A stretch of DNA of 64,000 nucleotides from an uncultured Pelagibacteraceae bacterium (lineage in GTDB: Bacteria; Pseudomonadota; Alphaproteobacteria; Pelagibacterales; Pelagibacteraceae), in contig CACDTB010000003.1 of assembly GCA_902555535.1 (NCBI GenBank), positions 1 through 64,000 on the forward strand, read 5' to 3'. The notes below the pieces were generated by a model. That model worked only from the letters and a program-made list of their open reading frames with translations. It was not told the DNA's origin and made no database searches. The position numbers and the translations under genes are program-made. Every line of letters begins with the position of its first letter. Positions within the stretch are counted from its first letter, which is position 1. Of this stretch, positions 1-64,000 are shown in pieces.

Positions 1-2
1 TA

Positions 3-182
3 ATTAAAGTTAACCAAGATTTTGGGATTACTCTTTTGGTTATTGAACACAATATGAGAGTGATTATGCAATTAGCAGAAAATATTTTTTGTTTAGCTCA
101 TGGTAAAATGTTAGCTAATGGATCGCCAGAAGAAATTAAAAACGATAAACGTGTTATTGACGCGTATTTAGGAGCTCAATAA
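3..182 (+). CDS. livG: Branched-chain amino acid-type ABC transporter ATP-binding protein (LivG-like), 5'-truncated at window edge
   Basis: Open frame from nt 3 reads IKVNQDFGITLLVIEHNMRVIMQLAENIFCLAHGKMLANGSPEEIKNDKRVIDAYLGAQ*; typical LivG C-terminus; stop overlaps the next ATG. Confidence 0.85.
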   Translation: MKVNQDFGITLLVIEHNMRVIMQLAENIFCLAHGKMLANGSPEEIKNDKRVIDAYLGAQ

Positions 183-967
183 TGGTTAATCAATATGAAG
201 TACTAGGAAAAGCTCCGACACCAGATGATTTAAAAAAATTATCTCCAAACGAAGTTCATTTAACTATTAAAAATTTAAACGCAGGTTATGGAAAAATGGA
301 AATTTTACATAACTTTGATTTATTCGTAAATAAAGCTCAGTCTTTATGCTTAATTGGACCTAATGGAGCAGGTAAATCTACAATTCTTCATTCCATATAT
401 GGTTTTACAAATATTTTTTCTGGTCAAATTGAACTTGAAGGAAAAGAAATTACAAATCTTACCCCAGCAGAAAAGTTAAAGTCAGTTGGTATAGCTTATA
501 TATTGCAAGATAACTCTGTATTTCCAGATATGACAGTAGAAGAAAACCTATTAATGGGAGGATATATAAAAGAAAAAACAGATGAGTCATATGAAGAGGC
601 TGAAAGAATTTTTGAAAAGTATGAAAGGTTAAGAAATAGAAGAAACCAACCTGCAAAAGTTTTATCTGGTGGGGAGAGAAGATTGCTAGAAATATCTAGA
701 GCGTTAGTTATGAAACCTTCAGTACTTTTAGTAGACGAACCGTCAATTGGTCTCGAGCCCAGATATATTGAGATGGTTTTTGAAATATTAGGAGATCTTC
801 AGCAAAATGAAAAAAAAACAATCATTCTAGTTGAGCAAAATGCCAAAAAAGGATTGGAGTTTGCGGATATAGGATACGTTTTAGTATCTGGGCAAACTGC
901 AATTGCAGGTAAAGGAGACGATTTACTCCAAAATCCTGATGTTGGTAGACTGTTCCTAGGTGGATAA
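182..967 (+). CDS. livF: Branched-chain amino acid-type ABC transporter ATP-binding protein (LivF-like)
   Basis: Walker A GPNGAGKST, signature LSGGERR, Walker B VLLVDEPSIGL, LivF-type C-terminus GRLFLGG. Confidence 0.9.
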   Translation: MVNQYEVLGKAPTPDDLKKLSPNEVHLTIKNLNAGYGKMEILHNFDLFVNKAQSLCLIGPNGAGKSTILHSIYGFTNIFSGQIELEGKEITNLTPAEKLKSVGIAYILQDNSVFPDMTVEENLLMGGYIKEKTDESYEEAERIFEKYERLRNRRNQPAKVLSGGERRLLEISRALVMKPSVLLVDEPSIGLEPRYIEMVFEILGDLQQNEKKTIILVEQNAKKGLEFADIGYVLVSGQTAIAGKGDDLLQNPDVGRLFLGG

Positions 968-1671
968 TGATTAATAAAAATTTTTTCTTTAAAGGATATA
1001 GATCTATATTTACTCATGATAGTCCAGCTATAGCTCTTACTTGTTGCTTTATAGCAATTGGTGCTCTCTTTAAAAATTTAGGTTTTAATATTCAGGAAAG
1101 TATTTTTTCAACTGTTTTAACTTATGCTTTACCAGGTTCATTGGTAATGGCAGAGTCAATGTTGATTGGAGCATCTTTATTAAATATTTTTCTAGCAGTT
1201 TGGTTTGTAAATGCTCGACTTTATCCAATGGCTGTATCTTTATTTCCATTAATGATGCACAAATCTCAACCTAAGTGGAAGTATTACTTTTCTTGTCATT
1301 TTATTGCTGTTTCAGCGTGGTTAATCATGAAAAGCAATTATAAGAAAATTCCAAAAGAATATAGAATTGATTATTGGATTGGAATTGGAAGTGCAACAGT
1401 AAGTGTATCAGTAATTGGAACATTTATAGGTTTTTATTTTTCAGAGTACATGAATAAAGATATGATGATTGGATTGGCAATTCTTAATCCAGTATATTTT
1501 TTATGCATGATGGTTGGAGCATCAAAAACTATACAAGTTATATTATCTGTCTTACTTGGAATAATTTTAGGACCAATTATTTATTTATTTTCACCTGAGT
1601 GGTCAATTCTATTAGCAGGTGTAATCGGTGGAACTATAGCCTATTTAGTTGGAGAGTATAATGTCAGCTAA
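967..1671 (+). CDS. azlC: AzlC-family branched-chain amino acid permease
   Basis: Hydrophobic AzlC-like protein followed by overlapping AzlD-size gene. Confidence 0.8.
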   Translation: MINKNFFFKGYRSIFTHDSPAIALTCCFIAIGALFKNLGFNIQESIFSTVLTYALPGSLVMAESMLIGASLLNIFLAVWFVNARLYPMAVSLFPLMMHKSQPKWKYYFSCHFIAVSAWLIMKSNYKKIPKEYRIDYWIGIGSATVSVSVIGTFIGFYFSEYMNKDMMIGLAILNPVYFLCMMVGASKTIQVILSVLLGIILGPIIYLFSPEWSILLAGVIGGTIAYLVGEYNVS

Positions 1672-1984
1672 TATCGTTTATGCAATTTTAGTTACATCTC
1701 TTGCTACATTTTTATCTAGATTTTTAGGCGCTCTCACCTCTCAAGGTATTAAGGAAACATCAAAACTTTTTAAGTGGTTTAATTGTTTAGCCTATGCAAC
1801 TTTAGCAGCATTAATAGCAAGAACTATAATTTTTCCTGCTGGCGTGTTAATAGAAGCTAGTTATTATAGTAGATCAATTGTTGTATTTTTATCCTTGTTT
1901 GTTTTTTTTATTTCTAAGAAAAACTTTGTTTATCCTACAATTTTCTCAGCTATTTGTATGGCAATAATTAACAATTATATCTGA
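1649..1984 (+). CDS. azlD: AzlD-family branched-chain amino acid transport small subunit (start may be the internal Met near 1661)
   Basis: ~105 aa 4-TM protein overlapping the 3' end of azlC. Confidence 0.75.
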   Translation: MESIMSANIVYAILVTSLATFLSRFLGALTSQGIKETSKLFKWFNCLAYATLAALIARTIIFPAGVLIEASYYSRSIVVFLSLFVFFISKKNFVYPTIFSAICMAIINNYI

Positions 1985-2023
1985 TTAAATTGATTTATAA
2001 AATAAGGTAAAATAAAATTTAGA

Positions 2024-2935
2024 ATGCAAAAAATTACAGGCATAGACATTCAAAAACACGATAAATCAAATAGGATTATAAAAATTAGTTTAGAAAACGA
2101 TATAATAGATAAATTAATTTTCCCGTTTAATAAATTTGATTTAACAGCATTAGAGCTAAAACCATTTACAAGATTTACTTTAGCTAAAAGTTTAGATGAT
2201 TTAACAAATAATAAATTAAGCGAATTAATGAACTTAATTATTAGAGATAGATCTACAGGTTGCTTTATTATTGGACCAAAAAATATAACTCCAAAAATTA
2301 ATGATACATTTTTAGTTAAGTTATCAACTGCAATAGCTCATCTAATTGGTGTGCCCAATCATGATGCCATGGCAGGAAAATATTATGCTCGTTTTCATGT
2401 CAAACATGAAGATAGTAGTGACTCTTATTTAAGGAAAGCTTATAGGAATATGGATCTTCATACAGATGGAACATACGTGAAAGATGTAACCGACTGGTTA
2501 CTTATGACTAAAATTGATGAGCAAAATGTTGAAGGCGGTGAAACAGCTATGTTACACCTTGATGACTGGGAACATTGTGATGATTTATATAATGATCCAG
2601 TAGGAAGACAGAATTTTGTTTGGGGATCACCAAAAAGTAAAAATATTGATTACAAGGTAGAGCACCCAGTTTTTTCGACTGATAAAGAGGGAAGACCAAC
2701 GATATCTTATATAGATCAATTTCCAGAACCTCAAAATATGGAACAAGGTAATTTTTTACAAAGATTATCTGATGGATTAGAGGAAAGTAAAAATAAAATA
2801 ATTACAAAATTACCTGTTGGATTCTCTGTGATTGCAAATAATTATTTCTGGCTTCATGGAAGAAAACCTTTCAAAGAAAACAAGGAATTAAGCAGAGAAT
2901 TACTAAGAATTAGAGGTTCTTTTTTTGTTAATTAA
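2024..2935 (+). CDS. glaH: CsiD/GlaH-family 2-oxoglutarate/Fe(II)-dependent glutarate 2-hydroxylase
   Basis: Strong resemblance to E. coli CsiD: SDSYLRKAYRNMDLHTDGTYVKDVTDWLLMTKIDEQNVEGG, LHLDDWEH, HGRKPF...RELLRIRGSF. Confidence 0.88.
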   Translation: MQKITGIDIQKHDKSNRIIKISLENDIIDKLIFPFNKFDLTALELKPFTRFTLAKSLDDLTNNKLSELMNLIIRDRSTGCFIIGPKNITPKINDTFLVKLSTAIAHLIGVPNHDAMAGKYYARFHVKHEDSSDSYLRKAYRNMDLHTDGTYVKDVTDWLLMTKIDEQNVEGGETAMLHLDDWEHCDDLYNDPVGRQNFVWGSPKSKNIDYKVEHPVFSTDKEGRPTISYIDQFPEPQNMEQGNFLQRLSDGLEESKNKIITKLPVGFSVIANNYFWLHGRKPFKENKELSRELLRIRGSFFVN

Positions 2936-2967
2936 TTCAATATAATCAATATAAAGTATCCAAAATT

Positions 2968-3735
2968 ATGAATTTAGGTTTTATTGGTACTGGAAAAATT
3001 GCAGCTTCAGTGATTACTGGAATATGTAAATCAAAAATTTCTTATAAGAAAATTATTATTTCTCCAAGAAATAAAAAAATAGCTCTTGGGTTAAAAAGAA
3101 AGTTTAAAAAAATAGTTATTGCCAAAGATAATCAACAAATTGTAGATCAATCTAATTGGGTATTTTTATCTGTTACACCTACTGTTGGTGAAAAAATTAT
3201 TAAAGATTTAAAATTTAAATCGACCCAAACAGTTGTTAGTTTTATTTCAACAATTACTTTATCTCAATTAAAGAAAGCAATTAAAGTAAAAGCAAAAATT
3301 GTAAGAGCAATACCTCTACCTCCAATTTCATTAAAGAAAGGTCCTGTACCTATTTGTCCCCCTAATTCAAAAGTAAAAGCATTTTTTAATAACTTGGGAA
3401 CAACTGTAGAAATTAAAAATGAGAAATCCTCTATAAACTTTTGGTCAACTTCTGGCATGATGGCTCCTTTTTATGAGATGTTAAGAGTAATGACCGATTG
3501 GTTGGTAAAAAGAGGCGTAAAAAGAAATAATGCTCAAAAATATATTACTTCTTTATTTTTAGCTTTATCTGAAGATGCTGTAGTAAATTCAAAAGAAAAT
3601 TTAAAGAATTTAGTAAAAGAGTCTCAAACGCCAAAAGGTTTAAATGAACAAGGTGTGAAAGAATTAACTAAAGCTGGATTTTATAGATCTCTAGAAAGAA
3701 CATTAAATAGCATTCACAGAAGACTTAACAAATAA
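2968..3735 (+). CDS. Pyrroline-5-carboxylate reductase-like NAD(P)-binding protein
   Basis: N-terminal GFIGTGKIAASVITGI Rossmann motif and ProC-like layout. Confidence 0.75.
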   Translation: MNLGFIGTGKIAASVITGICKSKISYKKIIISPRNKKIALGLKRKFKKIVIAKDNQQIVDQSNWVFLSVTPTVGEKIIKDLKFKSTQTVVSFISTITLSQLKKAIKVKAKIVRAIPLPPISLKKGPVPICPPNSKVKAFFNNLGTTVEIKNEKSSINFWSTSGMMAPFYEMLRVMTDWLVKRGVKRNNAQKYITSLFLALSEDAVVNSKENLKNLVKESQTPKGLNEQGVKELTKAGFYRSLERTLNSIHRRLNK

Positions 3736-3740
3736 ATCAA

Positions 3741-4529
3741 ATGTCTGAAAATATTTTAGAGATTAATAATTTAAGTAAATATTTTGGTGGATTAGCTGCA
3801 GTTTCAGATTGTTCAATAAAAGTTAAAAGAGGAACTATCACTGGTATCATTGGGCCAAATGGATCTGGTAAAACAACTTTATTTAATTTAATTGCTGGAA
3901 ACTTAAAATCCTCTAGTGGTAATGTTGTTTTTGATGATGAAAATATTACAGATGTTCCATCATATGAGTTATTTTCTAAAGGGTTATTAAGAACATTTCA
4001 AATTGCACACGAGTTTTCAAATTTATCTGTTTTAGAAAATTTAATGATGGTTCCAGGAAATCAATCTGGAGAAAAAATAATGACAGCATTATTTAAACCA
4101 GGTTTAGTTGCACAAGAAGAGGCTGTGGTTAAAGAGAAAGCGAAAGAAGTTGTTGAATTTTTAAATTTAGGACATTTATCAAATGAGCTTGCTGGTAATC
4201 TTTCAGGTGGACAAAAGAAACTATTAGAACTTGGAAGAACCATGATGGTTGATGCAAAATTAGTACTATTAGATGAAGTGGGGGCTGGAGTTAACAGAAC
4301 TTTGTTAAAAGATCTTGGAACTGCAATAGAAAAGTTAAATAAAGAAAAAGGTTATACTTTTTGTATGATTGAACATGATATGGATTTTATTGGAAGATTA
4401 TGTGATCCAGTGATTGTAATGGCTGAAGGATCAGTTTTATTTGAGGGAAGTGTTGAAGAAGCAAAAAAAGATGAGAAAGTTATCGAAAGCTATCTTGGAA
4501 GAGGATCAAAATTAAAGGATACAAATTAA
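3741..4529 (+). CDS. livG: LivG-like ABC ATPase
   Basis: GPNGSGKTT, LSGGQKK, LLDEVGAGVN; terminal ATGA-type overlap with next gene. Confidence 0.88.
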   Translation: MSENILEINNLSKYFGGLAAVSDCSIKVKRGTITGIIGPNGSGKTTLFNLIAGNLKSSSGNVVFDDENITDVPSYELFSKGLLRTFQIAHEFSNLSVLENLMMVPGNQSGEKIMTALFKPGLVAQEEAVVKEKAKEVVEFLNLGHLSNELAGNLSGGQKKLLELGRTMMVDAKLVLLDEVGAGVNRTLLKDLGTAIEKLNKEKGYTFCMIEHDMDFIGRLCDPVIVMAEGSVLFEGSVEEAKKDEKVIESYLGRGSKLKDTN

Positions 4530-5236
4530 TGGCATATTTTGAAGGAATAGAAATGACAGGTGGTTATGGAAATGGTCCTGACATTATTAGTTCGTGTTCA
4601 GTGAATGTAAATAAGGGTGAAATAGTTTCTATTTTAGGTCCTAATGGTGCTGGCAAATCAACTGCTATGAAAGCAATGTTAGGCTTGCTCAATTTAAAAT
4701 CTGGATCAGTAAAGATTGACGGTAAGGATATTTCAAAATTATCTCCTCAAGATCGAGTTAAGCAAGGTATTTCTTTTGTGCCACAGACTAAAAATGTTTT
4801 TGCAGGGATGACTGTTGAAGAAAATTTAGAAATGGGTGCATTTCTTGTTGAGGATGAAATCAAAAATATAATTGAAGAAATTTATGAATTATTTCCAATT
4901 TTAAGAGAGAAAAGAAATCAGTTGGTTGGTGAACTTTCTGGAGGTCAAAGACAACAAGTAGCTCTAGGTCGAGCTTTAATGATTAAACCCACTGTTTTAA
5001 TGTTAGACGAGCCAACAGCAGGGGTATCGCCAATCGTTATGGATGAATTATTTGATCATATTGTCAAAGTTAAAAGAACAAATGTTGCCATCTTAATGGT
5101 AGAACAAAATGCAAAACAAGCCTTAAGTATTTCTGATAGAGGTTATGTACTAGTTACTGGAGAAAATCGTTATTCAGGAACTGGAAAAGAATTATTAGAC
5201 GATCCAAGAGTAAGAAGCTCTTTTTTGGGAGGGTAA
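4529..5236 (+). CDS. livF: LivF-like ABC ATPase
   Basis: GPNGAGKST, LSGGQRQQ, MLDEPTAGVSP, RSSFLGG. Confidence 0.9.
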   Translation: MAYFEGIEMTGGYGNGPDIISSCSVNVNKGEIVSILGPNGAGKSTAMKAMLGLLNLKSGSVKIDGKDISKLSPQDRVKQGISFVPQTKNVFAGMTVEENLEMGAFLVEDEIKNIIEEIYELFPILREKRNQLVGELSGGQRQQVALGRALMIKPTVLMLDEPTAGVSPIVMDELFDHIVKVKRTNVAILMVEQNAKQALSISDRGYVLVTGENRYSGTGKELLDDPRVRSSFLGG

Positions 5237-5237
5237 T

Positions 5238-6248
5238 ATGGATTTTGTAAATGCAATAATTCTTTTATTAAATTATATTTTTATTCCTGCATTAACTTAT
5301 GGTTCTCAGTTAGCACTGGGTGCAATCTTTGTTACACTCATATATGGAATTTTAAGATTTGCTAATTTTGCAACTGGTGACATGATGTCATTTGGAACCA
5401 TGGCTACGATTTTATTTACATGGTATTTTCAATCTTTAGGTGTTTCTTTAGGGGTTTTACCTACCGCTTTGTTAGCTATTCCATTCGGAATTATTTTTAT
5501 GATTCTCTATATGCTTTTAATTGATAAATTTGTCTTCAAATATTATAGACACCAGAAAAGCCCTCCAGTTCAATTTGCAATGGTAAGTATAGGTGTAATG
5601 TTTGTGACACAAGCAGTGGTAAGAATTATTATTGGACCTAGTGATAGAAGATTTTTTGATGGAGAAAAATTTATTATCAAGGCTCGAGAATTCAAAGAGA
5701 TGACAGGTTTAAACGAGGGTCTCGCATTGAAATCAACTCAAGTGATAACTATTTTTGTAACAATTGTTTTAGTCTCTTTATTGTTTTGGTTTTTAAATAG
5801 AACAAAAACTGGAAAAAGTATGAAAGCTTATTCTGATAATGAAGATCTTGCTTTGCTATCAGGTATTGATCCAAAAAAAATAGTTTTAGTTACATGGGTT
5901 ATTGCTGGAATTTTAGCTACAATAGGTGGAGCATTGTATGGTTTAGATAAAAGTTTTAAACCATTTACTTATTTTAACAATATGCTTCCTATTTTTGCTG
6001 CTGCAATTGTTGGAGGAATTGGAAATCCATTTGGAGCTTTTTTAGGCGGATATGTAATTGCTTTTTCTGAAATATTGCTCACTTATGCATATAAAAAATT
6101 CTTTATGTATATTTTACCAGAAAGTATGGAGCCAAATAGTTTAGTTCAGTTACTATCTACTGATTATAAGTTTGCAGTCTCGTTCTCTATTCTTGTAATT
6201 GTTTTAATTTATCGACCTTCGGGAATATTTAAGGGGAAAGTATTGTGA
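5238..6248 (+). CDS. livH: LivH-like ABC permease
   Basis: GILRFANFATGDMMSFG and AAAIVGGIGNPFGAFLGGYVIAFSE motifs. Confidence 0.88.
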   Translation: MDFVNAIILLLNYIFIPALTYGSQLALGAIFVTLIYGILRFANFATGDMMSFGTMATILFTWYFQSLGVSLGVLPTALLAIPFGIIFMILYMLLIDKFVFKYYRHQKSPPVQFAMVSIGVMFVTQAVVRIIIGPSDRRFFDGEKFIIKAREFKEMTGLNEGLALKSTQVITIFVTIVLVSLLFWFLNRTKTGKSMKAYSDNEDLALLSGIDPKKIVLVTWVIAGILATIGGALYGLDKSFKPFTYFNNMLPIFAAAIVGGIGNPFGAFLGGYVIAFSEILLTYAYKKFFMYILPESMEPNSLVQLLSTDYKFAVSFSILVIVLIYRPSGIFKGKVL

Positions 6249-7615
6249 GAAAAAACCTAAATGTAATTGCAGCTTACAGTATCATGATGGTGCTTATTCT
6301 AATGGTTGGGATATTTCAGTCTTGGAATATCGCTTTATCAATATTTAATCTTTGTTTGATTTCTGCGGTCATGACAATGGGCGCCAATATTCAATGGGGG
6401 TACGCTGGTTTAATTAATTTTGGAATTATGGGTTATACAGCTTTAGGTGGTTTAGCTGCGGTATTGATATCTGTCGATCCTGTTCAAGAGGCATGGAGGG
6501 CAGGAGGTTTCGATATTCTAATGTCGTTATGGCTGATAGTAGTAATGGTATTAGTTATACGCTTTGTTTTAAAAAGATTTGAAAAATCAAAAATAAGAAC
6601 ATACAGCATAGCTGCAATAATAATTTCAGGTATTTTACTTATAAGATTTTCTTCAGAGCCAGGCATAGAAGCAATTGAAGCAGTAGATCCAGCTAAAACT
6701 GGTTTCTTAGGAGGATTTGGATTACCAATTATATTTTCTTGGATAGTTGGAGCTCTTTTTGCAGGGGGTTTAGCTTTTATAGTTGGAAAAGTTGCGCTTG
6801 GTCTTAGAGCAGATTATTTAGCAATTGCCACTCTACTTATTTCTGAAATTGTTATTGCAATTATTAAACACGAGGATTGGCTCACAAGAGGGGTCAAAAA
6901 TGTTATCGGATTAAAAAGACCTGCACCTTATGAGGTAGATCTGCAAACTACTGATTGGTTTATTAAATTAGTTGAAAAGTTTAATGCAGGAAAATTAAGT
7001 GTAATTGAGAATTTAGCTGATAGACAGGCTGCTTTAAACCAACTTGTTATAGAAGGTTCATCAGTATTTGTAAAACTGTGTTATTCAGGATTATTCTTAG
7101 TTGTAGTAATTATTCTTTTAATTTTAACTCAAAAAGCTCTTTATTCTCCTTGGGGAAGAATGATGAGGGCAATTAGAGATAATGAGGAAGCTGCAAATGC
7201 AATGGGTAAAAATGTTGTTAAACAACATTTACTAATTTTTATTTTAGGCTCAGCAATTGTTGGAATTGCAGGCGCAATGCTTGTTACACAAGATGGACTA
7301 TTTACCCCAGGAAGTTATAGACCTATGAGATATACTTTTTTGATTTGGGTGATGGTAATTGTTGGAGGAAGTGGAAATAATTTTGGGGCAATTTTAGGAG
7401 GATTTGTTGTTTGGTTCTTATGGATTGAAGCTGCACCAATATCATTATTCTTAATAAACTTTTTCACTGCGGGAATTCCTGAAACAAATGCACTTAAAGC
7501 TCATTTAATTGAAAGTGTTCCTTATTTCAGATTTTTACTGATGGGATTAGGATTGTTGTTTATAATGAGGTATCGACCTAAAGGTATACTTCCTGAAAAA
7601 ATAGAAATAAAGTAA
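6245..7615 (+). CDS. livM: LivM-like ABC permease
   Basis: GYAGLINFGIMGYTALG, PWGRMMRAIRDNEEAANAMGKNV, RYRPKGILPE. Confidence 0.88.
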   Translation: MRKNLNVIAAYSIMMVLILMVGIFQSWNIALSIFNLCLISAVMTMGANIQWGYAGLINFGIMGYTALGGLAAVLISVDPVQEAWRAGGFDILMSLWLIVVMVLVIRFVLKRFEKSKIRTYSIAAIIISGILLIRFSSEPGIEAIEAVDPAKTGFLGGFGLPIIFSWIVGALFAGGLAFIVGKVALGLRADYLAIATLLISEIVIAIIKHEDWLTRGVKNVIGLKRPAPYEVDLQTTDWFIKLVEKFNAGKLSVIENLADRQAALNQLVIEGSSVFVKLCYSGLFLVVVIILLILTQKALYSPWGRMMRAIRDNEEAANAMGKNVVKQHLLIFILGSAIVGIAGAMLVTQDGLFTPGSYRPMRYTFLIWVMVIVGGSGNNFGAILGGFVVWFLWIEAAPISLFLINFFTAGIPETNALKAHLIESVPYFRFLLMGLGLLFIMRYRPKGILPEKIEIK

Positions 7616-7620
7616 ACATA

Positions 7621-7692
7621 ATGAAATATATTATATTAGGTGCTGCTGCTGCTTGGGCTTTGTATATGGCCGATAAGTATTTATTCTTTTAA
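7621..7692 (+). CDS. Putative 23-aa hydrophobic microprotein (MKYIILGAAAAWALYMADKYLFF)
   Basis: Uninterrupted ATG..TAA of 24 codons absent from the ORF track; fills the livM-MFS gap and its TAA overlaps the ATG of the MFS gene (TAATG). Confidence 0.5.
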   Translation: MKYIILGAAAAWALYMADKYLFF

Positions 7693-8861
7693 TGAATAAA
7701 AATCTTTCGTTACTTATATTAAGCCAAATTTTCGCTTTTACAGCTGCACCGGTCACCGTTTTTTTAAGTGGTATAATTGGTTCAAAATTTAGTCCAATAA
7801 AATCTTTAGCTACTCTTCCAATGGCTTTGTCAGTTGTTGGAATTGCGTTATTCGCTTTTTTTGCTGCAAAGTTAATGAGTATAATTGGACGAAAATTAGG
7901 TTTTATTTTTGCATCAATAGGTACATGCTTTGCATCTCTTTTAACCGCATACTCTATAATTATAGAAAGTTTTGTCGTATATAATTTAGGATGCTTTTTA
8001 ATTGGTGGAGGAATAGCTTTCAGCCATCAATATCGTTTTGCAGCAGTCGAGGTTGTGGATAAGGATTATGCACCAAAAGCAATTTCTATCATTTTGTTAG
8101 CAGGAATAGGTTCGGCCTTTATCGGTCCAAACATTGCAAACATTTCGAAAGGATTTATTTCAGATCATATGTATGCAGGTTCTTATCTTGCACTTGCCAT
8201 TTTATCTATCTCATCAACAATATTTTTAATTTTTTATCAGGAACCAAAAACGATATCTAGCAATCAATATAAAACTGGAAGAAGTTTTTTTGAGCTTATC
8301 TCTCAACCTAGATTTCTACAGGCGCTCGTAGCTTCAGCTTTTGCCTATGCTGTAATGACTTTTTTAATGACAGCAACTCCTATAAGTATGCATCTGATGG
8401 AGAAAATAAGTTTATCTAAGACTGGATTTGTTATTCAGCTTCATATAGCAGCCATGTTTTTACCTTCACTAGTTACAGGAAATTTAATTAAAAGGTTTGG
8501 TCATAGTAAAATTATGTATATGGGAGTTTTATTGTTTTTGGTCACAATTATTACCAGTTTATTTGAACAGAATTATATTAACTACATGGTTGCACTTATT
8601 TTTCTGGGGCTAGGGTGGAACTTTCTATTCATTTCAGGAACAAGCTTACTTGTTTTGTGTTACAGAGAAGAGGAAAAATTTAGAGCTCAAGGGTATAATG
8701 ATTTAATTGTTTATTCTATACAAGCATTAGCCAGTTTATCTGCTGGAGTATTTCTTAGCTTAACTAGCTGGAAAACTATGAATTTAATATGTTTAATTTT
8801 TTTAATTATAATAGCTCTTTCTACCATTAGAGCTGATCTAAAAAAAAACCCCAGTAATTAA
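7692..8861 (+). CDS. MFS transporter (YbfB/MFS_1-like)
   Basis: ~12 TM hydrophobic protein with MFS-like loops. Confidence 0.75.
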   Translation: MNKNLSLLILSQIFAFTAAPVTVFLSGIIGSKFSPIKSLATLPMALSVVGIALFAFFAAKLMSIIGRKLGFIFASIGTCFASLLTAYSIIIESFVVYNLGCFLIGGGIAFSHQYRFAAVEVVDKDYAPKAISIILLAGIGSAFIGPNIANISKGFISDHMYAGSYLALAILSISSTIFLIFYQEPKTISSNQYKTGRSFFELISQPRFLQALVASAFAYAVMTFLMTATPISMHLMEKISLSKTGFVIQLHIAAMFLPSLVTGNLIKRFGHSKIMYMGVLLFLVTIITSLFEQNYINYMVALIFLGLGWNFLFISGTSLLVLCYREEEKFRAQGYNDLIVYSIQALASLSAGVFLSLTSWKTMNLICLIFLIIIALSTIRADLKKNPSN

Positions 8862-8877
8862 ATTACTGGGGTTTTTT
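8841..8877. terminator. Bidirectional rho-independent terminator between convergent MFS and livK genes
   Basis: aaaaaaaaCCCCAGTAAT-taa-ATTACTGGGGtttttt: perfect 10-bp stem flanked by A-run and T-run. Confidence 0.93.
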
Positions 8878-8893
8878 GAATTAAGATAAAAAA

Positions 8894-10075
8894 TTATCTT
8901 TGTTTTTTAGTTTTGAATTTTCCGCCTTTAACTTCTTGCTCTAAGAAAGAACCTTCAGCTTCACCAACGTCAGTAAAAGTTACTCCAGTAGCACCTTCGT
9001 AATTAATCTTTTTACCTTTTGCTAGTAAGTCTAAACCTTTCTTTAGCTCACCTGGATAAATTTTAGTTCCAGGAGCGTTAGCAACATCCATTACATGTTT
9101 TGCAATAGATGCTCTGTCAGCAGAATTACCTGCTTGCATTGCAAGAACGATTAAAGCAGCTGCATCGTAAGATTCTCCTGTGTAAGGACCAGAAGCTTCT
9201 ACACCTCCAGCTTTTGCAACATCAGCAAATATACCTGCACCTTTACCAGTAGAACCTGGTAATGATCCAAATGATTTGCTTAAATCTTTTCCGAATGCAT
9301 CAACTAAAGATTGACCAATCATACCATCTGATAAAATAAATCTATCAAAGGCACCAGAATCTAAAGAAGCTTGAATAATTCCTTTTCCTCCTTGGTCAAG
9401 ATAACCAATAACTGCTACAGCATCACCGCCAGCAGAAGCAAGAGTTGCTACTTCAGATGAGTAATCTGCTTTTCCATCTTCGTGAGCAGTTACAGTTGTA
9501 ACTTTAATACCATGAGCCTCAACTGCTGCTTTATAAACATCAGCTAAACCTTTACCATAGTCATTGTTAGTATAAGTGATTGCAACACTTTTTACTTTTC
9601 TATCTTTAGTTATGTCAGCTAAAATTTGACCACCTCTAGCATCTGATGGAGCAGTTCTAAAGAAATACCCTTTATCATCTAGAGTTGTTAATCCTGGAGA
9701 AGTAGCTGAAGGTGAAATCATTACTACACCATTTGGTACAGCAACGTTAGTTGCAATAGCACCAGTTACACCTGAACAGTCTGCTCCCATAATTGCAGCT
9801 ACACCACCTGAAATTAAACCTTCAGCTGCAGCTGTTGCCGCTGCTGAGTCAACACAAGTTGAGTCTGCTCTTACTGGCTCAATTTTTTTTCCACCTAATA
9901 GTGAACCTGAATCAGAAGCTTCTTTAAATGCAAGCTCTGCAGATGCAGCCATAGCTGGAGTTAGAGATTCAATAGGACCAGTGAATCCTAAGATGATCCC
10001 CATTTTAATATCTGCCATTACCTTTGTTCCAAAAATAGAAACAAACATAAATGCAGCGATAAATAGTTTTCTCAT
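8894..10075 (-). CDS. livK: Branched-chain amino acid-type periplasmic binding protein
   Basis: Signal peptide MRKLFIAAFMFVSIFGTKVMA then IKMGIILGFTGPIESLTP; start chosen at MRKLF rather than track start 10099. Confidence 0.85.
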   Translation of the reverse strand: MRKLFIAAFMFVSIFGTKVMADIKMGIILGFTGPIESLTPAMAASAELAFKEASDSGSLLGGKKIEPVRADSTCVDSAAATAAAEGLISGGVAAIMGADCSGVTGAIATNVAVPNGVVMISPSATSPGLTTLDDKGYFFRTAPSDARGGQILADITKDRKVKSVAITYTNNDYGKGLADVYKAAVEAHGIKVTTVTAHEDGKADYSSEVATLASAGGDAVAVIGYLDQGGKGIIQASLDSGAFDRFILSDGMIGQSLVDAFGKDLSKSFGSLPGSTGKGAGIFADVAKAGGVEASGPYTGESYDAAALIVLAMQAGNSADRASIAKHVMDVANAPGTKIYPGELKKGLDLLAKGKKINYEGATGVTFTDVGEAEGSFLEQEVKGGKFKTKKQR

Positions 10076-10184
10076 TATCTTCCTCTTTATTGTTAACAAT
10101 TTATAAAAGCCAATTTAAGTATGAATACAGTCAATATTCAATGACAAAATTATCCTATTTTAGACAGTTAATTGGCGCTGATAA

Positions 10185-11666
10185 TTATCTGATTGAGAAA
10201 GGGTCTAGAGAAGGTTCGTCAGATGTATAGAACCATGTTGTTTTTACTCTTGTATAGTCTTTAATTGAGTCAATTCCTGCTTCTTTGCCATACCCACTAT
10301 CCTTGATACCTCCAAATGGAGCTGAAGGAGAAATTAATCTATAAGTATTTACAAAGGTTATTCCTGCCCTAATTGCTTTTGAAACTCTCATGCCTCTAGA
10401 TAAATTACTTGTATAAACCCCAGAGGATAATCCATATTGATTATCGTTCATTTTTGAAATTACTTCCTCTTCTGTATCAAATTTCATTACTGATAACACA
10501 GGTCCAAATAATTCATTTTCTGCTACTGGCAGATTGTGATTATCACATTCTATAATTGTAGGAGGAAAGTAATATCCTTTATTTGAAAAAGAATGTCTTT
10601 CACCTCCACACTTAATTTTTCCACCTTGATCAATTGTCTCTTTAATATTTTTTTCTATTACTTCTAATTGTTTAAAATTACTTAAAGGTCCCATTTCTGT
10701 TTCTGGATCCATTGGTGCTCCTATTTTTATTTTAGATGCACGTTTTGAAAGCTTGTCTAAAAATTCATCATAAATTCCTTTTTGCAAATAAAGTCTTGAA
10801 CCTGCTATACAACTTTGTCCACTTGCACCAAATATTCCAGCTGTAATACCATTTATTGCATTTTCTTGCTCTGCATCATCAAAGACTGCAACTGGACTTT
10901 TTCCACCCAGTTCTAAACTTACTTCTGATAAATTTTCTGCTGAGTTTTTAATTATATGTCTTGCTGTTTCAGGACCACCAGTAAAAGCAACTTTTTCAAC
11001 TAAGTTATGAGTAGTTAAACTTTTACCACAAGGATCTCCAAATCCTGTAATTACATTCACCACACCTTTAGGGATACCAGTTTTTTCAACTAATTTTGCA
11101 AATTCAAACAAAACAGCAGGTGCAAGTTCTGAAGATTTAATTACCACTGTATTACCCATTGCAAGTGCTGGTGCTACTTTAGTTGCGGTTAAAAACATTT
11201 GTGAATTCCATGGAATAATTGCAGCTATAACTCCTATAGGTATTCTTGTTGTTATTGCCTGAACATTTGGCTTATCTATAGGCAAAACCGTACCTTCAAC
11301 TTTATCTGCCAAGCCAGCATAATAGTCGTAGTATTCTGCAATATAAACTGCTTGCTTTTTTGTTTCTCTGTAAAGTTTTCCAGTATCAATTGTTTCTATT
11401 TCTCCCAGCATTTCTGCATTCTCTCTCAATTGATTTCCAATAGCTCTTAAATATTTAGCTCTTTCTCTAGGTAGTAGCTTTGGCCATTCACCCTCGAATG
11501 CTTTTTGAGCAGCTTTAACTGCATTATCAACATCTTTAGCACTTGCTTCTGGAACAACTGCCCATGGCTCATTATGTTCTGGATTTAAAGTTTCAAATGT
11601 TTTTTTACTTTCAGAGTCTACCCACTCACCATTAATAAACATTTTATATTGCTTTAGTTTACTCAT
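10185..11666 (-). CDS. NAD(P)-dependent aldehyde dehydrogenase
   Basis: VSLELGGKSPVAVF, FGASGQSCIAGSR, ELFGPVLSV, APFGGIKDSGYGKE. Confidence 0.9.
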   Translation of the reverse strand: MSKLKQYKMFINGEWVDSESKKTFETLNPEHNEPWAVVPEASAKDVDNAVKAAQKAFEGEWPKLLPRERAKYLRAIGNQLRENAEMLGEIETIDTGKLYRETKKQAVYIAEYYDYYAGLADKVEGTVLPIDKPNVQAITTRIPIGVIAAIIPWNSQMFLTATKVAPALAMGNTVVIKSSELAPAVLFEFAKLVEKTGIPKGVVNVITGFGDPCGKSLTTHNLVEKVAFTGGPETARHIIKNSAENLSEVSLELGGKSPVAVFDDAEQENAINGITAGIFGASGQSCIAGSRLYLQKGIYDEFLDKLSKRASKIKIGAPMDPETEMGPLSNFKQLEVIEKNIKETIDQGGKIKCGGERHSFSNKGYYFPPTIIECDNHNLPVAENELFGPVLSVMKFDTEEEVISKMNDNQYGLSSGVYTSNLSRGMRVSKAIRAGITFVNTYRLISPSAPFGGIKDSGYGKEAGIDSIKDYTRVKTTWFYTSDEPSLDPFSIR

Positions 11667-12444
11667 CTGATCCAATAAAATTTTTGATTGTTAAATTTAC
11701 ATCATCAGCACACTCAATACCACAAAGATGTTTTCCATCTTTAATGATCTTTAATTGACTTTTAGAGATCAAACTATTCAATTCTTGAGACATTTTTACA
11801 GTTGAGCCAATGTCGTATTCACCTGTCATAACCAGTGTGCTTGCTTTAATTTTATTAAAATCTTCATCATTTTTATGATTAACGAATAGCTCGTAAACCT
11901 TTAAAAAATTATTCATATTATTAGCAGACAAAATTGAACTTATTTTTTCATATATTTCTGGATTATTTTCTAGATATTTATCAGTAAACCATCTTTTCAA
12001 GGCTTGTTTTGAGAGTTTTAAATCTTGTTTTGCTTGTTCAAATCTTTGATTAACAATTTTTTGTTGTTCCTCAGTTCTTTTATAAATAGAACACAAAAGA
12101 GTTAATGTCTGTAAACGTTCATTATGTTTAGTTGCAAAATTTCGTGCAATTAAAGACCCTATAGAGAAACCTACAAGATGTATTTTTTTTATATTAAGAT
12201 GGTCCATTAACCCAATTAATTGGTCAGAAAAATCATCAAAACTAATTTCCTTATTTTCTAATGAAGATTTTCCATGACCTAAAATGTCATAAGCAAGAGT
12301 CGAATGATAATTAAAAAATTCAAGTTGAGGCTGCCATATTTCGTGAGTAAGACCTACACCATGCACAAATACTATTGGCACATCTTGATCCTTTTTATTT
12401 AATAAGTAATAAGTTCCTGAGGCAGTAGTTCCTGTCGTCATCAA
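11659..12444 (-). CDS. Alpha/beta hydrolase
   Basis: VFVHGVGLTHEIW, LVGFSIGS nucleophile elbow, late DGKHLCGIE. Confidence 0.85.
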   Translation of the reverse strand: MMTTGTTASGTYYLLNKKDQDVPIVFVHGVGLTHEIWQPQLEFFNYHSTLAYDILGHGKSSLENKEISFDDFSDQLIGLMDHLNIKKIHLVGFSIGSLIARNFATKHNERLQTLTLLCSIYKRTEEQQKIVNQRFEQAKQDLKLSKQALKRWFTDKYLENNPEIYEKISSILSANNMNNFLKVYELFVNHKNDEDFNKIKASTLVMTGEYDIGSTVKMSQELNSLISKSQLKIIKDGKHLCGIECADDVNLTIKNFIGSDE

Positions 12445-12447
12445 GAA

Positions 12448-13035
12448 TTATTTTGGCTCAATACCCATTTCTTTCATGTCTTGATATCTGTCACCAGTTC
12501 TTGCATGTGCTCTACCACTTGATGCCCCACCAATTGCAATTACCACCTCGTCATCGAAGGGTGCATCATGAATGGTAAAATCATGAGTTAGGTAATATGG
12601 TCTCAATCCAGAATCTGTTTTATGCATCATAGGAATCGCAATCTTTGATCCAGCAGGTCCCCTTGTATTTGTAAAACTTAAATAGGAAGTTCCACCAACA
12701 GCATCTCTAAATTTATTACCAAACCTTAAAGTATGTATAAAAGCTGAAGCATGCTCTATTTCACCGTTCAATCCAACTACACCTGCCTTGCCATATGCCA
12801 ATATTTTTTCAGGTGATCCTATTTCTTTTATCAATTCTGGAACAAGCAAATCACCTAGCTTTGGTGCAAGATCTAAAATAGTTGGTCTGAGATCTTCAAC
12901 AAAACCCTGACCATGCCATGGATTTTTAAATACTGCTGCTACTGATACCATTAAAACTGGTTCTTTCGCTTCTTTACCACCTTCAATAAAAGTTTTGTCT
13001 ACAAATTTTGTAAATTTTCTTAATTCTAATTTCAT
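12448..13035 (-). CDS. Amino acid synthesis (AA_synth, PF06684-like) family protein
   Basis: ELRKFTKFVDKTFIEGGKE..PWHGQGFVEDL..AYGKAGVVGLNGEIEHA matches remembered family consensus. Confidence 0.8.
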   Translation of the reverse strand: MKLELRKFTKFVDKTFIEGGKEAKEPVLMVSVAAVFKNPWHGQGFVEDLRPTILDLAPKLGDLLVPELIKEIGSPEKILAYGKAGVVGLNGEIEHASAFIHTLRFGNKFRDAVGGTSYLSFTNTRGPAGSKIAIPMMHKTDSGLRPYYLTHDFTIHDAPFDDEVVIAIGGASSGRAHARTGDRYQDMKEMGIEPK

Positions 13036-14735
13036 TTTTTTAATTTATGTTTGAAACTATCTCTTCTAAAACTGTATAATGCTTTTGGATCCACATCAAC
13101 ATCTATCACAGATGGCTTATTCGATTTAATTGCTGCTCTTACAGCTTCACTAATCTCAGAAATTTTTTTAACTTTAAAACCTTTAGCACCATAAAGTTCT
13201 GCAACTTTATCAAAGGATGGACTGGTAATATCTGCACCTAAATATCTTTTTCCAAAAAAATCTTTTTGATAAGCTTTTTCTGCACCCCAACTTTGATTGT
13301 TCATCACAATAGTTGTTGTATTAATTCCATATTCAACAGCAGTACTTAATTCAGATATTGTCATGCCAAAACCTCCATCACCCATAAGACTAACAACTGT
13401 TTTTTTAGGTTTTGCAACCTTAACTCCAAGACCACATGCAAAAGAAAAACCAACTAAACCAAAATCCAATGGAGTAAATAATGAAGGAGGATCATAATAT
13501 TCTAAAGCATCCGTAGCCTGCAAACATAAAGTTCCAGCATCTAGAGTAATTGCTGAGCGTTTTGGTAGAACTTTTCTTAATTGTTTAAATAGCCCTTTAG
13601 GCTGTATAGGAAAATTTGGACCCAGATTTTCTTTATTTCTATTTATCAAATATTTTTTTCTCTCTTTTAAATAAGAGTTAGTCCAATCTTTAACATTTAA
13701 TTTAATTTTCTCTTTTTTAATCTCTTCGTAAATCTGTTTAGTTGCAGTCGCAGCATCTGCGTGTATCTTTACTTTTACAGGAAAATATTTTCCAAGCATT
13801 GTTTTTTCCAGTTCAATTTGAATTATTTTTGCTTTTTTATTTATATTTTCATAGGAGTAAAAAGTTGAATTAAATCCTAAACGCGTTCCAATTGCTAAAA
13901 TTACATCTGCATTTTTAACTAATTTTGATGCTACAGGATTTCCTCTAGGACCCATTTGTCCCGCATTTAATTTATGACCAAAAGGAATTGCATCTCCATG
14001 TCCCGCGGCTGTAACAATAGGTAAGTTGCATAGCTCAGCTAACTTTATTACCTCTTTGTATTTAGAATTATACTTAATTCCTGCTCCAACAATAATTACC
14101 GAACATTTTGAAGATCTGATTAATTTTGCAGCCTTTTTGATATTTTCTTTATCTCCTTTTTGTTTGCTCTCATTTGTGAACGATGGTTTTTTAGTATTGA
14201 TATTATAATTGTTTGAAGCTGCTAATATATTTCTTGGTAAATTTACACAAACAGGTCCTTTTCTAGGTTTCATTGCCAAACTAAAAGCATCACTCATAAT
14301 TTTTGGGATTATTTTTGAATTTTTTATAGTCCAAGTTTTTTTTGTAATAGGTGCAAACAAAGACTGTTGATCTAAACCTTGAAATGCATCTTCCATTTTA
14401 TCTTTAGTTGAATACGAACCTGCAATAGCGACAACTGGTGAGAAAGCTGCTTTTGCTTGAGCAACGCCTGTAACTAAATTAGTGGCACCAGGTCCGTTTT
14501 GTCCTGCAATAATTACCCCAGGTCTATTGGATGCTCTTGCATAACCATCAGCCATATGTGTGCCAGTTCTTTCATCTCTGACACCAATAAATTTTATACT
14601 TTTCTCATGATAAAGAGCATCAAACATTTCCATTGTTGCTGAACCAATAAGTCCAAAAACATGTTTTACTCTCTCTTTTTTTAATGATTGAACAGCAGCT
14701 TGTCCGCCGCTAATTCTTTTTCGTCTTTTATTCAC
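13032..14735 (-). CDS. Thiamine pyrophosphate-dependent enzyme (acetolactate synthase-like)
   Basis: RDERTGTHMADGYAR, GQNGPGATNL, GDGGFGMTISELSTAV..NNQSWG TPP motif. Confidence 0.87.
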   Translation of the reverse strand: MNKRRKRISGGQAAVQSLKKERVKHVFGLIGSATMEMFDALYHEKSIKFIGVRDERTGTHMADGYARASNRPGVIIAGQNGPGATNLVTGVAQAKAAFSPVVAIAGSYSTKDKMEDAFQGLDQQSLFAPITKKTWTIKNSKIIPKIMSDAFSLAMKPRKGPVCVNLPRNILAASNNYNINTKKPSFTNESKQKGDKENIKKAAKLIRSSKCSVIIVGAGIKYNSKYKEVIKLAELCNLPIVTAAGHGDAIPFGHKLNAGQMGPRGNPVASKLVKNADVILAIGTRLGFNSTFYSYENINKKAKIIQIELEKTMLGKYFPVKVKIHADAATATKQIYEEIKKEKIKLNVKDWTNSYLKERKKYLINRNKENLGPNFPIQPKGLFKQLRKVLPKRSAITLDAGTLCLQATDALEYYDPPSLFTPLDFGLVGFSFACGLGVKVAKPKKTVVSLMGDGGFGMTISELSTAVEYGINTTTIVMNNQSWGAEKAYQKDFFGKRYLGADITSPSFDKVAELYGAKGFKVKKISEISEAVRAAIKSNKPSVIDVDVDPKALYSFRRDSFKHKLKK

Positions 14736-15901
14736 GAAACTTTTTTTACTTCAGTATCAAAATCATCTTGGAAGTGAGGCATAACTTTCTCTGTGAAAAG
14801 TTTTATACTTTTCATACAATCTTTATGCTTCACACCTGGAAAATTAGACCAAACTTGTAAATTTTGTAAATTGAGTTCAGATTTTAATTCATGAATTTTA
14901 TCAATTACATATTCGGGTGTTCCAAATAACATGTTTCTTTTATGTAAAAATTCATAATTTAATAAATCTAATTTACCTTTTGTCTCCGGTAATTCTTCAC
15001 CTGGATCCATATGATTTCCTAAACCTCTCCAATGGCAAACCCATCTCATATAATTTACCATATGTTCACCAGCCTTTTCTTTTGCTTCTTCCATCGTATC
15101 TGCAACAAACATATCTCTTACAAGAGACACCCCTTCGCCAAGAGGTATATTTTTCTTTGTTACCTCTGATCTTTTATTTTTATAAGCTTCAAATTTTGGT
15201 TTCAAAGCTTTTACAGTTGGAATCCACATAATAACATTAATGTTATTTTCAGCAGCCCACTCAATTGATCTAATTCCATCAACAACTTGATGAATTGGAG
15301 GATGTGGCTGTTGATATGGCTGTGGAACAACACTAATTTTTTTCATAGTGCTGTCTTCCATATTCATAAATTCTTCACTAGGAGGACTCATATCGTGCTG
15401 CCAGACATAATTTGGCGATGGATAAGTATAAAATTCCCCTTGGTGGTTGAAAAATTTTTCACTCCATGCTTTCTTTAATACTTCTAAAGTTTCAGCAAAT
15501 AATCTGAAATTTTTAGCCTGATCTTTTAAATCAGCTTCTTTGTTTAAATTTATTGCTTCTCTACCATAAATTCCTCTTGCTACACCAACTTCAACTCTTC
15601 CTTTAGAAAGCTGATCTAGTGTAGCTATATCTTCAGCTAATCTTATTGGATTATGAAAAGTAATAACGTTTGCTGCTTGACCTATTCTAATATTTTTTGT
15701 TCTAGCTGCTGCATCTGCACCCATCATTAATGGATTTGTACAAGATTCCATTCCTTCATGATTGAAGTGATGCTCTGTAAACCATATTGAATTCCATTTA
15801 TTTTGATCACAGTATTCTGTGATTTCTTTAGTTTCATCTAATAGTTGATGATAGGGTTTGTGTGTCCAGTTTGTGGTATTACAAAAATAACCAAATTTCA
15901 T
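14732..15901 (-). CDS. LLM-class flavin-dependent oxidoreductase
   Basis: Bacterial luciferase-like fold signatures WFTEHHF, DQLSKGRVEVGVARG; start at MKFGYFC preceded by AAAGGAGGC. Confidence 0.87.
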   Translation of the reverse strand: MKFGYFCNTTNWTHKPYHQLLDETKEITEYCDQNKWNSIWFTEHHFNHEGMESCTNPLMMGADAAARTKNIRIGQAANVITFHNPIRLAEDIATLDQLSKGRVEVGVARGIYGREAINLNKEADLKDQAKNFRLFAETLEVLKKAWSEKFFNHQGEFYTYPSPNYVWQHDMSPPSEEFMNMEDSTMKKISVVPQPYQQPHPPIHQVVDGIRSIEWAAENNINVIMWIPTVKALKPKFEAYKNKRSEVTKKNIPLGEGVSLVRDMFVADTMEEAKEKAGEHMVNYMRWVCHWRGLGNHMDPGEELPETKGKLDLLNYEFLHKRNMLFGTPEYVIDKIHELKSELNLQNLQVWSNFPGVKHKDCMKSIKLFTEKVMPHFQDDFDTEVKKVS

Positions 15902-16081
15902 AAAGCCTCCTTTAAAAATAAATTTAAAGACGACCGATCCCACTTTCGTAAACCAATGATATTTTACGACGAGTTATGTATCGCTTTTACAAACAATATC
16001 ACAATTTTTAAAAATATTAAATATTTTTTATATTGTGACTATCAAATAAAAGAAACCTATGAGATTTTAAATCTATGAAAA

Positions 16082-17356
16082 TTAATTAGGCTCAACATCA
16101 AAAGCTAAAACTATACGATCTTCGTCAGCTTCAAATGGAACTGTATAATGAAGTAGTGAGGAGGGAAATAAACACAAGCTTCCAGTAATTACATCTATGC
16201 TTTTCTTATCAATATTTTCATCTATACAAACAACAAGATTTCCACTATCCGTATTTAATTTTTGAGGAACGTTTACATAAATACTACCACTTAGCCAGCC
16301 AAGTTCATGCATGTGAGCAGATAATTTACCACCTTTTTTCAAGCTAACAATCCAGCCGCTCAAGTTGTACTTAGAAGGCCAATTTTTTAAAAAACCCTCT
16401 TTACTATCCTTGAATTGATAACGGTAATTTTCAATTTCTGCATGAATAATTTTTTGAATTTCACTTGTATCAAAGTCTTTATTTGCAAATATATTACCAG
16501 CTGTTTGGTAGCCATTTGTAATAAGTTTTTGAGTTCTATTAGATATAAAATTATTTTTCAAAATATTTTTAACGCCTTTAATAATTACATTTTGAAAATC
16601 ATATTTTTTAATCAAATTTGTTTTTAATACATATTCAAGTGGTTTGTTGCAAAAGGGGTTATCTTTTTTAACTCCGTATTTAGCCTCCGCCCGAGAACAA
16701 ATTGAACCTATAACTGCATTCATTTGACCTTCCTTAATAATAGTATCTAGTTTTTTATATAATAAGGATTGATTATCTATTTTGTATAACGATTTTAATA
16801 AACCATCTGATAAACTTGAAACACCAGGTTTAATTTTAATTGCTTTTTCATAATAAATAATTGCTTTTTGAGGTTCACCAATTTCATAAAGTAAATTTGC
16901 AAGATTACCATTAGCATCTAAATGATTAGGATTAATATTAATTGCTTTTTCATAGCAATTTTTTGCTTTTTGCTTATCTCCTAATTCTTTAAATACCAAA
17001 CCTAGATTGCAATGTGCATCAGCATAGTTCGGTTCAAGTTGAATTGCTCTTTCATGACAACTTTTTGCTTTTTGCATTTTACCCTCTTCTATTGAAATTA
17101 TTCCAAGATTATTATGTGCATGTGCTGAGTTAGGATTAATTTTAATTGATTTTTCAAAATAATTTGTAGCCTTTTGGTAATCTCCTAAATTAAAAGATAT
17201 CATACCCAGATTATTATATGCGCCTGTATGATTAGGTTTTCTTTTTAAAACTTCATTGTAAAGATTTTGTGCTTGAGAAAGATTATTTTTTTGATGATTT
17301 TCGATAGCTAGATTAAAAACTTCATATGTGGTTAAATTTTTATTTATATTTTTCAT
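16082..17356 (-). CDS. TPR-repeat protein with C-terminal putative 2OG-Fe(II) oxygenase domain
   Basis: 4-5 TPR units (AHNNLGIISIEEGKMQKAKSCHERAIQLEPN) then SLKKGGKLSAHMHELGWLSGSIYVNVP...SLCLFPSSLLHYTVPF, 2OG-FeII_Oxy_5-like. Confidence 0.8.
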   Translation of the reverse strand: MKNINKNLTTYEVFNLAIENHQKNNLSQAQNLYNEVLKRKPNHTGAYNNLGMISFNLGDYQKATNYFEKSIKINPNSAHAHNNLGIISIEEGKMQKAKSCHERAIQLEPNYADAHCNLGLVFKELGDKQKAKNCYEKAININPNHLDANGNLANLLYEIGEPQKAIIYYEKAIKIKPGVSSLSDGLLKSLYKIDNQSLLYKKLDTIIKEGQMNAVIGSICSRAEAKYGVKKDNPFCNKPLEYVLKTNLIKKYDFQNVIIKGVKNILKNNFISNRTQKLITNGYQTAGNIFANKDFDTSEIQKIIHAEIENYRYQFKDSKEGFLKNWPSKYNLSGWIVSLKKGGKLSAHMHELGWLSGSIYVNVPQKLNTDSGNLVVCIDENIDKKSIDVITGSLCLFPSSLLHYTVPFEADEDRIVLAFDVEPN

Positions 17357-17461
17357 TATTATTTAAAAGTTTCACATAAGCTATTTCAAATCATAAATAA
17401 ATTTTGATTTGTTTAAAAAATTATTAACAGTTAAATATTATCTAAATAAATATTATGGTCC

Positions 17462-18433
17462 TTATCTTTGATATTCAATAAATTTTTTTAAAGATTTTTT
17501 CAAAAAATTTTGAAAAGAAATAGCTCTCCTATTATTCTTCGTATTAAAATTTAAAAAAGATGGTGACATCTTAAAATCATAAGATGGCTCGAAGAAAAAA
17601 GGAACAGACATTCTTTTTGATTTATTCCACAAAACTCTATGGTTAGTAGCTTTAAATTTGCCTTTACTTAAATATTCCAAAGCAAGACCAGTATTGACAA
17701 TAAGTACTTTCTTATTGAATGGAACATTGTACCATTTTTTTGTTTTTCTATTCTGCACCTGTAGACCACCTTTTTTATCTTGATATAGAATTGTAAATAT
17801 TCCACTATCAACGTGTGTTTCACATCCAAGTGCAACACCATCTTGTTTTGATATTTCTACTGGTTTTGTTTGGTTTGGATAATAATTAAATCTTAATGTG
17901 CTCAATGTTTTTAATCTTGAAAAAGCTTTACTAGAAATATCAGGATTTTTTTTATTAAGTTTTATAACACTTTTAAACAAAGTTTCACTCAATCTATAAA
18001 TATTATTAAAATATTTGTTTAAAATTTTAATTGAACTTTTGTTAAAACATTTTTCTAGATTAAGGTGCTCTATGAATTGATTATTTTGATTTGATGCATA
18101 TTTTTTGGTAATTTTTAAATCACCTATATCCAAACCTTCTTTTCCATTTACATCATTAGGAAAATATCCTCTGTATAGATTTTTGTTTTTTTTATTCCAT
18201 TTTCGTGGTGATAATTTTCTTTTTTTACTTTCTGGTAAATTAAAAAATTTGTTACCAACTTCACAAATTTTTTTAATCTCATTTAAATTAATTCCATGAC
18301 CAGTAATTTGAAAAAATCCTATACTGATACAAGCTTTTTCAATTTCTTTAATTGTTTTAAATGCTTTCTGAGTTTCAAAATTATTTTTAACCAGTGAAGA
18401 TATATTGATTGTTGGTATATAGTTTTTGGTCAT
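17462..18433 (-). CDS. Isopenicillin N synthase-family 2OG-Fe(II) oxygenase
   Basis: FFQITGHGI, HVDSGIFTILYQDKKGGLQVQ, NTGLALEYLSKGKFKATNHRV. Confidence 0.88.
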   Translation of the reverse strand: MTKNYIPTINISSLVKNNFETQKAFKTIKEIEKACISIGFFQITGHGINLNEIKKICEVGNKFFNLPESKKRKLSPRKWNKKNKNLYRGYFPNDVNGKEGLDIGDLKITKKYASNQNNQFIEHLNLEKCFNKSSIKILNKYFNNIYRLSETLFKSVIKLNKKNPDISSKAFSRLKTLSTLRFNYYPNQTKPVEISKQDGVALGCETHVDSGIFTILYQDKKGGLQVQNRKTKKWYNVPFNKKVLIVNTGLALEYLSKGKFKATNHRVLWNKSKRMSVPFFFEPSYDFKMSPSFLNFNTKNNRRAISFQNFLKKSLKKFIEYQR

Positions 18434-19383
18434 CTTCTAACTGGAGTTTCTGTTGCAATATATTGATCTCTAGCTTTTTCTCTAAAGTAAATATAAATTC
18501 CAGCAGCTATTATACATGCAACACCAAAAAATGTTCTACTTGATGGAATTTCATTAAATAAAAAGTACCCTGGTATCATGGACATTATAATTAATGAATA
18601 TTCAAACAAAGAAACCACCGAAGGTGAGGCAACAATGTAAGCTGAAAATATGCAGAGAAAAGCAATTGAGGCGACAAAACCAAAAAACAAGATAAATTTC
18701 CACGTATATTCAATGTTTGAAAACCATTCTCTAAAAATAAACTGCGTAGTTGGATCAAAGTCGGGGTTATTCAATTGTCCGTTTCCCATAAACAAATAAA
18801 TAAGACCACATAAAATTAGAGCTATTAAATAAAAATAAAATAATTGAGTATTTACATCATCTTTATCAGATGTGTATTTTGTTATAGTCATGGATGCAGC
18901 ATAAAAGAATGCACATACTACTGGGAGTAAACTTTTGTATTCAAAATCAGAAAAGTTTGGGTCTAGCACAATAAAAACTCCTATAAAACCAAAGACAATT
19001 GCAGACCATCTCCTTATTCCAATAAACTCTTTCAAAAAAAATTTAGCAAAAATAGATACAAAAAAAGGACAAGAAAAAAATAAGGCATTTGCAGTTGCTA
19101 GTGGCATGTAAGTAAGAGAAATAAAGAAAGCTGAAAATGCTAAAAAGTGAAGAACCACTCTAATAATTGTCCAAACAGGATAGTAAGTTTTTAGTGAAAC
19201 TTTCTGTTTTCTAAATTTTATGTAACTAAAAAGTAAAATAGCTGCAACAAAATATCTTCCAAAAAAGATTTCATAAAGAGAGGCTTTTTCAAAAATATAT
19301 TTGATTAAAGAGTCTTGCATTGCAAATAATGTCATTGCAATGATTATTAAAATTATACCTTTAGAATTATTATCTTTTGTCAT
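18430..19383 (-). CDS. EamA/DMT-family transporter
   Basis: 10-TM DMT architecture, LKEFIGIRRWSAIVFGFIGVFIVL. Confidence 0.85.
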   Translation of the reverse strand: MTKDNNSKGIILIIIAMTLFAMQDSLIKYIFEKASLYEIFFGRYFVAAILLFSYIKFRKQKVSLKTYYPVWTIIRVVLHFLAFSAFFISLTYMPLATANALFFSCPFFVSIFAKFFLKEFIGIRRWSAIVFGFIGVFIVLDPNFSDFEYKSLLPVVCAFFYAASMTITKYTSDKDDVNTQLFYFYLIALILCGLIYLFMGNGQLNNPDFDPTTQFIFREWFSNIEYTWKFILFFGFVASIAFLCIFSAYIVASPSVVSLFEYSLIIMSMIPGYFLFNEIPSSRTFFGVACIIAAGIYIYFREKARDQYIATETPVRR

Positions 19384-20334
19384 TTATCTAAGAGGCTTTT
19401 CTGTAGCTAAAGATTGGTTTTGTGCTTTCTCACGCATAAAAATATAAACACCACTTGATACGATAATTAAGATTCCAATCACTGTATTTAATGAAGGTAT
19501 TTCATCAAAATATAACCAACCTACAAGTGGTGACCAAAATAATATTGAATATTCGAAAGGTGAAACAACAGCTGGAGAAGCTATACTGTAAGCAGTAAAT
19601 AAAAAAAGAAAAGCAATAGTTGCTGTTACTCCAGTTGCAGTCATTAATAGAATATTAGAGTTAAAATCAACAAACCACTCCCTAAATATAAATTGAGAAG
19701 CTGGATGGTCTGAATTGTTATATTGACCATCACCAATGACAAAATAAAAAATTATACTTATAATTATTGCGCCAATGTAAAATGTAAATGTTTGAGTATA
19801 AACACTATCCTTATCAGACGTTTTTTTTATTATTATCATAGATAATGAGTAACAAAATGCACATAAAATAGGCAATAAACTTAAATAGTTAAAATTACTA
19901 AAATCTGGATTTAATGTTATATACACTCCTATAAATCCTACAACTACTGCAGACCATCTTCTTAACCCAATTTCTTCTTTTAAAAAAAAATGAGCGAATA
20001 TTGTAATTAAAAATGGAGTGACAAAAAATAAAGCTGTTGCAGTACCAAGTGGCAATACAGTCAAAGAAACATAAAAAGAACTAAAACCAAAGAAAAAAAG
20101 TATTACTCTGGTAAAAGTTAAAAGAGGATATTGGCTTTTAAATACTATTGGTTTTTTTGTTATTATTAAAAATAATAAAATAAGCACAAAACTTACTATA
20201 GTTCTTATTAAATAAATTTCATAAAGAGAAACAAAATTATAAATATGCTTCATAATTCCGTCCTGGACAGAAAAAACCATCATGGCTATCAATATGAAGA
20301 CTATTCCTTTAGGATTATTGTTTTGAGTGCTCAT
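19384..20334 (-). CDS. EamA/DMT-family transporter (tandem paralogue)
   Basis: LKEEIGLRRWSAVVVGFIGVYITL; co-linear similarity to neighbour. Confidence 0.85.
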   Translation of the reverse strand: MSTQNNNPKGIVFILIAMMVFSVQDGIMKHIYNFVSLYEIYLIRTIVSFVLILLFLIITKKPIVFKSQYPLLTFTRVILFFFGFSSFYVSLTVLPLGTATALFFVTPFLITIFAHFFLKEEIGLRRWSAVVVGFIGVYITLNPDFSNFNYLSLLPILCAFCYSLSMIIIKKTSDKDSVYTQTFTFYIGAIIISIIFYFVIGDGQYNNSDHPASQFIFREWFVDFNSNILLMTATGVTATIAFLFLFTAYSIASPAVVSPFEYSILFWSPLVGWLYFDEIPSLNTVIGILIIVSSGVYIFMREKAQNQSLATEKPLR

Positions 20335-20397
20335 TTACGCTCTATATCAAAAAAGAATATGTTTTTAAATTTATTAAATTTATGTCATATTTAATTT

Positions 20398-21384
20398 ATG
20401 ATTTCAGAAGAAGATAAAATAATGATGGAAACCCTTTATTGGTGGGGTATTCCAACTTTATTTAGATGTAAAAATGATCCAGATCCTAAGAATTGTGACA
20501 TTGCATTAGTCGGTGTTCCTCATAGCACAGGAAATGGAACAACTGAAAGAGATCAACATTTAGGTCCAAGAGCAGTTAGAAATATTTCTGCAATGCTTAG
20601 ACGTTCTCACTTTGATTACAAAATTGATCCTTGGAAAGAAAACAAAATCCACGATTTGGGAGATGTTCCATTTCCTGAAGCTAATGATAATGAAAAATGT
20701 ATTGAGAGAATTTCAGCTTTTTATGATCATATAGAACAAGCCGAAAAACCTGTTGTTTCAATTGGTGGAGATCACTCGGTAACTGGAGGAATTGTTCAAA
20801 GTTTAGCAAAAAAAAATTCAAAATTAACTAAAGGAAAAAAAATAACATTTCTTCATTTTGATGCGCACACAGATTGCTTTGAAAAATTAGATCATTTTTT
20901 GGGTGCAAAAAAATCAGCAGCACATTGGGCTTCTTATTTAGTTAAACAAGGAAATGTTGATCCACACACAAGTACTCAAATAGGTATTAGAGGAAATCCA
21001 AGAACATTAGATTGGTTGCAAGCAAGTTATGACATTGGTTATCAAGTAATTACAATGGATGAATACAGGGAGTGGGGTCATGAAAAATGTGTAAAAATGA
21101 TTTTAGATAGGCTAGGAGACAATCCTATTTATGTTACATTTGATTTAGATTGTTTAGATCCAACAGTTGCACCAGGGGTAGCAAATATTGAACCTGCATA
21201 TAAAGGATTTAATATGGATGAGGCACGAAAACTTATTCAATGTCTAAAAGGAAAAAATGTAATTGGTGGAGATGTTGCTTGTTTAATGCCAACAAAAGAT
21301 AGTCCAAATCAAATCACAGCAATGGTTGCAGCTTCTATAATGTTTGAAATTATTTGTTTAATTTCAGTTTATCGTAACAAGTAA
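20398..21384 (+). CDS. Ureohydrolase (agmatinase/guanidinobutyrase/arginase family)
   Basis: GGDHSVTGG, HFDAHTD, TFDLDCLDPTVAPG metal-binding motifs. Confidence 0.88.
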   Translation: MISEEDKIMMETLYWWGIPTLFRCKNDPDPKNCDIALVGVPHSTGNGTTERDQHLGPRAVRNISAMLRRSHFDYKIDPWKENKIHDLGDVPFPEANDNEKCIERISAFYDHIEQAEKPVVSIGGDHSVTGGIVQSLAKKNSKLTKGKKITFLHFDAHTDCFEKLDHFLGAKKSAAHWASYLVKQGNVDPHTSTQIGIRGNPRTLDWLQASYDIGYQVITMDEYREWGHEKCVKMILDRLGDNPIYVTFDLDCLDPTVAPGVANIEPAYKGFNMDEARKLIQCLKGKNVIGGDVACLMPTKDSPNQITAMVAASIMFEIICLISVYRNK

Positions 21385-21386
21385 TA

Positions 21387-22967
21387 TCAATTTAAAATAA
21401 ATTCTGATGCTCTTTCAGCAATCATTAATGTTGGAGCATTCAGGTTTCCACTTGTAATTTCAGGCATTACAGATGCATCAACTACTCTTAAATTTTCAAC
21501 ACCATGAACTTTTAATTTTTGGTCTACAACAGCCATATTGTCTACACCCATTTTTAAAGTACAAGATGGGTGATAAGCTGTCTCAGCTTTAGATCTAATG
21601 TATTCTTCGAATACATCATTAGTTTGGGCATCTTCTCCTGGTCCAATTTCTTTTCCTGCAAAAGGCTTCAAAGATTCTTGTCCTAAAATTTTTCTGGCTA
21701 CATGAATACATTCTATCGTTTGCTTTAAATCATCTTCATGCTCAAGATAATTAAATTGAATTTTTGGATAATCATAAGGGTTTGAACTATTTAAAGTTAT
21801 ATGGCCTCTACTTTTTGGATGGTTTGGACTAGCATGCAATTGGTAACCATGCCTATCTGGATCAACTAATCCATGATCAATAACAAAAGCAGGAAAAAAA
21901 TGAAATTGAATATTAGGATATTCTCTCTCTGGAGATGATTTACAAAAACCTCCAGCTTCCAAGAAAGATGTAGAGCAGGGACCACTTCTATTTAAAAACC
22001 ATTGAATTCCAATTCTAACCATATTTAACTTATTAACGTAAGAATATAAGGTATCTTTAGTTTTACATTCTTGCTGAACATATGTTTCTAAGTGATCCTG
22101 TAAGTTTTTTCCAACACCTTCTAAGTCGTGTACAACATCAATACCCTTATCTTTTAAGTGTTGACTTGGGCCAATCCCTGAAAGCATAAGTAACTGAGGT
22201 GAATTAATTGCACCTCCACTTAAAATTACTTCTTTATTTGCATAAATTTTTTCAACTTTATTTTTAATTTTAACTTCAATTCCAATTGCTTTTTTTCCAT
22301 CAAAAATTATTCTCTCAACATAAGCTTCTGTAAATACTTTAAGGTTTTTTCTTTTTTTTGCAGGATTTAAATAATATTTTGAAACACTGGCTCTCTCGCC
22401 GTTATGAATAGTGACATCGTACATCCCAAAACCTTCTTGCTCTTTACCATTCATGTCATTATTTATTTTGTAACCAGCCTCACCAGCAGAGTTTACAAAT
22501 GCTTTAAATAAAGGATTTTTATTTTTAGATTGGTTTACTGGCAATATCCCACTACCACCTCGATATTCATTTTCTCCTTCTGACCAAGTTTCAATTTTTT
22601 TGAAATAGGGAAGGACTTTTTCATAAGACCAATCATCCAATCCAAAAGAAGCCCATCTTTGATAATCATTTGGATTTCCTCTAACAAACACCATTCCATT
22701 ATGAGCAGAACATCCACCAATCATTTTTCCTCTTGGACAAAATAATCTTCTATTATGTAGATGGGGTTCTGGTTCTGAATAATATTTGTAGTTATATTTT
22801 GGATCATGCATAGTATATAAAATTGCAAGTGGCATGTTAACTTTCCAAATATCACTGGGTTTCCCAGCTTCAAATATTGCTACATTGTTTTGATTGTTTT
22901 CTGTTAATCGATTTGCAAGTACACAGCCTGCACTTCCAGCGCCAATAATTAAATAATCGAAATTCAT
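21387..22967 (-). CDS. GMC-family oxidoreductase (choline dehydrogenase-like)
   Basis: YLIIGAGSAGCVLANRL, PRGKMIGGCSAHNGMVFVRGN, GAINSPQLLMLSGIGP, C-terminal YHPSCTLKMG..N(A)PTLMIAERA. Confidence 0.9.
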   Translation of the reverse strand: MNFDYLIIGAGSAGCVLANRLTENNQNNVAIFEAGKPSDIWKVNMPLAILYTMHDPKYNYKYYSEPEPHLHNRRLFCPRGKMIGGCSAHNGMVFVRGNPNDYQRWASFGLDDWSYEKVLPYFKKIETWSEGENEYRGGSGILPVNQSKNKNPLFKAFVNSAGEAGYKINNDMNGKEQEGFGMYDVTIHNGERASVSKYYLNPAKKRKNLKVFTEAYVERIIFDGKKAIGIEVKIKNKVEKIYANKEVILSGGAINSPQLLMLSGIGPSQHLKDKGIDVVHDLEGVGKNLQDHLETYVQQECKTKDTLYSYVNKLNMVRIGIQWFLNRSGPCSTSFLEAGGFCKSSPEREYPNIQFHFFPAFVIDHGLVDPDRHGYQLHASPNHPKSRGHITLNSSNPYDYPKIQFNYLEHEDDLKQTIECIHVARKILGQESLKPFAGKEIGPGEDAQTNDVFEEYIRSKAETAYHPSCTLKMGVDNMAVVDQKLKVHGVENLRVVDASVMPEITSGNLNAPTLMIAERASEFILN

Positions 22968-23500
22968 ATAAGTTTGGAACTTAACAACTTTTCATAGTCA
23001 TGAATAGATTTCATTTTAATATCGGTTCTTTTAGCAGCTTCATCAAATTTTCGAAGAAGAATTGATGGCTTAAAGTAAGATTTATTTTCAAATTCTTTAC
23101 TCTCTTTAGCATTTAGAACTCCTCCTTGTAACTTAAGGCTAATTTTTGACGCATCTGATAAAAAATCAAAATATTTTTTGTCTCTAGATAAATAACGTTT
23201 GGCTAATACATGGTATTTGATTGGCTCAACAATTTTTTGTCCAAAAAACTTTTTAAGATATTGATATCCAATATTTTCATGCTGTCCATCTAGTTTGTTT
23301 TTAACCAGTTCATCAGGATCTTCTAAAAGAAAATGTCCGTAGTCATGAAGTAAACAAGCACAAATTAAATCATCATCACACTTTGCTTTTTCAGCGAGCA
23401 TTGCTGATTGTATCATGTGCTCTGACATTGTTACTTTTTCACCTATATATAAAGATTTATTATTTATGAAATTTGAAATGATTTTATAAATTATTTTCAT
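22964..23500 (-). CDS. HD-domain mixed-valence diiron oxygenase, PhnZ/TmpB-like
   Basis: YIGE, SEHMIQSA, CACLLHDYGHF, GQHENIGYQYL, YHVLAKRYL, FLSDASKISLKLQGG all match remembered PhnZ positions. Confidence 0.8.
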   Translation of the reverse strand: MKIIYKIISNFINNKSLYIGEKVTMSEHMIQSAMLAEKAKCDDDLICACLLHDYGHFLLEDPDELVKNKLDGQHENIGYQYLKKFFGQKIVEPIKYHVLAKRYLSRDKKYFDFLSDASKISLKLQGGVLNAKESKEFENKSYFKPSILLRKFDEAAKRTDIKMKSIHDYEKLLSSKLI

Positions 23501-23503
23501 TTA

Positions 23504-24337
23504 CTATTGAGGATGATCACCCTCTATAGCAATACGATCCATTATTCTTTCAAATCCAAGTCCTTTATTTGGATAAAAATCAGCAATAGCATAGTGTTGA
23601 ACACTTCTATTATCCCAGATTGCAATTGCATTCTCTGTCCATTTAAATCTACAAGTAAGATCTAATCTTGCCTGATGTTCAAACAAATATTTTAATATTT
23701 CATCACTTTCATCTTTATCCATATCAACTATTTGTTTTGTATAAGTCCAATTTACAAAAAGAATTTGTTTTCCAGTTTCTGGATGAGTTCTTAAAATTGG
23801 ATGTGTATTCGAATATTCATCCATGTTACCGTTACTTTCCATGGCTTTATATTTATCTAGGAAAAATCCTCCACCTAATGATGAATGAACTGCTTTTTTA
23901 TTTTTAATCTTATTTTTTATCTCTTCATCCAATGTTTCCCATGCAAGTTCCATGTTTGAAAAAACAGTATCTCCTCCAACTGGTGGAATTTTAATTGATT
24001 TTAAAATTACCGCTTTTGTTGGTTTTTCATTATAGCTTACATCAGAATGCCAACCTTCACCCCATTGTGTTTTTTCCTCAGGTTTTTTAATTATTCTAAC
24101 AATTTCTGGAAATTTGCTTAGACCTTTTACATAAGCATGTGTTTCTAAAGGTCCAAATTTTGACGCTAAAGCAATATGCTGTTCTGATGTTAATTGTTGA
24201 TTTCTAAAGAAAATAACTTTGTGTTCTAATAATAGATTATTTATTTTTTCAAAATTTTTATCTGATATGTCTGTTAAATTTATTCCATTAATTTCTGCAC
24301 CTAAAGCTCCAGATAATAAATCTATTTTAATACTCAT
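23504..24337 (-). CDS. TauD/TfdA-family 2OG-Fe(II) dioxygenase
   Basis: FFRNQQLTSEQHIALASKFGPLETHAYV, WHSDVSYNEKP, WDNRSVQHYAIADF. Confidence 0.9.
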   Translation of the reverse strand: MSIKIDLLSGALGAEINGINLTDISDKNFEKINNLLLEHKVIFFRNQQLTSEQHIALASKFGPLETHAYVKGLSKFPEIVRIIKKPEEKTQWGEGWHSDVSYNEKPTKAVILKSIKIPPVGGDTVFSNMELAWETLDEEIKNKIKNKKAVHSSLGGGFFLDKYKAMESNGNMDEYSNTHPILRTHPETGKQILFVNWTYTKQIVDMDKDESDEILKYLFEHQARLDLTCRFKWTENAIAIWDNRSVQHYAIADFYPNKGLGFERIMDRIAIEGDHPQ

Positions 24338-24348
24338 CTATAAATTAG

Positions 24349-24816
24349 CTATTTTTTAAGTTTATTTGAAAATTGTAAATTATCGTACTTAAATTTAGAC
24401 TTATTTTCTTCTATAAAATTATTCATTATTAGTACTTTTTCTTTTTCAAATTCAGCAACTTTTCTTAATTCTAGATTGATATATAAAGCTAAAACTTCAG
24501 TTGTTGAGGATAAAACATTTTTACTTTTTTCATACATTTCTAATTTATATTGCAATCTTTTGTTATCATGGTCACAGTATGATAAATAAATATCTACTTC
24601 TTCTCCTTCTTTAACTTCACTATTATAAGTAGTATGAGTTTCAACAACCATTGTACTTCTTTTATTATTTATTGCTGCTTCCTCGCCCATTTTAAAATTA
24701 GACAACATATTTTCTGCAGCTTTATCAAAAACCAATATATAATATGATAAATTCATATGATTATTATAATCTGTCCATTCATTTATAATTTTAGTTGTTT
24801 TAAGAAGTAGAGACAT
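24349..24816 (-). CDS. Hot-dog thioesterase resembling betainyl-CoA thioesterase of carnitine catabolism
   Basis: EWTDYNNHMNLSYYILVFDKA..VVETHTTYNSEVKEGEEV resembles the thioesterase domain fused to some L-carnitine dehydrogenases (from memory). Confidence 0.7.
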   Translation of the reverse strand: MSLLLKTTKIINEWTDYNNHMNLSYYILVFDKAAENMLSNFKMGEEAAINNKRSTMVVETHTTYNSEVKEGEEVDIYLSYCDHDNKRLQYKLEMYEKSKNVLSSTTEVLALYINLELRKVAEFEKEKVLIMNNFIEENKSKFKYDNLQFSNKLKK

Positions 24817-24818
24817 TA

Positions 24819-25457
24819 TTAATTTAGCTCTTGTAAAATTTGATCTGTGAGTTTTTTAATTTCATCTACAGCACTTCCTTTTCTTTGTTTTTCAATTGCT
24901 GTTTTACCTTCACCCATAGATGAAGCGTAAATTTGACGATTCCCAATTATTGTATCAACAGAAGGAACGTTTAAACTCTTGATATAATCATTTGTTTTAA
25001 CAATTTGCTTTGATCTTTGGTTGGCTCGATTAATTTGAATCATAATTTTTTTATTTGCTTTTTTTGCAATTTCTATGATTGCTTCTGTTGCCCAAAAATC
25101 TACATGTGATGGAGTCATTGGAATTAAAACTAAATCGGACGCTTCAATTGACGGTCTTGCGTCTGACTCTATTTTTGGAGGAGTATCTATTATAACAATA
25201 TCATGATCTTTTTTTAAATTTTTTGATTCATATTGTGCACCCCAAAGACTGGCAGTTTTAAAACTTAAATTTTCGCTTGATATATTTTTTTCTGACCTAA
25301 TCATAAACCACTGTCCAAGACTACCTTGTGGATCAGTGTCAATTACTGCGACTTTTAAATTTTGAAATTTAATAAAACCCATTGCTAAGTGAATTGCCAA
25401 AGTCGTTTTGCCAGTTCCACCTTTTTGTTGAGAAATAGTAATAACTTTTGAGAGCAT
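24819..25457 (-). CDS. ParA/MinD-family ATPase
   Basis: ISQQKGGTGKTTLAIHLA deviant Walker A, DTDPQGSLGQW, VIIDTPP. Confidence 0.9.
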   Translation of the reverse strand: MLSKVITISQQKGGTGKTTLAIHLAMGFIKFQNLKVAVIDTDPQGSLGQWFMIRSEKNISSENLSFKTASLWGAQYESKNLKKDHDIVIIDTPPKIESDARPSIEASDLVLIPMTPSHVDFWATEAIIEIAKKANKKIMIQINRANQRSKQIVKTNDYIKSLNVPSVDTIIGNRQIYASSMGEGKTAIEKQRKGSAVDEIKKLTDQILQELN

Positions 25458-25697
25458 ATTATTAGATAATATATTTATAAAACTGATCTAGAAATAAAAT
25501 TTTAATTTCAATCTGAACGATAAAAAATTTTTTCTACTATTAATTGAATTTATTTTTAAGAGTTTAATAACTCGCTTATTTATTAAACTATAAACTTATA
25601 AAAAATATATATAAAAAAAATAAAGAATTTTTAATTCAATTTGTGTCAAAGTTGCAGAATAATTAGTTTTTTTTTACAGACTATTTAGAAAGGGTGA

Positions 25698-26402
25698 ATG
25701 AATAAGTTATTGTTACCAGCAGATATAGTAGGAGGATCATTTTGGTTAATCTCTGTTGCTATGATTGGTGCAGCAATTTTTTTCTTTTTAGAGAGAGGTA
25801 GAGTTTCACACAGATGGGGTACAGTAATGAACCTTGTCGGAGTGATAGCTTTAATGTCTTCAATTCATTATTTCTATGCAAAAAATTTGTGGGTGTTAAA
25901 TGGACAGGCACCTACTGCATTAAGATATATCGATTGGCTATTAACTTTCCCACTTACGATACTCACTTTTTATGTCATGCTAAAATCTGTTTATGATGTC
26001 AAGAGAGGTATGTTTTGGAGATTATTAGTTGGGACTCTAGTTTGGGTAATAGCACAATTGTTAGGAGCTTATGGTTACATGAGTGTAACATTGGGCTTCT
26101 TAGTTGGAATAGTTGGATGGTTATACATTATAGGTGAGCTTTATATGGGTGATACTGGAAGAGCTAATAGCGCGTGTAATAATGAAAGCGTTCAAATGGC
26201 ATTCTTCGCAAACAGACTAATAATCACAATTGGTTTTTCAATTTATCATATTGGATATTTTATAGAGCATTTAGCGGGAGGAGCTAACATTAATAGTTTA
26301 AACGTGATTTATAATTTAGCAGACGTATTAAATAAAATTATATTTGGAATGATTATTTATAGCGCTGCTCTTCAAGATACTAAGAAAGGGGCACAACAAT
26401 AG
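25698..26402 (+). CDS. Proteorhodopsin-family microbial rhodopsin with DTT motif
   Basis: SFWLISVAMIGAAIFFFLERGRVS, LRYIDWLLTFPLTILTFYVML, NLADVLNKIIFG Schiff-base Lys; 7 TM. Confidence 0.95.
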   Translation: MNKLLLPADIVGGSFWLISVAMIGAAIFFFLERGRVSHRWGTVMNLVGVIALMSSIHYFYAKNLWVLNGQAPTALRYIDWLLTFPLTILTFYVMLKSVYDVKRGMFWRLLVGTLVWVIAQLLGAYGYMSVTLGFLVGIVGWLYIIGELYMGDTGRANSACNNESVQMAFFANRLIITIGFSIYHIGYFIEHLAGGANINSLNVIYNLADVLNKIIFGMIIYSAALQDTKKGAQQ

Positions 26403-26415
26403 GGAGGTTTAATTT

Positions 26416-28398
26416 ATGACTAAAGGAGCAGATATAATAGCAGGAATAATATTACTAGCGTTAGCAATTGCAATTATTGTTTATTTGTTGCACTGGCTTT
26501 ACAGACGATCTTCAAAAGAAGTTTCATTTGTGAGAACAGGAATGTTGGGAGAAAAAGTTGTAATATCTGGAGGAGCCTTTGTCTTACCTATTATTCATAA
26601 CATTACTCAAGTAGGTATGCGTACTTTAAGTATAACAATTAAACGAGGTGGAGATAAATCTTTAATCACGAAAGATAGAATGAGAGCAGAACTAGTTACA
26701 GAATTTTTTACAAAAGTTCCACCTGAAGCTAAAGCAGTATCTACTGCAGCTCAAACATTAGGAAACAGAACTTTAGATCCTGAACATTTAAGAGAAGTTG
26801 TTCAAGGTAGATTTGCAGATGCACTTGGAGAAGTTGCTGCGAAAATGACTCTTGATGAGATACAAGAAAACAGAGGTACGTTTGTTAAAGAAGTTAGAAA
26901 GATAGCAGATGAGTCCATTGGTCATACTGGTTTAGCTCTAGAGACTGTTTCAATAATTTCGTTAGACCAAACACCTATTGAGCAATTTAATCCTGCAAAC
27001 ACTTTTGACTCGCAAGGTTTAACTCAGTTAACAGAACAAATTGAAGCAAGAAAGAAAAAAAGAAACGACATCACGCAAGATACAAAAATTTCTATAGAAA
27101 ATAAAAATTTAGAAACAGTTCAAAAAGAATTGCAGATTAAAAAAAATGAGGAATTTTCAAGGTATCAACAGGAAAGAGAAATTGCTGTACAAAAAGCTAA
27201 TGAAAGAACTGAAACTATAAAGAAAAAAGCTGAAAAAGAGCGAGAAGCAGAAGAATCTGAAATTAAAAACCAAGAAGCTGTAGAGGTTGCAAAAATTTCT
27301 CAAAACCAGGTAATTGAAGTAGAGAGAAAATTAACTGAAACGAGATTAATTGAAGAAATAGAAAAAAGAAGAAGAGAGCAAAATGCACTCGAACAAGAAG
27401 CAGCTTTAGATATAAGACAAAAGAATTTGGATACTGAAATTAAAATTTTGGATCTAGATAAAGAAAGCGAATATGCTAGGCTGGAAAAACAAAGACTAGT
27501 AGATACTAAACGAGCTCAAGAGAAGGCAGAAATTATTAAAGAACAATCTGACAAACAAAGAGAGTCGGAGGAAGCACAAATTATCGCTGAGCAACAAATT
27601 AAAAATGCAAAAATTGCGCAACAAAAAAATATTGATGCGCATAGAATTGAGTCTGAAAAAGAAGTTAGAACTTTAGATATAGAGAAAGCTAAAAGAATTC
27701 AAATTGAAGAACATCAAAAAGAACTTGAAATACTTGAAAAATCTAAAGAAGTTCTAAAATCTAAAGCAGACGAGCAAAATACTAGAGCTAAAGCAGTTGA
27801 AGCTGAAGAAAAAGCAAATTCAACAAGATATATCGAAAAAGCTGAAGGAATGAAACAGGTAGACGTTATATCTGCTGCATCTAAAGCGGAGCAAGATAAA
27901 TATGAAACTATGGCGGCGAAATTAAGATATGAAATTGATGCTGCAGGTAAAGAAGCTCTTAATATGGCCGAAAATGTTAGAAGTGATGCAAGCAGAAGAA
28001 GCGCTTTAAGAAATAAATTAGCTGAGAAAATAGAGTCTATAATCAGAGAAAGTGTTAAGCCAATGGCAAATATTGGGGATATTAAAATTGTTGATGTTAG
28101 TGGCTTACCAGGTTTCAGTGGAACAGCTGGCGGAGGATCTGCCGGTGGAGGCAAAGATGTTTCAGGTGGCAAGAGCTCAGGTAACTTAGCAGATAATGTT
28201 GTGAGCTCAGCATTAAGATATAGAGCTCATCAACCATTTTTAGACAGTCTTCTGAAAGAAATCGGAATGAATCCTGGAGAAATTAGCAACATTAGAAATA
28301 TCTTAGGTGATTATGGTAATCCTAAAAAAGATTATCACATGAACTTTGGTGAAAATGTTAACGCAGATTTAAAAGGAGACAAGAGTCCAAAAAAATAA
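26416..28398 (+). CDS. Flotillin-like SPFH-domain protein
   Basis: N-terminal TM, SPFH (FVRTGMLGEKVVISGGAFVLPIIHNITQVGMRTLSITIKRGGDKSLITKDRMRAELVTEFFTKV), long Glu/Lys coiled coil, Gly-rich linker and conserved-looking C-tail. Confidence 0.9.
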   Translation: MTKGADIIAGIILLALAIAIIVYLLHWLYRRSSKEVSFVRTGMLGEKVVISGGAFVLPIIHNITQVGMRTLSITIKRGGDKSLITKDRMRAELVTEFFTKVPPEAKAVSTAAQTLGNRTLDPEHLREVVQGRFADALGEVAAKMTLDEIQENRGTFVKEVRKIADESIGHTGLALETVSIISLDQTPIEQFNPANTFDSQGLTQLTEQIEARKKKRNDITQDTKISIENKNLETVQKELQIKKNEEFSRYQQEREIAVQKANERTETIKKKAEKEREAEESEIKNQEAVEVAKISQNQVIEVERKLTETRLIEEIEKRRREQNALEQEAALDIRQKNLDTEIKILDLDKESEYARLEKQRLVDTKRAQEKAEIIKEQSDKQRESEEAQIIAEQQIKNAKIAQQKNIDAHRIESEKEVRTLDIEKAKRIQIEEHQKELEILEKSKEVLKSKADEQNTRAKAVEAEEKANSTRYIEKAEGMKQVDVISAASKAEQDKYETMAAKLRYEIDAAGKEALNMAENVRSDASRRSALRNKLAEKIESIIRESVKPMANIGDIKIVDVSGLPGFSGTAGGGSAGGGKDVSGGKSSGNLADNVVSSALRYRAHQPFLDSLLKEIGMNPGEISNIRNILGDYGNPKKDYHMNFGENVNADLKGDKSPKK

Positions 28399-28414
28399 AA
28401 TTAAATAAAAAATT

Positions 28415-28804
28415 ATGAGTGTTGAATTAGAAAACTGGGCAAAAAAATACGAAGAGTTTACAAATAATGATGAAACCATCAAAGCGATGGCAAAATATTA
28501 TACTTGCTCTTTTATGTTTGACATGGAAAGTGCAAAAGTAATTATTGAAATGCATGATGGAAAAGTAAAAAATATTAATACTAATCCATCACCTTTAGAC
28601 CCTTATGATTTTGCATTAAGAGCATCAGCCAATACGTGGAAAGAATTTGGCCAGCCGATACCTAAACCTATGTATCATGGAATTTGGTCAGCTAGTTTTT
28701 TAAGAGATTTAAAAATTGAAGGTAATCACTTAGTCCTTATGAAAAATCTAAGAAACTTTACTGTTCAATTTGAATTATTAAGAAAGACAGGGGTGCCGGT
28801 TTAA
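28415..28804 (+). CDS. SCP2 sterol-carrier-like small protein
   Basis: 129 aa, TCSFMFDMESAKVIIEMHDGKVKNI..DFALRASANTWKEF; SCP2-like pattern. Confidence 0.5.
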   Translation: MSVELENWAKKYEEFTNNDETIKAMAKYYTCSFMFDMESAKVIIEMHDGKVKNINTNPSPLDPYDFALRASANTWKEFGQPIPKPMYHGIWSASFLRDLKIEGNHLVLMKNLRNFTVQFELLRKTGVPV

Positions 28805-28829
28805 TGTCTAAAAATTGGAGGATTTTAAA

Positions 28830-29684
28830 ATGGTAAAACATCATGATGTAGTTGGGCGATATGTAACAATTGAAGTTGATGATTGTGAATATAAGGTATT
28901 TTATCTTCAAAATGGAAAAGGCATACCTTTAATTTGTCAACATACAGCAGGATGTCATAATCATCAATGGAGAGGACTATTAGAAGACCCAGAAATAACA
29001 AAAAATTATAATGTGATTGCATATGATTTACCTCGTCATGGGAAATCGGATCCTCCACATAATAAAGAGTGGTGGAAAGAAGAATACAAACTTACTGCAG
29101 AGCATTATTGTAACTTCATAGTCAAATTATGTGATGCTTTGGGTCTACAAAATCCAATTTTCATGGGGTCGTCTTTTGGAGGAAATGTTGCTTTACAATT
29201 AGCATTAAGACACCCGAATAAATTTAGAGCTGTAATTCCAGTAGAGGCAGCTGATTATGCCCCAGGATTTTATCTTGATTGGTGGAGACATCCTCACGCA
29301 AATGCTGCTCAGGTTTGTGCAAGCGGTACTTGGGATTTGATGGCACCACAGTCACCAGAAAAAGATAGATGGTTAACTTGGCATTATTATACTCAAGGTT
29401 CAGAGGCTTTTAAGGGTGATTTATACTTTTATTCTGTAGATCATGATTTAAGGAAAGAATTACAAAACATTGATGGCCATAAGTGTCCAGTAATAATGCT
29501 TACAGGAACTTATGATTATTTAACACCCCCAGAGGCGACAGAAAATACCGCGCGACAAATCAAAGGTGGAGTTTATATAGAAATGGCTGATATAGGACAC
29601 TTCCCTATGAGTGAAAATCATGAAGTTTTTAGAGTTTATTTAATGGAAGCCTTAAAAATAATTCAAGAAAGGACTAGTAAATAA
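28830..29684 (+). CDS. Alpha/beta hydrolase
   Basis: GKGIPLICQHTAGCHNHQW, GSSFGGNVALQLALRHP, GTYDYLTPPE; ATG at 28830 has GGAGG 5 nt upstream block, track TTG start 28815 not used. Confidence 0.85.
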   Translation: MVKHHDVVGRYVTIEVDDCEYKVFYLQNGKGIPLICQHTAGCHNHQWRGLLEDPEITKNYNVIAYDLPRHGKSDPPHNKEWWKEEYKLTAEHYCNFIVKLCDALGLQNPIFMGSSFGGNVALQLALRHPNKFRAVIPVEAADYAPGFYLDWWRHPHANAAQVCASGTWDLMAPQSPEKDRWLTWHYYTQGSEAFKGDLYFYSVDHDLRKELQNIDGHKCPVIMLTGTYDYLTPPEATENTARQIKGGVYIEMADIGHFPMSENHEVFRVYLMEALKIIQERTSK

Positions 29685-29704
29685 TTTTTTACTGAGGAGA
29701 AGAT

Positions 29705-30124
29705 ATGGATAAAGACAAAACAGGAGTTCAATTAAATCTAGGTCACACCAGTACGGATGATTACATCACTGAGAAATATGTTTTGCCTCTATTAAGAGAT
29801 GAAAAAATGAGAAACAAACTAATAGAAGAACATAGAGCAACTCCTGTTGGTAAAGCACCGCAACCTCACAAAGGTCAGCCAATGGTTGAGCACAGTAAGG
29901 AATTACAAATCGTACTAGATAAACTTAGAAGGATGCCGATGCATATAAAAAAATATGTAACAATATGTAAAAAAGATTTTCAAGATTATAGAATTGGAAT
30001 TGTTACAGGTGTTAGAGGCGAACCTGTTGAAATATTAGAAGACTCATATTCTTCAGAGGAAGCTTGCGAGCATGCAATATTTTTGAAAAGAATTTTAGAT
30101 TTATTAGAAAGACATGGTGGATAG
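29705..30124 (+). CDS. N,N-dimethylformamidase small-subunit-like protein
   Basis: EEHRATPVGKAPQPH..MPMHIKKYVTICKKDFQDYRIGIV..YSSEEACEHAIFLKRILDL resembles remembered DmfA1; directly upstream of DmfA2-like gene. Confidence 0.6.
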   Translation: MDKDKTGVQLNLGHTSTDDYITEKYVLPLLRDEKMRNKLIEEHRATPVGKAPQPHKGQPMVEHSKELQIVLDKLRRMPMHIKKYVTICKKDFQDYRIGIVTGVRGEPVEILEDSYSSEEACEHAIFLKRILDLLERHGG

Positions 30125-30128
30125 TTAA

Positions 30129-32486
30129 ATGTTAAGAATAACTGGATATAGTGACAAATATACTGCGTTCCCTGGAGAGGAAATAAAATTTTATGTTAAT
30201 GCTGAAAAAAATGAAAATTATGAAGTTCAAATAGTAAGATTAATACATGGTGATACGAATCCTGAAGGCCCAGGTTATAAAGATGAGGAGGTAGGAGCTG
30301 AATGTAATGGAAACTATCAAGGAAGAAATCAAAAAATTCATGGTGGTTCTTATTTAATTGTCCCTCAAGATGATAGATTAAATACATCTAGTTTTACTTT
30401 ACAAGCTTATATTTTTCCAACAACTCCAGACAAAGGTAGACAAGGAATTTTAACTAAGTGGAATCAAAAAACTAAAAGTGGTTATGGACTTTTTATTGAT
30501 GAAAATGCATGTTTGTCAGTATCAATAGGAGATGGTAACGGACAAATATCGGCACTTTCAAGTGAAAAGAAATTAATGAGAAAAGTTTGGTATTTAGTAG
30601 CCGCTTCTTATGATGCTGAAACAGGTAAATTAAAACTTTATCAAGAGCCTTGTGTGACACCGACAAATGGTGGATTAGGTATGTCACTTCTTCATCCGGC
30701 AGATGAAACAACATCATATGTAGAGTCTATTAGCAATTTAAAACCAAGAGCTAACGATGCTCCTTTCTTAATGGCAGCTTGTTCTTTAAATGACAGATCA
30801 GGCAGACATATACATGGTGCACATTATAAAGAAGCTACAAGCCCTATTGAGTTACCTGAACAAACTTTAACTTATAATGGTAAAATCGATAGACCTAGAT
30901 TGAGTAAAAAAGCACTATCAAAATCTGATATTGAGTCCCTTGCTAGAGGATTTACTGATTGTACATCTGAGTTAAGATCTGAAGTAATCGGTGCTTGGGA
31001 TTTCCATGCTAATATCACAAAAAATATAGCTTCTACGCACATTGTGGATAAAACCTCAAATCATTTAAACGGGTTTATAATAAATTTACCATGCAGAGGT
31101 ATGACAGGTTATAATTGGACTGCAGATGAAATGGTATTTCATCACAAACCTGAGGAATATGGGGCTATACATTTTCATGATGATGATATTGATGATGCAA
31201 GATGGGATGTAGACTTTACTTATAAAGTACCAGATTTGATAAGAAGTGGAGTTTATGCTGCTAGATTAAGAATTAATGGTGAGGAGTCTGCAGAAACTGA
31301 AGATTTTATACCTTTTGTAATCAAGCCGCCAAAAGGAAAAACAACCTCTGACCTTCTGTTTGTTTTACCAACAAATAGTTATATCGCTTACTCAAATGAT
31401 AATTTGGGAACTAATTCTGTTGTAGCACAATTACTAGCTGGAAAAGTTCCTGTTTTAGGTGCAGCGGATTTATATCTTAATGAACATAGAGAATATGGTT
31501 TATCAACTTATTCTTTACACTCAGATGGTAGTGGTGTTGCAATTTCTTCAAGATTAAGACCAATACTTAATATGAGACCAAAATATAGACACTGGCTATC
31601 CCCCTCATTATGGCAATTGAATGCAGATCTTCATTTAACAGATTGGTTAGAGGAAAAGAATTTTGATTTTGATGTAGTTACTGATGAAGATTTACACTTA
31701 GAAGGTGTTGAACTATTAAATCGTTATAAATGCGTTCTTACTGGATCACACCCAGAATATAGTTCAGAGAAAATGTTAGCTGCTTATGAACAGTATCAAT
31801 TGAACGGTGGAAGATGGATTTATTTAGGATCAGATGGATTTTACTGGATAAGTGAATATCATCCTGAAAATCCAAATATAATTGAAGTTAGAAAAGGTGA
31901 AGCAGGTACAAGGGCTTGGACTGCGAACCCAGGAGAGTATAACAATGCATTTGATGGAAAGTATGGAGGTATGTGGAGAGCAAGAGGAAGAATACCTTCA
32001 AAAGTATGTGGACTTACATTTACTGCATATGGATTTGATGTAAGTTCTTATTACAAAAGATGTCCTGATAGCAAAAGACCAGAATGTTCATGGATATTTG
32101 ATGGAGTTGGTGAAGATGAGGTAATTGGAGATTTTGGTTTAGTTGGTGGGGGTGCAGCTGGTTTAGAGCTAGACAGATATGATTTAGAATTTGGGACACC
32201 TCACAATGCTTATTTATTAGCAAGGTCTGAAAATCATACAAATCTTATGATGCAGGTAAACGAGGAAATTCACTTTACTGTAAGAGGATATTATGGGGGT
32301 GGAACAGAAAACCCGATGGTAAGAGCAGATATGATTTATTATAAAACTCCAAATAATGGAGCGCTTTTTGCTCCAGGCTCGTTGTCATTTTGTGGAAGTT
32401 TATCTTACAATAACTACAACAATAACGTTTCAAAAATTCTTGAAAACGCAATTAGAGGATTTTTGAAAGAAGGTCCTTTACCATAA
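30129..32486 (+). CDS. N,N-dimethylformamidase large-subunit-like protein (LamG-like + DMFA2_C)
   Basis: 785 aa; DKYTAFPGEEIKFYV, LamG-like SFTLQAYIFPTTPDKGRQGILTKW, PTNSYIAYSND, VLTGSHPEYSSEKM. Confidence 0.8.
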   Translation: MLRITGYSDKYTAFPGEEIKFYVNAEKNENYEVQIVRLIHGDTNPEGPGYKDEEVGAECNGNYQGRNQKIHGGSYLIVPQDDRLNTSSFTLQAYIFPTTPDKGRQGILTKWNQKTKSGYGLFIDENACLSVSIGDGNGQISALSSEKKLMRKVWYLVAASYDAETGKLKLYQEPCVTPTNGGLGMSLLHPADETTSYVESISNLKPRANDAPFLMAACSLNDRSGRHIHGAHYKEATSPIELPEQTLTYNGKIDRPRLSKKALSKSDIESLARGFTDCTSELRSEVIGAWDFHANITKNIASTHIVDKTSNHLNGFIINLPCRGMTGYNWTADEMVFHHKPEEYGAIHFHDDDIDDARWDVDFTYKVPDLIRSGVYAARLRINGEESAETEDFIPFVIKPPKGKTTSDLLFVLPTNSYIAYSNDNLGTNSVVAQLLAGKVPVLGAADLYLNEHREYGLSTYSLHSDGSGVAISSRLRPILNMRPKYRHWLSPSLWQLNADLHLTDWLEEKNFDFDVVTDEDLHLEGVELLNRYKCVLTGSHPEYSSEKMLAAYEQYQLNGGRWIYLGSDGFYWISEYHPENPNIIEVRKGEAGTRAWTANPGEYNNAFDGKYGGMWRARGRIPSKVCGLTFTAYGFDVSSYYKRCPDSKRPECSWIFDGVGEDEVIGDFGLVGGGAAGLELDRYDLEFGTPHNAYLLARSENHTNLMMQVNEEIHFTVRGYYGGGTENPMVRADMIYYKTPNNGALFAPGSLSFCGSLSYNNYNNNVSKILENAIRGFLKEGPLP

Positions 32487-32854
32487 TGAGCAATCATCAA
32501 TTTACTAGGCCAGAAGGAACCGGGGGAAAAAGTATCTTAGGATCTGATGATAAAACACCATTAAATCAGTTAGAGAAGGAAGCCTTAGGTGATTTAGATC
32601 AAGATAAATTAAATGAATTAGCAAAATGCTTATTTACACTAAATAATAGAAGATACGGACCAATACCAGGAGCTTATATGGTTATGTGCACAAATCCTGG
32701 TAAAGAGTGGTGTGTCGCTCAACTAAATGCAGATCGAGCTAAGCCATTTATTATTTTTGAGGATAAAAAATATTCATCAATAAAAGAGGCCCAGCAAGAA
32801 GCAGAGAGAATTAAAAAAGAAAAAGGTGAAACAGCACCAAGACGCTGCACTTGA
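32486..32854 (+). CDS. Conserved-looking hypothetical protein
   Basis: 122 aa ORF in operon, ATG overlaps stop of upstream gene. Confidence 0.65.
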   Translation: MSNHQFTRPEGTGGKSILGSDDKTPLNQLEKEALGDLDQDKLNELAKCLFTLNNRRYGPIPGAYMVMCTNPGKEWCVAQLNADRAKPFIIFEDKKYSSIKEAQQEAERIKKEKGETAPRRCT

Positions 32855-32875
32855 TCAATAGAAGGGATTTAAGTT

Positions 32876-33154
32876 ATGGCAAACTCCAAAGTCCTTGTTA
32901 AAAATGATAAAGTCATTGTGACAGAATGGTCTTTTGATATAGGTGATAGTACCGGTCATCATATACATCAATATAATTATGTTGTGATTCCAATGTTGGA
33001 TGGTGAGCTTAAAATAATTGATAAAAACAATAATGAAACAATATCAAAATTAACAAAAGGTGTTGCTTATTACCGAGACAAAGGGGTAGAGCACAACGTA
33101 TTTAATAACAATAATTTTCCGTATTCTTTTATAGAAGTTGAAATGGTAGATTAA
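32876..33154 (+). CDS. Cupin-like small protein
   Basis: GHHIHQYNYVVIPMLDGELKI..GVEHNVFN cupin motifs. Confidence 0.75.
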   Translation: MANSKVLVKNDKVIVTEWSFDIGDSTGHHIHQYNYVVIPMLDGELKIIDKNNNETISKLTKGVAYYRDKGVEHNVFNNNNFPYSFIEVEMVD

Positions 33155-33155
33155 A

Positions 33156-35222
33156 ATGTCAGAAAAGTCTGTTTGGTTATTTTTATTTATTTTACTTTAT
33201 GCAGCATTTTGTTTTTTTTGGGGAGTAAGAGGATCAAAGTTTAATTCAGAGAATCCTCAAAAATATTATTTAGCTGACAAAAATGTTTCCTCGTGGGTAT
33301 TTTTCTTTGCTGCAACAGCTGCAACATTTGCTGGTTTAACTATAATTTCTCAAACAAGTTTAATATACAACGATGGATTTCAATATGTTGGAACGGCATT
33401 TATAGCGATTACAGTTCCACTTGGTAGTATCTTTTTCTTTAAAAGACAATGGATGTTAAGTAGGAAGTTTGGCTACATAACACCTGGTGAAATGTATTAT
33501 GACTATTATAAAAGTGATACCTTAAGAATAATTACAGTTCTTGTAACTTTTTTTGTAGCAATACCTTTGTTAGCAGTTTTTTTTGGAGCAACAGGTTTTT
33601 TGGTAAACATTTTGTCTGATGGATACATTTCACGAGATCTTGGGATGTGGGTTATTTCAACAATTGTATTATTTTATGTTACAAGAGGAGGTTTTAAATC
33701 TGTTGTTAGTGTAGGCGTGGTACAATCTTGGTTATACTTTTTAACTGTTATTATACTCGGTCTTATTATTTATTTTTTTGTAGGAAATTTTGAAACTTTT
33801 GGAAGAGCATTATCTAAAATTGCAACTACACCTATAAGCAATTGGGGTAATACTCAAGGATATGGAGGAGGAGATTTCAATGGATATTTTGCATTACCTG
33901 GTGTTATTCAATGGGTAGCAGGCCTAGGAAAAAATCCTGCAGTTGGAGGACCATGGACTGCTATGATGATATTTACATTTGCTATTTCTTTTATGGGAGT
34001 AGTGTTATCTCCATCTTTCTCAATGTGGAGCTATACCGCAAAACATCCAAAAGTATTCTCTTATTATCAAATTTGGGGTTCAGCGGTAGTAGTTGGCATT
34101 TTATTGTTTGTATTTGCTACTTATCAAGGTGTAGGCGCTAGTTTGTTGGGAGCAAATTCTGAGATAAATAGTAGTGGTTTATCAATAAACAAAATACTCC
34201 CAGAAGTATCATCAGAAGATCATTCACTACTAATTTATCAAATTATAAATTTAATGGATAACAGTGCTTTATGGGTAACTGGATTGTTAGCCGTAGGGGT
34301 AATTGCAGCAATTCAGTCTACTGCAGCGGCTTTTTTAATTACATCAGGAGGCATTATTACCAGAGATCTTTATAAAACTTATGTTAATAAAAATATTTCC
34401 TGGGAAAATGAATTAGTAGCAGTTCGAATAATTACAATGTTAATATTTTTAGCTGCACTTTATCTTGCAACATTTGCAAAACCTGCCATGGTAATTTTTA
34501 GTGGTATATCAATATCAATAGCTTTTCAGTTTTTAATCGTTCTTTTAGGTTTAATTTGGTTTCCGTGGATAACCAGAGGGGCTGCAATATCTGGTATTAT
34601 CATAGGAATTATTATTGTAATTTTAACAGAGACTATCGGACAACAAATTTCAGGTAATAGATTACCATGGGGAAGATGGCCATTAACAATTCATTCTGGT
34701 GTTTGGGGATTGTTATTTAATGTATTTATATGCTTTTCTGTTTCAGCTTTTTCTTCACTAACAAAAATAGACTCAGATAGAAATCATAGACAAAAATATC
34801 ATGACTTCTTAAATGATCACATGGGTCTTCATCCAAGTAGAACTAAACTTAGATCATTTGCTTATGTAATTGCCTTGATATGGTTATTTTTTGGTGCAGG
34901 ACCTGGACAAGTTCTTGGAAATAGTTTTTTTGGTGAACCAAGTGCAGGATATGAAGAATGGATCTTAAAAATACCTTCTTTATGGGGATATCAATTAATC
35001 TGGTGGTTTTTTGGTATAGGTTTAATTTGGTTCTTGGCTAGTAAAATGGATCTATCAACTTTACCTAACAAACCTATACAAGCAAACGATTTATATAAGA
35101 GTCCAGATGAAATATCAGGAGAAGTTAATTATATTGATAAACTAGGAACAGGCTACGGTTGGATTTTAATACTAATTGGTATAGCTATTTTTGCAATAAT
35201 CTTTTACGTATATTTTGTTTAG
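33156..35222 (+). CDS. Sodium:solute symporter (SSS) family
   Basis: 688 aa, SSS motifs ATAATFAGLTIISQTSLIYNDG, TRGGFKSVVSVGVVQSWL, GVIAAIQSTAAAFLITSGGIITRDLYK. Confidence 0.87.
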   Translation: MSEKSVWLFLFILLYAAFCFFWGVRGSKFNSENPQKYYLADKNVSSWVFFFAATAATFAGLTIISQTSLIYNDGFQYVGTAFIAITVPLGSIFFFKRQWMLSRKFGYITPGEMYYDYYKSDTLRIITVLVTFFVAIPLLAVFFGATGFLVNILSDGYISRDLGMWVISTIVLFYVTRGGFKSVVSVGVVQSWLYFLTVIILGLIIYFFVGNFETFGRALSKIATTPISNWGNTQGYGGGDFNGYFALPGVIQWVAGLGKNPAVGGPWTAMMIFTFAISFMGVVLSPSFSMWSYTAKHPKVFSYYQIWGSAVVVGILLFVFATYQGVGASLLGANSEINSSGLSINKILPEVSSEDHSLLIYQIINLMDNSALWVTGLLAVGVIAAIQSTAAAFLITSGGIITRDLYKTYVNKNISWENELVAVRIITMLIFLAALYLATFAKPAMVIFSGISISIAFQFLIVLLGLIWFPWITRGAAISGIIIGIIIVILTETIGQQISGNRLPWGRWPLTIHSGVWGLLFNVFICFSVSAFSSLTKIDSDRNHRQKYHDFLNDHMGLHPSRTKLRSFAYVIALIWLFFGAGPGQVLGNSFFGEPSAGYEEWILKIPSLWGYQLIWWFFGIGLIWFLASKMDLSTLPNKPIQANDLYKSPDEISGEVNYIDKLGTGYGWILILIGIAIFAIIFYVYFV

Positions 35223-36401
35223 GTGATTATGAATTTAAATAATTTTACATTTAATACAACATCAGGAATTAGATTTGGTAATGGTACGTCTAAAAGTTGT
35301 GTTTCAGAAATATCTCAAAAACTTGGACCAAATATTTTATTTATTACAGACAAAGATTTAATGTCATTAAAATTAACAGAACCTACTTTAATTGAATTAA
35401 ACAAATTATCCTCAAAAGTAGAAGTTTTCCAAGATGTTGAGGCTGATCCTTCTCTAAAAACACTAATGAATGCGATAGAGATTGGGAAGAAAAATAAAAT
35501 TACAGGAGTTATTGGTTTTGGAGGCGGGTCATCAATGGATGTTGCTAAGCTAACTTCACTAATCCTAGGTTCAAACGAGAATATTGAAGAGGCATGGGGT
35601 GTTTCTAACGCTAAAGGTCCAAGATTACCTTTAATATTAGTTCCAACCACAGCAGGAACGGGTTCGGAAGTGACTCCTATATCTATAATTACTGTAGGAG
35701 AGGAGGAAAAAAAAGGTGTATCTTCTCCAATTATTCTTCCAGATATAGCTATTTTGGATCCAGAATTAACCGTTGGTTTACCAGCTCATACTACTGCAGC
35801 AACAGGTATTGATGCAATGGTTCATGCAATAGAGGGTTATGCCTCTGCAAATAAAAATAACAATCCAATATCGAAAATGATTGCTGTAGAGGCACTGAAG
35901 CTTTTAGGAGGTTCAATTGAAAAAGCTGTTTTTGAAGGCTCAAATATTGAGGCAAGAGGCAATATGTTATTAGGTGCAATGTTAGCAGGAAAATCTTTTG
36001 CTAATTCTCCAGTTGCTGCTGTTCATGCTTTAGCATATCCTATTGGAGGAACATTTCATGTATCCCATGGTCTTTCAAACTCTCTAGTTCTTCCATATGT
36101 TTTAAGATTTAATAGTGTAGATAATAAAGCCACAAAAGACTATTCAGATTTAGCTCCGTTTCTTTTTCCTGATATCGATATGAGTAAGGGAAGCCAAGCT
36201 ATTTGTAAGGAGTTTATAGATAGGCTTGAAAATTTATCAAAAAAACTTGGTCTTCCACAAAAATTAAGGGAGGTCAATATTCCCAAGGAAGCATGTAAAA
36301 AAATGGCTTCAGATGCAATGAAACAAACCCGTTTATTAGTAAATAATCCAAGAGAGGTGACAGAAAATGACGCTCTTAACATTTATGAGGCTGCCTGGTA
36401 G
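35223..36401 (+). CDS. Iron-containing alcohol dehydrogenase
   Basis: GFGGGSSMDVAKLTSL, PTTAGTGSEVTP, GIDAMVHAIEGY, HVSHGLSNSLVLP. Confidence 0.92.
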   Translation: MIMNLNNFTFNTTSGIRFGNGTSKSCVSEISQKLGPNILFITDKDLMSLKLTEPTLIELNKLSSKVEVFQDVEADPSLKTLMNAIEIGKKNKITGVIGFGGGSSMDVAKLTSLILGSNENIEEAWGVSNAKGPRLPLILVPTTAGTGSEVTPISIITVGEEEKKGVSSPIILPDIAILDPELTVGLPAHTTAATGIDAMVHAIEGYASANKNNNPISKMIAVEALKLLGGSIEKAVFEGSNIEARGNMLLGAMLAGKSFANSPVAAVHALAYPIGGTFHVSHGLSNSLVLPYVLRFNSVDNKATKDYSDLAPFLFPDIDMSKGSQAICKEFIDRLENLSKKLGLPQKLREVNIPKEACKKMASDAMKQTRLLVNNPREVTENDALNIYEAAW

Positions 36402-36409
36402 AATTAATT

Positions 36410-37246
36410 ATGGAAAATAATAAAGAAGATATTTTTGAAAATACAACAAAGTTTAATTCTGGAATTAAACTTTATATGTTCCAAACAGGATCTATAAAAA
36501 CAAAATTAAAGTTCATTAAAATGAATCATAGTGAGGAACCTTATGAAATTCCAGTTCCATGGTTTTTAATAAAGCATCCTCAAGGAGATGTAATTATTGA
36601 TGGCGGAATGCCAATTGAAGCAGCACTCGATAAACATAAACATTGGGGTGATGTAGTAGATGCTTACGATCCAGTTATGAAAGTTTCTGAATGGTGTAAA
36701 GAGGTAGTTAAAACTGTAAATACAAACCCCGAGGATGTTAAATATGTTATACAAACTCATTTACATTTAGATCATTCAGGGGCGATTGGACACTTCCCAA
36801 ACGCTACCCATATAACTCAAAGAATAGAATATGATTATGCCTTTAACCCTGACTGGTTTTCTCAACCCGCATATATAAGAGCAGATTTTGACAAACCAAA
36901 TATAAGATGGAAATTTTTACAAGGCAAAAAAACGGATTTTTATGATGTCTATGGCGATGGAGTTATTAAAATAATATTTACTCCTGGCCATACTCCAGGA
37001 CATCAATCTGTTCTAGTAAATCTTCCAAAAACTGGACACATGTTGTTTACTGGAGATGCTTGTTACACAGGAGATCATTGGTGTGATAAATGCTTGCCAG
37101 GTCTTGTAGCATCTGCTTCTGACGCTGCTGACTCTGTTAAAAAATTAAGAAAGGTCGCAAAAGATCATAATGCTAAAGTAGTTTGGGGCCATGACCCTGT
37201 TACTTGGTTAGATTGGAAAAAAGCTCCAATGTTTTATTACGATTAA
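36410..37246 (+). CDS. Metallo-beta-lactamase-fold hydrolase (AHL-lactonase-like family)
   Basis: QTHLHLDHSGAIGHF, FTPGHTPGHQSVLV, FTGDACY, VVWGHDP. Confidence 0.87.
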   Translation: MENNKEDIFENTTKFNSGIKLYMFQTGSIKTKLKFIKMNHSEEPYEIPVPWFLIKHPQGDVIIDGGMPIEAALDKHKHWGDVVDAYDPVMKVSEWCKEVVKTVNTNPEDVKYVIQTHLHLDHSGAIGHFPNATHITQRIEYDYAFNPDWFSQPAYIRADFDKPNIRWKFLQGKKTDFYDVYGDGVIKIIFTPGHTPGHQSVLVNLPKTGHMLFTGDACYTGDHWCDKCLPGLVASASDAADSVKKLRKVAKDHNAKVVWGHDPVTWLDWKKAPMFYYD

Positions 37247-37849
37247 TTAAACGCTCTCTTTTGGAATTGTATTTTTCATAAAATCTTTTTGGTTAAAAAT
37301 TTTCAACCATTTATCCAAAATTACGCAATCTTTAGTCCATTTATCAGTGAATCTAAATTTTGTATATTCTAGAGCACAAGCAACCGCTATTTGATCCATT
37401 GATAAATCATCGATTGTGTGCCTTTTCCATTGGTTTTCAAGCCATTTTATTGTTCTAAAAATTCTAATTTCTTGCTTATCAATGAAAGATTTACTTTGTT
37501 CATTTGAAGGTCTAATTATTTCCATTCTTCTTTCTAGACCTGCTTCCATTAAACCATTTGCTAAAGAAATAATGGTCATTATTTCCCAGTAATTTTTTTG
37601 GTCAAATAAAGTTTTTTTTTGAGATATTGAGTCAAAATATAAACAAATATTGTCACTATCAACGATTGTTTGATTTTCATTGATAACTAGAGTTGGAATT
37701 TTTCGTAAAGGGTTAAAAGTATCTAAAAATTCAGACTCTTGAACTTTTATAATTTTCTCTTCTATTGGGATATCATGAATTAGGGCAGCAATTTTTGTTT
37801 TTCTACCAAATGGTGAGTTTGGGCCGTTATAGAGAATAAGCTTTTTCAA
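37247..37849 (-). CDS. Glutathione S-transferase family protein
   Basis: N-terminal thioredoxin-like LYNGPNSPFGRKTKIA, LRKIPTLVINENQTIVDSDNICLYF. Confidence 0.85.
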   Translation of the reverse strand: MKKLILYNGPNSPFGRKTKIAALIHDIPIEEKIIKVQESEFLDTFNPLRKIPTLVINENQTIVDSDNICLYFDSISQKKTLFDQKNYWEIMTIISLANGLMEAGLERRMEIIRPSNEQSKSFIDKQEIRIFRTIKWLENQWKRHTIDDLSMDQIAVACALEYTKFRFTDKWTKDCVILDKWLKIFNQKDFMKNTIPKESV

Positions 37850-37853
37850 TGAT

Positions 37854-38075
37854 TTACAACTTACATATTAGAGAAAAAATATTTATTGTTATAAATGTTT
37901 TAATCTCTGTTTTAAGTTCCTCAAAATTAATTAATTTTGGGTTTTGGTTTGATAAGCTAATATCTAAAATTGTCTTAGTTTCTTTTTTTGACATACCTGT
38001 TTCATTTGAAAGTTCAACAATTGTTTTTAAATATCGTACAATAAATTTTTGATCTTGATTCATAATATTATTCAA
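37854..38075 (-). CDS. Small hypothetical protein
   Basis: 73 aa, exactly fills the GST-BCCP gap with 8-nt overlap to the upstream stop; opposite-strand ORF 37849-38052 competes. Confidence 0.5.
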   Translation of the reverse strand: MNNIMNQDQKFIVRYLKTIVELSNETGMSKKETKTILDISLSNQNPKLINFEELKTEIKTFITINIFSLICKL

Positions 38076-38286
38076 TAACTATTGCTACCATTCCAGGCTC
38101 AACTGCCTCTTGATCGTTATGAATATTAACCTGGACTACTTTGCCATCAACAGGCGAACTATGATGCACCTCAGTCTTCATAACCTCCATGATAAATAAA
38201 TTGTCATCTTTTTTAACTTCATCTCCTTCCTGAACTAACACTTTCCATATATTTCCAGGGACTGTTGTTTTAACTTCTGTAGTCAT
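38068..38286 (-). CDS. Stand-alone biotin/lipoyl carrier protein (BCCP-like)
   Basis: 72 aa, TVPGNIWKVLVQEGDEVKKDDNLFIMEVMKTEVHHSSPVDGKV, biotinyl-Lys in EVMKTE. Confidence 0.85.
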   Translation of the reverse strand: MTTEVKTTVPGNIWKVLVQEGDEVKKDDNLFIMEVMKTEVHHSSPVDGKVVQVNIHNDQEAVEPGMVAIVIE

Positions 38287-38301
38287 AATTTATAATTTAA
38301 T

Positions 38302-39426
38302 TTAAAAATATTTTACCTTGATGTCTTTCATTCCTTTTTTTTCAATAATTTTTTCTCTAATTTTTTTATCTCTATTTATCTTATCAAAATCAACAATTTT
38401 TATTTTATCAATCTTAATATTAGAATTTTTATTTTCATTTAGAAAGGTTTGATCAGATTTAGCTATACTTTTTTCACTACAAATGAGAGTTTGCTCTAAT
38501 CTCATCTCTTGAGCTTTCTCGAGTGGTATTTCTTTAAACTTTAGCATGTCACCAGGTTTTGCTTGTCCTAATTTCCAAAAAGCAGCTGATGGAACTGTAT
38601 ATGGTACTATAAATCCTCCCATACTAGGTCCATCGTTAACTAAAATAATTGGAGTTTGACCAGCAATATTAATAGCACCAATAGGATATCCTTGGTCTAT
38701 AATATTTGATGGTTCAGCCCCGTGTTCTAAACCTTTATTGGTTGCTTTTTCATTAAATGTCCAATTGGGACCTTCCAATCTATATCCCGTTCTATCGCTT
38801 TTAGATTGTAGTTTCCAATTCGTATTTAAAAACATTTTATGACCATTATCATCTATCCAATCATCGTTTGGTCCTTTTACTACTTCTATTTCCCATATTT
38901 TATCTTTTGAAAATTTAGGAATAAATTCATTTTTAATTTTTCTTCCAATATCTGATTTTGATTTATTAATTTTAATTTCTTGGCCATCCTGAATAGCTTT
39001 TCCGTCTATACCTCCGACTCCAGCTTTATGAAAAGTAGATCTTGATCCAAGCCAAGGCTTGCTATCGATACCTCCTGAAAAAGCAATATAGGATCTTGCT
39101 CCTATAGTCGCAAAACTCATTTCTAATATTTGGTTCTTTTCCACCTTAATACTTTCCCAAAGAGATATTGGTTTTCCATCAATCTTTGGATCCATATTCG
39201 CCCCAGTAATTGCGATAACTGCATCATTTTCAAATTTCAGGCTTGGACCCATAAACTGACATTCTAAAGCTGGTGCACCTGGATCATTTTGTACTAGAAC
39301 GTTCGCAAGTCTAAATGACCAACTATCCATAGGACCTGATGGAGGAAAACCTTGATTTAAAGTTCCTATTCTTCCTGGATAATCTTGAACTGAAGTTTCT
39401 AAACCTTTTTTAATTACTTTGATCAT
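38302..39426 (-). CDS. pxpC: PxpC/KipA-like carboxyltransferase subunit with extra C-terminal tail
   Basis: LETSVQDYPGRIGTLNQGFPPSGPMDSWSFRLAN, GLEHGAEPSNIIDQGYPIGAINIAGQTPIIL. Confidence 0.85.
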   Translation of the reverse strand: MIKVIKKGLETSVQDYPGRIGTLNQGFPPSGPMDSWSFRLANVLVQNDPGAPALECQFMGPSLKFENDAVIAITGANMDPKIDGKPISLWESIKVEKNQILEMSFATIGARSYIAFSGGIDSKPWLGSRSTFHKAGVGGIDGKAIQDGQEIKINKSKSDIGRKIKNEFIPKFSKDKIWEIEVVKGPNDDWIDDNGHKMFLNTNWKLQSKSDRTGYRLEGPNWTFNEKATNKGLEHGAEPSNIIDQGYPIGAINIAGQTPIILVNDGPSMGGFIVPYTVPSAAFWKLGQAKPGDMLKFKEIPLEKAQEMRLEQTLICSEKSIAKSDQTFLNENKNSNIKIDKIKIVDFDKINRDKKIREKIIEKKGMKDIKVKYF

Positions 39427-39428
39427 TG

Positions 39429-41918
39429 TTAAAATCTCTTATTTGAATCTATCGTAGTTAACCATTTTTTATAATTCTTCACAGAAAATTTTTGATAATC
39501 AACAATATTGTAGTCATAAGACCCATCTTCAATTTTATTATATACATGATCAAACTCTTCATAACTTGTTGGAACAAATTTAACTCTATCCCCAGGTTGA
39601 AATAAACAAATATTATTTTCAAAAACTGGAAAACTTTTTTTTGTATCCCAAATAGGCACAGGAATTATTCCAAAGATTTGATAACCACCGGGCAATCTAT
39701 CGGGATATATACAAGTAGAAGCACCTCCCATTCCTACTGTCCCTTTAGGTGTCCATGTTCTTGGAGGATTATATTTAGGAACTGTTAATTTACATCGAGG
39801 GTCTAACGCCATCATAAATGGTAAGCCAGGCCAAAATCCAATTGCAGCAACCCAATATTCTGTTGATGAGTGAACTCTTACAAATTGTTCAGTGCTTTCT
39901 AAATCATTTAGTTCTGCAATAAGTTCTGGATCTGGCTTTTTTTTCGCAATTTTTTTGGAGTAATCTTCAATGCATTCTTGTGTCCATTTATCTAAGTAAA
40001 CAGTTGGAAAAGAAAATACTCTACTATTTATTTCTATGTCATCAGTAGGCCCGAGAGACTCAATAAGGTTTAATAATTCTTTTTTTAATTCATGAAATTT
40101 AATCTCTTCAGGTTCGTAGTGAACTATCATAGACGCAAAGCATGGAGATGTTTCATACACACCTCTAATTTTATGATCTTTTATCGCTTTAGCTAAATTT
40201 TGAGCTGTAAAATTAAGCTCTAAGTTCATTACATTTCCAAATTCTATTAGCATATATTTATCTCCAGCAGGCAAAAACTTTGGGGTATCATATATTTTTC
40301 CAGGAACATTATTTATCTTAGTTTTTGGAATTTCTTTAACTTCTTTTTTTGGAGAAACAATATTTTCAAACGCTTTTAAGTCTTTTTCAGAATAATTTTG
40401 GCCATTAGATTTTTTTGGTGCTTTTGAAATAATATTTTCAAAGGCTTTAAAATCTTTTTCAGTATAGTTTTTATTCTCTGATTTTTCTTTTTTAATTTCC
40501 TTTTTTTCTTTAGTTTTAATAGATTTAACTATTTCTTCTTTAATTTCTTTTTTATCCTCATATTTTGTAAAAATTGATAGGTTGTTTTCAATAAATTTTG
40601 TATTGAATTTAGCATCATTAAAAGAATTATTTTTTAAGACTTCAATTAAAAATTCTTTATTTGTTTTTATTCCCTCAATTTGCATACTTTGAAGAAAATC
40701 TGTCATTTTTCTAATAACGTCTGTTCTAGAATTTCCTTTACAAATAATTTTTGCTATCATCGGATCATAGTAAAAAGAAATTTCATCTCCTTCACCTACA
40801 CCAATATCAATTCTTATATCTTTAGAAACTTCAGGAAATCGTAATTTAGAAATTTTTCCTGGTGAGGGTAAAAAATTTTTTTTGGGATCTTCGGCGTAAA
40901 GTCTACATTCCATTGTATTCCCATTTTTAGAAATTTTAGATTGTGAAACTTGACTAGAATCAAGATTTAAAGCGTATTTTAATTGTAATTCTACCAGATC
41001 AATACCAGTTATTTCTTCTGTCACCGGGTGTTCAACTTGAATTCTAGTATTCATTTCAAGAAAATAAAATTTTTTTTGATCAATATCGTAAATAAATTCA
41101 ATTGTACCAGCTCCCTCATATTTTTGGTCTGATGCAAATTTTACAGACATTTGTGCCATTTCATTAATAATAGATTGATCAACTTTTGGTGCAGGGCTCT
41201 CTTCAATTATTTTTTGAAATCTTCTTTGAATTGAACAATCTCGTTCATAGAAATGAACCGAATTTCTTTCTCCATAACCAAATATTTGAATTTCTATATG
41301 TCTTGAATTTCTTATAAATTTTTCAAGGAAGATATCACTATTACCAAAAGCTTTTTTGGCTAGATTTTTTGTTTTATCAACTGCAGTTTTAAGTTCATTG
41401 AAGTTGTTGACAATTTGCATACCAATACCACCACCCCCAGCACTCGCTTTTATTAATATTGGATAACCTATTTCCATACATTTTTTTTCTAAATCACTTG
41501 ATTCTATTTCGTCATTTTTAAGACCAGGACAAATCGGTAGATTACTTTTTATCGCAAGTTCTCTTGCAATATCCTTATTACCCATTGATGTTATATTGTT
41601 TGGCTTTGGTCCTATCCAAGTAATTCCGGAGTCCATAACGTTTTGAGCAAATTCCGCATTTTCAGATAAAAAACCATAACCTGGATGAATTGCATCAGCT
41701 TTTGAACTTAGCGCTGCATTAATTATTTTTCTTGTTGATAAATAACTTTCTTGAGCTTTCGACTCTCCAATATGAACAGCTTCATCTGCTATTCGCACAT
41801 GTTTACTTTTTTTATCTACATCTGAGTATACTGCTATTGTATTCAAATTTAGCTTTTTACAACTCTCAATTATTCTACAAGCTATTTCTCCTCTATTCGC
41901 AATTAATATTTTCTTCAT
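39429..41918 (-). CDS. Biotin carboxylase fused to PxpB/KipI-like domain
   Basis: MKKILIANRGEIACRII, KASAGGGGIGMQIV, EMNTRIQVEHPVTEEITG; C-terminal PxpB EYWVAAIGFWPGLPFM...GMGGASTCIYPDRLPGGYQIFG. Confidence 0.9.
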   Translation of the reverse strand: MKKILIANRGEIACRIIESCKKLNLNTIAVYSDVDKKSKHVRIADEAVHIGESKAQESYLSTRKIINAALSSKADAIHPGYGFLSENAEFAQNVMDSGITWIGPKPNNITSMGNKDIARELAIKSNLPICPGLKNDEIESSDLEKKCMEIGYPILIKASAGGGGIGMQIVNNFNELKTAVDKTKNLAKKAFGNSDIFLEKFIRNSRHIEIQIFGYGERNSVHFYERDCSIQRRFQKIIEESPAPKVDQSIINEMAQMSVKFASDQKYEGAGTIEFIYDIDQKKFYFLEMNTRIQVEHPVTEEITGIDLVELQLKYALNLDSSQVSQSKISKNGNTMECRLYAEDPKKNFLPSPGKISKLRFPEVSKDIRIDIGVGEGDEISFYYDPMIAKIICKGNSRTDVIRKMTDFLQSMQIEGIKTNKEFLIEVLKNNSFNDAKFNTKFIENNLSIFTKYEDKKEIKEEIVKSIKTKEKKEIKKEKSENKNYTEKDFKAFENIISKAPKKSNGQNYSEKDLKAFENIVSPKKEVKEIPKTKINNVPGKIYDTPKFLPAGDKYMLIEFGNVMNLELNFTAQNLAKAIKDHKIRGVYETSPCFASMIVHYEPEEIKFHELKKELLNLIESLGPTDDIEINSRVFSFPTVYLDKWTQECIEDYSKKIAKKKPDPELIAELNDLESTEQFVRVHSSTEYWVAAIGFWPGLPFMMALDPRCKLTVPKYNPPRTWTPKGTVGMGGASTCIYPDRLPGGYQIFGIIPVPIWDTKKSFPVFENNICLFQPGDRVKFVPTSYEEFDHVYNKIEDGSYDYNIVDYQKFSVKNYKKWLTTIDSNKRF

Positions 41919-42637
41919 TGATTTTTAATTGCATTTTTAAGCTTTGTAATTATTTCAACAGCATTTGGAGTATCAGAATGTACACAAATAATATCACATC
42001 CTACATCAATATCTGTACCTGACGTAGTTGTAACTTTTTTTTCCCTTATAGCTTTTAAAGTTCTTTCAGCCGCAAGATCACTATCATAAAGAGAGTTTTT
42101 TCCTTTTGCTAATACCAATTTACCAGTTTCATCGTAGTCAAGATCAGCATAAAATTCTGCAATAAAATTTAACCCTCTTTCGTGTTTATAAACCTTTTCG
42201 TGAACAGTGTTTGCCATTCCAAATATACTTACATTAAAAGGCGCAACAGCATCAGCAATTGCTCTTGCTATCTCTTCATCTTTAGATGCCATAACATATA
42301 AAGCACCATGAGGTTTTATATGATTTAGAGGCATTTCCATCTCATCTAAGAAAGCTTTTAAGGCTCCTACCTGATACATAATATTATTTTTTAATTCTAG
42401 CTTTGACATTTTCATTTCTCGTCTTCCAAAACCTTGCAAGTCAGGAAATGAAGGGTGGGCACCAACCTTAACATTATTTTTTTTTGCAAGTTCAACAGTT
42501 TTTCTCATATGATTTGGGTCAGATGCATGAAAACCACATGCTACATTCGCAACATCGATAAGAGGCATTATTTCATCATCATTACCAGCTTGATAAATTC
42601 CAAAACTTTCGCCCATATCACAGTTTAGTTTTGTCAT
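41915..42637 (-). CDS. pxpA: PxpA/LamB-YcsF family 5-oxoprolinase-type subunit
   Basis: LNCDMGESFGIYQAGNDDEIMPLIDVANVACGFHASDPNHMRKTVELAKKNNVKVGAHPSFPDLQGFGRREM. Confidence 0.92.
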   Translation of the reverse strand: MTKLNCDMGESFGIYQAGNDDEIMPLIDVANVACGFHASDPNHMRKTVELAKKNNVKVGAHPSFPDLQGFGRREMKMSKLELKNNIMYQVGALKAFLDEMEMPLNHIKPHGALYVMASKDEEIARAIADAVAPFNVSIFGMANTVHEKVYKHERGLNFIAEFYADLDYDETGKLVLAKGKNSLYDSDLAAERTLKAIREKKVTTTSGTDIDVGCDIICVHSDTPNAVEIITKLKNAIKNQ

Positions 42638-42649
42638 AATTACTCTCCT

Positions 42650-44050
42650 TTAAATTTGACTTCTAATATGTGGCGATCTTGCATAAAGAGCCACCATTGG
42701 AATAATTAATAGACCAAGAATAAATTGCTGCGCTTCCCAGCTTAAACCCCAACCTATTAAAACTGTTGTTATAATTTGTAAGATCAACACACCTATAACG
42801 CTTAATCCATAACCACCATATCCACCTAGAAGGGACGTTCCTCCAATTACAACTGCTGCTAATGTTGTAAATAAATATATATCTCCAGCTCCTACAAAGC
42901 CTCCACCACTCCAACCTAAAAGAAGTGCACCAGTTAACGCAGCAAAAAAACCACTAATAACATACGCACCAATCCAATAACCTTTTTCAGAAATTGAAAG
43001 TCTAGAAGATGATAATCGACTACCACCTAATGCATACAAGTGCCTTCCCCATTTTGTTAACCTCAAACCAATTATAATTAAGATACTTGCTACTATCCAA
43101 ATAATAATTACTGGTGGAATTGGAAGGCCTATTGTTTTACCATTCATTGAAGCCAAGTTCGTCATCCATGGTGGGACAACTCCAAATACAGTACCTGCAG
43201 AAAATGTACCTAACGCAACTAATATTTGCACTCCACCTTTAACAAAAAAACCAACTCCTAAAGTTAAAATTAATGCCTGTCCCTGAAGTCTAAAACTTAA
43301 TATTCCATTAACCAGTCCTATCAATGCTCCTAGTAACAGCACAGCTAAACAAGCAAGCCATGGTGGAACACCTTTAGATATTAAAGACATTAGAGCAACG
43401 TTTACTGATCCAATTACAAATGGTATTGATAAGTCCAATCCCCCAAGAAGAGCCACAAAAGTTTGACCAACGGTTGCTAGCCCTAAAAAAGCAGCAAACA
43501 CCAGCATTGACTTCATATTAAGTAATGTAAGAAATCCTGGAATTGTCAGTGATCCAATTATAAATAAACCAATTAATACTGATATCCCAATAAATACACT
43601 TTTAGTCCCTTTGATATATCTGCTTATAACCCCCATGAAGATTACAAAACCTAAAAATATTAAAAAAGAAACTAAGGTTCTTCCTGAAAAAAAACCATCA
43701 GCGATAAAAGATACAAAAATAAAAATAAGTATAATTCCTAGAAACGCAACAGTTTTCCATTTATGTTCTTTTATATTTTTAAAGAAGAAATTTTCTTCGA
43801 TTTCATCTTCTACAGGCTTTTCATCTTTTGGAAATTTAGTAAAAATATTTTGTTTTAATTCTTCATTTATCCATCGTACTGAAAAGTGGTACCATCCCCA
43901 AAGTATAAGACCAGTGACCGCTAATGAGAAGGTTACTATATTCATCCAGTCAGCACCATCGTACCAACCTAAAACTGCAGTACCAATTCCACAAAGTATT
44001 GCAAAAATTAAACCCAATCCTTTAAAAAATAAAAAAGCGGAACGTTTCAT
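42650..44050 (-). CDS. CUT2/ribose-type ABC transporter permease with ~150-aa N-terminal extension
   Basis: VGQTFVALLGGLDLSIPFVIGSVNV; GAGDIYLFTTLAAVVIGGTSLLGGYGG. Confidence 0.85.
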   Translation of the reverse strand: MKRSAFLFFKGLGLIFAILCGIGTAVLGWYDGADWMNIVTFSLAVTGLILWGWYHFSVRWINEELKQNIFTKFPKDEKPVEDEIEENFFFKNIKEHKWKTVAFLGIILIFIFVSFIADGFFSGRTLVSFLIFLGFVIFMGVISRYIKGTKSVFIGISVLIGLFIIGSLTIPGFLTLLNMKSMLVFAAFLGLATVGQTFVALLGGLDLSIPFVIGSVNVALMSLISKGVPPWLACLAVLLLGALIGLVNGILSFRLQGQALILTLGVGFFVKGGVQILVALGTFSAGTVFGVVPPWMTNLASMNGKTIGLPIPPVIIIWIVASILIIIGLRLTKWGRHLYALGGSRLSSSRLSISEKGYWIGAYVISGFFAALTGALLLGWSGGGFVGAGDIYLFTTLAAVVIGGTSLLGGYGGYGLSVIGVLILQIITTVLIGWGLSWEAQQFILGLLIIPMVALYARSPHIRSQI

Positions 44051-44051
44051 A

Positions 44052-46373
44052 TTACTTTACCTCATCCCATTGACTTAATTGTTTATCACGAGCAATTTTC
44101 TCTCTGTATATTGACATAAATTGCCAAACGAGAGGTGTTAAAGGTATTCCAATAATAAATACAGCTAATATTTTATAAAAAGAATAACCTATTGAGTAAA
44201 ATATTGCAGACCAGAGAGCAGCAGCAATAATTACTATATACATGTAAGGAGCAAAACGTTTGTAACTTCCTTTATGCCCCATATTTAGAAATAAAAAATA
44301 TTGAACCAAGAATACTGCTAAAATACTAAATGCTAACTGTGAATATCCAGAATTAACAGTCTCGTAGAAAAATCTTTTCGTTGCTTCATATTTTACTTGA
44401 GACAAGTCTCCTATAGATAATTCAGAAATTATTTTTGGCTGATAAAGAGATGGATCATCTGAAATAAATGTATTACCCCCAACAAAATATGTTGCTATAA
44501 TTGCTAAAACACCAAATCCAAATATATAAACATTTGTTAAGTTTTTTATTCTAGAATGAGCAAATGGTGCGGTTATAACAAACAGCAGCAATACAACAAG
44601 TATTACACCATATCCCTGTATTCCAAAAAAGCTACTTTCTGTGCTTTCAATTAAATTGTTATAGGAAATTCCTTTAAGGACAATTAGAGAGAGAGCAGCA
44701 AGGAAAAATAGCATCGCTGTAGATTTAGTTCTAGCACTAAACTGAGGAAGCATCGCGACAACAATTAGCGAAGCTAATAGCACAACTCCAGCAAAATAAA
44801 TTATACTATATGTAGTTCCTGAAATAATTGCTCCTTCTGAAATATTTGAAAGATAATTTAATTTTTCCAAGCTAAAATATTGTGGAGAAGAAGTCTCAAT
44901 ACTACTGACTTGATTTGACTGGATTGATATTCTCTCTGTATCCGTTAGAAGGTCTTTTTCTTTATCATCTGGATCAAAAATCAAACCGGCAGCGAGAATA
45001 ACCACAACTATTGCAAATGTTATAGTTGACGGACTCCTGTGAACCGTTAATAAATACAGCAGTAAAGCAACGCCTGCGATACCTATAATTATATAAAATA
45101 CAATGGTTCCTGGCGTTTCAGTAAGTTGCACAACTCCATGACCAGCAAGAGAACCTCCTTTGGCAGTTCCTGTTCCTGTAGTTGAACTACCTTCATCTTC
45201 TACTATAATATTTCCAGTCGCATCAATTTTTCTAACTTTTTTTCCTCTAGTATCTTTAACTTCAACTTCTTTTTTTACTTCTTGTTCAATGACAATTGGT
45301 TGATCGTAAACCTGATGAATGACAACAAAAGAACCTGCAAATGCCATTAATATAAAGAACACCATTACTGACAATCCTTTTGTTATTCTTGTTACATAAG
45401 GAAGTATTAGACTTACTAACAAAGCTATAACTAGCACTGCTCCATAAGATAAATCAGACACAAAGCTTTGTAATCTTTCAAATTTAAATGTTACTAAAAT
45501 ATAATTAATCAAATACAAATTAAGTGCTCCCAGTATTGCACCAAATGCTCCTCCACGTCCTCCTGCTAAGCTTGCACCACCAAGGACTAAAGCAGTAATA
45601 CCCAGCAATGTATATTTAGTTCCTTGTAAAGGGTCACCAGAACCAACGAGTGCGGTAAAGCATATAGCTGATAAAGCCGCAAACAACCCTGCTATTAAAT
45701 GTGCAACGATCCTAACTAAATTAATTTTGACCCCACTTGTAAAAGCCGCACGTTCATCAGCTCCCATTAATTTAAGATGACCCCAAAATGCAGTATGAGT
45801 AATTATATAAAATAAAATTGTAGCCAATATCATCAAAAGAAAGATTTCATTAAAAATAGTAAATCCTTCACCCCATGGTATTAACCAGTCAGGTGCTATA
45901 CCACCTGGTCTAGGTAAAATTACAATATTAATACCTGCAAATGCCAAATATCCAGCAAGGGATACAATTATTGGTGAAACTCGAACGAAACATACAATAA
46001 TTGCGTAGAAAAATTGCCATATCAAACCCATTGCAAAAGCATAAATAAACCAACTTACTGGTGACTGTAAAAATCCCGCAGCATACAATTGTATACTGCT
46101 TACATTTATAAATCCCATAAAAGGACCTATAGATAAATCAACACCACCTCTTCCTGCCATGGCAATAAAAGTTAACGCATAAGTCGTTAATATTAATGGA
46201 GCTGTAAGCATTATGGCGCTACCAATACCTGACTGAGATATCAATATTGGGCTTCGAATTAACGCAAATATAAGTAATGCAAAAAAGATGAATATAGGGA
46301 CCATCAAATATTTGTTTGATGATGTATCAACGCTTGATCTGAATGTTTTTTTAATTTTTTCTACTGTTTCCAT
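44052..46373 (-). CDS. CUT2/ribose-type ABC transporter permease with large C-terminal membrane extension (773 aa)
   Basis: TFIAMAGRGGVDLSIGPFMGFINV, GSGDPLQGTKYTLLGITALVLGGASLAGGRGG; further TM segments after residue ~430. Confidence 0.83.
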   Translation of the reverse strand: METVEKIKKTFRSSVDTSSNKYLMVPIFIFFALLIFALIRSPILISQSGIGSAIMLTAPLILTTYALTFIAMAGRGGVDLSIGPFMGFINVSSIQLYAAGFLQSPVSWFIYAFAMGLIWQFFYAIIVCFVRVSPIIVSLAGYLAFAGINIVILPRPGGIAPDWLIPWGEGFTIFNEIFLLMILATILFYIITHTAFWGHLKLMGADERAAFTSGVKINLVRIVAHLIAGLFAALSAICFTALVGSGDPLQGTKYTLLGITALVLGGASLAGGRGGAFGAILGALNLYLINYILVTFKFERLQSFVSDLSYGAVLVIALLVSLILPYVTRITKGLSVMVFFILMAFAGSFVVIHQVYDQPIVIEQEVKKEVEVKDTRGKKVRKIDATGNIIVEDEGSSTTGTGTAKGGSLAGHGVVQLTETPGTIVFYIIIGIAGVALLLYLLTVHRSPSTITFAIVVVILAAGLIFDPDDKEKDLLTDTERISIQSNQVSSIETSSPQYFSLEKLNYLSNISEGAIISGTTYSIIYFAGVVLLASLIVVAMLPQFSARTKSTAMLFFLAALSLIVLKGISYNNLIESTESSFFGIQGYGVILVVLLLFVITAPFAHSRIKNLTNVYIFGFGVLAIIATYFVGGNTFISDDPSLYQPKIISELSIGDLSQVKYEATKRFFYETVNSGYSQLAFSILAVFLVQYFLFLNMGHKGSYKRFAPYMYIVIIAAALWSAIFYSIGYSFYKILAVFIIGIPLTPLVWQFMSIYREKIARDKQLSQWDEVK

Positions 46374-46375
46374 AT

Positions 46376-46885
46376 TTAATCAAAATAAACAATTTTAATT
46401 TTTTCTATCCCAACTTTATTTTTAATTTTCTTATTACTTTCATTTAATTTGTTGTAATCAATGACTTTGACTTTTTTATTTTTTACTTCGACTTGATTTT
46501 TTTCTTGGTTTTCAGTTTTTATTATTTTGTTGAATTGGCTATAATCATCTTTTGAATAGTGAGAGTTACTATTCTGACTTTCATTATTATTATTCAATTT
46601 TAAATTGTATTCTTGAAAAGTATCTAGGGTTTCAAACTTATCAAAATCCGAATTATTATAATAATTTAACTCTTTTTTAATATTTGGCTCATTCAACAAT
46701 TCGAAATTTTCATTGGTTTTCAAAATATTATTAAAATTATTTTTATCAGTATTTGAATATTTAACATCTTGATTTTTTTCAGATTTATTGACTTTAATAT
46801 TTTTATTAAATTTTCTAAATTCATCTAATTTCTGAAATTGAATTTCGTCTTCCGTATTATAGTAATTAATTTTATTTTCTTTCAT
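46376..46885 (-). CDS. Repeat-containing hypothetical protein (candidate adaptor/scaffold)
   Basis: 169 aa, Asn/Lys-rich; two ungapped ~56-aa repeats (NYYN...YS..D..xFN.I.KT) and C-tail KIKIVYFD. Confidence 0.7.
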   Translation of the reverse strand: MKENKINYYNTEDEIQFQKLDEFRKFNKNIKVNKSEKNQDVKYSNTDKNNFNNILKTNENFELLNEPNIKKELNYYNNSDFDKFETLDTFQEYNLKLNNNNESQNSNSHYSKDDYSQFNKIIKTENQEKNQVEVKNKKVKVIDYNKLNESNKKIKNKVGIEKIKIVYFD

Positions 46886-48636
46886 TAAAATGTTTTAATT
46901 TTTATTTTTTTACTTTTGTCATTATTATTATCTTTTTCAAAGTCTATTACTTTAACAATTTTATTTTCTGCGACATTTTTATTTTCTGAGAATTTAACTT
47001 GTTTATTATTTATATCTGTATTTTTTAATGAAGAAATTTTTGTCTCACCTATTCCAGCAGTCTGACCAAACATACCCTCTAATAAAGTATCTGCATTTAT
47101 CTTTTCATTTTCAAAAATATCAAAAACTGTTCCATTTCTAAAAACTATAACTTTTGGACATAGGCCTATAAATTCCTCTAGTTCACTAGATAAAAAAATT
47201 ACTGTATTTCCTTCTTCCACAAAGTTTCTTAAATGAACATAAAGATCTCTTTTGGTGCTAACATCTATTCCTCTTGCCGGATCGTTTAAAATTAAAACTT
47301 TAGGATGTTGAGCAAATGATCTTGCTATCATCACCTTTTGCTGATTCCCACCACTCAGCGAAGTAATTAAGTTATCTCTTGGGCCAGTTTTGATGCTTAA
47401 TCTATCTACTTCCCAATCAAAAATTCCATTTAACTCTAGCCAATCAACAAAACCTAAGAAACCAGCTCTGCTTGTTTTTTTATATAAAGGAACTACTAAA
47501 TTTTCATAAATACTTAAGTTTGGAAGAATTCCCTCTTTTTTTCTATCGCCTGAAACAAATGATATTCCATTTTTTTTTGCATCATCTAAAGTACTATATT
47601 TTATAAATTTTTCATTTCCGTCTGATATTTGTGTAATGCCTCCGTGAGATTCTTGAACACCAGCTAAAATTTTAACAAAGTCATCTTGTCCATTTCCGTC
47701 TAATCCAGTTACTCCAACAATCTCTCCACGTTTAACCTCAAAATTAACAGGCTTACTTTCAGGCCAAACAACTAGATTTTCTGCTCTCATAACTACATTG
47801 TCCGTTTTTGTTTGTACTGCAACAGATTTCGATTTTTCTCCGCTTTCGGCTCTTCCAGTCATTAAGCCTATAAGGTTTTTTTCGTTAAGATCTTTTTTTT
47901 CTAAAACTCCAACATCTATTCCATCTCTCATAACTGTAGCCTTATCACTAATTCGAACCAATTCTGCAATTCTGTGTGTTACGATAAAAACTGCTACTCC
48001 ATTCTCTTTTAACTCCCGCATTTTTTTGAATAGTCTTTCTGTTGAGTCAAAGTCTAAAGCTGCAGAAGATTCATCTAAAATTAATAATTTTGTATTTTCT
48101 CTTAGAAAGGCTCTAGCAATTGTTATCCATGCTTTTATTGGTAAAGAAAGATTAAAAGCTTGCGTATACGGGTCTACATATTCACCAACAAGATCTTCCA
48201 TAATTTCTTGGGCTTTAATTACTTTTTCTCTTTGTGTTAAGTTTTTATACCAAAAATCGTCAGAACCAACGAATAGGTTATCTACTACAGATGCCTCTTC
48301 AGCAATCATAACTTCTTGAAATACTGTAGCTATACCCATGTTTCTGGCCATAACAGGCGAAGTAGGAGTCTGACCCATTACCGAAACTTTACCTTTATCT
48401 ATTGGTAAAACTCCTGATAAAACTTTAGCAAGTGTACTTTTACCACAACCATTTCCTCCAACGATTGCATGTATCTCACCAAAATTTGCACTAAAATTTA
48501 CACCGTTTAATGCTTTAGTTACTCCAAAATATTTATGAACATCTTGAACGTAAATATCGCCAACTACTGTATTAGAATTCTTTGACAGCGCCTCTTTTTG
48601 TGAGGCGCTGTTCATATTGTTTTTTTCTGCACTCAT
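46885..48636 (-). CDS. Sugar-type (CUT2, duplicated NBD) ABC transporter ATPase with C-terminal tail
   Basis: VGGNGCGKSTLAKVLSG, second half LSGGNQQKVMIARSFAQHPKVLILNDPARGIDV. Confidence 0.9.
   Translation of the reverse strand: MSAEKNNMNSASQKEALSKNSNTVVGDIYVQDVHKYFGVTKALNGVNFSANFGEIHAIVGGNGCGKSTLAKVLSGVLPIDKGKVSVMGQTPTSPVMARNMGIATVFQEVMIAEEASVVDNLFVGSDDFWYKNLTQREKVIKAQEIMEDLVGEYVDPYTQAFNLSLPIKAWITIARAFLRENTKLLILDESSAALDFDSTERLFKKMRELKENGVAVFIVTHRIAELVRISDKATVMRDGIDVGVLEKKDLNEKNLIGLMTGRAESGEKSKSVAVQTKTDNVVMRAENLVVWPESKPVNFEVKRGEIVGVTGLDGNGQDDFVKILAGVQESHGGITQISDGNEKFIKYSTLDDAKKNGISFVSGDRKKEGILPNLSIYENLVVPLYKKTSRAGFLGFVDWLELNGIFDWEVDRLSIKTGPRDNLITSLSGGNQQKVMIARSFAQHPKVLILNDPARGIDVSTKRDLYVHLRNFVEEGNTVIFLSSELEEFIGLCPKVIVFRNGTVFDIFENEKINADTLLEGMFGQTAGIGETKISSLKNTDINNKQVKFSENKNVAENKIVKVIDFEKDNNNDKSKKIKIKTF
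48585..48611. promoter_or_regulatory. GC-rich hairpin inside 5' coding end of ABC ATPase
   Basis: ACAGCGCCTC-tttttgt-GAGGCGCTGT perfect 10-bp inverted repeat. Confidence 0.75.
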
Positions 48637-48654
48637 ACCCTTTTTGCAAAAGTA

Positions 48655-49857
48655 TTAGTGTGAACTTATATCGTATTTTTCTGGGTCAGAAGGATTATCA
48701 AAGAACGCTTCGATATACGATCGAGGTGCCCATTTATCCATTCCTGGGTTATCCCAACCTGTAGAATTTCTATCACAATCTTCATTTAAGATTTGTTTAA
48801 TTTCATCGAAATTCTTAGTTGCTGGACCAACCAGTATTGATTGGATTCTAGGACCTTGACCTTGAAGTGTTCTCATCATTACTTCCATTCCTAACTCGAT
48901 TTCATCTCCTGGAGGCCATGCATATATTGCTTCATCAATATATCCTGGGTTTTGTCTCCAATAACAAAGCGCACCCAATTCACCTCCTAAAGCGATTGGT
49001 GGAATAGGGTCTCTTCCAGATTGAAGTAAAGCTTGAAGAGTTCCTGTTTCTCCAGATGATTGAACTGCAATACCGTCAACTTTTTTAGTATTAGTTGATA
49101 GCCATTGTGAAAGTTCTTTCTGAGCAATTTGTGAAGTCCAGTTATGTGCTAATTGTCCAACAACATTTACATCTGGGTATTCTGCTAAAGCAGCTAATAC
49201 ACCTTTGTTTTGTTGGTCAGAAGCTGAATAGCCTGGAATTCCTTCCATTACTATAACATTCCCTTTTTCACCAATTAACTCAGCCATCCAAGCACCCACA
49301 TAATAACCAACCAATCTATAATTTACAGATGTGTTGATTGAATAAGGTGATGTTGTAAAGCCAGTAAATGAAAGTGTAGGTATGCCTTTTTCCCAACCAT
49401 ATTTAATTGTTGTGTTAAGAGCAGTAATGTTTGAACAACAAATAATGATAGCATCAACTTTCCCTCCGTCTATCATTTGTCTCATTTGTTGAATCTGAAG
49501 TGAATCGTCTAAGTTTGATTGAGTAATCACTATCTCATCAACCATTCCTAGAGCTTTCCATTTCGGATAAACAACTTCCATTAATCTTTCCATGGCACCT
49601 TTACGCCATGTGTTACCTGCATAAGTACTAGCATAACCAATAGTCCATGGTGGTTTTCTAGGACTTTTCCAGTTTCTCATGACAGCTTCCCCTAAGGGCT
49701 GATCACTATCCATGAAGTCCATGTTATATACATAATCCCTCATATCTTGAGGCACTTTACTTAAACATTCGGTACAAACTTCTTGTGTCGATGCCGAAGA
49801 GAAGATACCCAAAAACCATGAGAAGAGAATTACATAAATATATTTTTTTACTTTCAT
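48655..49857 (-). CDS. Periplasmic sugar-type substrate-binding protein of CUT2-like transporter
   Basis: Signal peptide MKVKKYIYVILFSWFLGIFSSAST; WTIGYASTYAGNTWRKG..QMIDGGKVDAIIICCSN. Confidence 0.85.
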   Translation of the reverse strand: MKVKKYIYVILFSWFLGIFSSASTQEVCTECLSKVPQDMRDYVYNMDFMDSDQPLGEAVMRNWKSPRKPPWTIGYASTYAGNTWRKGAMERLMEVVYPKWKALGMVDEIVITQSNLDDSLQIQQMRQMIDGGKVDAIIICCSNITALNTTIKYGWEKGIPTLSFTGFTTSPYSINTSVNYRLVGYYVGAWMAELIGEKGNVIVMEGIPGYSASDQQNKGVLAALAEYPDVNVVGQLAHNWTSQIAQKELSQWLSTNTKKVDGIAVQSSGETGTLQALLQSGRDPIPPIALGGELGALCYWRQNPGYIDEAIYAWPPGDEIELGMEVMMRTLQGQGPRIQSILVGPATKNFDEIKQILNEDCDRNSTGWDNPGMDKWAPRSYIEAFFDNPSDPEKYDISSH

Positions 49858-50060
49858 AGTTTCTCCTTTCAATAATATTTTATCTTCTCACTTATAAATT
49901 AAGATATCCAGGATTTATTAATTTCTAGTTTTTATATATAAATTTTATAACTAAAATTTTTGTTTGTTTTTAACAATAAAAATATACTAAGTTTAATGAT
50001 AAACTATTTAATAATATTTTCTAATTAGAGTTGTATCTATAGAATTATATTAATTTTTTT

Positions 50061-50375
50061 ATGAAAAAATATTTTTTTAGCTTAATAATCTTTTTTTCTT
50101 TTTTTTCACTTTCTTTTGCAGATTACAAATTAGAACCAACAAATTGTACCGCAAAGAAAAAAGATAATTGTGGAGCTTATCTTTATAATATTAAAACTGG
50201 TTCAACTTTTTTTTGCACTTCAGATAAGTGTACAGAAATTTTAGAAGCTTTGGAGGGAGAAGTTGAAGTGGAAGCAACAGGAAAAAAAGAGTCAAAAAAA
50301 TCTAAAATCCCTAAATTTGGACAAAAAAAAGAAAAGAAAAAATCAAAAATTCCAAAATTTAAAAAATCAGATTGA
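50061..50375 (+). CDS. Small secreted Cys-containing protein with repeated KKSKIPKF tail
   Basis: Signal peptide MKKYFFSLIIFFSFFSLSFA; CTAKKKDNC..CTSDKC; two KKSKIPKF repeats. Confidence 0.65.
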   Translation: MKKYFFSLIIFFSFFSLSFADYKLEPTNCTAKKKDNCGAYLYNIKTGSTFFCTSDKCTEILEALEGEVEVEATGKKESKKSKIPKFGQKKEKKKSKIPKFKKSD

Positions 50376-50379
50376 TTAA

Positions 50380-50835
50380 TTAATTTTTAGTTTCAGCTAT
50401 AGTTGTTTCTATTGCGGCTCTGATTTCGTTACAAAAATTTAAATCATCACCTATAAAAGTTCCTTTAAAGAAACTTTTATTTATAACACCATTAACTCTC
50501 ATAAAATCCATATAATCTTTAGTCAAGGTATCTACATCAAAAAAATATTTTTTTTCAGCATCCTGTTGTGAAATATTATCGATCTTCATCAAAACTAGCA
50601 CACCAAAAGGATATAAATAATTTGCTGATTTATAAAATTCTTCTGCTAAATCTTTGTGTTCAGTTTTAATTAATTCCGTTACGGCAGAATTTATAGATAC
50701 ACATCCTTTTATTATCTTATAAGTTAATTTGTCATCTTCTAGTATCTCTTGTAAATTGTAGAAACCTAATCTTTCTATTTTTTCAGCTGATAATGTTGTG
50801 GTTAATAAAAAAAAGATAATTAATATTTTTCTCAT
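50380..50835 (-). CDS. Secreted hypothetical protein
   Basis: Signal peptide MRKILIIFFLLTTTLSA; 151 aa. Confidence 0.65.
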   Translation of the reverse strand: MRKILIIFFLLTTTLSAEKIERLGFYNLQEILEDDKLTYKIIKGCVSINSAVTELIKTEHKDLAEEFYKSANYLYPFGVLVLMKIDNISQQDAEKKYFFDVDTLTKDYMDFMRVNGVINKSFFKGTFIGDDLNFCNEIRAAIETTIAETKN

Positions 50836-50836
50836 A

Positions 50837-51562
50837 TTAATTCCTATAACTTGTATCTTCCATATCTAGTATTTTTTTTATTTCATTAAAATATTGTTCA
50901 CCCATGTTTACAGGATAATTCTCCCATTCTTGAGCAGTTTTTTCTGCAATTTTTGAGTCAATAATATTTAATTCTTCATTTGTTGATAATGCTGTTAAAT
51001 AAGTTTCACAGGCTTTTTCAAAGTAATATAATTTATCAAAAGCTTCAGCTACAGTTTGTCCAACAGTCAATATTCCATGATTTGCTAAAAGTAGCATTGA
51101 ATTATTTCCAATAGCTGAGGCCATTTTACTAGACTCTTCCTCAAAACCAAGACCTCCAAATTCATTATAAATGGAAACTCTGTTATAGAATCTCATAGTA
51201 TTTTGATCTATTGGTTTTAAAGTAGGATCTTTTAAAGCTGATAAAGCTGTTGCGTACTTTGAATGTACATGAAGAATACACCGTGCATGGGGAACTTTTT
51301 TATGAATTGTACCGTGAATATTAAGAGCAGTTGGATCAACTATTTCAGGTTTATTTTTTAAATCTTTAAAATCATCTTGTTTTACTAAAACTAAATCACT
51401 CGCTTTAATTTTACTAAAATGTAATCCAGATCCATTGACATAAAAATCGTTTGAATTGGGAAGACAAACACTAAAATGATTGGCAATTCCCTCATTCATA
51501 TTTAATTTTGCAGTCCACCTAAATGCTGCAGCTAAGTCATGTTTTAATTCATTTATTTTCAT
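50837..51562 (-). CDS. Class II aldolase/adducin family protein
   Basis: NHFSVCLP, HGTIHKKVPHARCILHVHSKYATALS, LLANHGILTVGQTVAEAF. Confidence 0.87.
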   Translation of the reverse strand: MKINELKHDLAAAFRWTAKLNMNEGIANHFSVCLPNSNDFYVNGSGLHFSKIKASDLVLVKQDDFKDLKNKPEIVDPTALNIHGTIHKKVPHARCILHVHSKYATALSALKDPTLKPIDQNTMRFYNRVSIYNEFGGLGFEEESSKMASAIGNNSMLLLANHGILTVGQTVAEAFDKLYYFEKACETYLTALSTNEELNIIDSKIAEKTAQEWENYPVNMGEQYFNEIKKILDMEDTSYRN

Positions 51563-51596
51563 TTTTATCAATCTAGAGTATATTTTTAATTATCAA

Positions 51597-52484
51597 ATGA
51601 ACAATAAAGTATTTATATCTTGTGCTGTTACTGGATCAGGAGATACAGCAAGTAAGCATCCAGATTTACCAAAAACACCTGAACAAATTGCTACAGCATC
51701 AATTGAAGCTGCAAAAGCAGGAGCAGCTATAGCACATATACATGTAAGAGAAGAAGATGGAACGCCAAGTAGAAGATTAGAATTATATAAAGAGGTTGTG
51801 GATAGGGTTCGCTCAAGTGATACAGATGTAATTCTAAATTTAACAACTGGTATGGGTGGCGATTTAGATATAGGCCAAGGTAAAAATCCTTTAGAATTTG
51901 GACCTTTGACTGATATGGCAAATGTAATGGAAAGAATTGCAAACGCAGAACAATTTTTACCTGAAATATGCACTTTAGATTGTGGAACTTTAAATTTTGG
52001 TGACAGTTCAGTTATAACTGTCAACACACCTAACGATTTAAGAAAGGCTGCAAAACGATTAAAAGAAATTAAAGTAAAACCAGAAATAGAAGCATTTGAT
52101 CTAGGGAATATGTGGTTTGGTGCACAACTATATAAAGAAGGTTTACTTGATGATCCGCCAATGTTTCAAATGTGTTTAGGAATTCCTTGGGGCGCACCTG
52201 CAACTCCACTAGCAATGCAAGCAATGAAAGACATTATGCCAAAAGAAGGTGTGTGGTCGGGCTTTGCAATTTCAAAAAATGAAATGCCATTTGTTGCGCA
52301 AACTGTAATAATGGGAGGTAACCCTAGAGTAGGTCTAGAAGATAATTTGTATTTATCTAAAGGAAAATTGGCAACAAATGCTCAATTAGTTGAAAAAGCA
52401 ATCAGAATTGTTGAAGACCTAGGTGTCTCAACAATGACCCCAGCGGAAACAAGAGAGAAATTAAAACTTGTTAAACACAAGTAA
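51597..52484 (+). CDS. Beta-keto acid cleavage enzyme (BKACE), likely 3-dehydrocarnitine-cleaving
   Basis: FISCAVTGSGDTASKHPDLPKTPEQIA, AAIAHIHVREEDG; start at MNNKVF rather than track 51480. Confidence 0.85.
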   Translation: MNNKVFISCAVTGSGDTASKHPDLPKTPEQIATASIEAAKAGAAIAHIHVREEDGTPSRRLELYKEVVDRVRSSDTDVILNLTTGMGGDLDIGQGKNPLEFGPLTDMANVMERIANAEQFLPEICTLDCGTLNFGDSSVITVNTPNDLRKAAKRLKEIKVKPEIEAFDLGNMWFGAQLYKEGLLDDPPMFQMCLGIPWGAPATPLAMQAMKDIMPKEGVWSGFAISKNEMPFVAQTVIMGGNPRVGLEDNLYLSKGKLATNAQLVEKAIRIVEDLGVSTMTPAETREKLKLVKHK

Positions 52485-53425
52485 TGTCGAGTATTAAAAA
52501 AGTTGCAATAATTGGTACTGGTGTAATTGGAGCAGGGTGGATTATCCGTTGTTTAGCTCATGACAAGATTGTTTATGCATACGATAAAGATATTAAGTTA
52601 AAAAAAAATTTAATATCAGAAATAAAAAGAACTTGGCCATTTGTAAAAAAACTTTTTAATAAAAAAAAAATAAATCTAAAAAATTTTCATTTTTTCACCT
52701 CAATACAAAAAACACTTAAAGATGCAGATTTTATTCAAGAATGTGCAACAGAAAATTATTTTTTAAAAACTAAATTGATGAGTATTATTGGAAAATTCGC
52801 AAAATCTAGCTCAATAATTGCTTCAAGTTCATCTGGTTTATTGCCAACAAGAATTTATTCAAAATGCAAAAATCCAGAGAGAGGTATAATTGGACACCCT
52901 TTCAATCCTGTATATCTTTTACCTGCTGTAGAAATTGTTCCAGGTAAAAAAACCTTGAGAAAAAATTTAAATTTGGCTGAAAAATTTTATAAATCAATTT
53001 CAATGAATCCAATTATTTTAAAAAATGAATTACCTGGATATTTGTCTGACAGATTACAGGAAGCTTTGTGGAGAGAGGGGCTTCATATTATAAATGATGG
53101 ATATGCAACTACAGAAGAATTAGATAGAGCAATTGAAGATGGTCCAGGATTAAGATGGTCATTAATGGGGACGTTTTTAACTTTTCATCTTGCTGGTGGA
53201 AAAACAGGAATGAAACACATGCTTGAGCAATTTGGTCCTGCCTTAAAATTACCATGGACTAAACTAAAAGCACCAAAACTTACAAAAAAACTATCATTAA
53301 GACTTATTTCGGGAACAAAGAAACAAGCAAAAGGAAAATCAATTATAAAGATATCAAATATAAGAGATCAATACTTAGTGGATCTACAAAAAATTAGAAA
53401 AAAGTACGAAAAAAAACTTAGATAA
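52484..53425 (+). CDS. 3-hydroxyacyl-CoA dehydrogenase family, likely L-carnitine dehydrogenase (no fused thioesterase)
   Basis: VAIIGTGVIGAGWIIRCLAHDKIVYAYDKD, ECATENYFLKTKL, GHPFNPVYLLPAVEIVPG. Confidence 0.82.
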   Translation: MSSIKKVAIIGTGVIGAGWIIRCLAHDKIVYAYDKDIKLKKNLISEIKRTWPFVKKLFNKKKINLKNFHFFTSIQKTLKDADFIQECATENYFLKTKLMSIIGKFAKSSSIIASSSSGLLPTRIYSKCKNPERGIIGHPFNPVYLLPAVEIVPGKKTLRKNLNLAEKFYKSISMNPIILKNELPGYLSDRLQEALWREGLHIINDGYATTEELDRAIEDGPGLRWSLMGTFLTFHLAGGKTGMKHMLEQFGPALKLPWTKLKAPKLTKKLSLRLISGTKKQAKGKSIIKISNIRDQYLVDLQKIRKKYEKKLR

Positions 53426-53426
53426 A

Positions 53427-54215
53427 TTAATCATTTCTCTCCGTATTACCGTCAACAGAAATCACTTGTCCTGAAACCTTACTTGAATCATCTGAAATTA
53501 AAAAAGCACACATCATTCCAATATCTTCCTCAAAAATCCATTTTTTCATCGAGCTCATTGAAATAAAATCTTTTTCTATTTTTTTAGATGAAACTTTAGT
53601 AAATTTTGCTTTATCTCTTATTACTCTTTTCATTCTCTCACCTTTTATTGAACCAGGGCATACTGCGTTAACTCTTATATTGAATTTTCCAAGTTCCATA
53701 GCGAGTGTTTTGGTAATTCCAATAATTGCCCATTTACTAGCAGCATAAGGAGATCTTAAAGGAAAACCTAGTATTCCAGCAGTTGATGAAATATTTATTA
53801 TTGAACCATTTTTAGATTTTTTTATTAGAGGTATAGCTTTTTTAGTAAAATAAAAATGACTATTAATATCTACTTGAATAGTTCTTTCCCAGTCTTCAGA
53901 TTTTAATTTTTCTAGAGATCCAGTGGGTCCAGCAATTCCAACATTATTTATTAAAGCATCAATTTTTTTTGTTTTCTTACTTATTTTTTTAAATAAATCT
54001 ATTACTTGACCTTCTTCTGAAGCATCACAATAGAATGTAAATAGTTTCTTATTTTTAAGAGGATGTTTGTTTAGTTTATTTAAGGATTTATTATCAATAT
54101 CACAAAGGTAAACGTATGCTCCACGAGAAAGACAAACCTTAGCTGTTGCTAAACCTATTCCAGATGCACCTGCAGAAATAATAATTTTTTTATTTTTTAA
54201 TGATTTGTTAACCAT
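53427..54215 (-). CDS. Short-chain dehydrogenase/reductase
   Basis: SAGASGIGLATA, NNVGIAGPTGS, YAASKWAIIGITKTLAME. Confidence 0.9.
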   Translation of the reverse strand: MVNKSLKNKKIIISAGASGIGLATAKVCLSRGAYVYLCDIDNKSLNKLNKHPLKNKKLFTFYCDASEEGQVIDLFKKISKKTKKIDALINNVGIAGPTGSLEKLKSEDWERTIQVDINSHFYFTKKAIPLIKKSKNGSIINISSTAGILGFPLRSPYAASKWAIIGITKTLAMELGKFNIRVNAVCPGSIKGERMKRVIRDKAKFTKVSSKKIEKDFISMSSMKKWIFEEDIGMMCAFLISDDSSKVSGQVISVDGNTERND

Positions 54216-54218
54216 TAA

Positions 54219-55244
54219 TTATGATTTTGTTAATGATGTCTGTAATTCTTTATTAGATATATAACCTTTAACATTTCCACTTTTATCAACCACTTCACAA
54301 TTAGAATTCGAGCATACAATTTGAGGTAAAAATTCCTCAATAAATTGATCTTCATTAACTTTTATTAAATTAGATTTATCTATATCGTTAGATTCATTAA
54401 CACTCTTCATTATAATTTTAGCTTTAATTACTTTTGCTCTATTAACATCTTTTACAAATGCCTTAACATAATCATCAGCCGGATTCATTATAATGTCTAC
54501 TGGTGTTCCAACTTGAACAAGTTTACCAGCATTTAATATTCCAATGTGATCACCAAGTCTTAAAGACTCATCTAAATCATGAGTAATAAATACGATTGTT
54601 TTTTTTAATTCTGATTGAAGATCTAGTAGTTGTTTTTGCATATCACTTCTAATTAAAGGATCTAAAGCACTAAAAGCTTCATCCATTAACATGATATCAC
54701 TATCAGTAGCAAGTGCTCTTGCTAAACCAACTCTTTGTTGCATTCCCCCTGATAATTGATTTGGGAATTGATTTTCAAAACCACTTAAACCAACCGCTTC
54801 AATTTTTTCCATTGCGATCTTGTTTATTTCTTCCAATGGTTTCCCTTGCATTTCTAATCCATACCCAACATTTTGAATAACCGTTTTATGTGGAAATAAA
54901 CCAAACCTTTGAAAAACCATACTCATCTTGTGTCTTCTAAAATCTATTAATTGTTCTTTGTTGAAAGACATAACATTATTTCCTTCAACGATTATTTCAC
55001 CGTCAGTAGGATCGATTAATCTATTTAAATGTCTAATTAGAGTTGATTTTCCTGAGCCAGACAAACCCATACAAACAAAAGTTTCACCTTCTTCTATTTT
55101 TAATGAAACATTATCAAGACCAACTGTATGACCAGTTTGTTCTAATACCTCCTCTTTATTTGCACCGTCCTTTACCATTGGCATAACTGACAGAGGATTG
55201 TTACCAAAGATTTTATAAACATTATTAATCTCAATTTTAGACAT
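54219..55244 (-). CDS. proV: Glycine betaine/proline-type ABC transporter ATPase
   Basis: GLSGSGKSTLIRHLNRLIDPTDGEI, LSGGMQQRVGLARAL, MDEAFSALDPLIR. Confidence 0.9.
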   Translation of the reverse strand: MSKIEINNVYKIFGNNPLSVMPMVKDGANKEEVLEQTGHTVGLDNVSLKIEEGETFVCMGLSGSGKSTLIRHLNRLIDPTDGEIIVEGNNVMSFNKEQLIDFRRHKMSMVFQRFGLFPHKTVIQNVGYGLEMQGKPLEEINKIAMEKIEAVGLSGFENQFPNQLSGGMQQRVGLARALATDSDIMLMDEAFSALDPLIRSDMQKQLLDLQSELKKTIVFITHDLDESLRLGDHIGILNAGKLVQVGTPVDIIMNPADDYVKAFVKDVNRAKVIKAKIIMKSVNESNDIDKSNLIKVNEDQFIEEFLPQIVCSNSNCEVVDKSGNVKGYISNKELQTSLTKS

Positions 55245-56275
55245 TATTTACCTTTCTTTGTATTTGGCGCTGTTCTTTCTTGTAATGTTTCTCCATAAGA
55301 TTGAGTTATCCTATCAAGAACTATAGCCAAAAGTACAATTGCAATTCCTGCTTCAGCAGCCCTTCCTACATTTAATTGTTGAAGACCAAGTAAAACTTCA
55401 TCTCCCAAGCCTCTAGTACCTATCATCGATGCAATAACAACCATCGCTAATGCCATCATTGTACACTGATTAATTCCTTGCATAATATTTGGCAAAGCTA
55501 ATGGCATTTGTACACCCCAAAGCTTTTGTTTTTTACTTGCACCAAATGCATCTGCAGCTTCAATAACCTCAGTATCAACAAGCCTAATTCCTAAATCTGT
55601 TAGTCTAACTAGAGGAGGAACCGCATAAATAAATGTGGCTATAATTGCTGGAACAGCACCTAAGCCAAATAACATAATACCTGGAATTAGGTAACAGAAA
55701 CTTGGAATAGTTTGCATTAAATCTAAAACTGGCAAAATTACATTTCTTGTTCTTACGCTTCTTGCCATTGCTATTCCCAATGGAATGCCTGCAACAACAC
55801 AAAGAAATATTCCAATTAACATTATCGCAGTTGTTTCAATTGCTTTTTGCCAAAATATTGGGTGAAGAAATCCTATAAAAAAAGTACAAAATCCTACAAA
55901 TACTGTTGTTCCAATTTTTCTACCACTTGCAAAATAAGTTAGAACTACCACACCAAGTATAACCAATGGCCATGGAGCTTGAATTAAAAAGTTTTTTACT
56001 AACATCAACATATACAAAAGAACATTATTAATAGCTTCAAATATGTATCCATATTTTTCATTAAGTGTTTTAAAACCAACGTTAATCCAATTCATTAATG
56101 GTAAATCTAACCACTTTGGCCATTTACCTCCTAACCAAGAAAAATCGTTTAATAATTCTCCAATATTATCTGGTTTTCTTTTTGATTGAGAATAGCTGGT
56201 TATTAATAACCATACAAAAATAACCAACAAACCAATATTAAAAATTATTTTTTTATTTTTCTTTAATGCTTCCAT
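55244..56275 (-). CDS. proW: Glycine betaine/proline-type ABC transporter permease
   Basis: GIPLGIAMARS, DLMQTIPSFCYLIPGIMLFGLGAVPAIIATFIYAVPPLVRLTDLGI. Confidence 0.9.
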   Translation of the reverse strand: MEALKKNKKIIFNIGLLVIFVWLLITSYSQSKRKPDNIGELLNDFSWLGGKWPKWLDLPLMNWINVGFKTLNEKYGYIFEAINNVLLYMLMLVKNFLIQAPWPLVILGVVVLTYFASGRKIGTTVFVGFCTFFIGFLHPIFWQKAIETTAIMLIGIFLCVVAGIPLGIAMARSVRTRNVILPVLDLMQTIPSFCYLIPGIMLFGLGAVPAIIATFIYAVPPLVRLTDLGIRLVDTEVIEAADAFGASKKQKLWGVQMPLALPNIMQGINQCTMMALAMVVIASMIGTRGLGDEVLLGLQQLNVGRAAEAGIAIVLLAIVLDRITQSYGETLQERTAPNTKKGK

Positions 56276-56294
56276 AATTTATTTTTTACTTACA

Positions 56295-56318
56295 GAAAGA
56301 GCCCCGAAGGGCTCTTTC
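56295..56318 (-). promoter_or_regulatory. Intergenic hairpin with C(UUCG)G tetraloop between proX and proW
   Basis: Minus strand GAAAGAGCCC-TTCG-GGGCTCTTTC, perfect 10-bp stem, no following U-run. Confidence 0.85.
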
Positions 56319-56339
56319 ATAATTATTTAATATATTGGA

Positions 56340-57356
56340 TTATAGAGCGGCGCTAACTTTTTTAGCAACGTCTGCTGGTACCCAATCTTTCCACATGCTT
56401 TCATTTTTTAAGAAGTGCATCGCAGTAAGTTCCATATCACCATCTGACTCATCTTCATAAAAAGCTAACATTTTGTTAACTGTAGCTGTTGGAATAGTAT
56501 ATTTCTTTAAGAAATCAGTTTCTTTAGGATTAGCTTTCGCCCAATCAGTTAAAACAGATTTTGTCAAAGCCATATCTCTATATTCACATGCGCAGCTTTT
56601 CTTGTAAGCATCTGGTCCGTTTGCTTTAATATCTTCAACAACAGCGGACATAGAATTCCAACAATCAGAATCAAATTTTGGTTCTGAAAGTCTAACAAGG
56701 TCAACTTTACCCATTAGACCAGTTGGTGCCCAGTAATATGTAAAGATTGGTTTTTTCTTAGCAAAAGCTCCTGCAATAGCAGCATCTAATGCTCCACCTG
56801 AACCCGGGTCAAAGTTAGTATAGTACTTATCTAAACCATACTCTATTTGTTTAACCAAGTTAACAGTATAACAAGTCCAACCTGAAATACAGCTAGTCAT
56901 TCTTCCTTTTGAAGGATCTTCTGGATCTTTAAATAAAGCTGCAATTTTTGGATCTTTCATATCATCAACTGATTTCAAATTGTATTTATCAGCTGTTGCT
57001 TTATCTACATAGAATGCTTGTTGAGAGTCTGGTGTGTTAACTCCAATATTAATAATAGTGCCAGCCTTTTCATGTGGCTCGTAATTAGCAATAATGTTGT
57101 CATACCAAACTTCAGTAATAACATCTAATTGACCGTCGTAATGAGCAGCCATTATTGGGGTAGTACTTCCTTTAGTTACAGAAACTTCACACCCGTATCC
57201 TTTTTCAAGGATGAAGGTAGTGATAGCTGTATGGATGTTTGCACTACTCCAGTCAAAATCTCCCAATCTTGCCTTACAATCACCAGCGTTTGCATTACTT
57301 ACAATCAAAGATGACAGTAGGAAAATTGAGATTGTTAATCTCTTTAAAAACTTCAT
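56340..57356 (-). CDS. proX: Glycine betaine/quaternary-amine periplasmic binding protein
   Basis: Signal peptide ..SNANAGDCKARLGDFDWSSANIHTAITTFILEKGYGCEVSVTKGSTTPIMAAHYDGQLDV. Confidence 0.88.
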   Translation of the reverse strand: MKFLKRLTISIFLLSSLIVSNANAGDCKARLGDFDWSSANIHTAITTFILEKGYGCEVSVTKGSTTPIMAAHYDGQLDVITEVWYDNIIANYEPHEKAGTIINIGVNTPDSQQAFYVDKATADKYNLKSVDDMKDPKIAALFKDPEDPSKGRMTSCISGWTCYTVNLVKQIEYGLDKYYTNFDPGSGGALDAAIAGAFAKKKPIFTYYWAPTGLMGKVDLVRLSEPKFDSDCWNSMSAVVEDIKANGPDAYKKSCACEYRDMALTKSVLTDWAKANPKETDFLKKYTIPTATVNKMLAFYEDESDGDMELTAMHFLKNESMWKDWVPADVAKKVSAAL

Positions 57357-57487
57357 TAAATTATCTCCTTAAGGTTAAGTTTTAATATCGAGATTTAATA
57401 ATGAATGTAGATAAAAAACAAGCTTTGAATTATGAATACAACTATTAATTGAGTTGATTTGATTACTCTTTTATATAAAAATTAACT

Positions 57488-58618
57488 GTGAGCTCAATTT
57501 CTAAACTAGAAAAAAATTCAACATATTTAAAAGTTATTTGGAATGATGGTGAAGAAAGTAAGTTTAATTACCTTTGGCTAAGAGATAATTGTCCAACTGC
57601 TCATGATAAAAACTCGAGACATAGAATGTTTAATATTTTGGAAGTCTCACAAAACATTAATCCCACAAAATATTCTATAAGTTCAGATGGAAAATTAGAA
57701 ATTGAATGGAGCGAAGGAGATCACACAAGTTATTACGATCCTAAATGGTTAAGAGAAAACTGTTATACTTTAAAAAATAAGCAAAAGTATGTTTCTCCTT
57801 ATAAACTTTGGGATAATTCACTAGAAAAAAACTTAGAATCGATTCAAATTGATCATGATGAAATTGTAAATTCTGACAAAGGATTGATTAAATGGTTAGA
57901 GCTTCTACATTATACTGGAATAGCCATTGTTAAAAATGCTCCAGTAGAAAAAAATTCTGCATTAAAAGTTTTAAACCGTATAAGTCATACTCGAGAAACT
58001 TTTTTTAAAACACCTTTTGAAGTAATTAATATTCCAAAACCAAATAATTCTGCATATACAGCGCACGCCTTAAGAAATCATATGGATTTGCCTTGGTTTG
58101 AAAATCCACCTGGTTATCAATTTTTACACTGTTTAATAAACTCAGCGAAGGGTGGCGACTCATCAGCTGTAGATGCATTTGCTGTGGCAGATTATTTAAA
58201 AAATAACGAAAAAGATACTTTTGATATATTGGTAAACACTCCACTTAAATTTAGAGATAAAGACTACACTCAAGAAGCAGTACGAAGTGTACATGGTACA
58301 GCAATATCACTTACTAAGGACGGAGATTACAATGATATTCGTTATAGCATTGCAACATTAGATGCTCTTGATTGCCATCCGGATATAATGGACTCAGTTT
58401 ACAAAGCTCATCATCGATTTGGAAATTTATTACATGACTCTAAATTTCAAATTAATTTCAGATTAGAGCCAGGTGATATTTTTTCATTTAACAATAGAAG
58501 ATTACTTCATGGAAGAACAGAATTTGATCCAAACTCAGGACACAGGCATCTTCAAGGTTATTATATGGATAGAGATGAAATAATTGGAAGATTAAATTAT
58601 CTTAAGCAACAATTATAA
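57488..58618 (+). CDS. Gamma-butyrobetaine hydroxylase/TmpA-like 2OG-Fe(II) oxygenase
   Basis: N-terminal BBOX domain FNYLWLRDNCPTAHDKNSRHR; LRNHMDLPWFENPPGYQFLHCL; FNNRRLLHGRTEFD; GTG start. Confidence 0.88.
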   Translation: MSSISKLEKNSTYLKVIWNDGEESKFNYLWLRDNCPTAHDKNSRHRMFNILEVSQNINPTKYSISSDGKLEIEWSEGDHTSYYDPKWLRENCYTLKNKQKYVSPYKLWDNSLEKNLESIQIDHDEIVNSDKGLIKWLELLHYTGIAIVKNAPVEKNSALKVLNRISHTRETFFKTPFEVINIPKPNNSAYTAHALRNHMDLPWFENPPGYQFLHCLINSAKGGDSSAVDAFAVADYLKNNEKDTFDILVNTPLKFRDKDYTQEAVRSVHGTAISLTKDGDYNDIRYSIATLDALDCHPDIMDSVYKAHHRFGNLLHDSKFQINFRLEPGDIFSFNNRRLLHGRTEFDPNSGHRHLQGYYMDRDEIIGRLNYLKQQL

Positions 58619-59254
58619 GTTTTCGAATATTAGATTATTTTTTTTATTATATTTTTTGAATTCAGAATTATTTTTAATTGTATAAAAATATTTTTTAATC
58701 TTTAGGTTCTGAATTTTGTTGTTTTTGATGTATGATTTATCAAGAATTAAGTAATCTATATTTTTAATTATTGATTTTTTTACTATCGATTTCACTGTTG
58801 TTGGTGGTGAAAAAGACAAACCCACTTTTATTTTTTTATTTAGTTTTAAAAGATTAAAAATATTTTGATGTTTAAAGGAAATAAAAACACATTTTGAATA
58901 TTTAGATGTTTCATTAATTAGTTTTTTAAGCAATTTTGTTGAAAATTTCGGCTTAATTTCAATAAATAAATAGAATTTATTTTTTGATATCTTTAATAAA
59001 TCTTGGAGTAGAGGAATTGTTTTATTTTGTTTGAGACTTATTTCTTTTAACTTTTGATAATTTAAGTTTTTAACACTTTGTTTTTTTTTGAAAATTCTTG
59101 TTAAAGTAAAGTCGTGATAACAGACAAATATATTATCTTTAGTTGCATGTATATCGGTTTCTATTCCAAATCCTTTTTTAAATGATTGTTTAAATGAATT
59201 TAAAAGGTTTTCTTTATATTTTTTGTTTACAATCCCACGATGGATTAAATGCAT
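58613..59254 (-). CDS. Glycerophosphodiester phosphodiesterase family protein
   Basis: HRG...ENLLNSFKQSFKKGFGIETDIHATKDNIFVCYHDFTLTR. Confidence 0.87.
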   Translation of the reverse strand: MHLIHRGIVNKKYKENLLNSFKQSFKKGFGIETDIHATKDNIFVCYHDFTLTRIFKKKQSVKNLNYQKLKEISLKQNKTIPLLQDLLKISKNKFYLFIEIKPKFSTKLLKKLINETSKYSKCVFISFKHQNIFNLLKLNKKIKVGLSFSPPTTVKSIVKKSIIKNIDYLILDKSYIKNNKIQNLKIKKYFYTIKNNSEFKKYNKKNNLIFENL

Positions 59255-59260
59255 AAATTT

Positions 59261-60691
59261 TTATTTCCATCCAGTTACAGTTTTAACTTCTAGATACTCA
59301 TCAAGACCCCAAACACCGCCCTCTCTACCATTTCCTGATTGTCTGTAACCTCCAAAAGGGGTTCCAGAATCAGCTGCATTGCCATTAATATAAACACAAC
59401 CAGATCTTAATTTTTTAGCAACTCTATGTGCTTTTTCTCTATCTTCTGTCTGTAAATAATTCCCCAAACCATAAGAAGTATCATTAACAATGTTTACTGC
59501 TTCATCTTCAGTTTCAAACGGAATAATAGAAAGGACAGGACCAAAGATTTCTTCTTTAGCTATTCTCATGTCGTTTGTAACATTTGTAAAAATTGTTGGT
59601 TTTATAAAATAACCTTTATTTAATCCGTTAGGTAACTCTGGACCACCGGCTGCTAACGTTGCACCTTCAGAAATTCCGCTTTCAATTAAATTGATGATCT
59701 TGTCATATTGAGTTTTGGATATTACAGGTCCTATGTGATCCCCTTTCTTTGAGGCTTGATCTACATTAATTTTATTTGCTTCATCAACTGCTTCATCAAC
59801 TGCTCTTTTGTAAATAGATTTTTCAACTAACATTCTTGTTGGTGCATCACAAGATTGACCAGAATTACTCATAACATTTCTTATGCCATCTCGAACAGCA
59901 TTTTTGTAACTATCTGCAAAAACTATGTTTCCACCTTTGCCTCCAAGTTCCAAACAAACTCTTTTAATTGTTTCTGCTGCATTTTTTGAAATAAGTCTTC
60001 CAGCACGAGTTGATCCTGTAAAAGAAACCATATCAATATCAGGATGACTTGATATTTGTGTTCCAACACCTGCGCCATCACCATTTACTAAATTAAATAC
60101 ACCATCAGGAAATCCAACTTCATCAATCATTTCAGCAAACAACATCCCAGAGATAGGAGCTATTTCAGAAGGTTTAAGTATCATCGTACACCCAGTTGCA
60201 AATGCAGGTACGACCTTAAGAGCTATTTGGTTTATAGGCCAATTCCATGGAGTAATTAATCCACATACTCCAATTGGCTCATAACAAATATGGTTGTTTG
60301 ATTTTTGATCAAAGTGTTCATCAAAATTAAATTCTTTCAATCTTAAAATAAAATCTTCTAAATGTGCTTGTCCCGATCCAGTTTGAACATCAGTAGCCCA
60401 ATCCATTGGAGCTCCCATTTCTAGCGAAATAGCTTCTGCCATTTCACCAAATCTTTTTTTATAAACTACTAATAATTTTTCCAGCAAATCCAACCTTTCT
60501 TCTTTGCTAGTTTCTTTCCAGGTTTTAAATGCAGTTTTTGCAGCTTTAACTGCGTTATCTGTGTCTTTTTTTGAACCTAATGAAATAATTGCACAAGGAT
60601 CTTCATTACAAGGATTGATTACCTCAAAATCGTTTTTTTCGATTGGGTCAACCCATTTTCCGTTTATGTAAAATTTTCTTTTATCTAACAT
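59261..60691 (-). CDS. NAD(P)-dependent aldehyde dehydrogenase
   Basis: CLELGGKGGNIVFAD, NSGQSCDAPTRM, EEIFGPVLSIIPF, TPFGGYRQSGNGREGG. Confidence 0.9.
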   Translation of the reverse strand: MLDKRKFYINGKWVDPIEKNDFEVINPCNEDPCAIISLGSKKDTDNAVKAAKTAFKTWKETSKEERLDLLEKLLVVYKKRFGEMAEAISLEMGAPMDWATDVQTGSGQAHLEDFILRLKEFNFDEHFDQKSNNHICYEPIGVCGLITPWNWPINQIALKVVPAFATGCTMILKPSEIAPISGMLFAEMIDEVGFPDGVFNLVNGDGAGVGTQISSHPDIDMVSFTGSTRAGRLISKNAAETIKRVCLELGGKGGNIVFADSYKNAVRDGIRNVMSNSGQSCDAPTRMLVEKSIYKRAVDEAVDEANKINVDQASKKGDHIGPVISKTQYDKIINLIESGISEGATLAAGGPELPNGLNKGYFIKPTIFTNVTNDMRIAKEEIFGPVLSIIPFETEDEAVNIVNDTSYGLGNYLQTEDREKAHRVAKKLRSGCVYINGNAADSGTPFGGYRQSGNGREGGVWGLDEYLEVKTVTGWK

Positions 60692-60712
60692 TTATTAATC
60701 CTAACATATTAA

Positions 60713-61654
60713 TTAAATTTCATAGCCTTTTTCTTCTGGTTCATTATCCACAAGCTCATCAGGAAATCCATCGGCTCTAAAATCAATTTTATTTAAATCT
60801 TCCATTCTTTTTACAATCATTGATGACCATGCTCTTGAACCATATTTTTTTTCTCCATCTTTAAATATTTCAACTATCTTTGGAGAAATCTCTAATGGAG
60901 CATTTAATTTCTTTGCTAGATTATCGAATAACCCAGTATCTTTTAGAACAAGATCCATTGTGAAATTAATATTATAAGAACCATTTAAAATAACCTGACT
61001 TTCTGTTTCATGAACAAATGAGTTTCCAGATGAAACTGCAATACCCTTAAATGTTTTAGCTAGATCTAAATTTGATTTTTTTGCAACAGTCCATGCCTCA
61101 CCTAATGCTACCAAATGAACTGATGCTAAATAATTTGTTATGACTTTAAGAACTGATGCACTACCTAATTCACCAGTATGTAATACTTTTCTACCCATTA
61201 CAGTTAAGGCTGGTAAAATTTTTTTGAAAGCTTTTCTTTCTCCACCTACAAATATAGCAATATTACCTGTGGCCGCTCTATGACATCCTCCACTAACAGG
61301 TCCATCTAGTGGGATAGCTTTTTTTGATATCACCTTATTTCCAAGTCTTTTAACCTCATCCTTATCTGTTGTACTCATTTCTAACCAAATTTTATTTTCT
61401 GATAAACCATTTAGAATTCCATCTTCATTTTCCATAACCTCCGCAGAAACCTCAGGTGAAGGAAGTGAAGTAATAATTAGATCAGTTTGTTCTGCCAATT
61501 CTTTAGGAGATTTTGCAACTTTAGCACCTAGCTTTTTGAATTCATTTGTTAAACTTTCATCTATTTCTCTTATAGTAAGATCAAAATGATTTCTTATTAA
61601 GCTTCCAGCTAGTTTACCGCCTACATTTCCTAAACCTATAAAACCTATTTTCAT
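60713..61654 (-). CDS. 3-hydroxyisobutyrate dehydrogenase-family NAD(P)-dependent oxidoreductase
   Basis: IGFIGLGNVGGKLAGSLI, DGPVSGGCHRAATGNIAIFVGG. Confidence 0.87.
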   Translation of the reverse strand: MKIGFIGLGNVGGKLAGSLIRNHFDLTIREIDESLTNEFKKLGAKVAKSPKELAEQTDLIITSLPSPEVSAEVMENEDGILNGLSENKIWLEMSTTDKDEVKRLGNKVISKKAIPLDGPVSGGCHRAATGNIAIFVGGERKAFKKILPALTVMGRKVLHTGELGSASVLKVITNYLASVHLVALGEAWTVAKKSNLDLAKTFKGIAVSSGNSFVHETESQVILNGSYNINFTMDLVLKDTGLFDNLAKKLNAPLEISPKIVEIFKDGEKKYGSRAWSSMIVKRMEDLNKIDFRADGFPDELVDNEPEEKGYEI

Positions 61655-62523
61655 TTTATTTCCTCTTCTTTTTTATTTTTTGTAAATATAATTAAAATCA
61701 CACCTACTATTATTATTGCACCACCTATAAATAATTCTTGTGTTGGTTTTTCACCTAAAAGAAAAATTGCAGCCAATAATCCTGTTGGGGGTATACCCAT
61801 GGTAACGATAGGAAGCACTTTATAAAGCGGGTTGTTTTTTAAAACATAATAGAAACAACCATAAGTAATTGGTTGCATTATGAAACCAATATAAATTGCA
61901 ATGACCCAGTGATCAATCTTGGCATTTGTTAAATAATTAATTGTATTTCCATCAATTATTGATGAAAGCATTATTAAAATTGGCCCAGAGAAAAATGCTA
62001 ACCAAGCAACTAGAGCCAAAGGATTTATCTCCTTGCTCAAAGGTTTAACCATAACTTGTCCAAGAGCCCATATGGCAGACCCTAAAATCGTAAGGCCAAT
62101 TCCAATAAACTTCCCATCTAAGTTAGGAGATCCAGTTAAAATATAAACACCAACAAAAGCGATAGCTATACCAATCAAAGCTCTAATAGTTGGTTTTTCT
62201 TTAAGCATGAAGTAAGCAAAAATAACTCCAAACGGAACTTCCATCTGAACCAAAAGAACTGCTGAAGATGCATCAATTAAATCTAAACCAGTATATGTAA
62301 TACTATATTGCAACGTATTAGCCACTAATGATGCAGCAAATATTCTTTTCAAATATCCTTTTGGTATTGGAAACCACCAAATTAATATTGATGCAGCAAA
62401 TGTAAATCTTATACCCATTAAAAGTATAGGGGGGAAAGATTCAAAAGCAGGTTTTGCAATTACAAAACCGAAGCCTAAAAAAATAGGCACCAAGGAGGCT
62501 ACAAAAGTATCTTTTATATTCAT
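61651..62523 (-). CDS. EamA/DMT-family transporter
   Basis: 10-TM DMT pattern, LKEKPTIRALIGIAIAFVGVYILTG. Confidence 0.85.
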   Translation of the reverse strand: MNIKDTFVASLVPIFLGFGFVIAKPAFESFPPILLMGIRFTFAASILIWWFPIPKGYLKRIFAASLVANTLQYSITYTGLDLIDASSAVLLVQMEVPFGVIFAYFMLKEKPTIRALIGIAIAFVGVYILTGSPNLDGKFIGIGLTILGSAIWALGQVMVKPLSKEINPLALVAWLAFFSGPILIMLSSIIDGNTINYLTNAKIDHWVIAIYIGFIMQPITYGCFYYVLKNNPLYKVLPIVTMGIPPTGLLAAIFLLGEKPTQELFIGGAIIIVGVILIIFTKNKKEEEIK

Positions 62524-62580
62524 GCCTATTTTAATATTAATGATTATTAAAGAACTTGTGATATATTCACTTTTTAAAAA

Positions 62581-63327
62581 ATGATTTCAACAAAAATAGA
62601 TCCAAAGTTTATCCGCCAAGCTAATCCTAGAGTTGGCTTAATTGCTCTTGCAAGTGACTTTATGATTGAAAAAGATTTTATTAATGTAATTAAAAATAGG
62701 AAAATTGATTTTTTTGTTAATCGTATTGAATGCTACAACCCTCTCACGAAAGAGAACCTAATCAAAATGGCTAACAAAGTAACGGAAGTAACTAAAGATA
62801 TTTTGCCTGATCAAGATCTGGATTGTGTAGTTTATGGGTGTACTTCGGGGACTATTGCAGCTGGTCACGAATCAATAGAAAAAAAAGTCAAAGTTGCAAA
62901 ACCTATGGCTGAAGTTTCAACTCCTAGCACTGCAGCTATTAAAGCATTAAAGAAATTAAATATTAATAAAGTTTCAATTTTTACACCTTACAGTAAAAAA
63001 TTAAACGATGATGTTTTAGATTATTTTAAAAGTGAAGGTTTCGAAGTTACTTCAAATTCATACTTTGATATTCAAGATGATTATGATATTGGAAAAGTTG
63101 ATCAAAATTATTTATATGAGGTTCTCTCAAAAATAGATTTGAAGGGGGCAGATGCTTTGTTTGTTTCATGCACTGCGTTACCAGTTTTAGAAATTATTGA
63201 TAAATTAGAAAAAAAATTAAATACAATAGTTTTATCTAGTAATCAGGCTTTAATTTGGGATACTCTTGTAAAAATTAAAAAAAATAATTCAGTTGAAGGG
63301 TTTGGAAAATTATTCCAAGTAAATTAA
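62581..63327 (+). CDS. Asp/Glu racemase / maleate isomerase-like protein (EutA-like)
   Basis: NPRVGLIALASDFMIEKDF..DCVVYGCTSGTIAAG..VSTPSTAAIKALKKL..ALFVSCTALPVLEII. Confidence 0.82.
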   Translation: MISTKIDPKFIRQANPRVGLIALASDFMIEKDFINVIKNRKIDFFVNRIECYNPLTKENLIKMANKVTEVTKDILPDQDLDCVVYGCTSGTIAAGHESIEKKVKVAKPMAEVSTPSTAAIKALKKLNINKVSIFTPYSKKLNDDVLDYFKSEGFEVTSNSYFDIQDDYDIGKVDQNYLYEVLSKIDLKGADALFVSCTALPVLEIIDKLEKKLNTIVLSSNQALIWDTLVKIKKNNSVEGFGKLFQVN

Positions 63328-64000
63328 TGACTTTTACTAAAGAAGAGTTCAAACAAAGATTAACAAAAGTTCAAAAAATGATGCAGGAAAAAGGCATCGA
63401 ACTTTTAATTTCACATGATACAAATAATATGAATTATTTAACAGGTTATGATGCATGGTCTTTTTATTATGCTCAATGTGCTATTGTTCATGTAAATGCC
63501 GATGAACCTTTATGTTTTGTAAGAGCACAAGACGCTGGAGGTGCATATATAACAACTTACCTAAAAAATGAGAGTATTATTGTTTATGATGAAAATTACA
63601 TTCATAAATGGCCAAAACATCCTTATGATTATTTAGTTGAAATAATTAAAGAGAGAAAGTGGGACAAACTAAATATAGGTGTTGAAATGGATGCCCATTA
63701 TTTCACTGCATTCTGTTATGAAAAAATTAAACAGGGATTACCAAACGCACAAATAAAAGATAGTGATCGTTTGGTTAATTGGGCAAGATTAGTTAAATCT
63801 GATGCTGAAATTGGTTTTATGAAATCTGCTGCAAAAATATCAGAAAAAGGAATGAAAACTGCAATGGAAGTAATTAAACCAGGCGTTAGACAATGTGATG
63901 CTGTAGGTGAAATTCAAAAAACATTATTTTATGGTACAGAGAAATTTGGCGGTGAGTATTCTAGTATTGCAACTTTACTACCAACAGGAAAAGGAACTTC
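63327..64000 (+). CDS. M24-family peptidase/creatinase-like, ectoine hydrolase (DoeA/EutD)-like, 3'-truncated
   Basis: Open frame to window end from ATG overlapping upstream stop: MTFTKEEFKQRLTKVQKMMQEKGIELLISHDTNNMNYLTGYDAWSFYYAQCAIV.. Confidence 0.8.
   Translation, partial: MTFTKEEFKQRLTKVQKMMQEKGIELLISHDTNNMNYLTGYDAWSFYYAQCAIVHVNADEPLCFVRAQDAGGAYITTYLKNESIIVYDENYIHKWPKHPYDYLVEIIKERKWDKLNIGVEMDAHYFTAFCYEKIKQGLPNAQIKDSDRLVNWARLVKSDAEIGFMKSAAKISEKGMKTAMEVIKPGVRQCDAVGEIQKTLFYGTEKFGGEYSSIATLLPTGKGT

Follow-up and report, generated by a model that had tools for sequence, protein, structure and literature searches.

The paired replacement of Trp by Phe and of Pro by His in helix F of the flotillin-associated rhodopsin (FArhodopsin) encoded in the window, i.e. 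the whole 64,000-nucleotide stretch of Pelagibacteraceae DNA that was analysed, is fixed, defines its clade and is under purifying selection. The protein is a member of the published FArhodopsin family of SAR11 and probably no longer works with light; we favor, with moderate confidence, the view that it partners flotillin in the membrane without retinal, within a cassette comprising an ABC importer, a symporter, an iron-containing alcohol dehydrogenase (Fe-ADH) and a lactonase.

Two fixed substitutions in helix F

The forward-strand ORF at 25698-26402 encodes a 234-residue type-1 rhodopsin (Pfam Bac_rhodopsin, E 1e-26). The relevant features are listed below, with the equivalent positions in bacteriorhodopsin (BR; PR, proteorhodopsin):

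25698-26402, +: FArhodopsin, 234 aa, DTT motif, without N-terminal signal extension
25932-25967, +: DTT motif D79-T83-T90 (BR D85/T89/D96)
25947-25949, +: F84 codon, pocket-filling (BR T90; Val in PRs, His in PsFAR)
26043-26045, +: W116 codon, ring end of the pocket (BR M118; Met in PRs, Phe in HIMB59-type FARs)
26055-26057, +: Q120 codon (BR G122; Gly in PRs, Glu in PsFAR)
26235-26237, +: F180 codon (BR W182; Trp in PR)
26247-26249, +: H184 codon (BR P186; Pro in PR)
26334-26336, +: K213 codon, retinal-type lysine (BR K216), kept in 53/53

The segment GFSIYHIGYF lies at 26232-26261 (ggt ttt tca att tat cat att gga tat ttt), and the two exchanges that a sequence-only reading had noticed there are borne out by the DNA, by a gapless alignment and by their fixation across the branch. 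Misregistration of the helix F columns was looked for and rejected, the alignment being free of gaps at this point: the product aligns gaplessly with PsFAR (PDB 9r21), residues 1-229 to 1-229, shows no helix F gap relative to proteorhodopsins, and helix F is gapless in all 103 aligned rows bar two distant rhodopsins. A single-sequence oddity or sequencing error was rejected as well, given that both residues recur throughout the branch: F180 and H184 are found in 53 of 53 rows (40 distinct proteins, with identity down to 83%), and Trp and Pro in all 50 of the other rhodopsins compared, a set made up of proteorhodopsins, FARs of the f67, HIMB59 and PsFAR types, further rhodopsins from the phylum and four opsins from which the retinal lysine has been lost. 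Across the 43 lysine-bearing rhodopsins outside the branch, eight positions never vary; the branch keeps six of them, and the two that it replaces are precisely the sites of F180 and H184. No W/H or F/P intermediates occur among the fetched sequences. Both codons vary synonymously within the branch (TTT/TTC and CAT/CAC, respectively), and pairwise comparison of the gene gives a median dN/dS of about 0.03 (268 pairs), a low value which argues for a working protein. The helix F observation is thereby confirmed and exceeds what chance would yield.

The AlphaFold model of the FArhodopsin (21 sequences, pLDDT 84) has 9r23 and 9r21 as its best PDB matches (Z about 32, rmsd 1.8-1.9 over 229 residues). 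Helix F is unbroken in this model at 163-192, where pLDDT is near 70, and split in a PR control model into 187-203 and 206-216, with a break at 204-205; loss of the helix F kink, as Pro-to-His would predict, is only suggested by the prediction and carries little weight at a pLDDT near 70. Pro-to-Ala mutants of BR keep their kinks, so that kink loss is not to be assumed. The BR P186A structure is available in the PDB (1q5i).

Reconstruction of the retinal pocket

The order of events along the tree places the helix F changes at the end of a longer remodelling of the pocket, on top of alterations that are older. At positions 84/116/120/180/184, the f67 FARs read V/M/A/W/P, the PsFAR group combines H84/M116/E120 with W/P, and the HIMB59 FARs combine F84/F116 and E or G120 with W/P; F84/W116/Q120 and F180/H184 are brought together only in the SAR11 branch. 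Expressed in BR numbering, the further branch changes are T90 to F84, L93 to T87, D96 to T90, M118 to W116 and G122 to Q120, the T87 site being occupied by Gln in L070 and L071, the two members that branch deepest. The proposal that the photoactive site is reorganised beyond the DTT change is hence supported and was even understated, in that F84, T87, W116 and Q120 are altered too. Enrichment of clade-specific residues in the pocket is modest (4/12, p = 0.02, Fisher test), and the residues at six pocket positions sum to about 173 cubic angstrom more than in the cell's own PR, a figure from standard residue volumes that amounts to bookkeeping and not to a cavity measurement.

The pocket set of pumping proteorhodopsins (W182, P186, G122 and M118) is not retained in the window FArhodopsin, and the proton-donor carboxylate (E108) is absent, its place being taken by T90. 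The retinal lysine and counterion set is present, namely K213, D79, D209 and R76; R76 (BR R82) and D209 (BR D212) are kept in 53/53 branch rows, and D79 is Asp or Glu throughout. Two FArhodopsins, L054 and L069, have Glu at the BR D85 position.

W182 packs against both the 9- and the 13-methyl groups of retinal (PMC4657025); the earlier statement named the 13-methyl contact alone. The accompanying suggestion that H184 supplies a new titratable group near the chromophore is not supported as stated, in view of the bulky pocket, the behavior of DTT-T proteins, which in E. coli neither bound retinal nor pumped (PMC5864233), and the lysine-less opsins in homologous operons; it stays unproven because the chromophore itself is doubtful. 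The composition of the pocket is consistent with the suggestion of the FArhodopsin authors that retinal is not bound.

Known relatives and the flotillin-linked cassette

The FArhodopsins of Pelagibacterales were described in 2023 by Haro-Moreno et al. (PMC10308929), and the window protein shares their defining characters: its own branch beside the PRs, a flotillin gene directly downstream on the same strand, a DTT motif (D79, T83, T90) where the family has DTT, DTL or DNI in place of DTE, an N terminus shortened relative to PR (by 24 residues against L001), a canonical DTE proteorhodopsin in the same genome (L001, contig C28) and a gene cluster with symporter, Fe-ADH, dimethylformamidase, PxpA and translocator. 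The retinal lysine, absent from the Rh-noK type, is present in 53/53. The FArhodopsins of PMC10308929 show no difference of substance from the window protein; they likewise combine the DTT motif, an adjoining flotillin, the gene cluster and a second, canonical PR; the single-cell genome AG-390-L03 (L047), modelled in that paper, encodes an opsin 94% identical to that of the window, with F180/H184 in both. The family is therefore already known. Its fixed helix F changes are not described in the literature examined, nor are the Trp and Pro changes named in the main text of PMC10308929, whose figure and supplements may show them.

PsFAR (9r21) is likewise flotillin-associated and has the same fold (Z about 32) and numbering at 56% identity, but keeps W180 and P184 and has H84, M116 and E120 against F84, W116 and Q120 in the window. 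PDB 9r23 is the PsFAR H84V/E120G double mutant, i.e. it carries mutations at two positions, identically numbered, that are also altered in the SAR11 branch; a literature search found no paper naming 9r21-9r23. The DTT-T rhodopsins of deep SAR11 (Olson et al. 2018, PMC5864233) agree with the window in motif and lineage, and SCGC AAA288-N07, named there as a DTT-T encoder, is our L075 and carries F/H; the discussion of DTT-T in that paper is limited to helix C residues. The PR of the host itself, L001, resembles the window FArhodopsin in family, K, D85, D212 and R82, and differs in its DTE motif, V/M/G pocket residues, W182, P186 and N-terminal extension. It lies on another contig of the 0.93-Mb Pelagibacteraceae genome, which also has a gene for a retinal-forming dioxygenase (blh, PF15461). 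One SAR11-type F/H FArhodopsin, L070 (AG-464-G03, G1196 contig C1), occurs in a genome grouped with the HIMB59 order, a placement which suggests that the FAR cluster has been transferred between orders. A viral or phage origin was rejected, since IMG/VR (protein and motif searches) and phage records contain no match to FArhodopsin.

The genes accompanying the opsin in the window are the following:

26416-28398, +: flotillin (SPFH/Band_7 and Flot domains), 660 aa, 13 nt after the opsin
28415-28804, +: conserved 129-aa protein of the FAR cluster
28815-29684, +: alpha/beta hydrolase of the FAR cluster
30129-32486, +: N,N-dimethylformamidase beta-like protein (DMFA2_C)
33156-35222, +: sodium:solute symporter-like protein (SSF)
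35223-36401, +: iron-containing alcohol dehydrogenase (Fe-ADH)
36410-37246, +: AttM-family lactonase, metallo-beta-lactamase fold (NF045700, 400.3 bits, cut-off 390)
42650-46373, -: two ABC permeases (BPD_transp_2), with homologues directly upstream of the opsin in other lineages
46885-49872, -: sugar-type ABC ATPase and Peripla_BP_4 substrate-binding protein

To judge from the AttM-class lactonase, the Fe-ADH and the sugar-type transporter, the substrate may be a small polyol, a sugar or a lactone; the position of the lactonase beside Fe-ADH is reminiscent of lactone/hydroxybutyrate catabolism, and the Pararhizobium operon (L176) likewise has an attM gene at its flank. Between 38302 and 42637 (reverse strand), a PxpA protein (NCBIfam) is accompanied by CT_A_B and biotin-carboxylase/CT_C_D proteins; the group has the appearance of a 5-oxoprolinase-type set and not of urea degradation, which PMC10308929 had proposed. 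The alpha/beta hydrolase is 84-88% identical to its homologues in L165, L166, L079 and L080, distant lineages across which identity is far lower for the opsin (51-68%) and the flotillin (51-64%); this enzyme may define the substrate or may have been transferred recently. In HIMB59 (L166), f67 (L165), L079, L080 and Rhizobiales the permeases immediately precede the opsin; in SAR11 they are found on the opposite strand, 16 kb from it.

All opsins linked to flotillin group in a single clade within the proteorhodopsins (support 96/97), and some of its members have lost the retinal lysine. These comprise opsins of an alphaproteobacterial family (G943, G1367, G1403 and G1391; loci L163/L168 in G943, L169, L170 and L171), all with flotillin adjoining, and opsins on plasmids of the Rhizobiales Hoeflea (L175, Hoeflea sp. 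IMCC20628), Pararhizobium (L176, P. gei p2) and Martelella (L177, Martelella sp. AD-3); in PMC10308929, lysine-less forms had been reported only from freshwater contigs. Arg or Leu stands in place of the lysine and the Asp counterion is absent. The Rhizobiales proteins, which belong to the same clade as the window FArhodopsin and sit in a homologous operon, have K216 to R, D85 to G and R82 to H, and keep W182 and P186. On the plasmids the operon begins with a substrate-binding protein, an ABC ATPase and two permeases, followed by opsin, flotillin, a small protein, an SSF-like protein and Fe-ADH, one of the two permeases being unlisted in the Hoeflea record. Their transporter, flotillin and Fe-ADH proteins are 42-57% identical to the window homologues, the SSF-like protein 26-28% and the opsin 33-34%. 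Two plasmids with the same kind of source and the same opsin match, CP070278.1 (246192 bases) and NZ_CP066788.1 (246197 bases), are labelled Dysgonomonadaceae and Martelella, respectively, and one of these labels is probably wrong.

Possible roles of the opsin

The retinal-free reading that we favor would work as follows. The bulky F84, W116, Q120 and H184 would occupy the space of the retinal ring and polyene, with the W-to-F change at 180 restoring some of the room, and retinal would consequently be bound poorly or not at all. The opsin would then be a seven-helix component of the membrane that works without retinal, is co-produced with flotillin and serves the uptake and catabolic cassette of ABC importer, SSF symporter, Fe-ADH and lactonase, perhaps as a scaffold, lipid-handling or transporter-partner protein, its actual biochemical job being the least certain step; K213, D79, R76 and D209 would be kept, at a guess, as a structural salt-bridge cluster. 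DTT-T proteins produced in E. coli showed neither retinal binding or pigment nor pumping, a negative that their authors ascribe possibly to misfolding (PMC5864233), and the AlphaFold analysis of FArhodopsins reported in PMC10308929 suggested clashes with retinal. As Rhizobiales opsins without the retinal lysine share the cassette, the shared role there cannot need retinal, and the simplest reading is that it is not needed in SAR11 either. Opsins scramble lipids without retinal (PMC12805836), and by analogy lipid scrambling is one possible activity of the window opsin. Several observations count against this reading. The conserved K213, R76 and D209 and the Asp/Glu at D79, for which a protein without retinal has no evident need, are explained no worse by a retinal Schiff base than by a salt bridge, the host genome makes retinal (blh), and another rhodopsin still pumps with W182F alone (PMC4657025). 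Moreover, W182 and P186 are retained in the relatives that lack the lysine, and SAR11 shows the opposite pattern, so that retinal loss by itself does not explain the helix F changes.

That the protein is still a photoreceptor, holding retinal in a reshaped pocket for dim-light sensing instead of pumping, with W182F and DTT slowing the photocycle and H184 tuning or transferring protons, we consider unlikely. The complete conservation of the lysine and counterion set agrees with it, as do the retinal synthesis gene and canonical PR of the same genome and the W182F variants of other rhodopsins, which bind retinal and cycle (PMC4657025); the bulky residues at BR T90, M118, G122 and P186, the E. 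coli result for DTT-T (PMC5864233) and the lysine-less opsins of homologous operons speak against it. Slightly less likely is a pocket remade for another ligand, such as a shorter apocarotenal, a lipid or the importer substrate, held by K213 or by Q120 and H184: two new polar residues are fixed next to the retained lysine, a retinal-free proteo-opsin with bound decanoate is known (PDB 8cnk) and the gene is linked to an ABC importer and catabolic enzymes, but Q120 and H184 may simply fill the cavity. We lend marginally less credence to the more specific proposal that the Schiff-base lysine and counterions were kept while the pocket, W182/P186 included, was remade with Gln and His for a different ligand, tying the opsin to the neighboring nutrient importer and not to light. 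Relaxed decay of a useless second rhodopsin, to which the missing donor carboxylate and the replacement of two near-universal residues might point, is scarcely credible and was rejected, being contradicted by the dN/dS as well as by complete fixation in 53 rows and the synonymous variation at the F and H codons.

SAR11 bacteria are among the most abundant in the sea and carry a second rhodopsin, for which the fixed F/H pair is a useful clade marker. The helix F changes provide at once a sharp marker and a set of mutations for testing light use by FArhodopsin, and the culturable Rhizobiales hosts, in which lysine-less opsins sit in the homologous operon, are a tractable setting for studying the role of the flotillin-linked opsin.

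Follow-up and report, generated by a model that had tools for sequence, protein, structure and literature searches.

A flotillin-associated rhodopsin and its flotillin in a SAR11 genome, with relatives in alphaproteobacteria carrying no other detected rhodopsin

The rhodopsin and flotillin genes that lie in tandem in the stretch of DNA analysed here (64,000 nucleotides from an uncultured Pelagibacteraceae bacterium, hereafter the window) are the flotillin-associated rhodopsin (FArhodopsin, or FAR) tandem of SAR11, which is already known. What is new is the genome-resolved occurrence of FAR with flotillin in non-streamlined alphaproteobacteria of about 4 Mb, in which no second rhodopsin, Blh or lycopene cyclase was detected. 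The reading we prefer, at a probability somewhat under one half (about 0.45), is that FAR may be a retinal-free seven-transmembrane (7TM) partner of a flotillin scaffold, and that the two would help to form a membrane domain for uptake and for the hydrolysis of amides, lactams or lactones.

The tandem and its distribution

The first-pass annotation of this DNA had described a rhodopsin followed after 13 bp, on the same strand, by a 660-aa SPFH/flotillin-like protein, and the open reading frames, the spacer and the Pfam domains all bear this out (Table 1). The rhodopsin is of type 1, with the motif D79/T83/T90 (DTT), and both Lys213, the retinal lysine, and D209 are present. The spacer carries a strong Shine-Dalgarno sequence, GGGAGGT, which overlaps the rhodopsin stop codon; together with the short distance between the genes this suggests tight co-expression. 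Scans for promoters and terminators gave sites no more numerous than in shuffled sequence. Selection on FAR is strongly purifying (dN/dS about 0.03-0.05; one HIMB59-like pair gave 0.01, with dS saturated), and the protein is therefore functional.

Table 1. Features of the FAR locus in the window. Positions are those of the window unless residues are indicated.
Feature	Position	Strand	Details
FArhodopsin gene	25698..26402	+	234 aa; DTT motif; Pfam Bac_rhodopsin E=1.2e-26
Rhodopsin-flotillin spacer	26403..26415	+	13 nt, stop to start
Flotillin gene	26416..28398	+	660 aa; Pfam Flot E=9.9e-29, Band_7/SPFH E=8.7e-14
Flotillin parts (predicted)	residues ~7-25; 40-183; 487-618		membrane helix; Band_7/SPFH; Flot C-terminal part; also a coiled coil
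SCP2-fold protein	28415..28804	+	129 aa; putative hydrophobic-ligand/lipid carrier; conserved neighbour
Alpha/beta hydrolase	28830..29684	+	284 aa; ATG start as in relatives; start in the ORF list is TTG at 28815
Two small-subunit-like ORFs	29705-30124, 32486-32854	+	probable small-subunit role
N,N-dimethylformamidase-like large subunit	30129-32486	+	within 29705..32854
Cupin, Na+/solute symporter, Fe-dependent alcohol dehydrogenase, AttM-type MBL lactonase	32876..37246	+
AttM-type MBL lactonase	36410-37246	+	over NCBIfam cut-off
5-oxoprolinase-type genes	38302..42637	-	PxpC-like; biotin carboxylase fused to PxpB-like; PxpA-like
Sugar-type (CUT2-like) ABC importer	42650..49872	-	two permeases, double ATPase, binding protein

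The same annotation knew of no described rhodopsin-flotillin pair, and in this it was wrong. The tandem was described in 2023 in SAR11 (Pelagibacterales), HIMB59 and Pseudothioglobus (Haro-Moreno et al., mSystems, PMC10308929), as a FArhodopsin followed across a 16-nt spacer by a 1,977-bp flotillin within an island of about 26 kb. The motifs given there are DTT (in SAR11), DTL and DNI; an SCP-type gene comes next, the island also contains DMFase, PxpA and symporter genes, a bona fide proteorhodopsin is encoded elsewhere in the FAR genomes, and co-transcription of FAR and flotillin was reported for AG-390-L03 (PMC10308929). The rhodopsins of the window and of this reference SAG (locus L017) share 94% identity, and the two loci are syntenic. 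Its best PDB matches, 9r21 and 9r23, are entries named 'flotillin-associated rhodopsin'; a literature search for the publication behind 9r21-9r23 found none. In the tree a single branch, with support of 98/99, splits the FAR clade from the proteorhodopsin (PR) clade and the window rhodopsin falls on the FAR side; the lysine-less FAR of locus L085 forms a long branch whose placement is less certain.

Besides belonging to this separate clade, the window rhodopsin has DTT replacing DTE and the flotillin directly 3' on the same strand, and the surrounding genes include those of the FAR-type island, ie the SCP2-like protein, symporter, DMFase, PxpA-type and ABC genes. The gene pair, DTT motif, flotillin size, island genes and second, DTE proteorhodopsin all match the published cluster, from which there is no essential difference, the spacer being 13 nt in the window and 16 nt there (PMC10308929). 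Beyond that work, the present analysis adds the members from alphaproteobacteria of about 4 Mb without a proton pump or Blh, an operon link to an ABC importer, a duplication in the flotillin coiled coil, and HyuAB-type genes replacing PxpABC in one MAG. The separate proteorhodopsin of the window's own genome (G000 C28:4404-5051, locus L001) has the motif D/T/E, and Blh is present as well. Blh is the enzyme that makes retinal from beta-carotene.

A survey of homologue neighbourhoods, proposed in the first-pass annotation, found that in 51 of 51 other FAR loci the gene immediately following in the same orientation encodes a flotillin, the sample of public genomes being partial (1,805 genome searches in total). 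The gap between the two genes is mostly 12-22 nt in SAR11, widening to 30-67 nt in lineages further away. Among 296 genomes of the family, flotillin was found in eight and FAR in six, all six lying within those eight (Fisher p=3e-11); for the remaining two flotillins, the contig ends inside the flotillin gene on the rhodopsin-facing side. The adjacency is not confined to this genome, nor is the flotillin found equally often beside unrelated genes. Across 20 loci the rhodopsin distances are correlated with those of the flotillins (r=0.93), a value which includes shared ancestry and is best read as co-inheritance, not contact.

A phylum-wide sample searched with the rhodopsin as bait, at E<=1e-60, returned only the FAR of the window and ordinary PRs; the distant FARs came to light with baits drawn from neighbouring genes, namely the alpha/beta hydrolase and the 129-aa protein. 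No FAR was found in the viral contigs searched. An 81-bp FAR match in a Roseibacillus MAG (L054:1-81) was set aside as a probable assembly chimera, as it lies at a contig end and is fused to unrelated sequence. Two FAR types (91% and 69%; L033 and L048) came from one MAG (JAQBUY01), which is likely a mixed bin.

Flotillin architecture and neighbouring genes

The window flotillin is like FloT and FloA in having SPFH and Flot domains and a single predicted N-terminal hydrophobic helix, but its coiled coil is longer and duplicated, and it scores 19 bits against the FloT equivalog cut-off of 700. The coiled coil contains a 106-aa tandem duplication (residues about 203-322 vs 309-428, 35% identity). 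A lag of 106 residues is also the strongest in the flotillins of the HIMB59-like loci, of locus L050 and of an alphaproteobacterial family, f144, described below; it was not seen in the shorter flotillin of the lysine-less locus L085. The shared lag and the difference in length are better evidence than the repeat BLAST E-value, which is not to be taken at face value in a low-complexity coiled coil. A PDB sequence search with the flotillin gave no matches.

The same-strand genes after the flotillin are closely spaced up to position 37246, and their spacing and strand point to one long operon that would reach this far. With a best E of 0.016, the 129-aa protein encoded directly after the flotillin does not reach the Pfam threshold for SCP2. 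The structure predicted for it (pLDDT 80), however, gives TM-scores of about 0.7 against structures of sterol carrier protein 2; this prediction was alignment-based, a single-sequence prediction having reached only pLDDT 41. Of the partners, the alpha/beta hydrolase is the best conserved, at 84-88% identity in L048, L050, L051 and f144, where the rhodopsin is only 51-70% identical; in L085 it is 78% identical. At 35223-37246 the Fe-dependent alcohol dehydrogenase is followed by the AttM-type lactonase, a pair reminiscent of the Agrobacterium att/blc operon with its lactonase and 4-hydroxybutyrate dehydrogenase.

In 12 other loci from several lineages (L041, L042, L047, L048, L050, L051, L085 and L095-L099) FAR is immediately preceded, in the same orientation, by a permease gene of the sugar-type ABC importer; in typical SAR11, the window included, the importer is encoded on the strand opposite to FAR and some 16 kb from it, which speaks against the reading that we prefer. 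HyuA/HyuB hydantoinase/oxoprolinase genes are found upstream of FAR at L050:2119-6211, and L051 has a same-sized pair. The SAR11 and HIMB59-like loci have PxpABC-like genes where L050 has HyuA/HyuB, possibly a non-orthologous replacement that preserves the same activity. From such gene content we infer that the island serves the breakdown of an amide, lactam or lactone. Divergent from the FAR operon, at 24819-25457, is a gene for a ParA/MipZ-like ATPase, which is conserved beside FAR in SAR11 islands (44 loci matched). Two similar DMT/EamA-like transporter ORFs lie in tandem at 18430-20334 on the minus strand, a probable duplication as judged by eye from the translations.

The predicted SCP2 fold of the neighbour would also suit a different role for FAR, that of a retinal-free receptor which obtains a hydrophobic ligand via the SCP2-fold protein and signals through the flotillin. 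The 7TM fold, the remodelled pocket and the strong purifying selection are in keeping with this, but the conserved core includes no transducer gene, and the remodelled pocket of the SAR11 proteins looks filled, not reshaped. We consider a chemosensor of this kind fairly unlikely.

FAR in genomes without another rhodopsin

Three genomes of about 4 Mb and 63-66% GC (G854, G940 and G1011; loci L097-L099) belong to the single alphaproteobacterial family f144. Their gene order is binding protein-ATPase-permease-permease-FAR-flotillin-SCP2-fold protein-hydrolase-MBL, with FAR at 51% identity. A fourth genome, G486, is that of a 3.8-Mb alphaproteobacterium, in which locus L085 (on a contig of 214 kb) shows the order SCP2-fold protein-hydrolase-MBL-binding protein-ATPase-permease-permease-FAR-flotillin, and FAR identity falls to 30%. 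FARs that are 59-61% identical occur in MAGs labelled Hyphomicrobiales and Chromatiales (L050, L051).

FAR is the sole rhodopsin in all four of the near-complete genomes G854, G940, G1011 and G486. Blh was searched for in these four and is absent, and searches for lycopene cyclase returned background-level matches only; both searches succeed in SAR11 and HIMB59-like genomes. These four genomes show that FAR can occur alone, ie without a second rhodopsin, and since neither a proton pump nor Blh accompanies it, FAR does not in general require a pump partner or retinal made by the cell itself. The f144 genomes carry RPE65-family genes, whose products might cleave imported carotenoids, whilst G486 has neither RPE65-family, Blh nor lycopene cyclase genes, and no retinal Lys in its FAR. 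Other bacteria with rhodopsins are known to take up retinal from their surroundings (discussed in PMC11561045); given this, the RPE65-family genes and the residues V84 and A120 in their FARs, the use of retinal is possible in f144.

The occurrence of FAR alone bears directly on the leading published idea, in which FAR and the DTE pump would form a heterocomplex in flotillin rafts as a helper for dim light (Haro-Moreno et al.). That a DTE proteorhodopsin is found in every SAR11 and HIMB59-like FAR genome examined for rhodopsins is consistent with it, as is the reported lower-photic distribution of FAR; for the freshwater FAR genomes those authors could not tell whether another rhodopsin is present (PMC10308929). 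The four genomes with FAR and flotillin but no second rhodopsin argue against it, and pump helping therefore cannot be the general function, although it could be a later use within SAR11. We judge it to be unlikely overall.

The retinal pocket and the proposed function

Relative to proteorhodopsins, the SAR11 FARs have the substitutions V84F, M116W, G120Q, W180F and P184H (window numbering), the pocket positions 84/116/120/180/184 corresponding to bacteriorhodopsin 90/118/122/182/186; the window FAR has F84/T87/W116/Q120/F180/H184. It shares the family, the 7TM fold, the Lys, D79 and T83 with proteorhodopsin pumps such as 4jq6 and that of its own genome, but differs from them in its filled pocket, separate clade and flotillin partner, and at the proton-donor position, where Thr stands for Glu and the DTE triad of proton pumps is lost. 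PDB 9r21 and 9r23 match over the full length (E about 1e-86). In 9r21 too, positions 84 and 120 are filled, although by H84 and E120 and with a DTM motif, where the window FAR has F84, Q120 and DTT. Over the aligned region, 9r23 differs from 9r21 at 84 (H to V) and 120 (E to G), the new residues being those of PR, and our reading is that the depositors may have opened the retinal pocket.

A blocked retinal pocket has been inferred for FAR (PMC10308929), and in earlier work, as cited in that paper, no retinal was bound by a DTT rhodopsin produced in E. coli. Judged by the pocket sequence and this report, SAR11 FAR most likely does not bind retinal, ie it would be a 'blind' rhodopsin. The HIMB59-like FARs (L095, L096) have F84 but keep G120, so pocket blocking is not identical across the branches. 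In the f144 FARs both of the blocking positions are occupied by small residues (V84, A120), although Gly replaces the pocket Trp141; these proteins might bind retinal or another carotenoid product. Both of these branches speak against the blind model. Lys213, and mostly Asp79 and Asp209 too, are kept in almost all FARs; a retained lysine would be odd in a retinal-free protein and counts against the blind model. An exception is the FAR of L085 (L085:1969-2700, minus strand), in which Arg replaces the retinal Lys and Asp79 (Asp85 in bacteriorhodopsin numbering) has become Gly, and there the flotillin is still adjacent. The lysine-less Rh-noK rhodopsins (PMC10308929) resemble FAR in being thought not to use retinal. 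Unlike the window FAR, which keeps its Lys and adjoins a flotillin, they are xanthorhodopsin-like and occur beside a working rhodopsin.

The first-pass annotation had put forward a light-responsive membrane microdomain, in which FAR would bind retinal, sense light and alter the clustering of flotillin. With the pocket filled in SAR11, no retinal bound in the E. coli experiment cited above, and an Arg-for-Lys member that keeps its flotillin in a genome without Blh or a second rhodopsin, this is distinctly unlikely, in spite of the Lys213 kept in SAR11, HIMB59-like and f144 FARs, the small blocking-position residues in f144, the Blh of the window's own genome and the association of FAR with the photic zone (PMC10308929). 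FAR probably does not sense light, the occurrence of FAR in genomes with no detectable retinal synthesis also pointing this way. The part of the proposal that holds is a functional link between rhodopsin and flotillin, which is well supported by adjacency conserved in many lineages, joint inheritance and co-transcription (PMC10308929). It is very improbable that the two genes are neighbours merely as passengers of a shared mobile catabolic island, for although the island is patchy (6-8 of the 296 family genomes), adjacency and order persist to 30% rhodopsin identity and across several island gene-order arrangements, and co-transcription has been reported (PMC10308929).

Our preferred reading, a retinal-free 7TM partner of the flotillin, would make FAR a proteorhodopsin descendant that no longer pumps and, in SAR11, has most likely lost the binding of retinal as well, and that would now act in the membrane as the seven-helix companion of a flotillin with a long coiled coil. 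Operon structure across the lineages suggests that FAR, flotillin and the SCP2-fold protein, a putative lipid carrier, may organise a membrane domain, that this domain could host or tune the sugar-type ABC importer, or the Na+ symporter, and that the importer or symporter would feed cytosolic amide, lactam or lactone hydrolases. We propose a blind protein because the pocket is filled in SAR11 FARs, because the Arg-for-Lys FAR of G486 keeps its flotillin, and because FAR is the sole rhodopsin in f144 and G486, where no Blh was found and no lycopene cyclase above background. Uptake is proposed because an ABC permease lies directly upstream of FAR in the 12 loci and because an SCP2 fold is predicted for the product of the third gene. 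Physical interaction of the proteins, the scaffold role and the substrate are things that we infer. A broader claim, which we make more tentatively and hold to be somewhat less probable than even, is that a retinal- and light-independent module of 7TM protein, flotillin and SCP2-fold protein, wired to a sugar-type ABC importer and amide/lactone hydrolases, may be widespread, that it also occurs in alphaproteobacteria with large genomes but no proteorhodopsin or retinal synthesis, and that its co-occurrence with the pump in SAR11 would be incidental.

The rediscovery of a published gene pair mainly validates the scan. The genomes in which FAR is the only rhodopsin argue against a dim-light helper of the proton pump as its general function, and in these organisms the blind-rhodopsin hypothesis is testable without a confounding pump.
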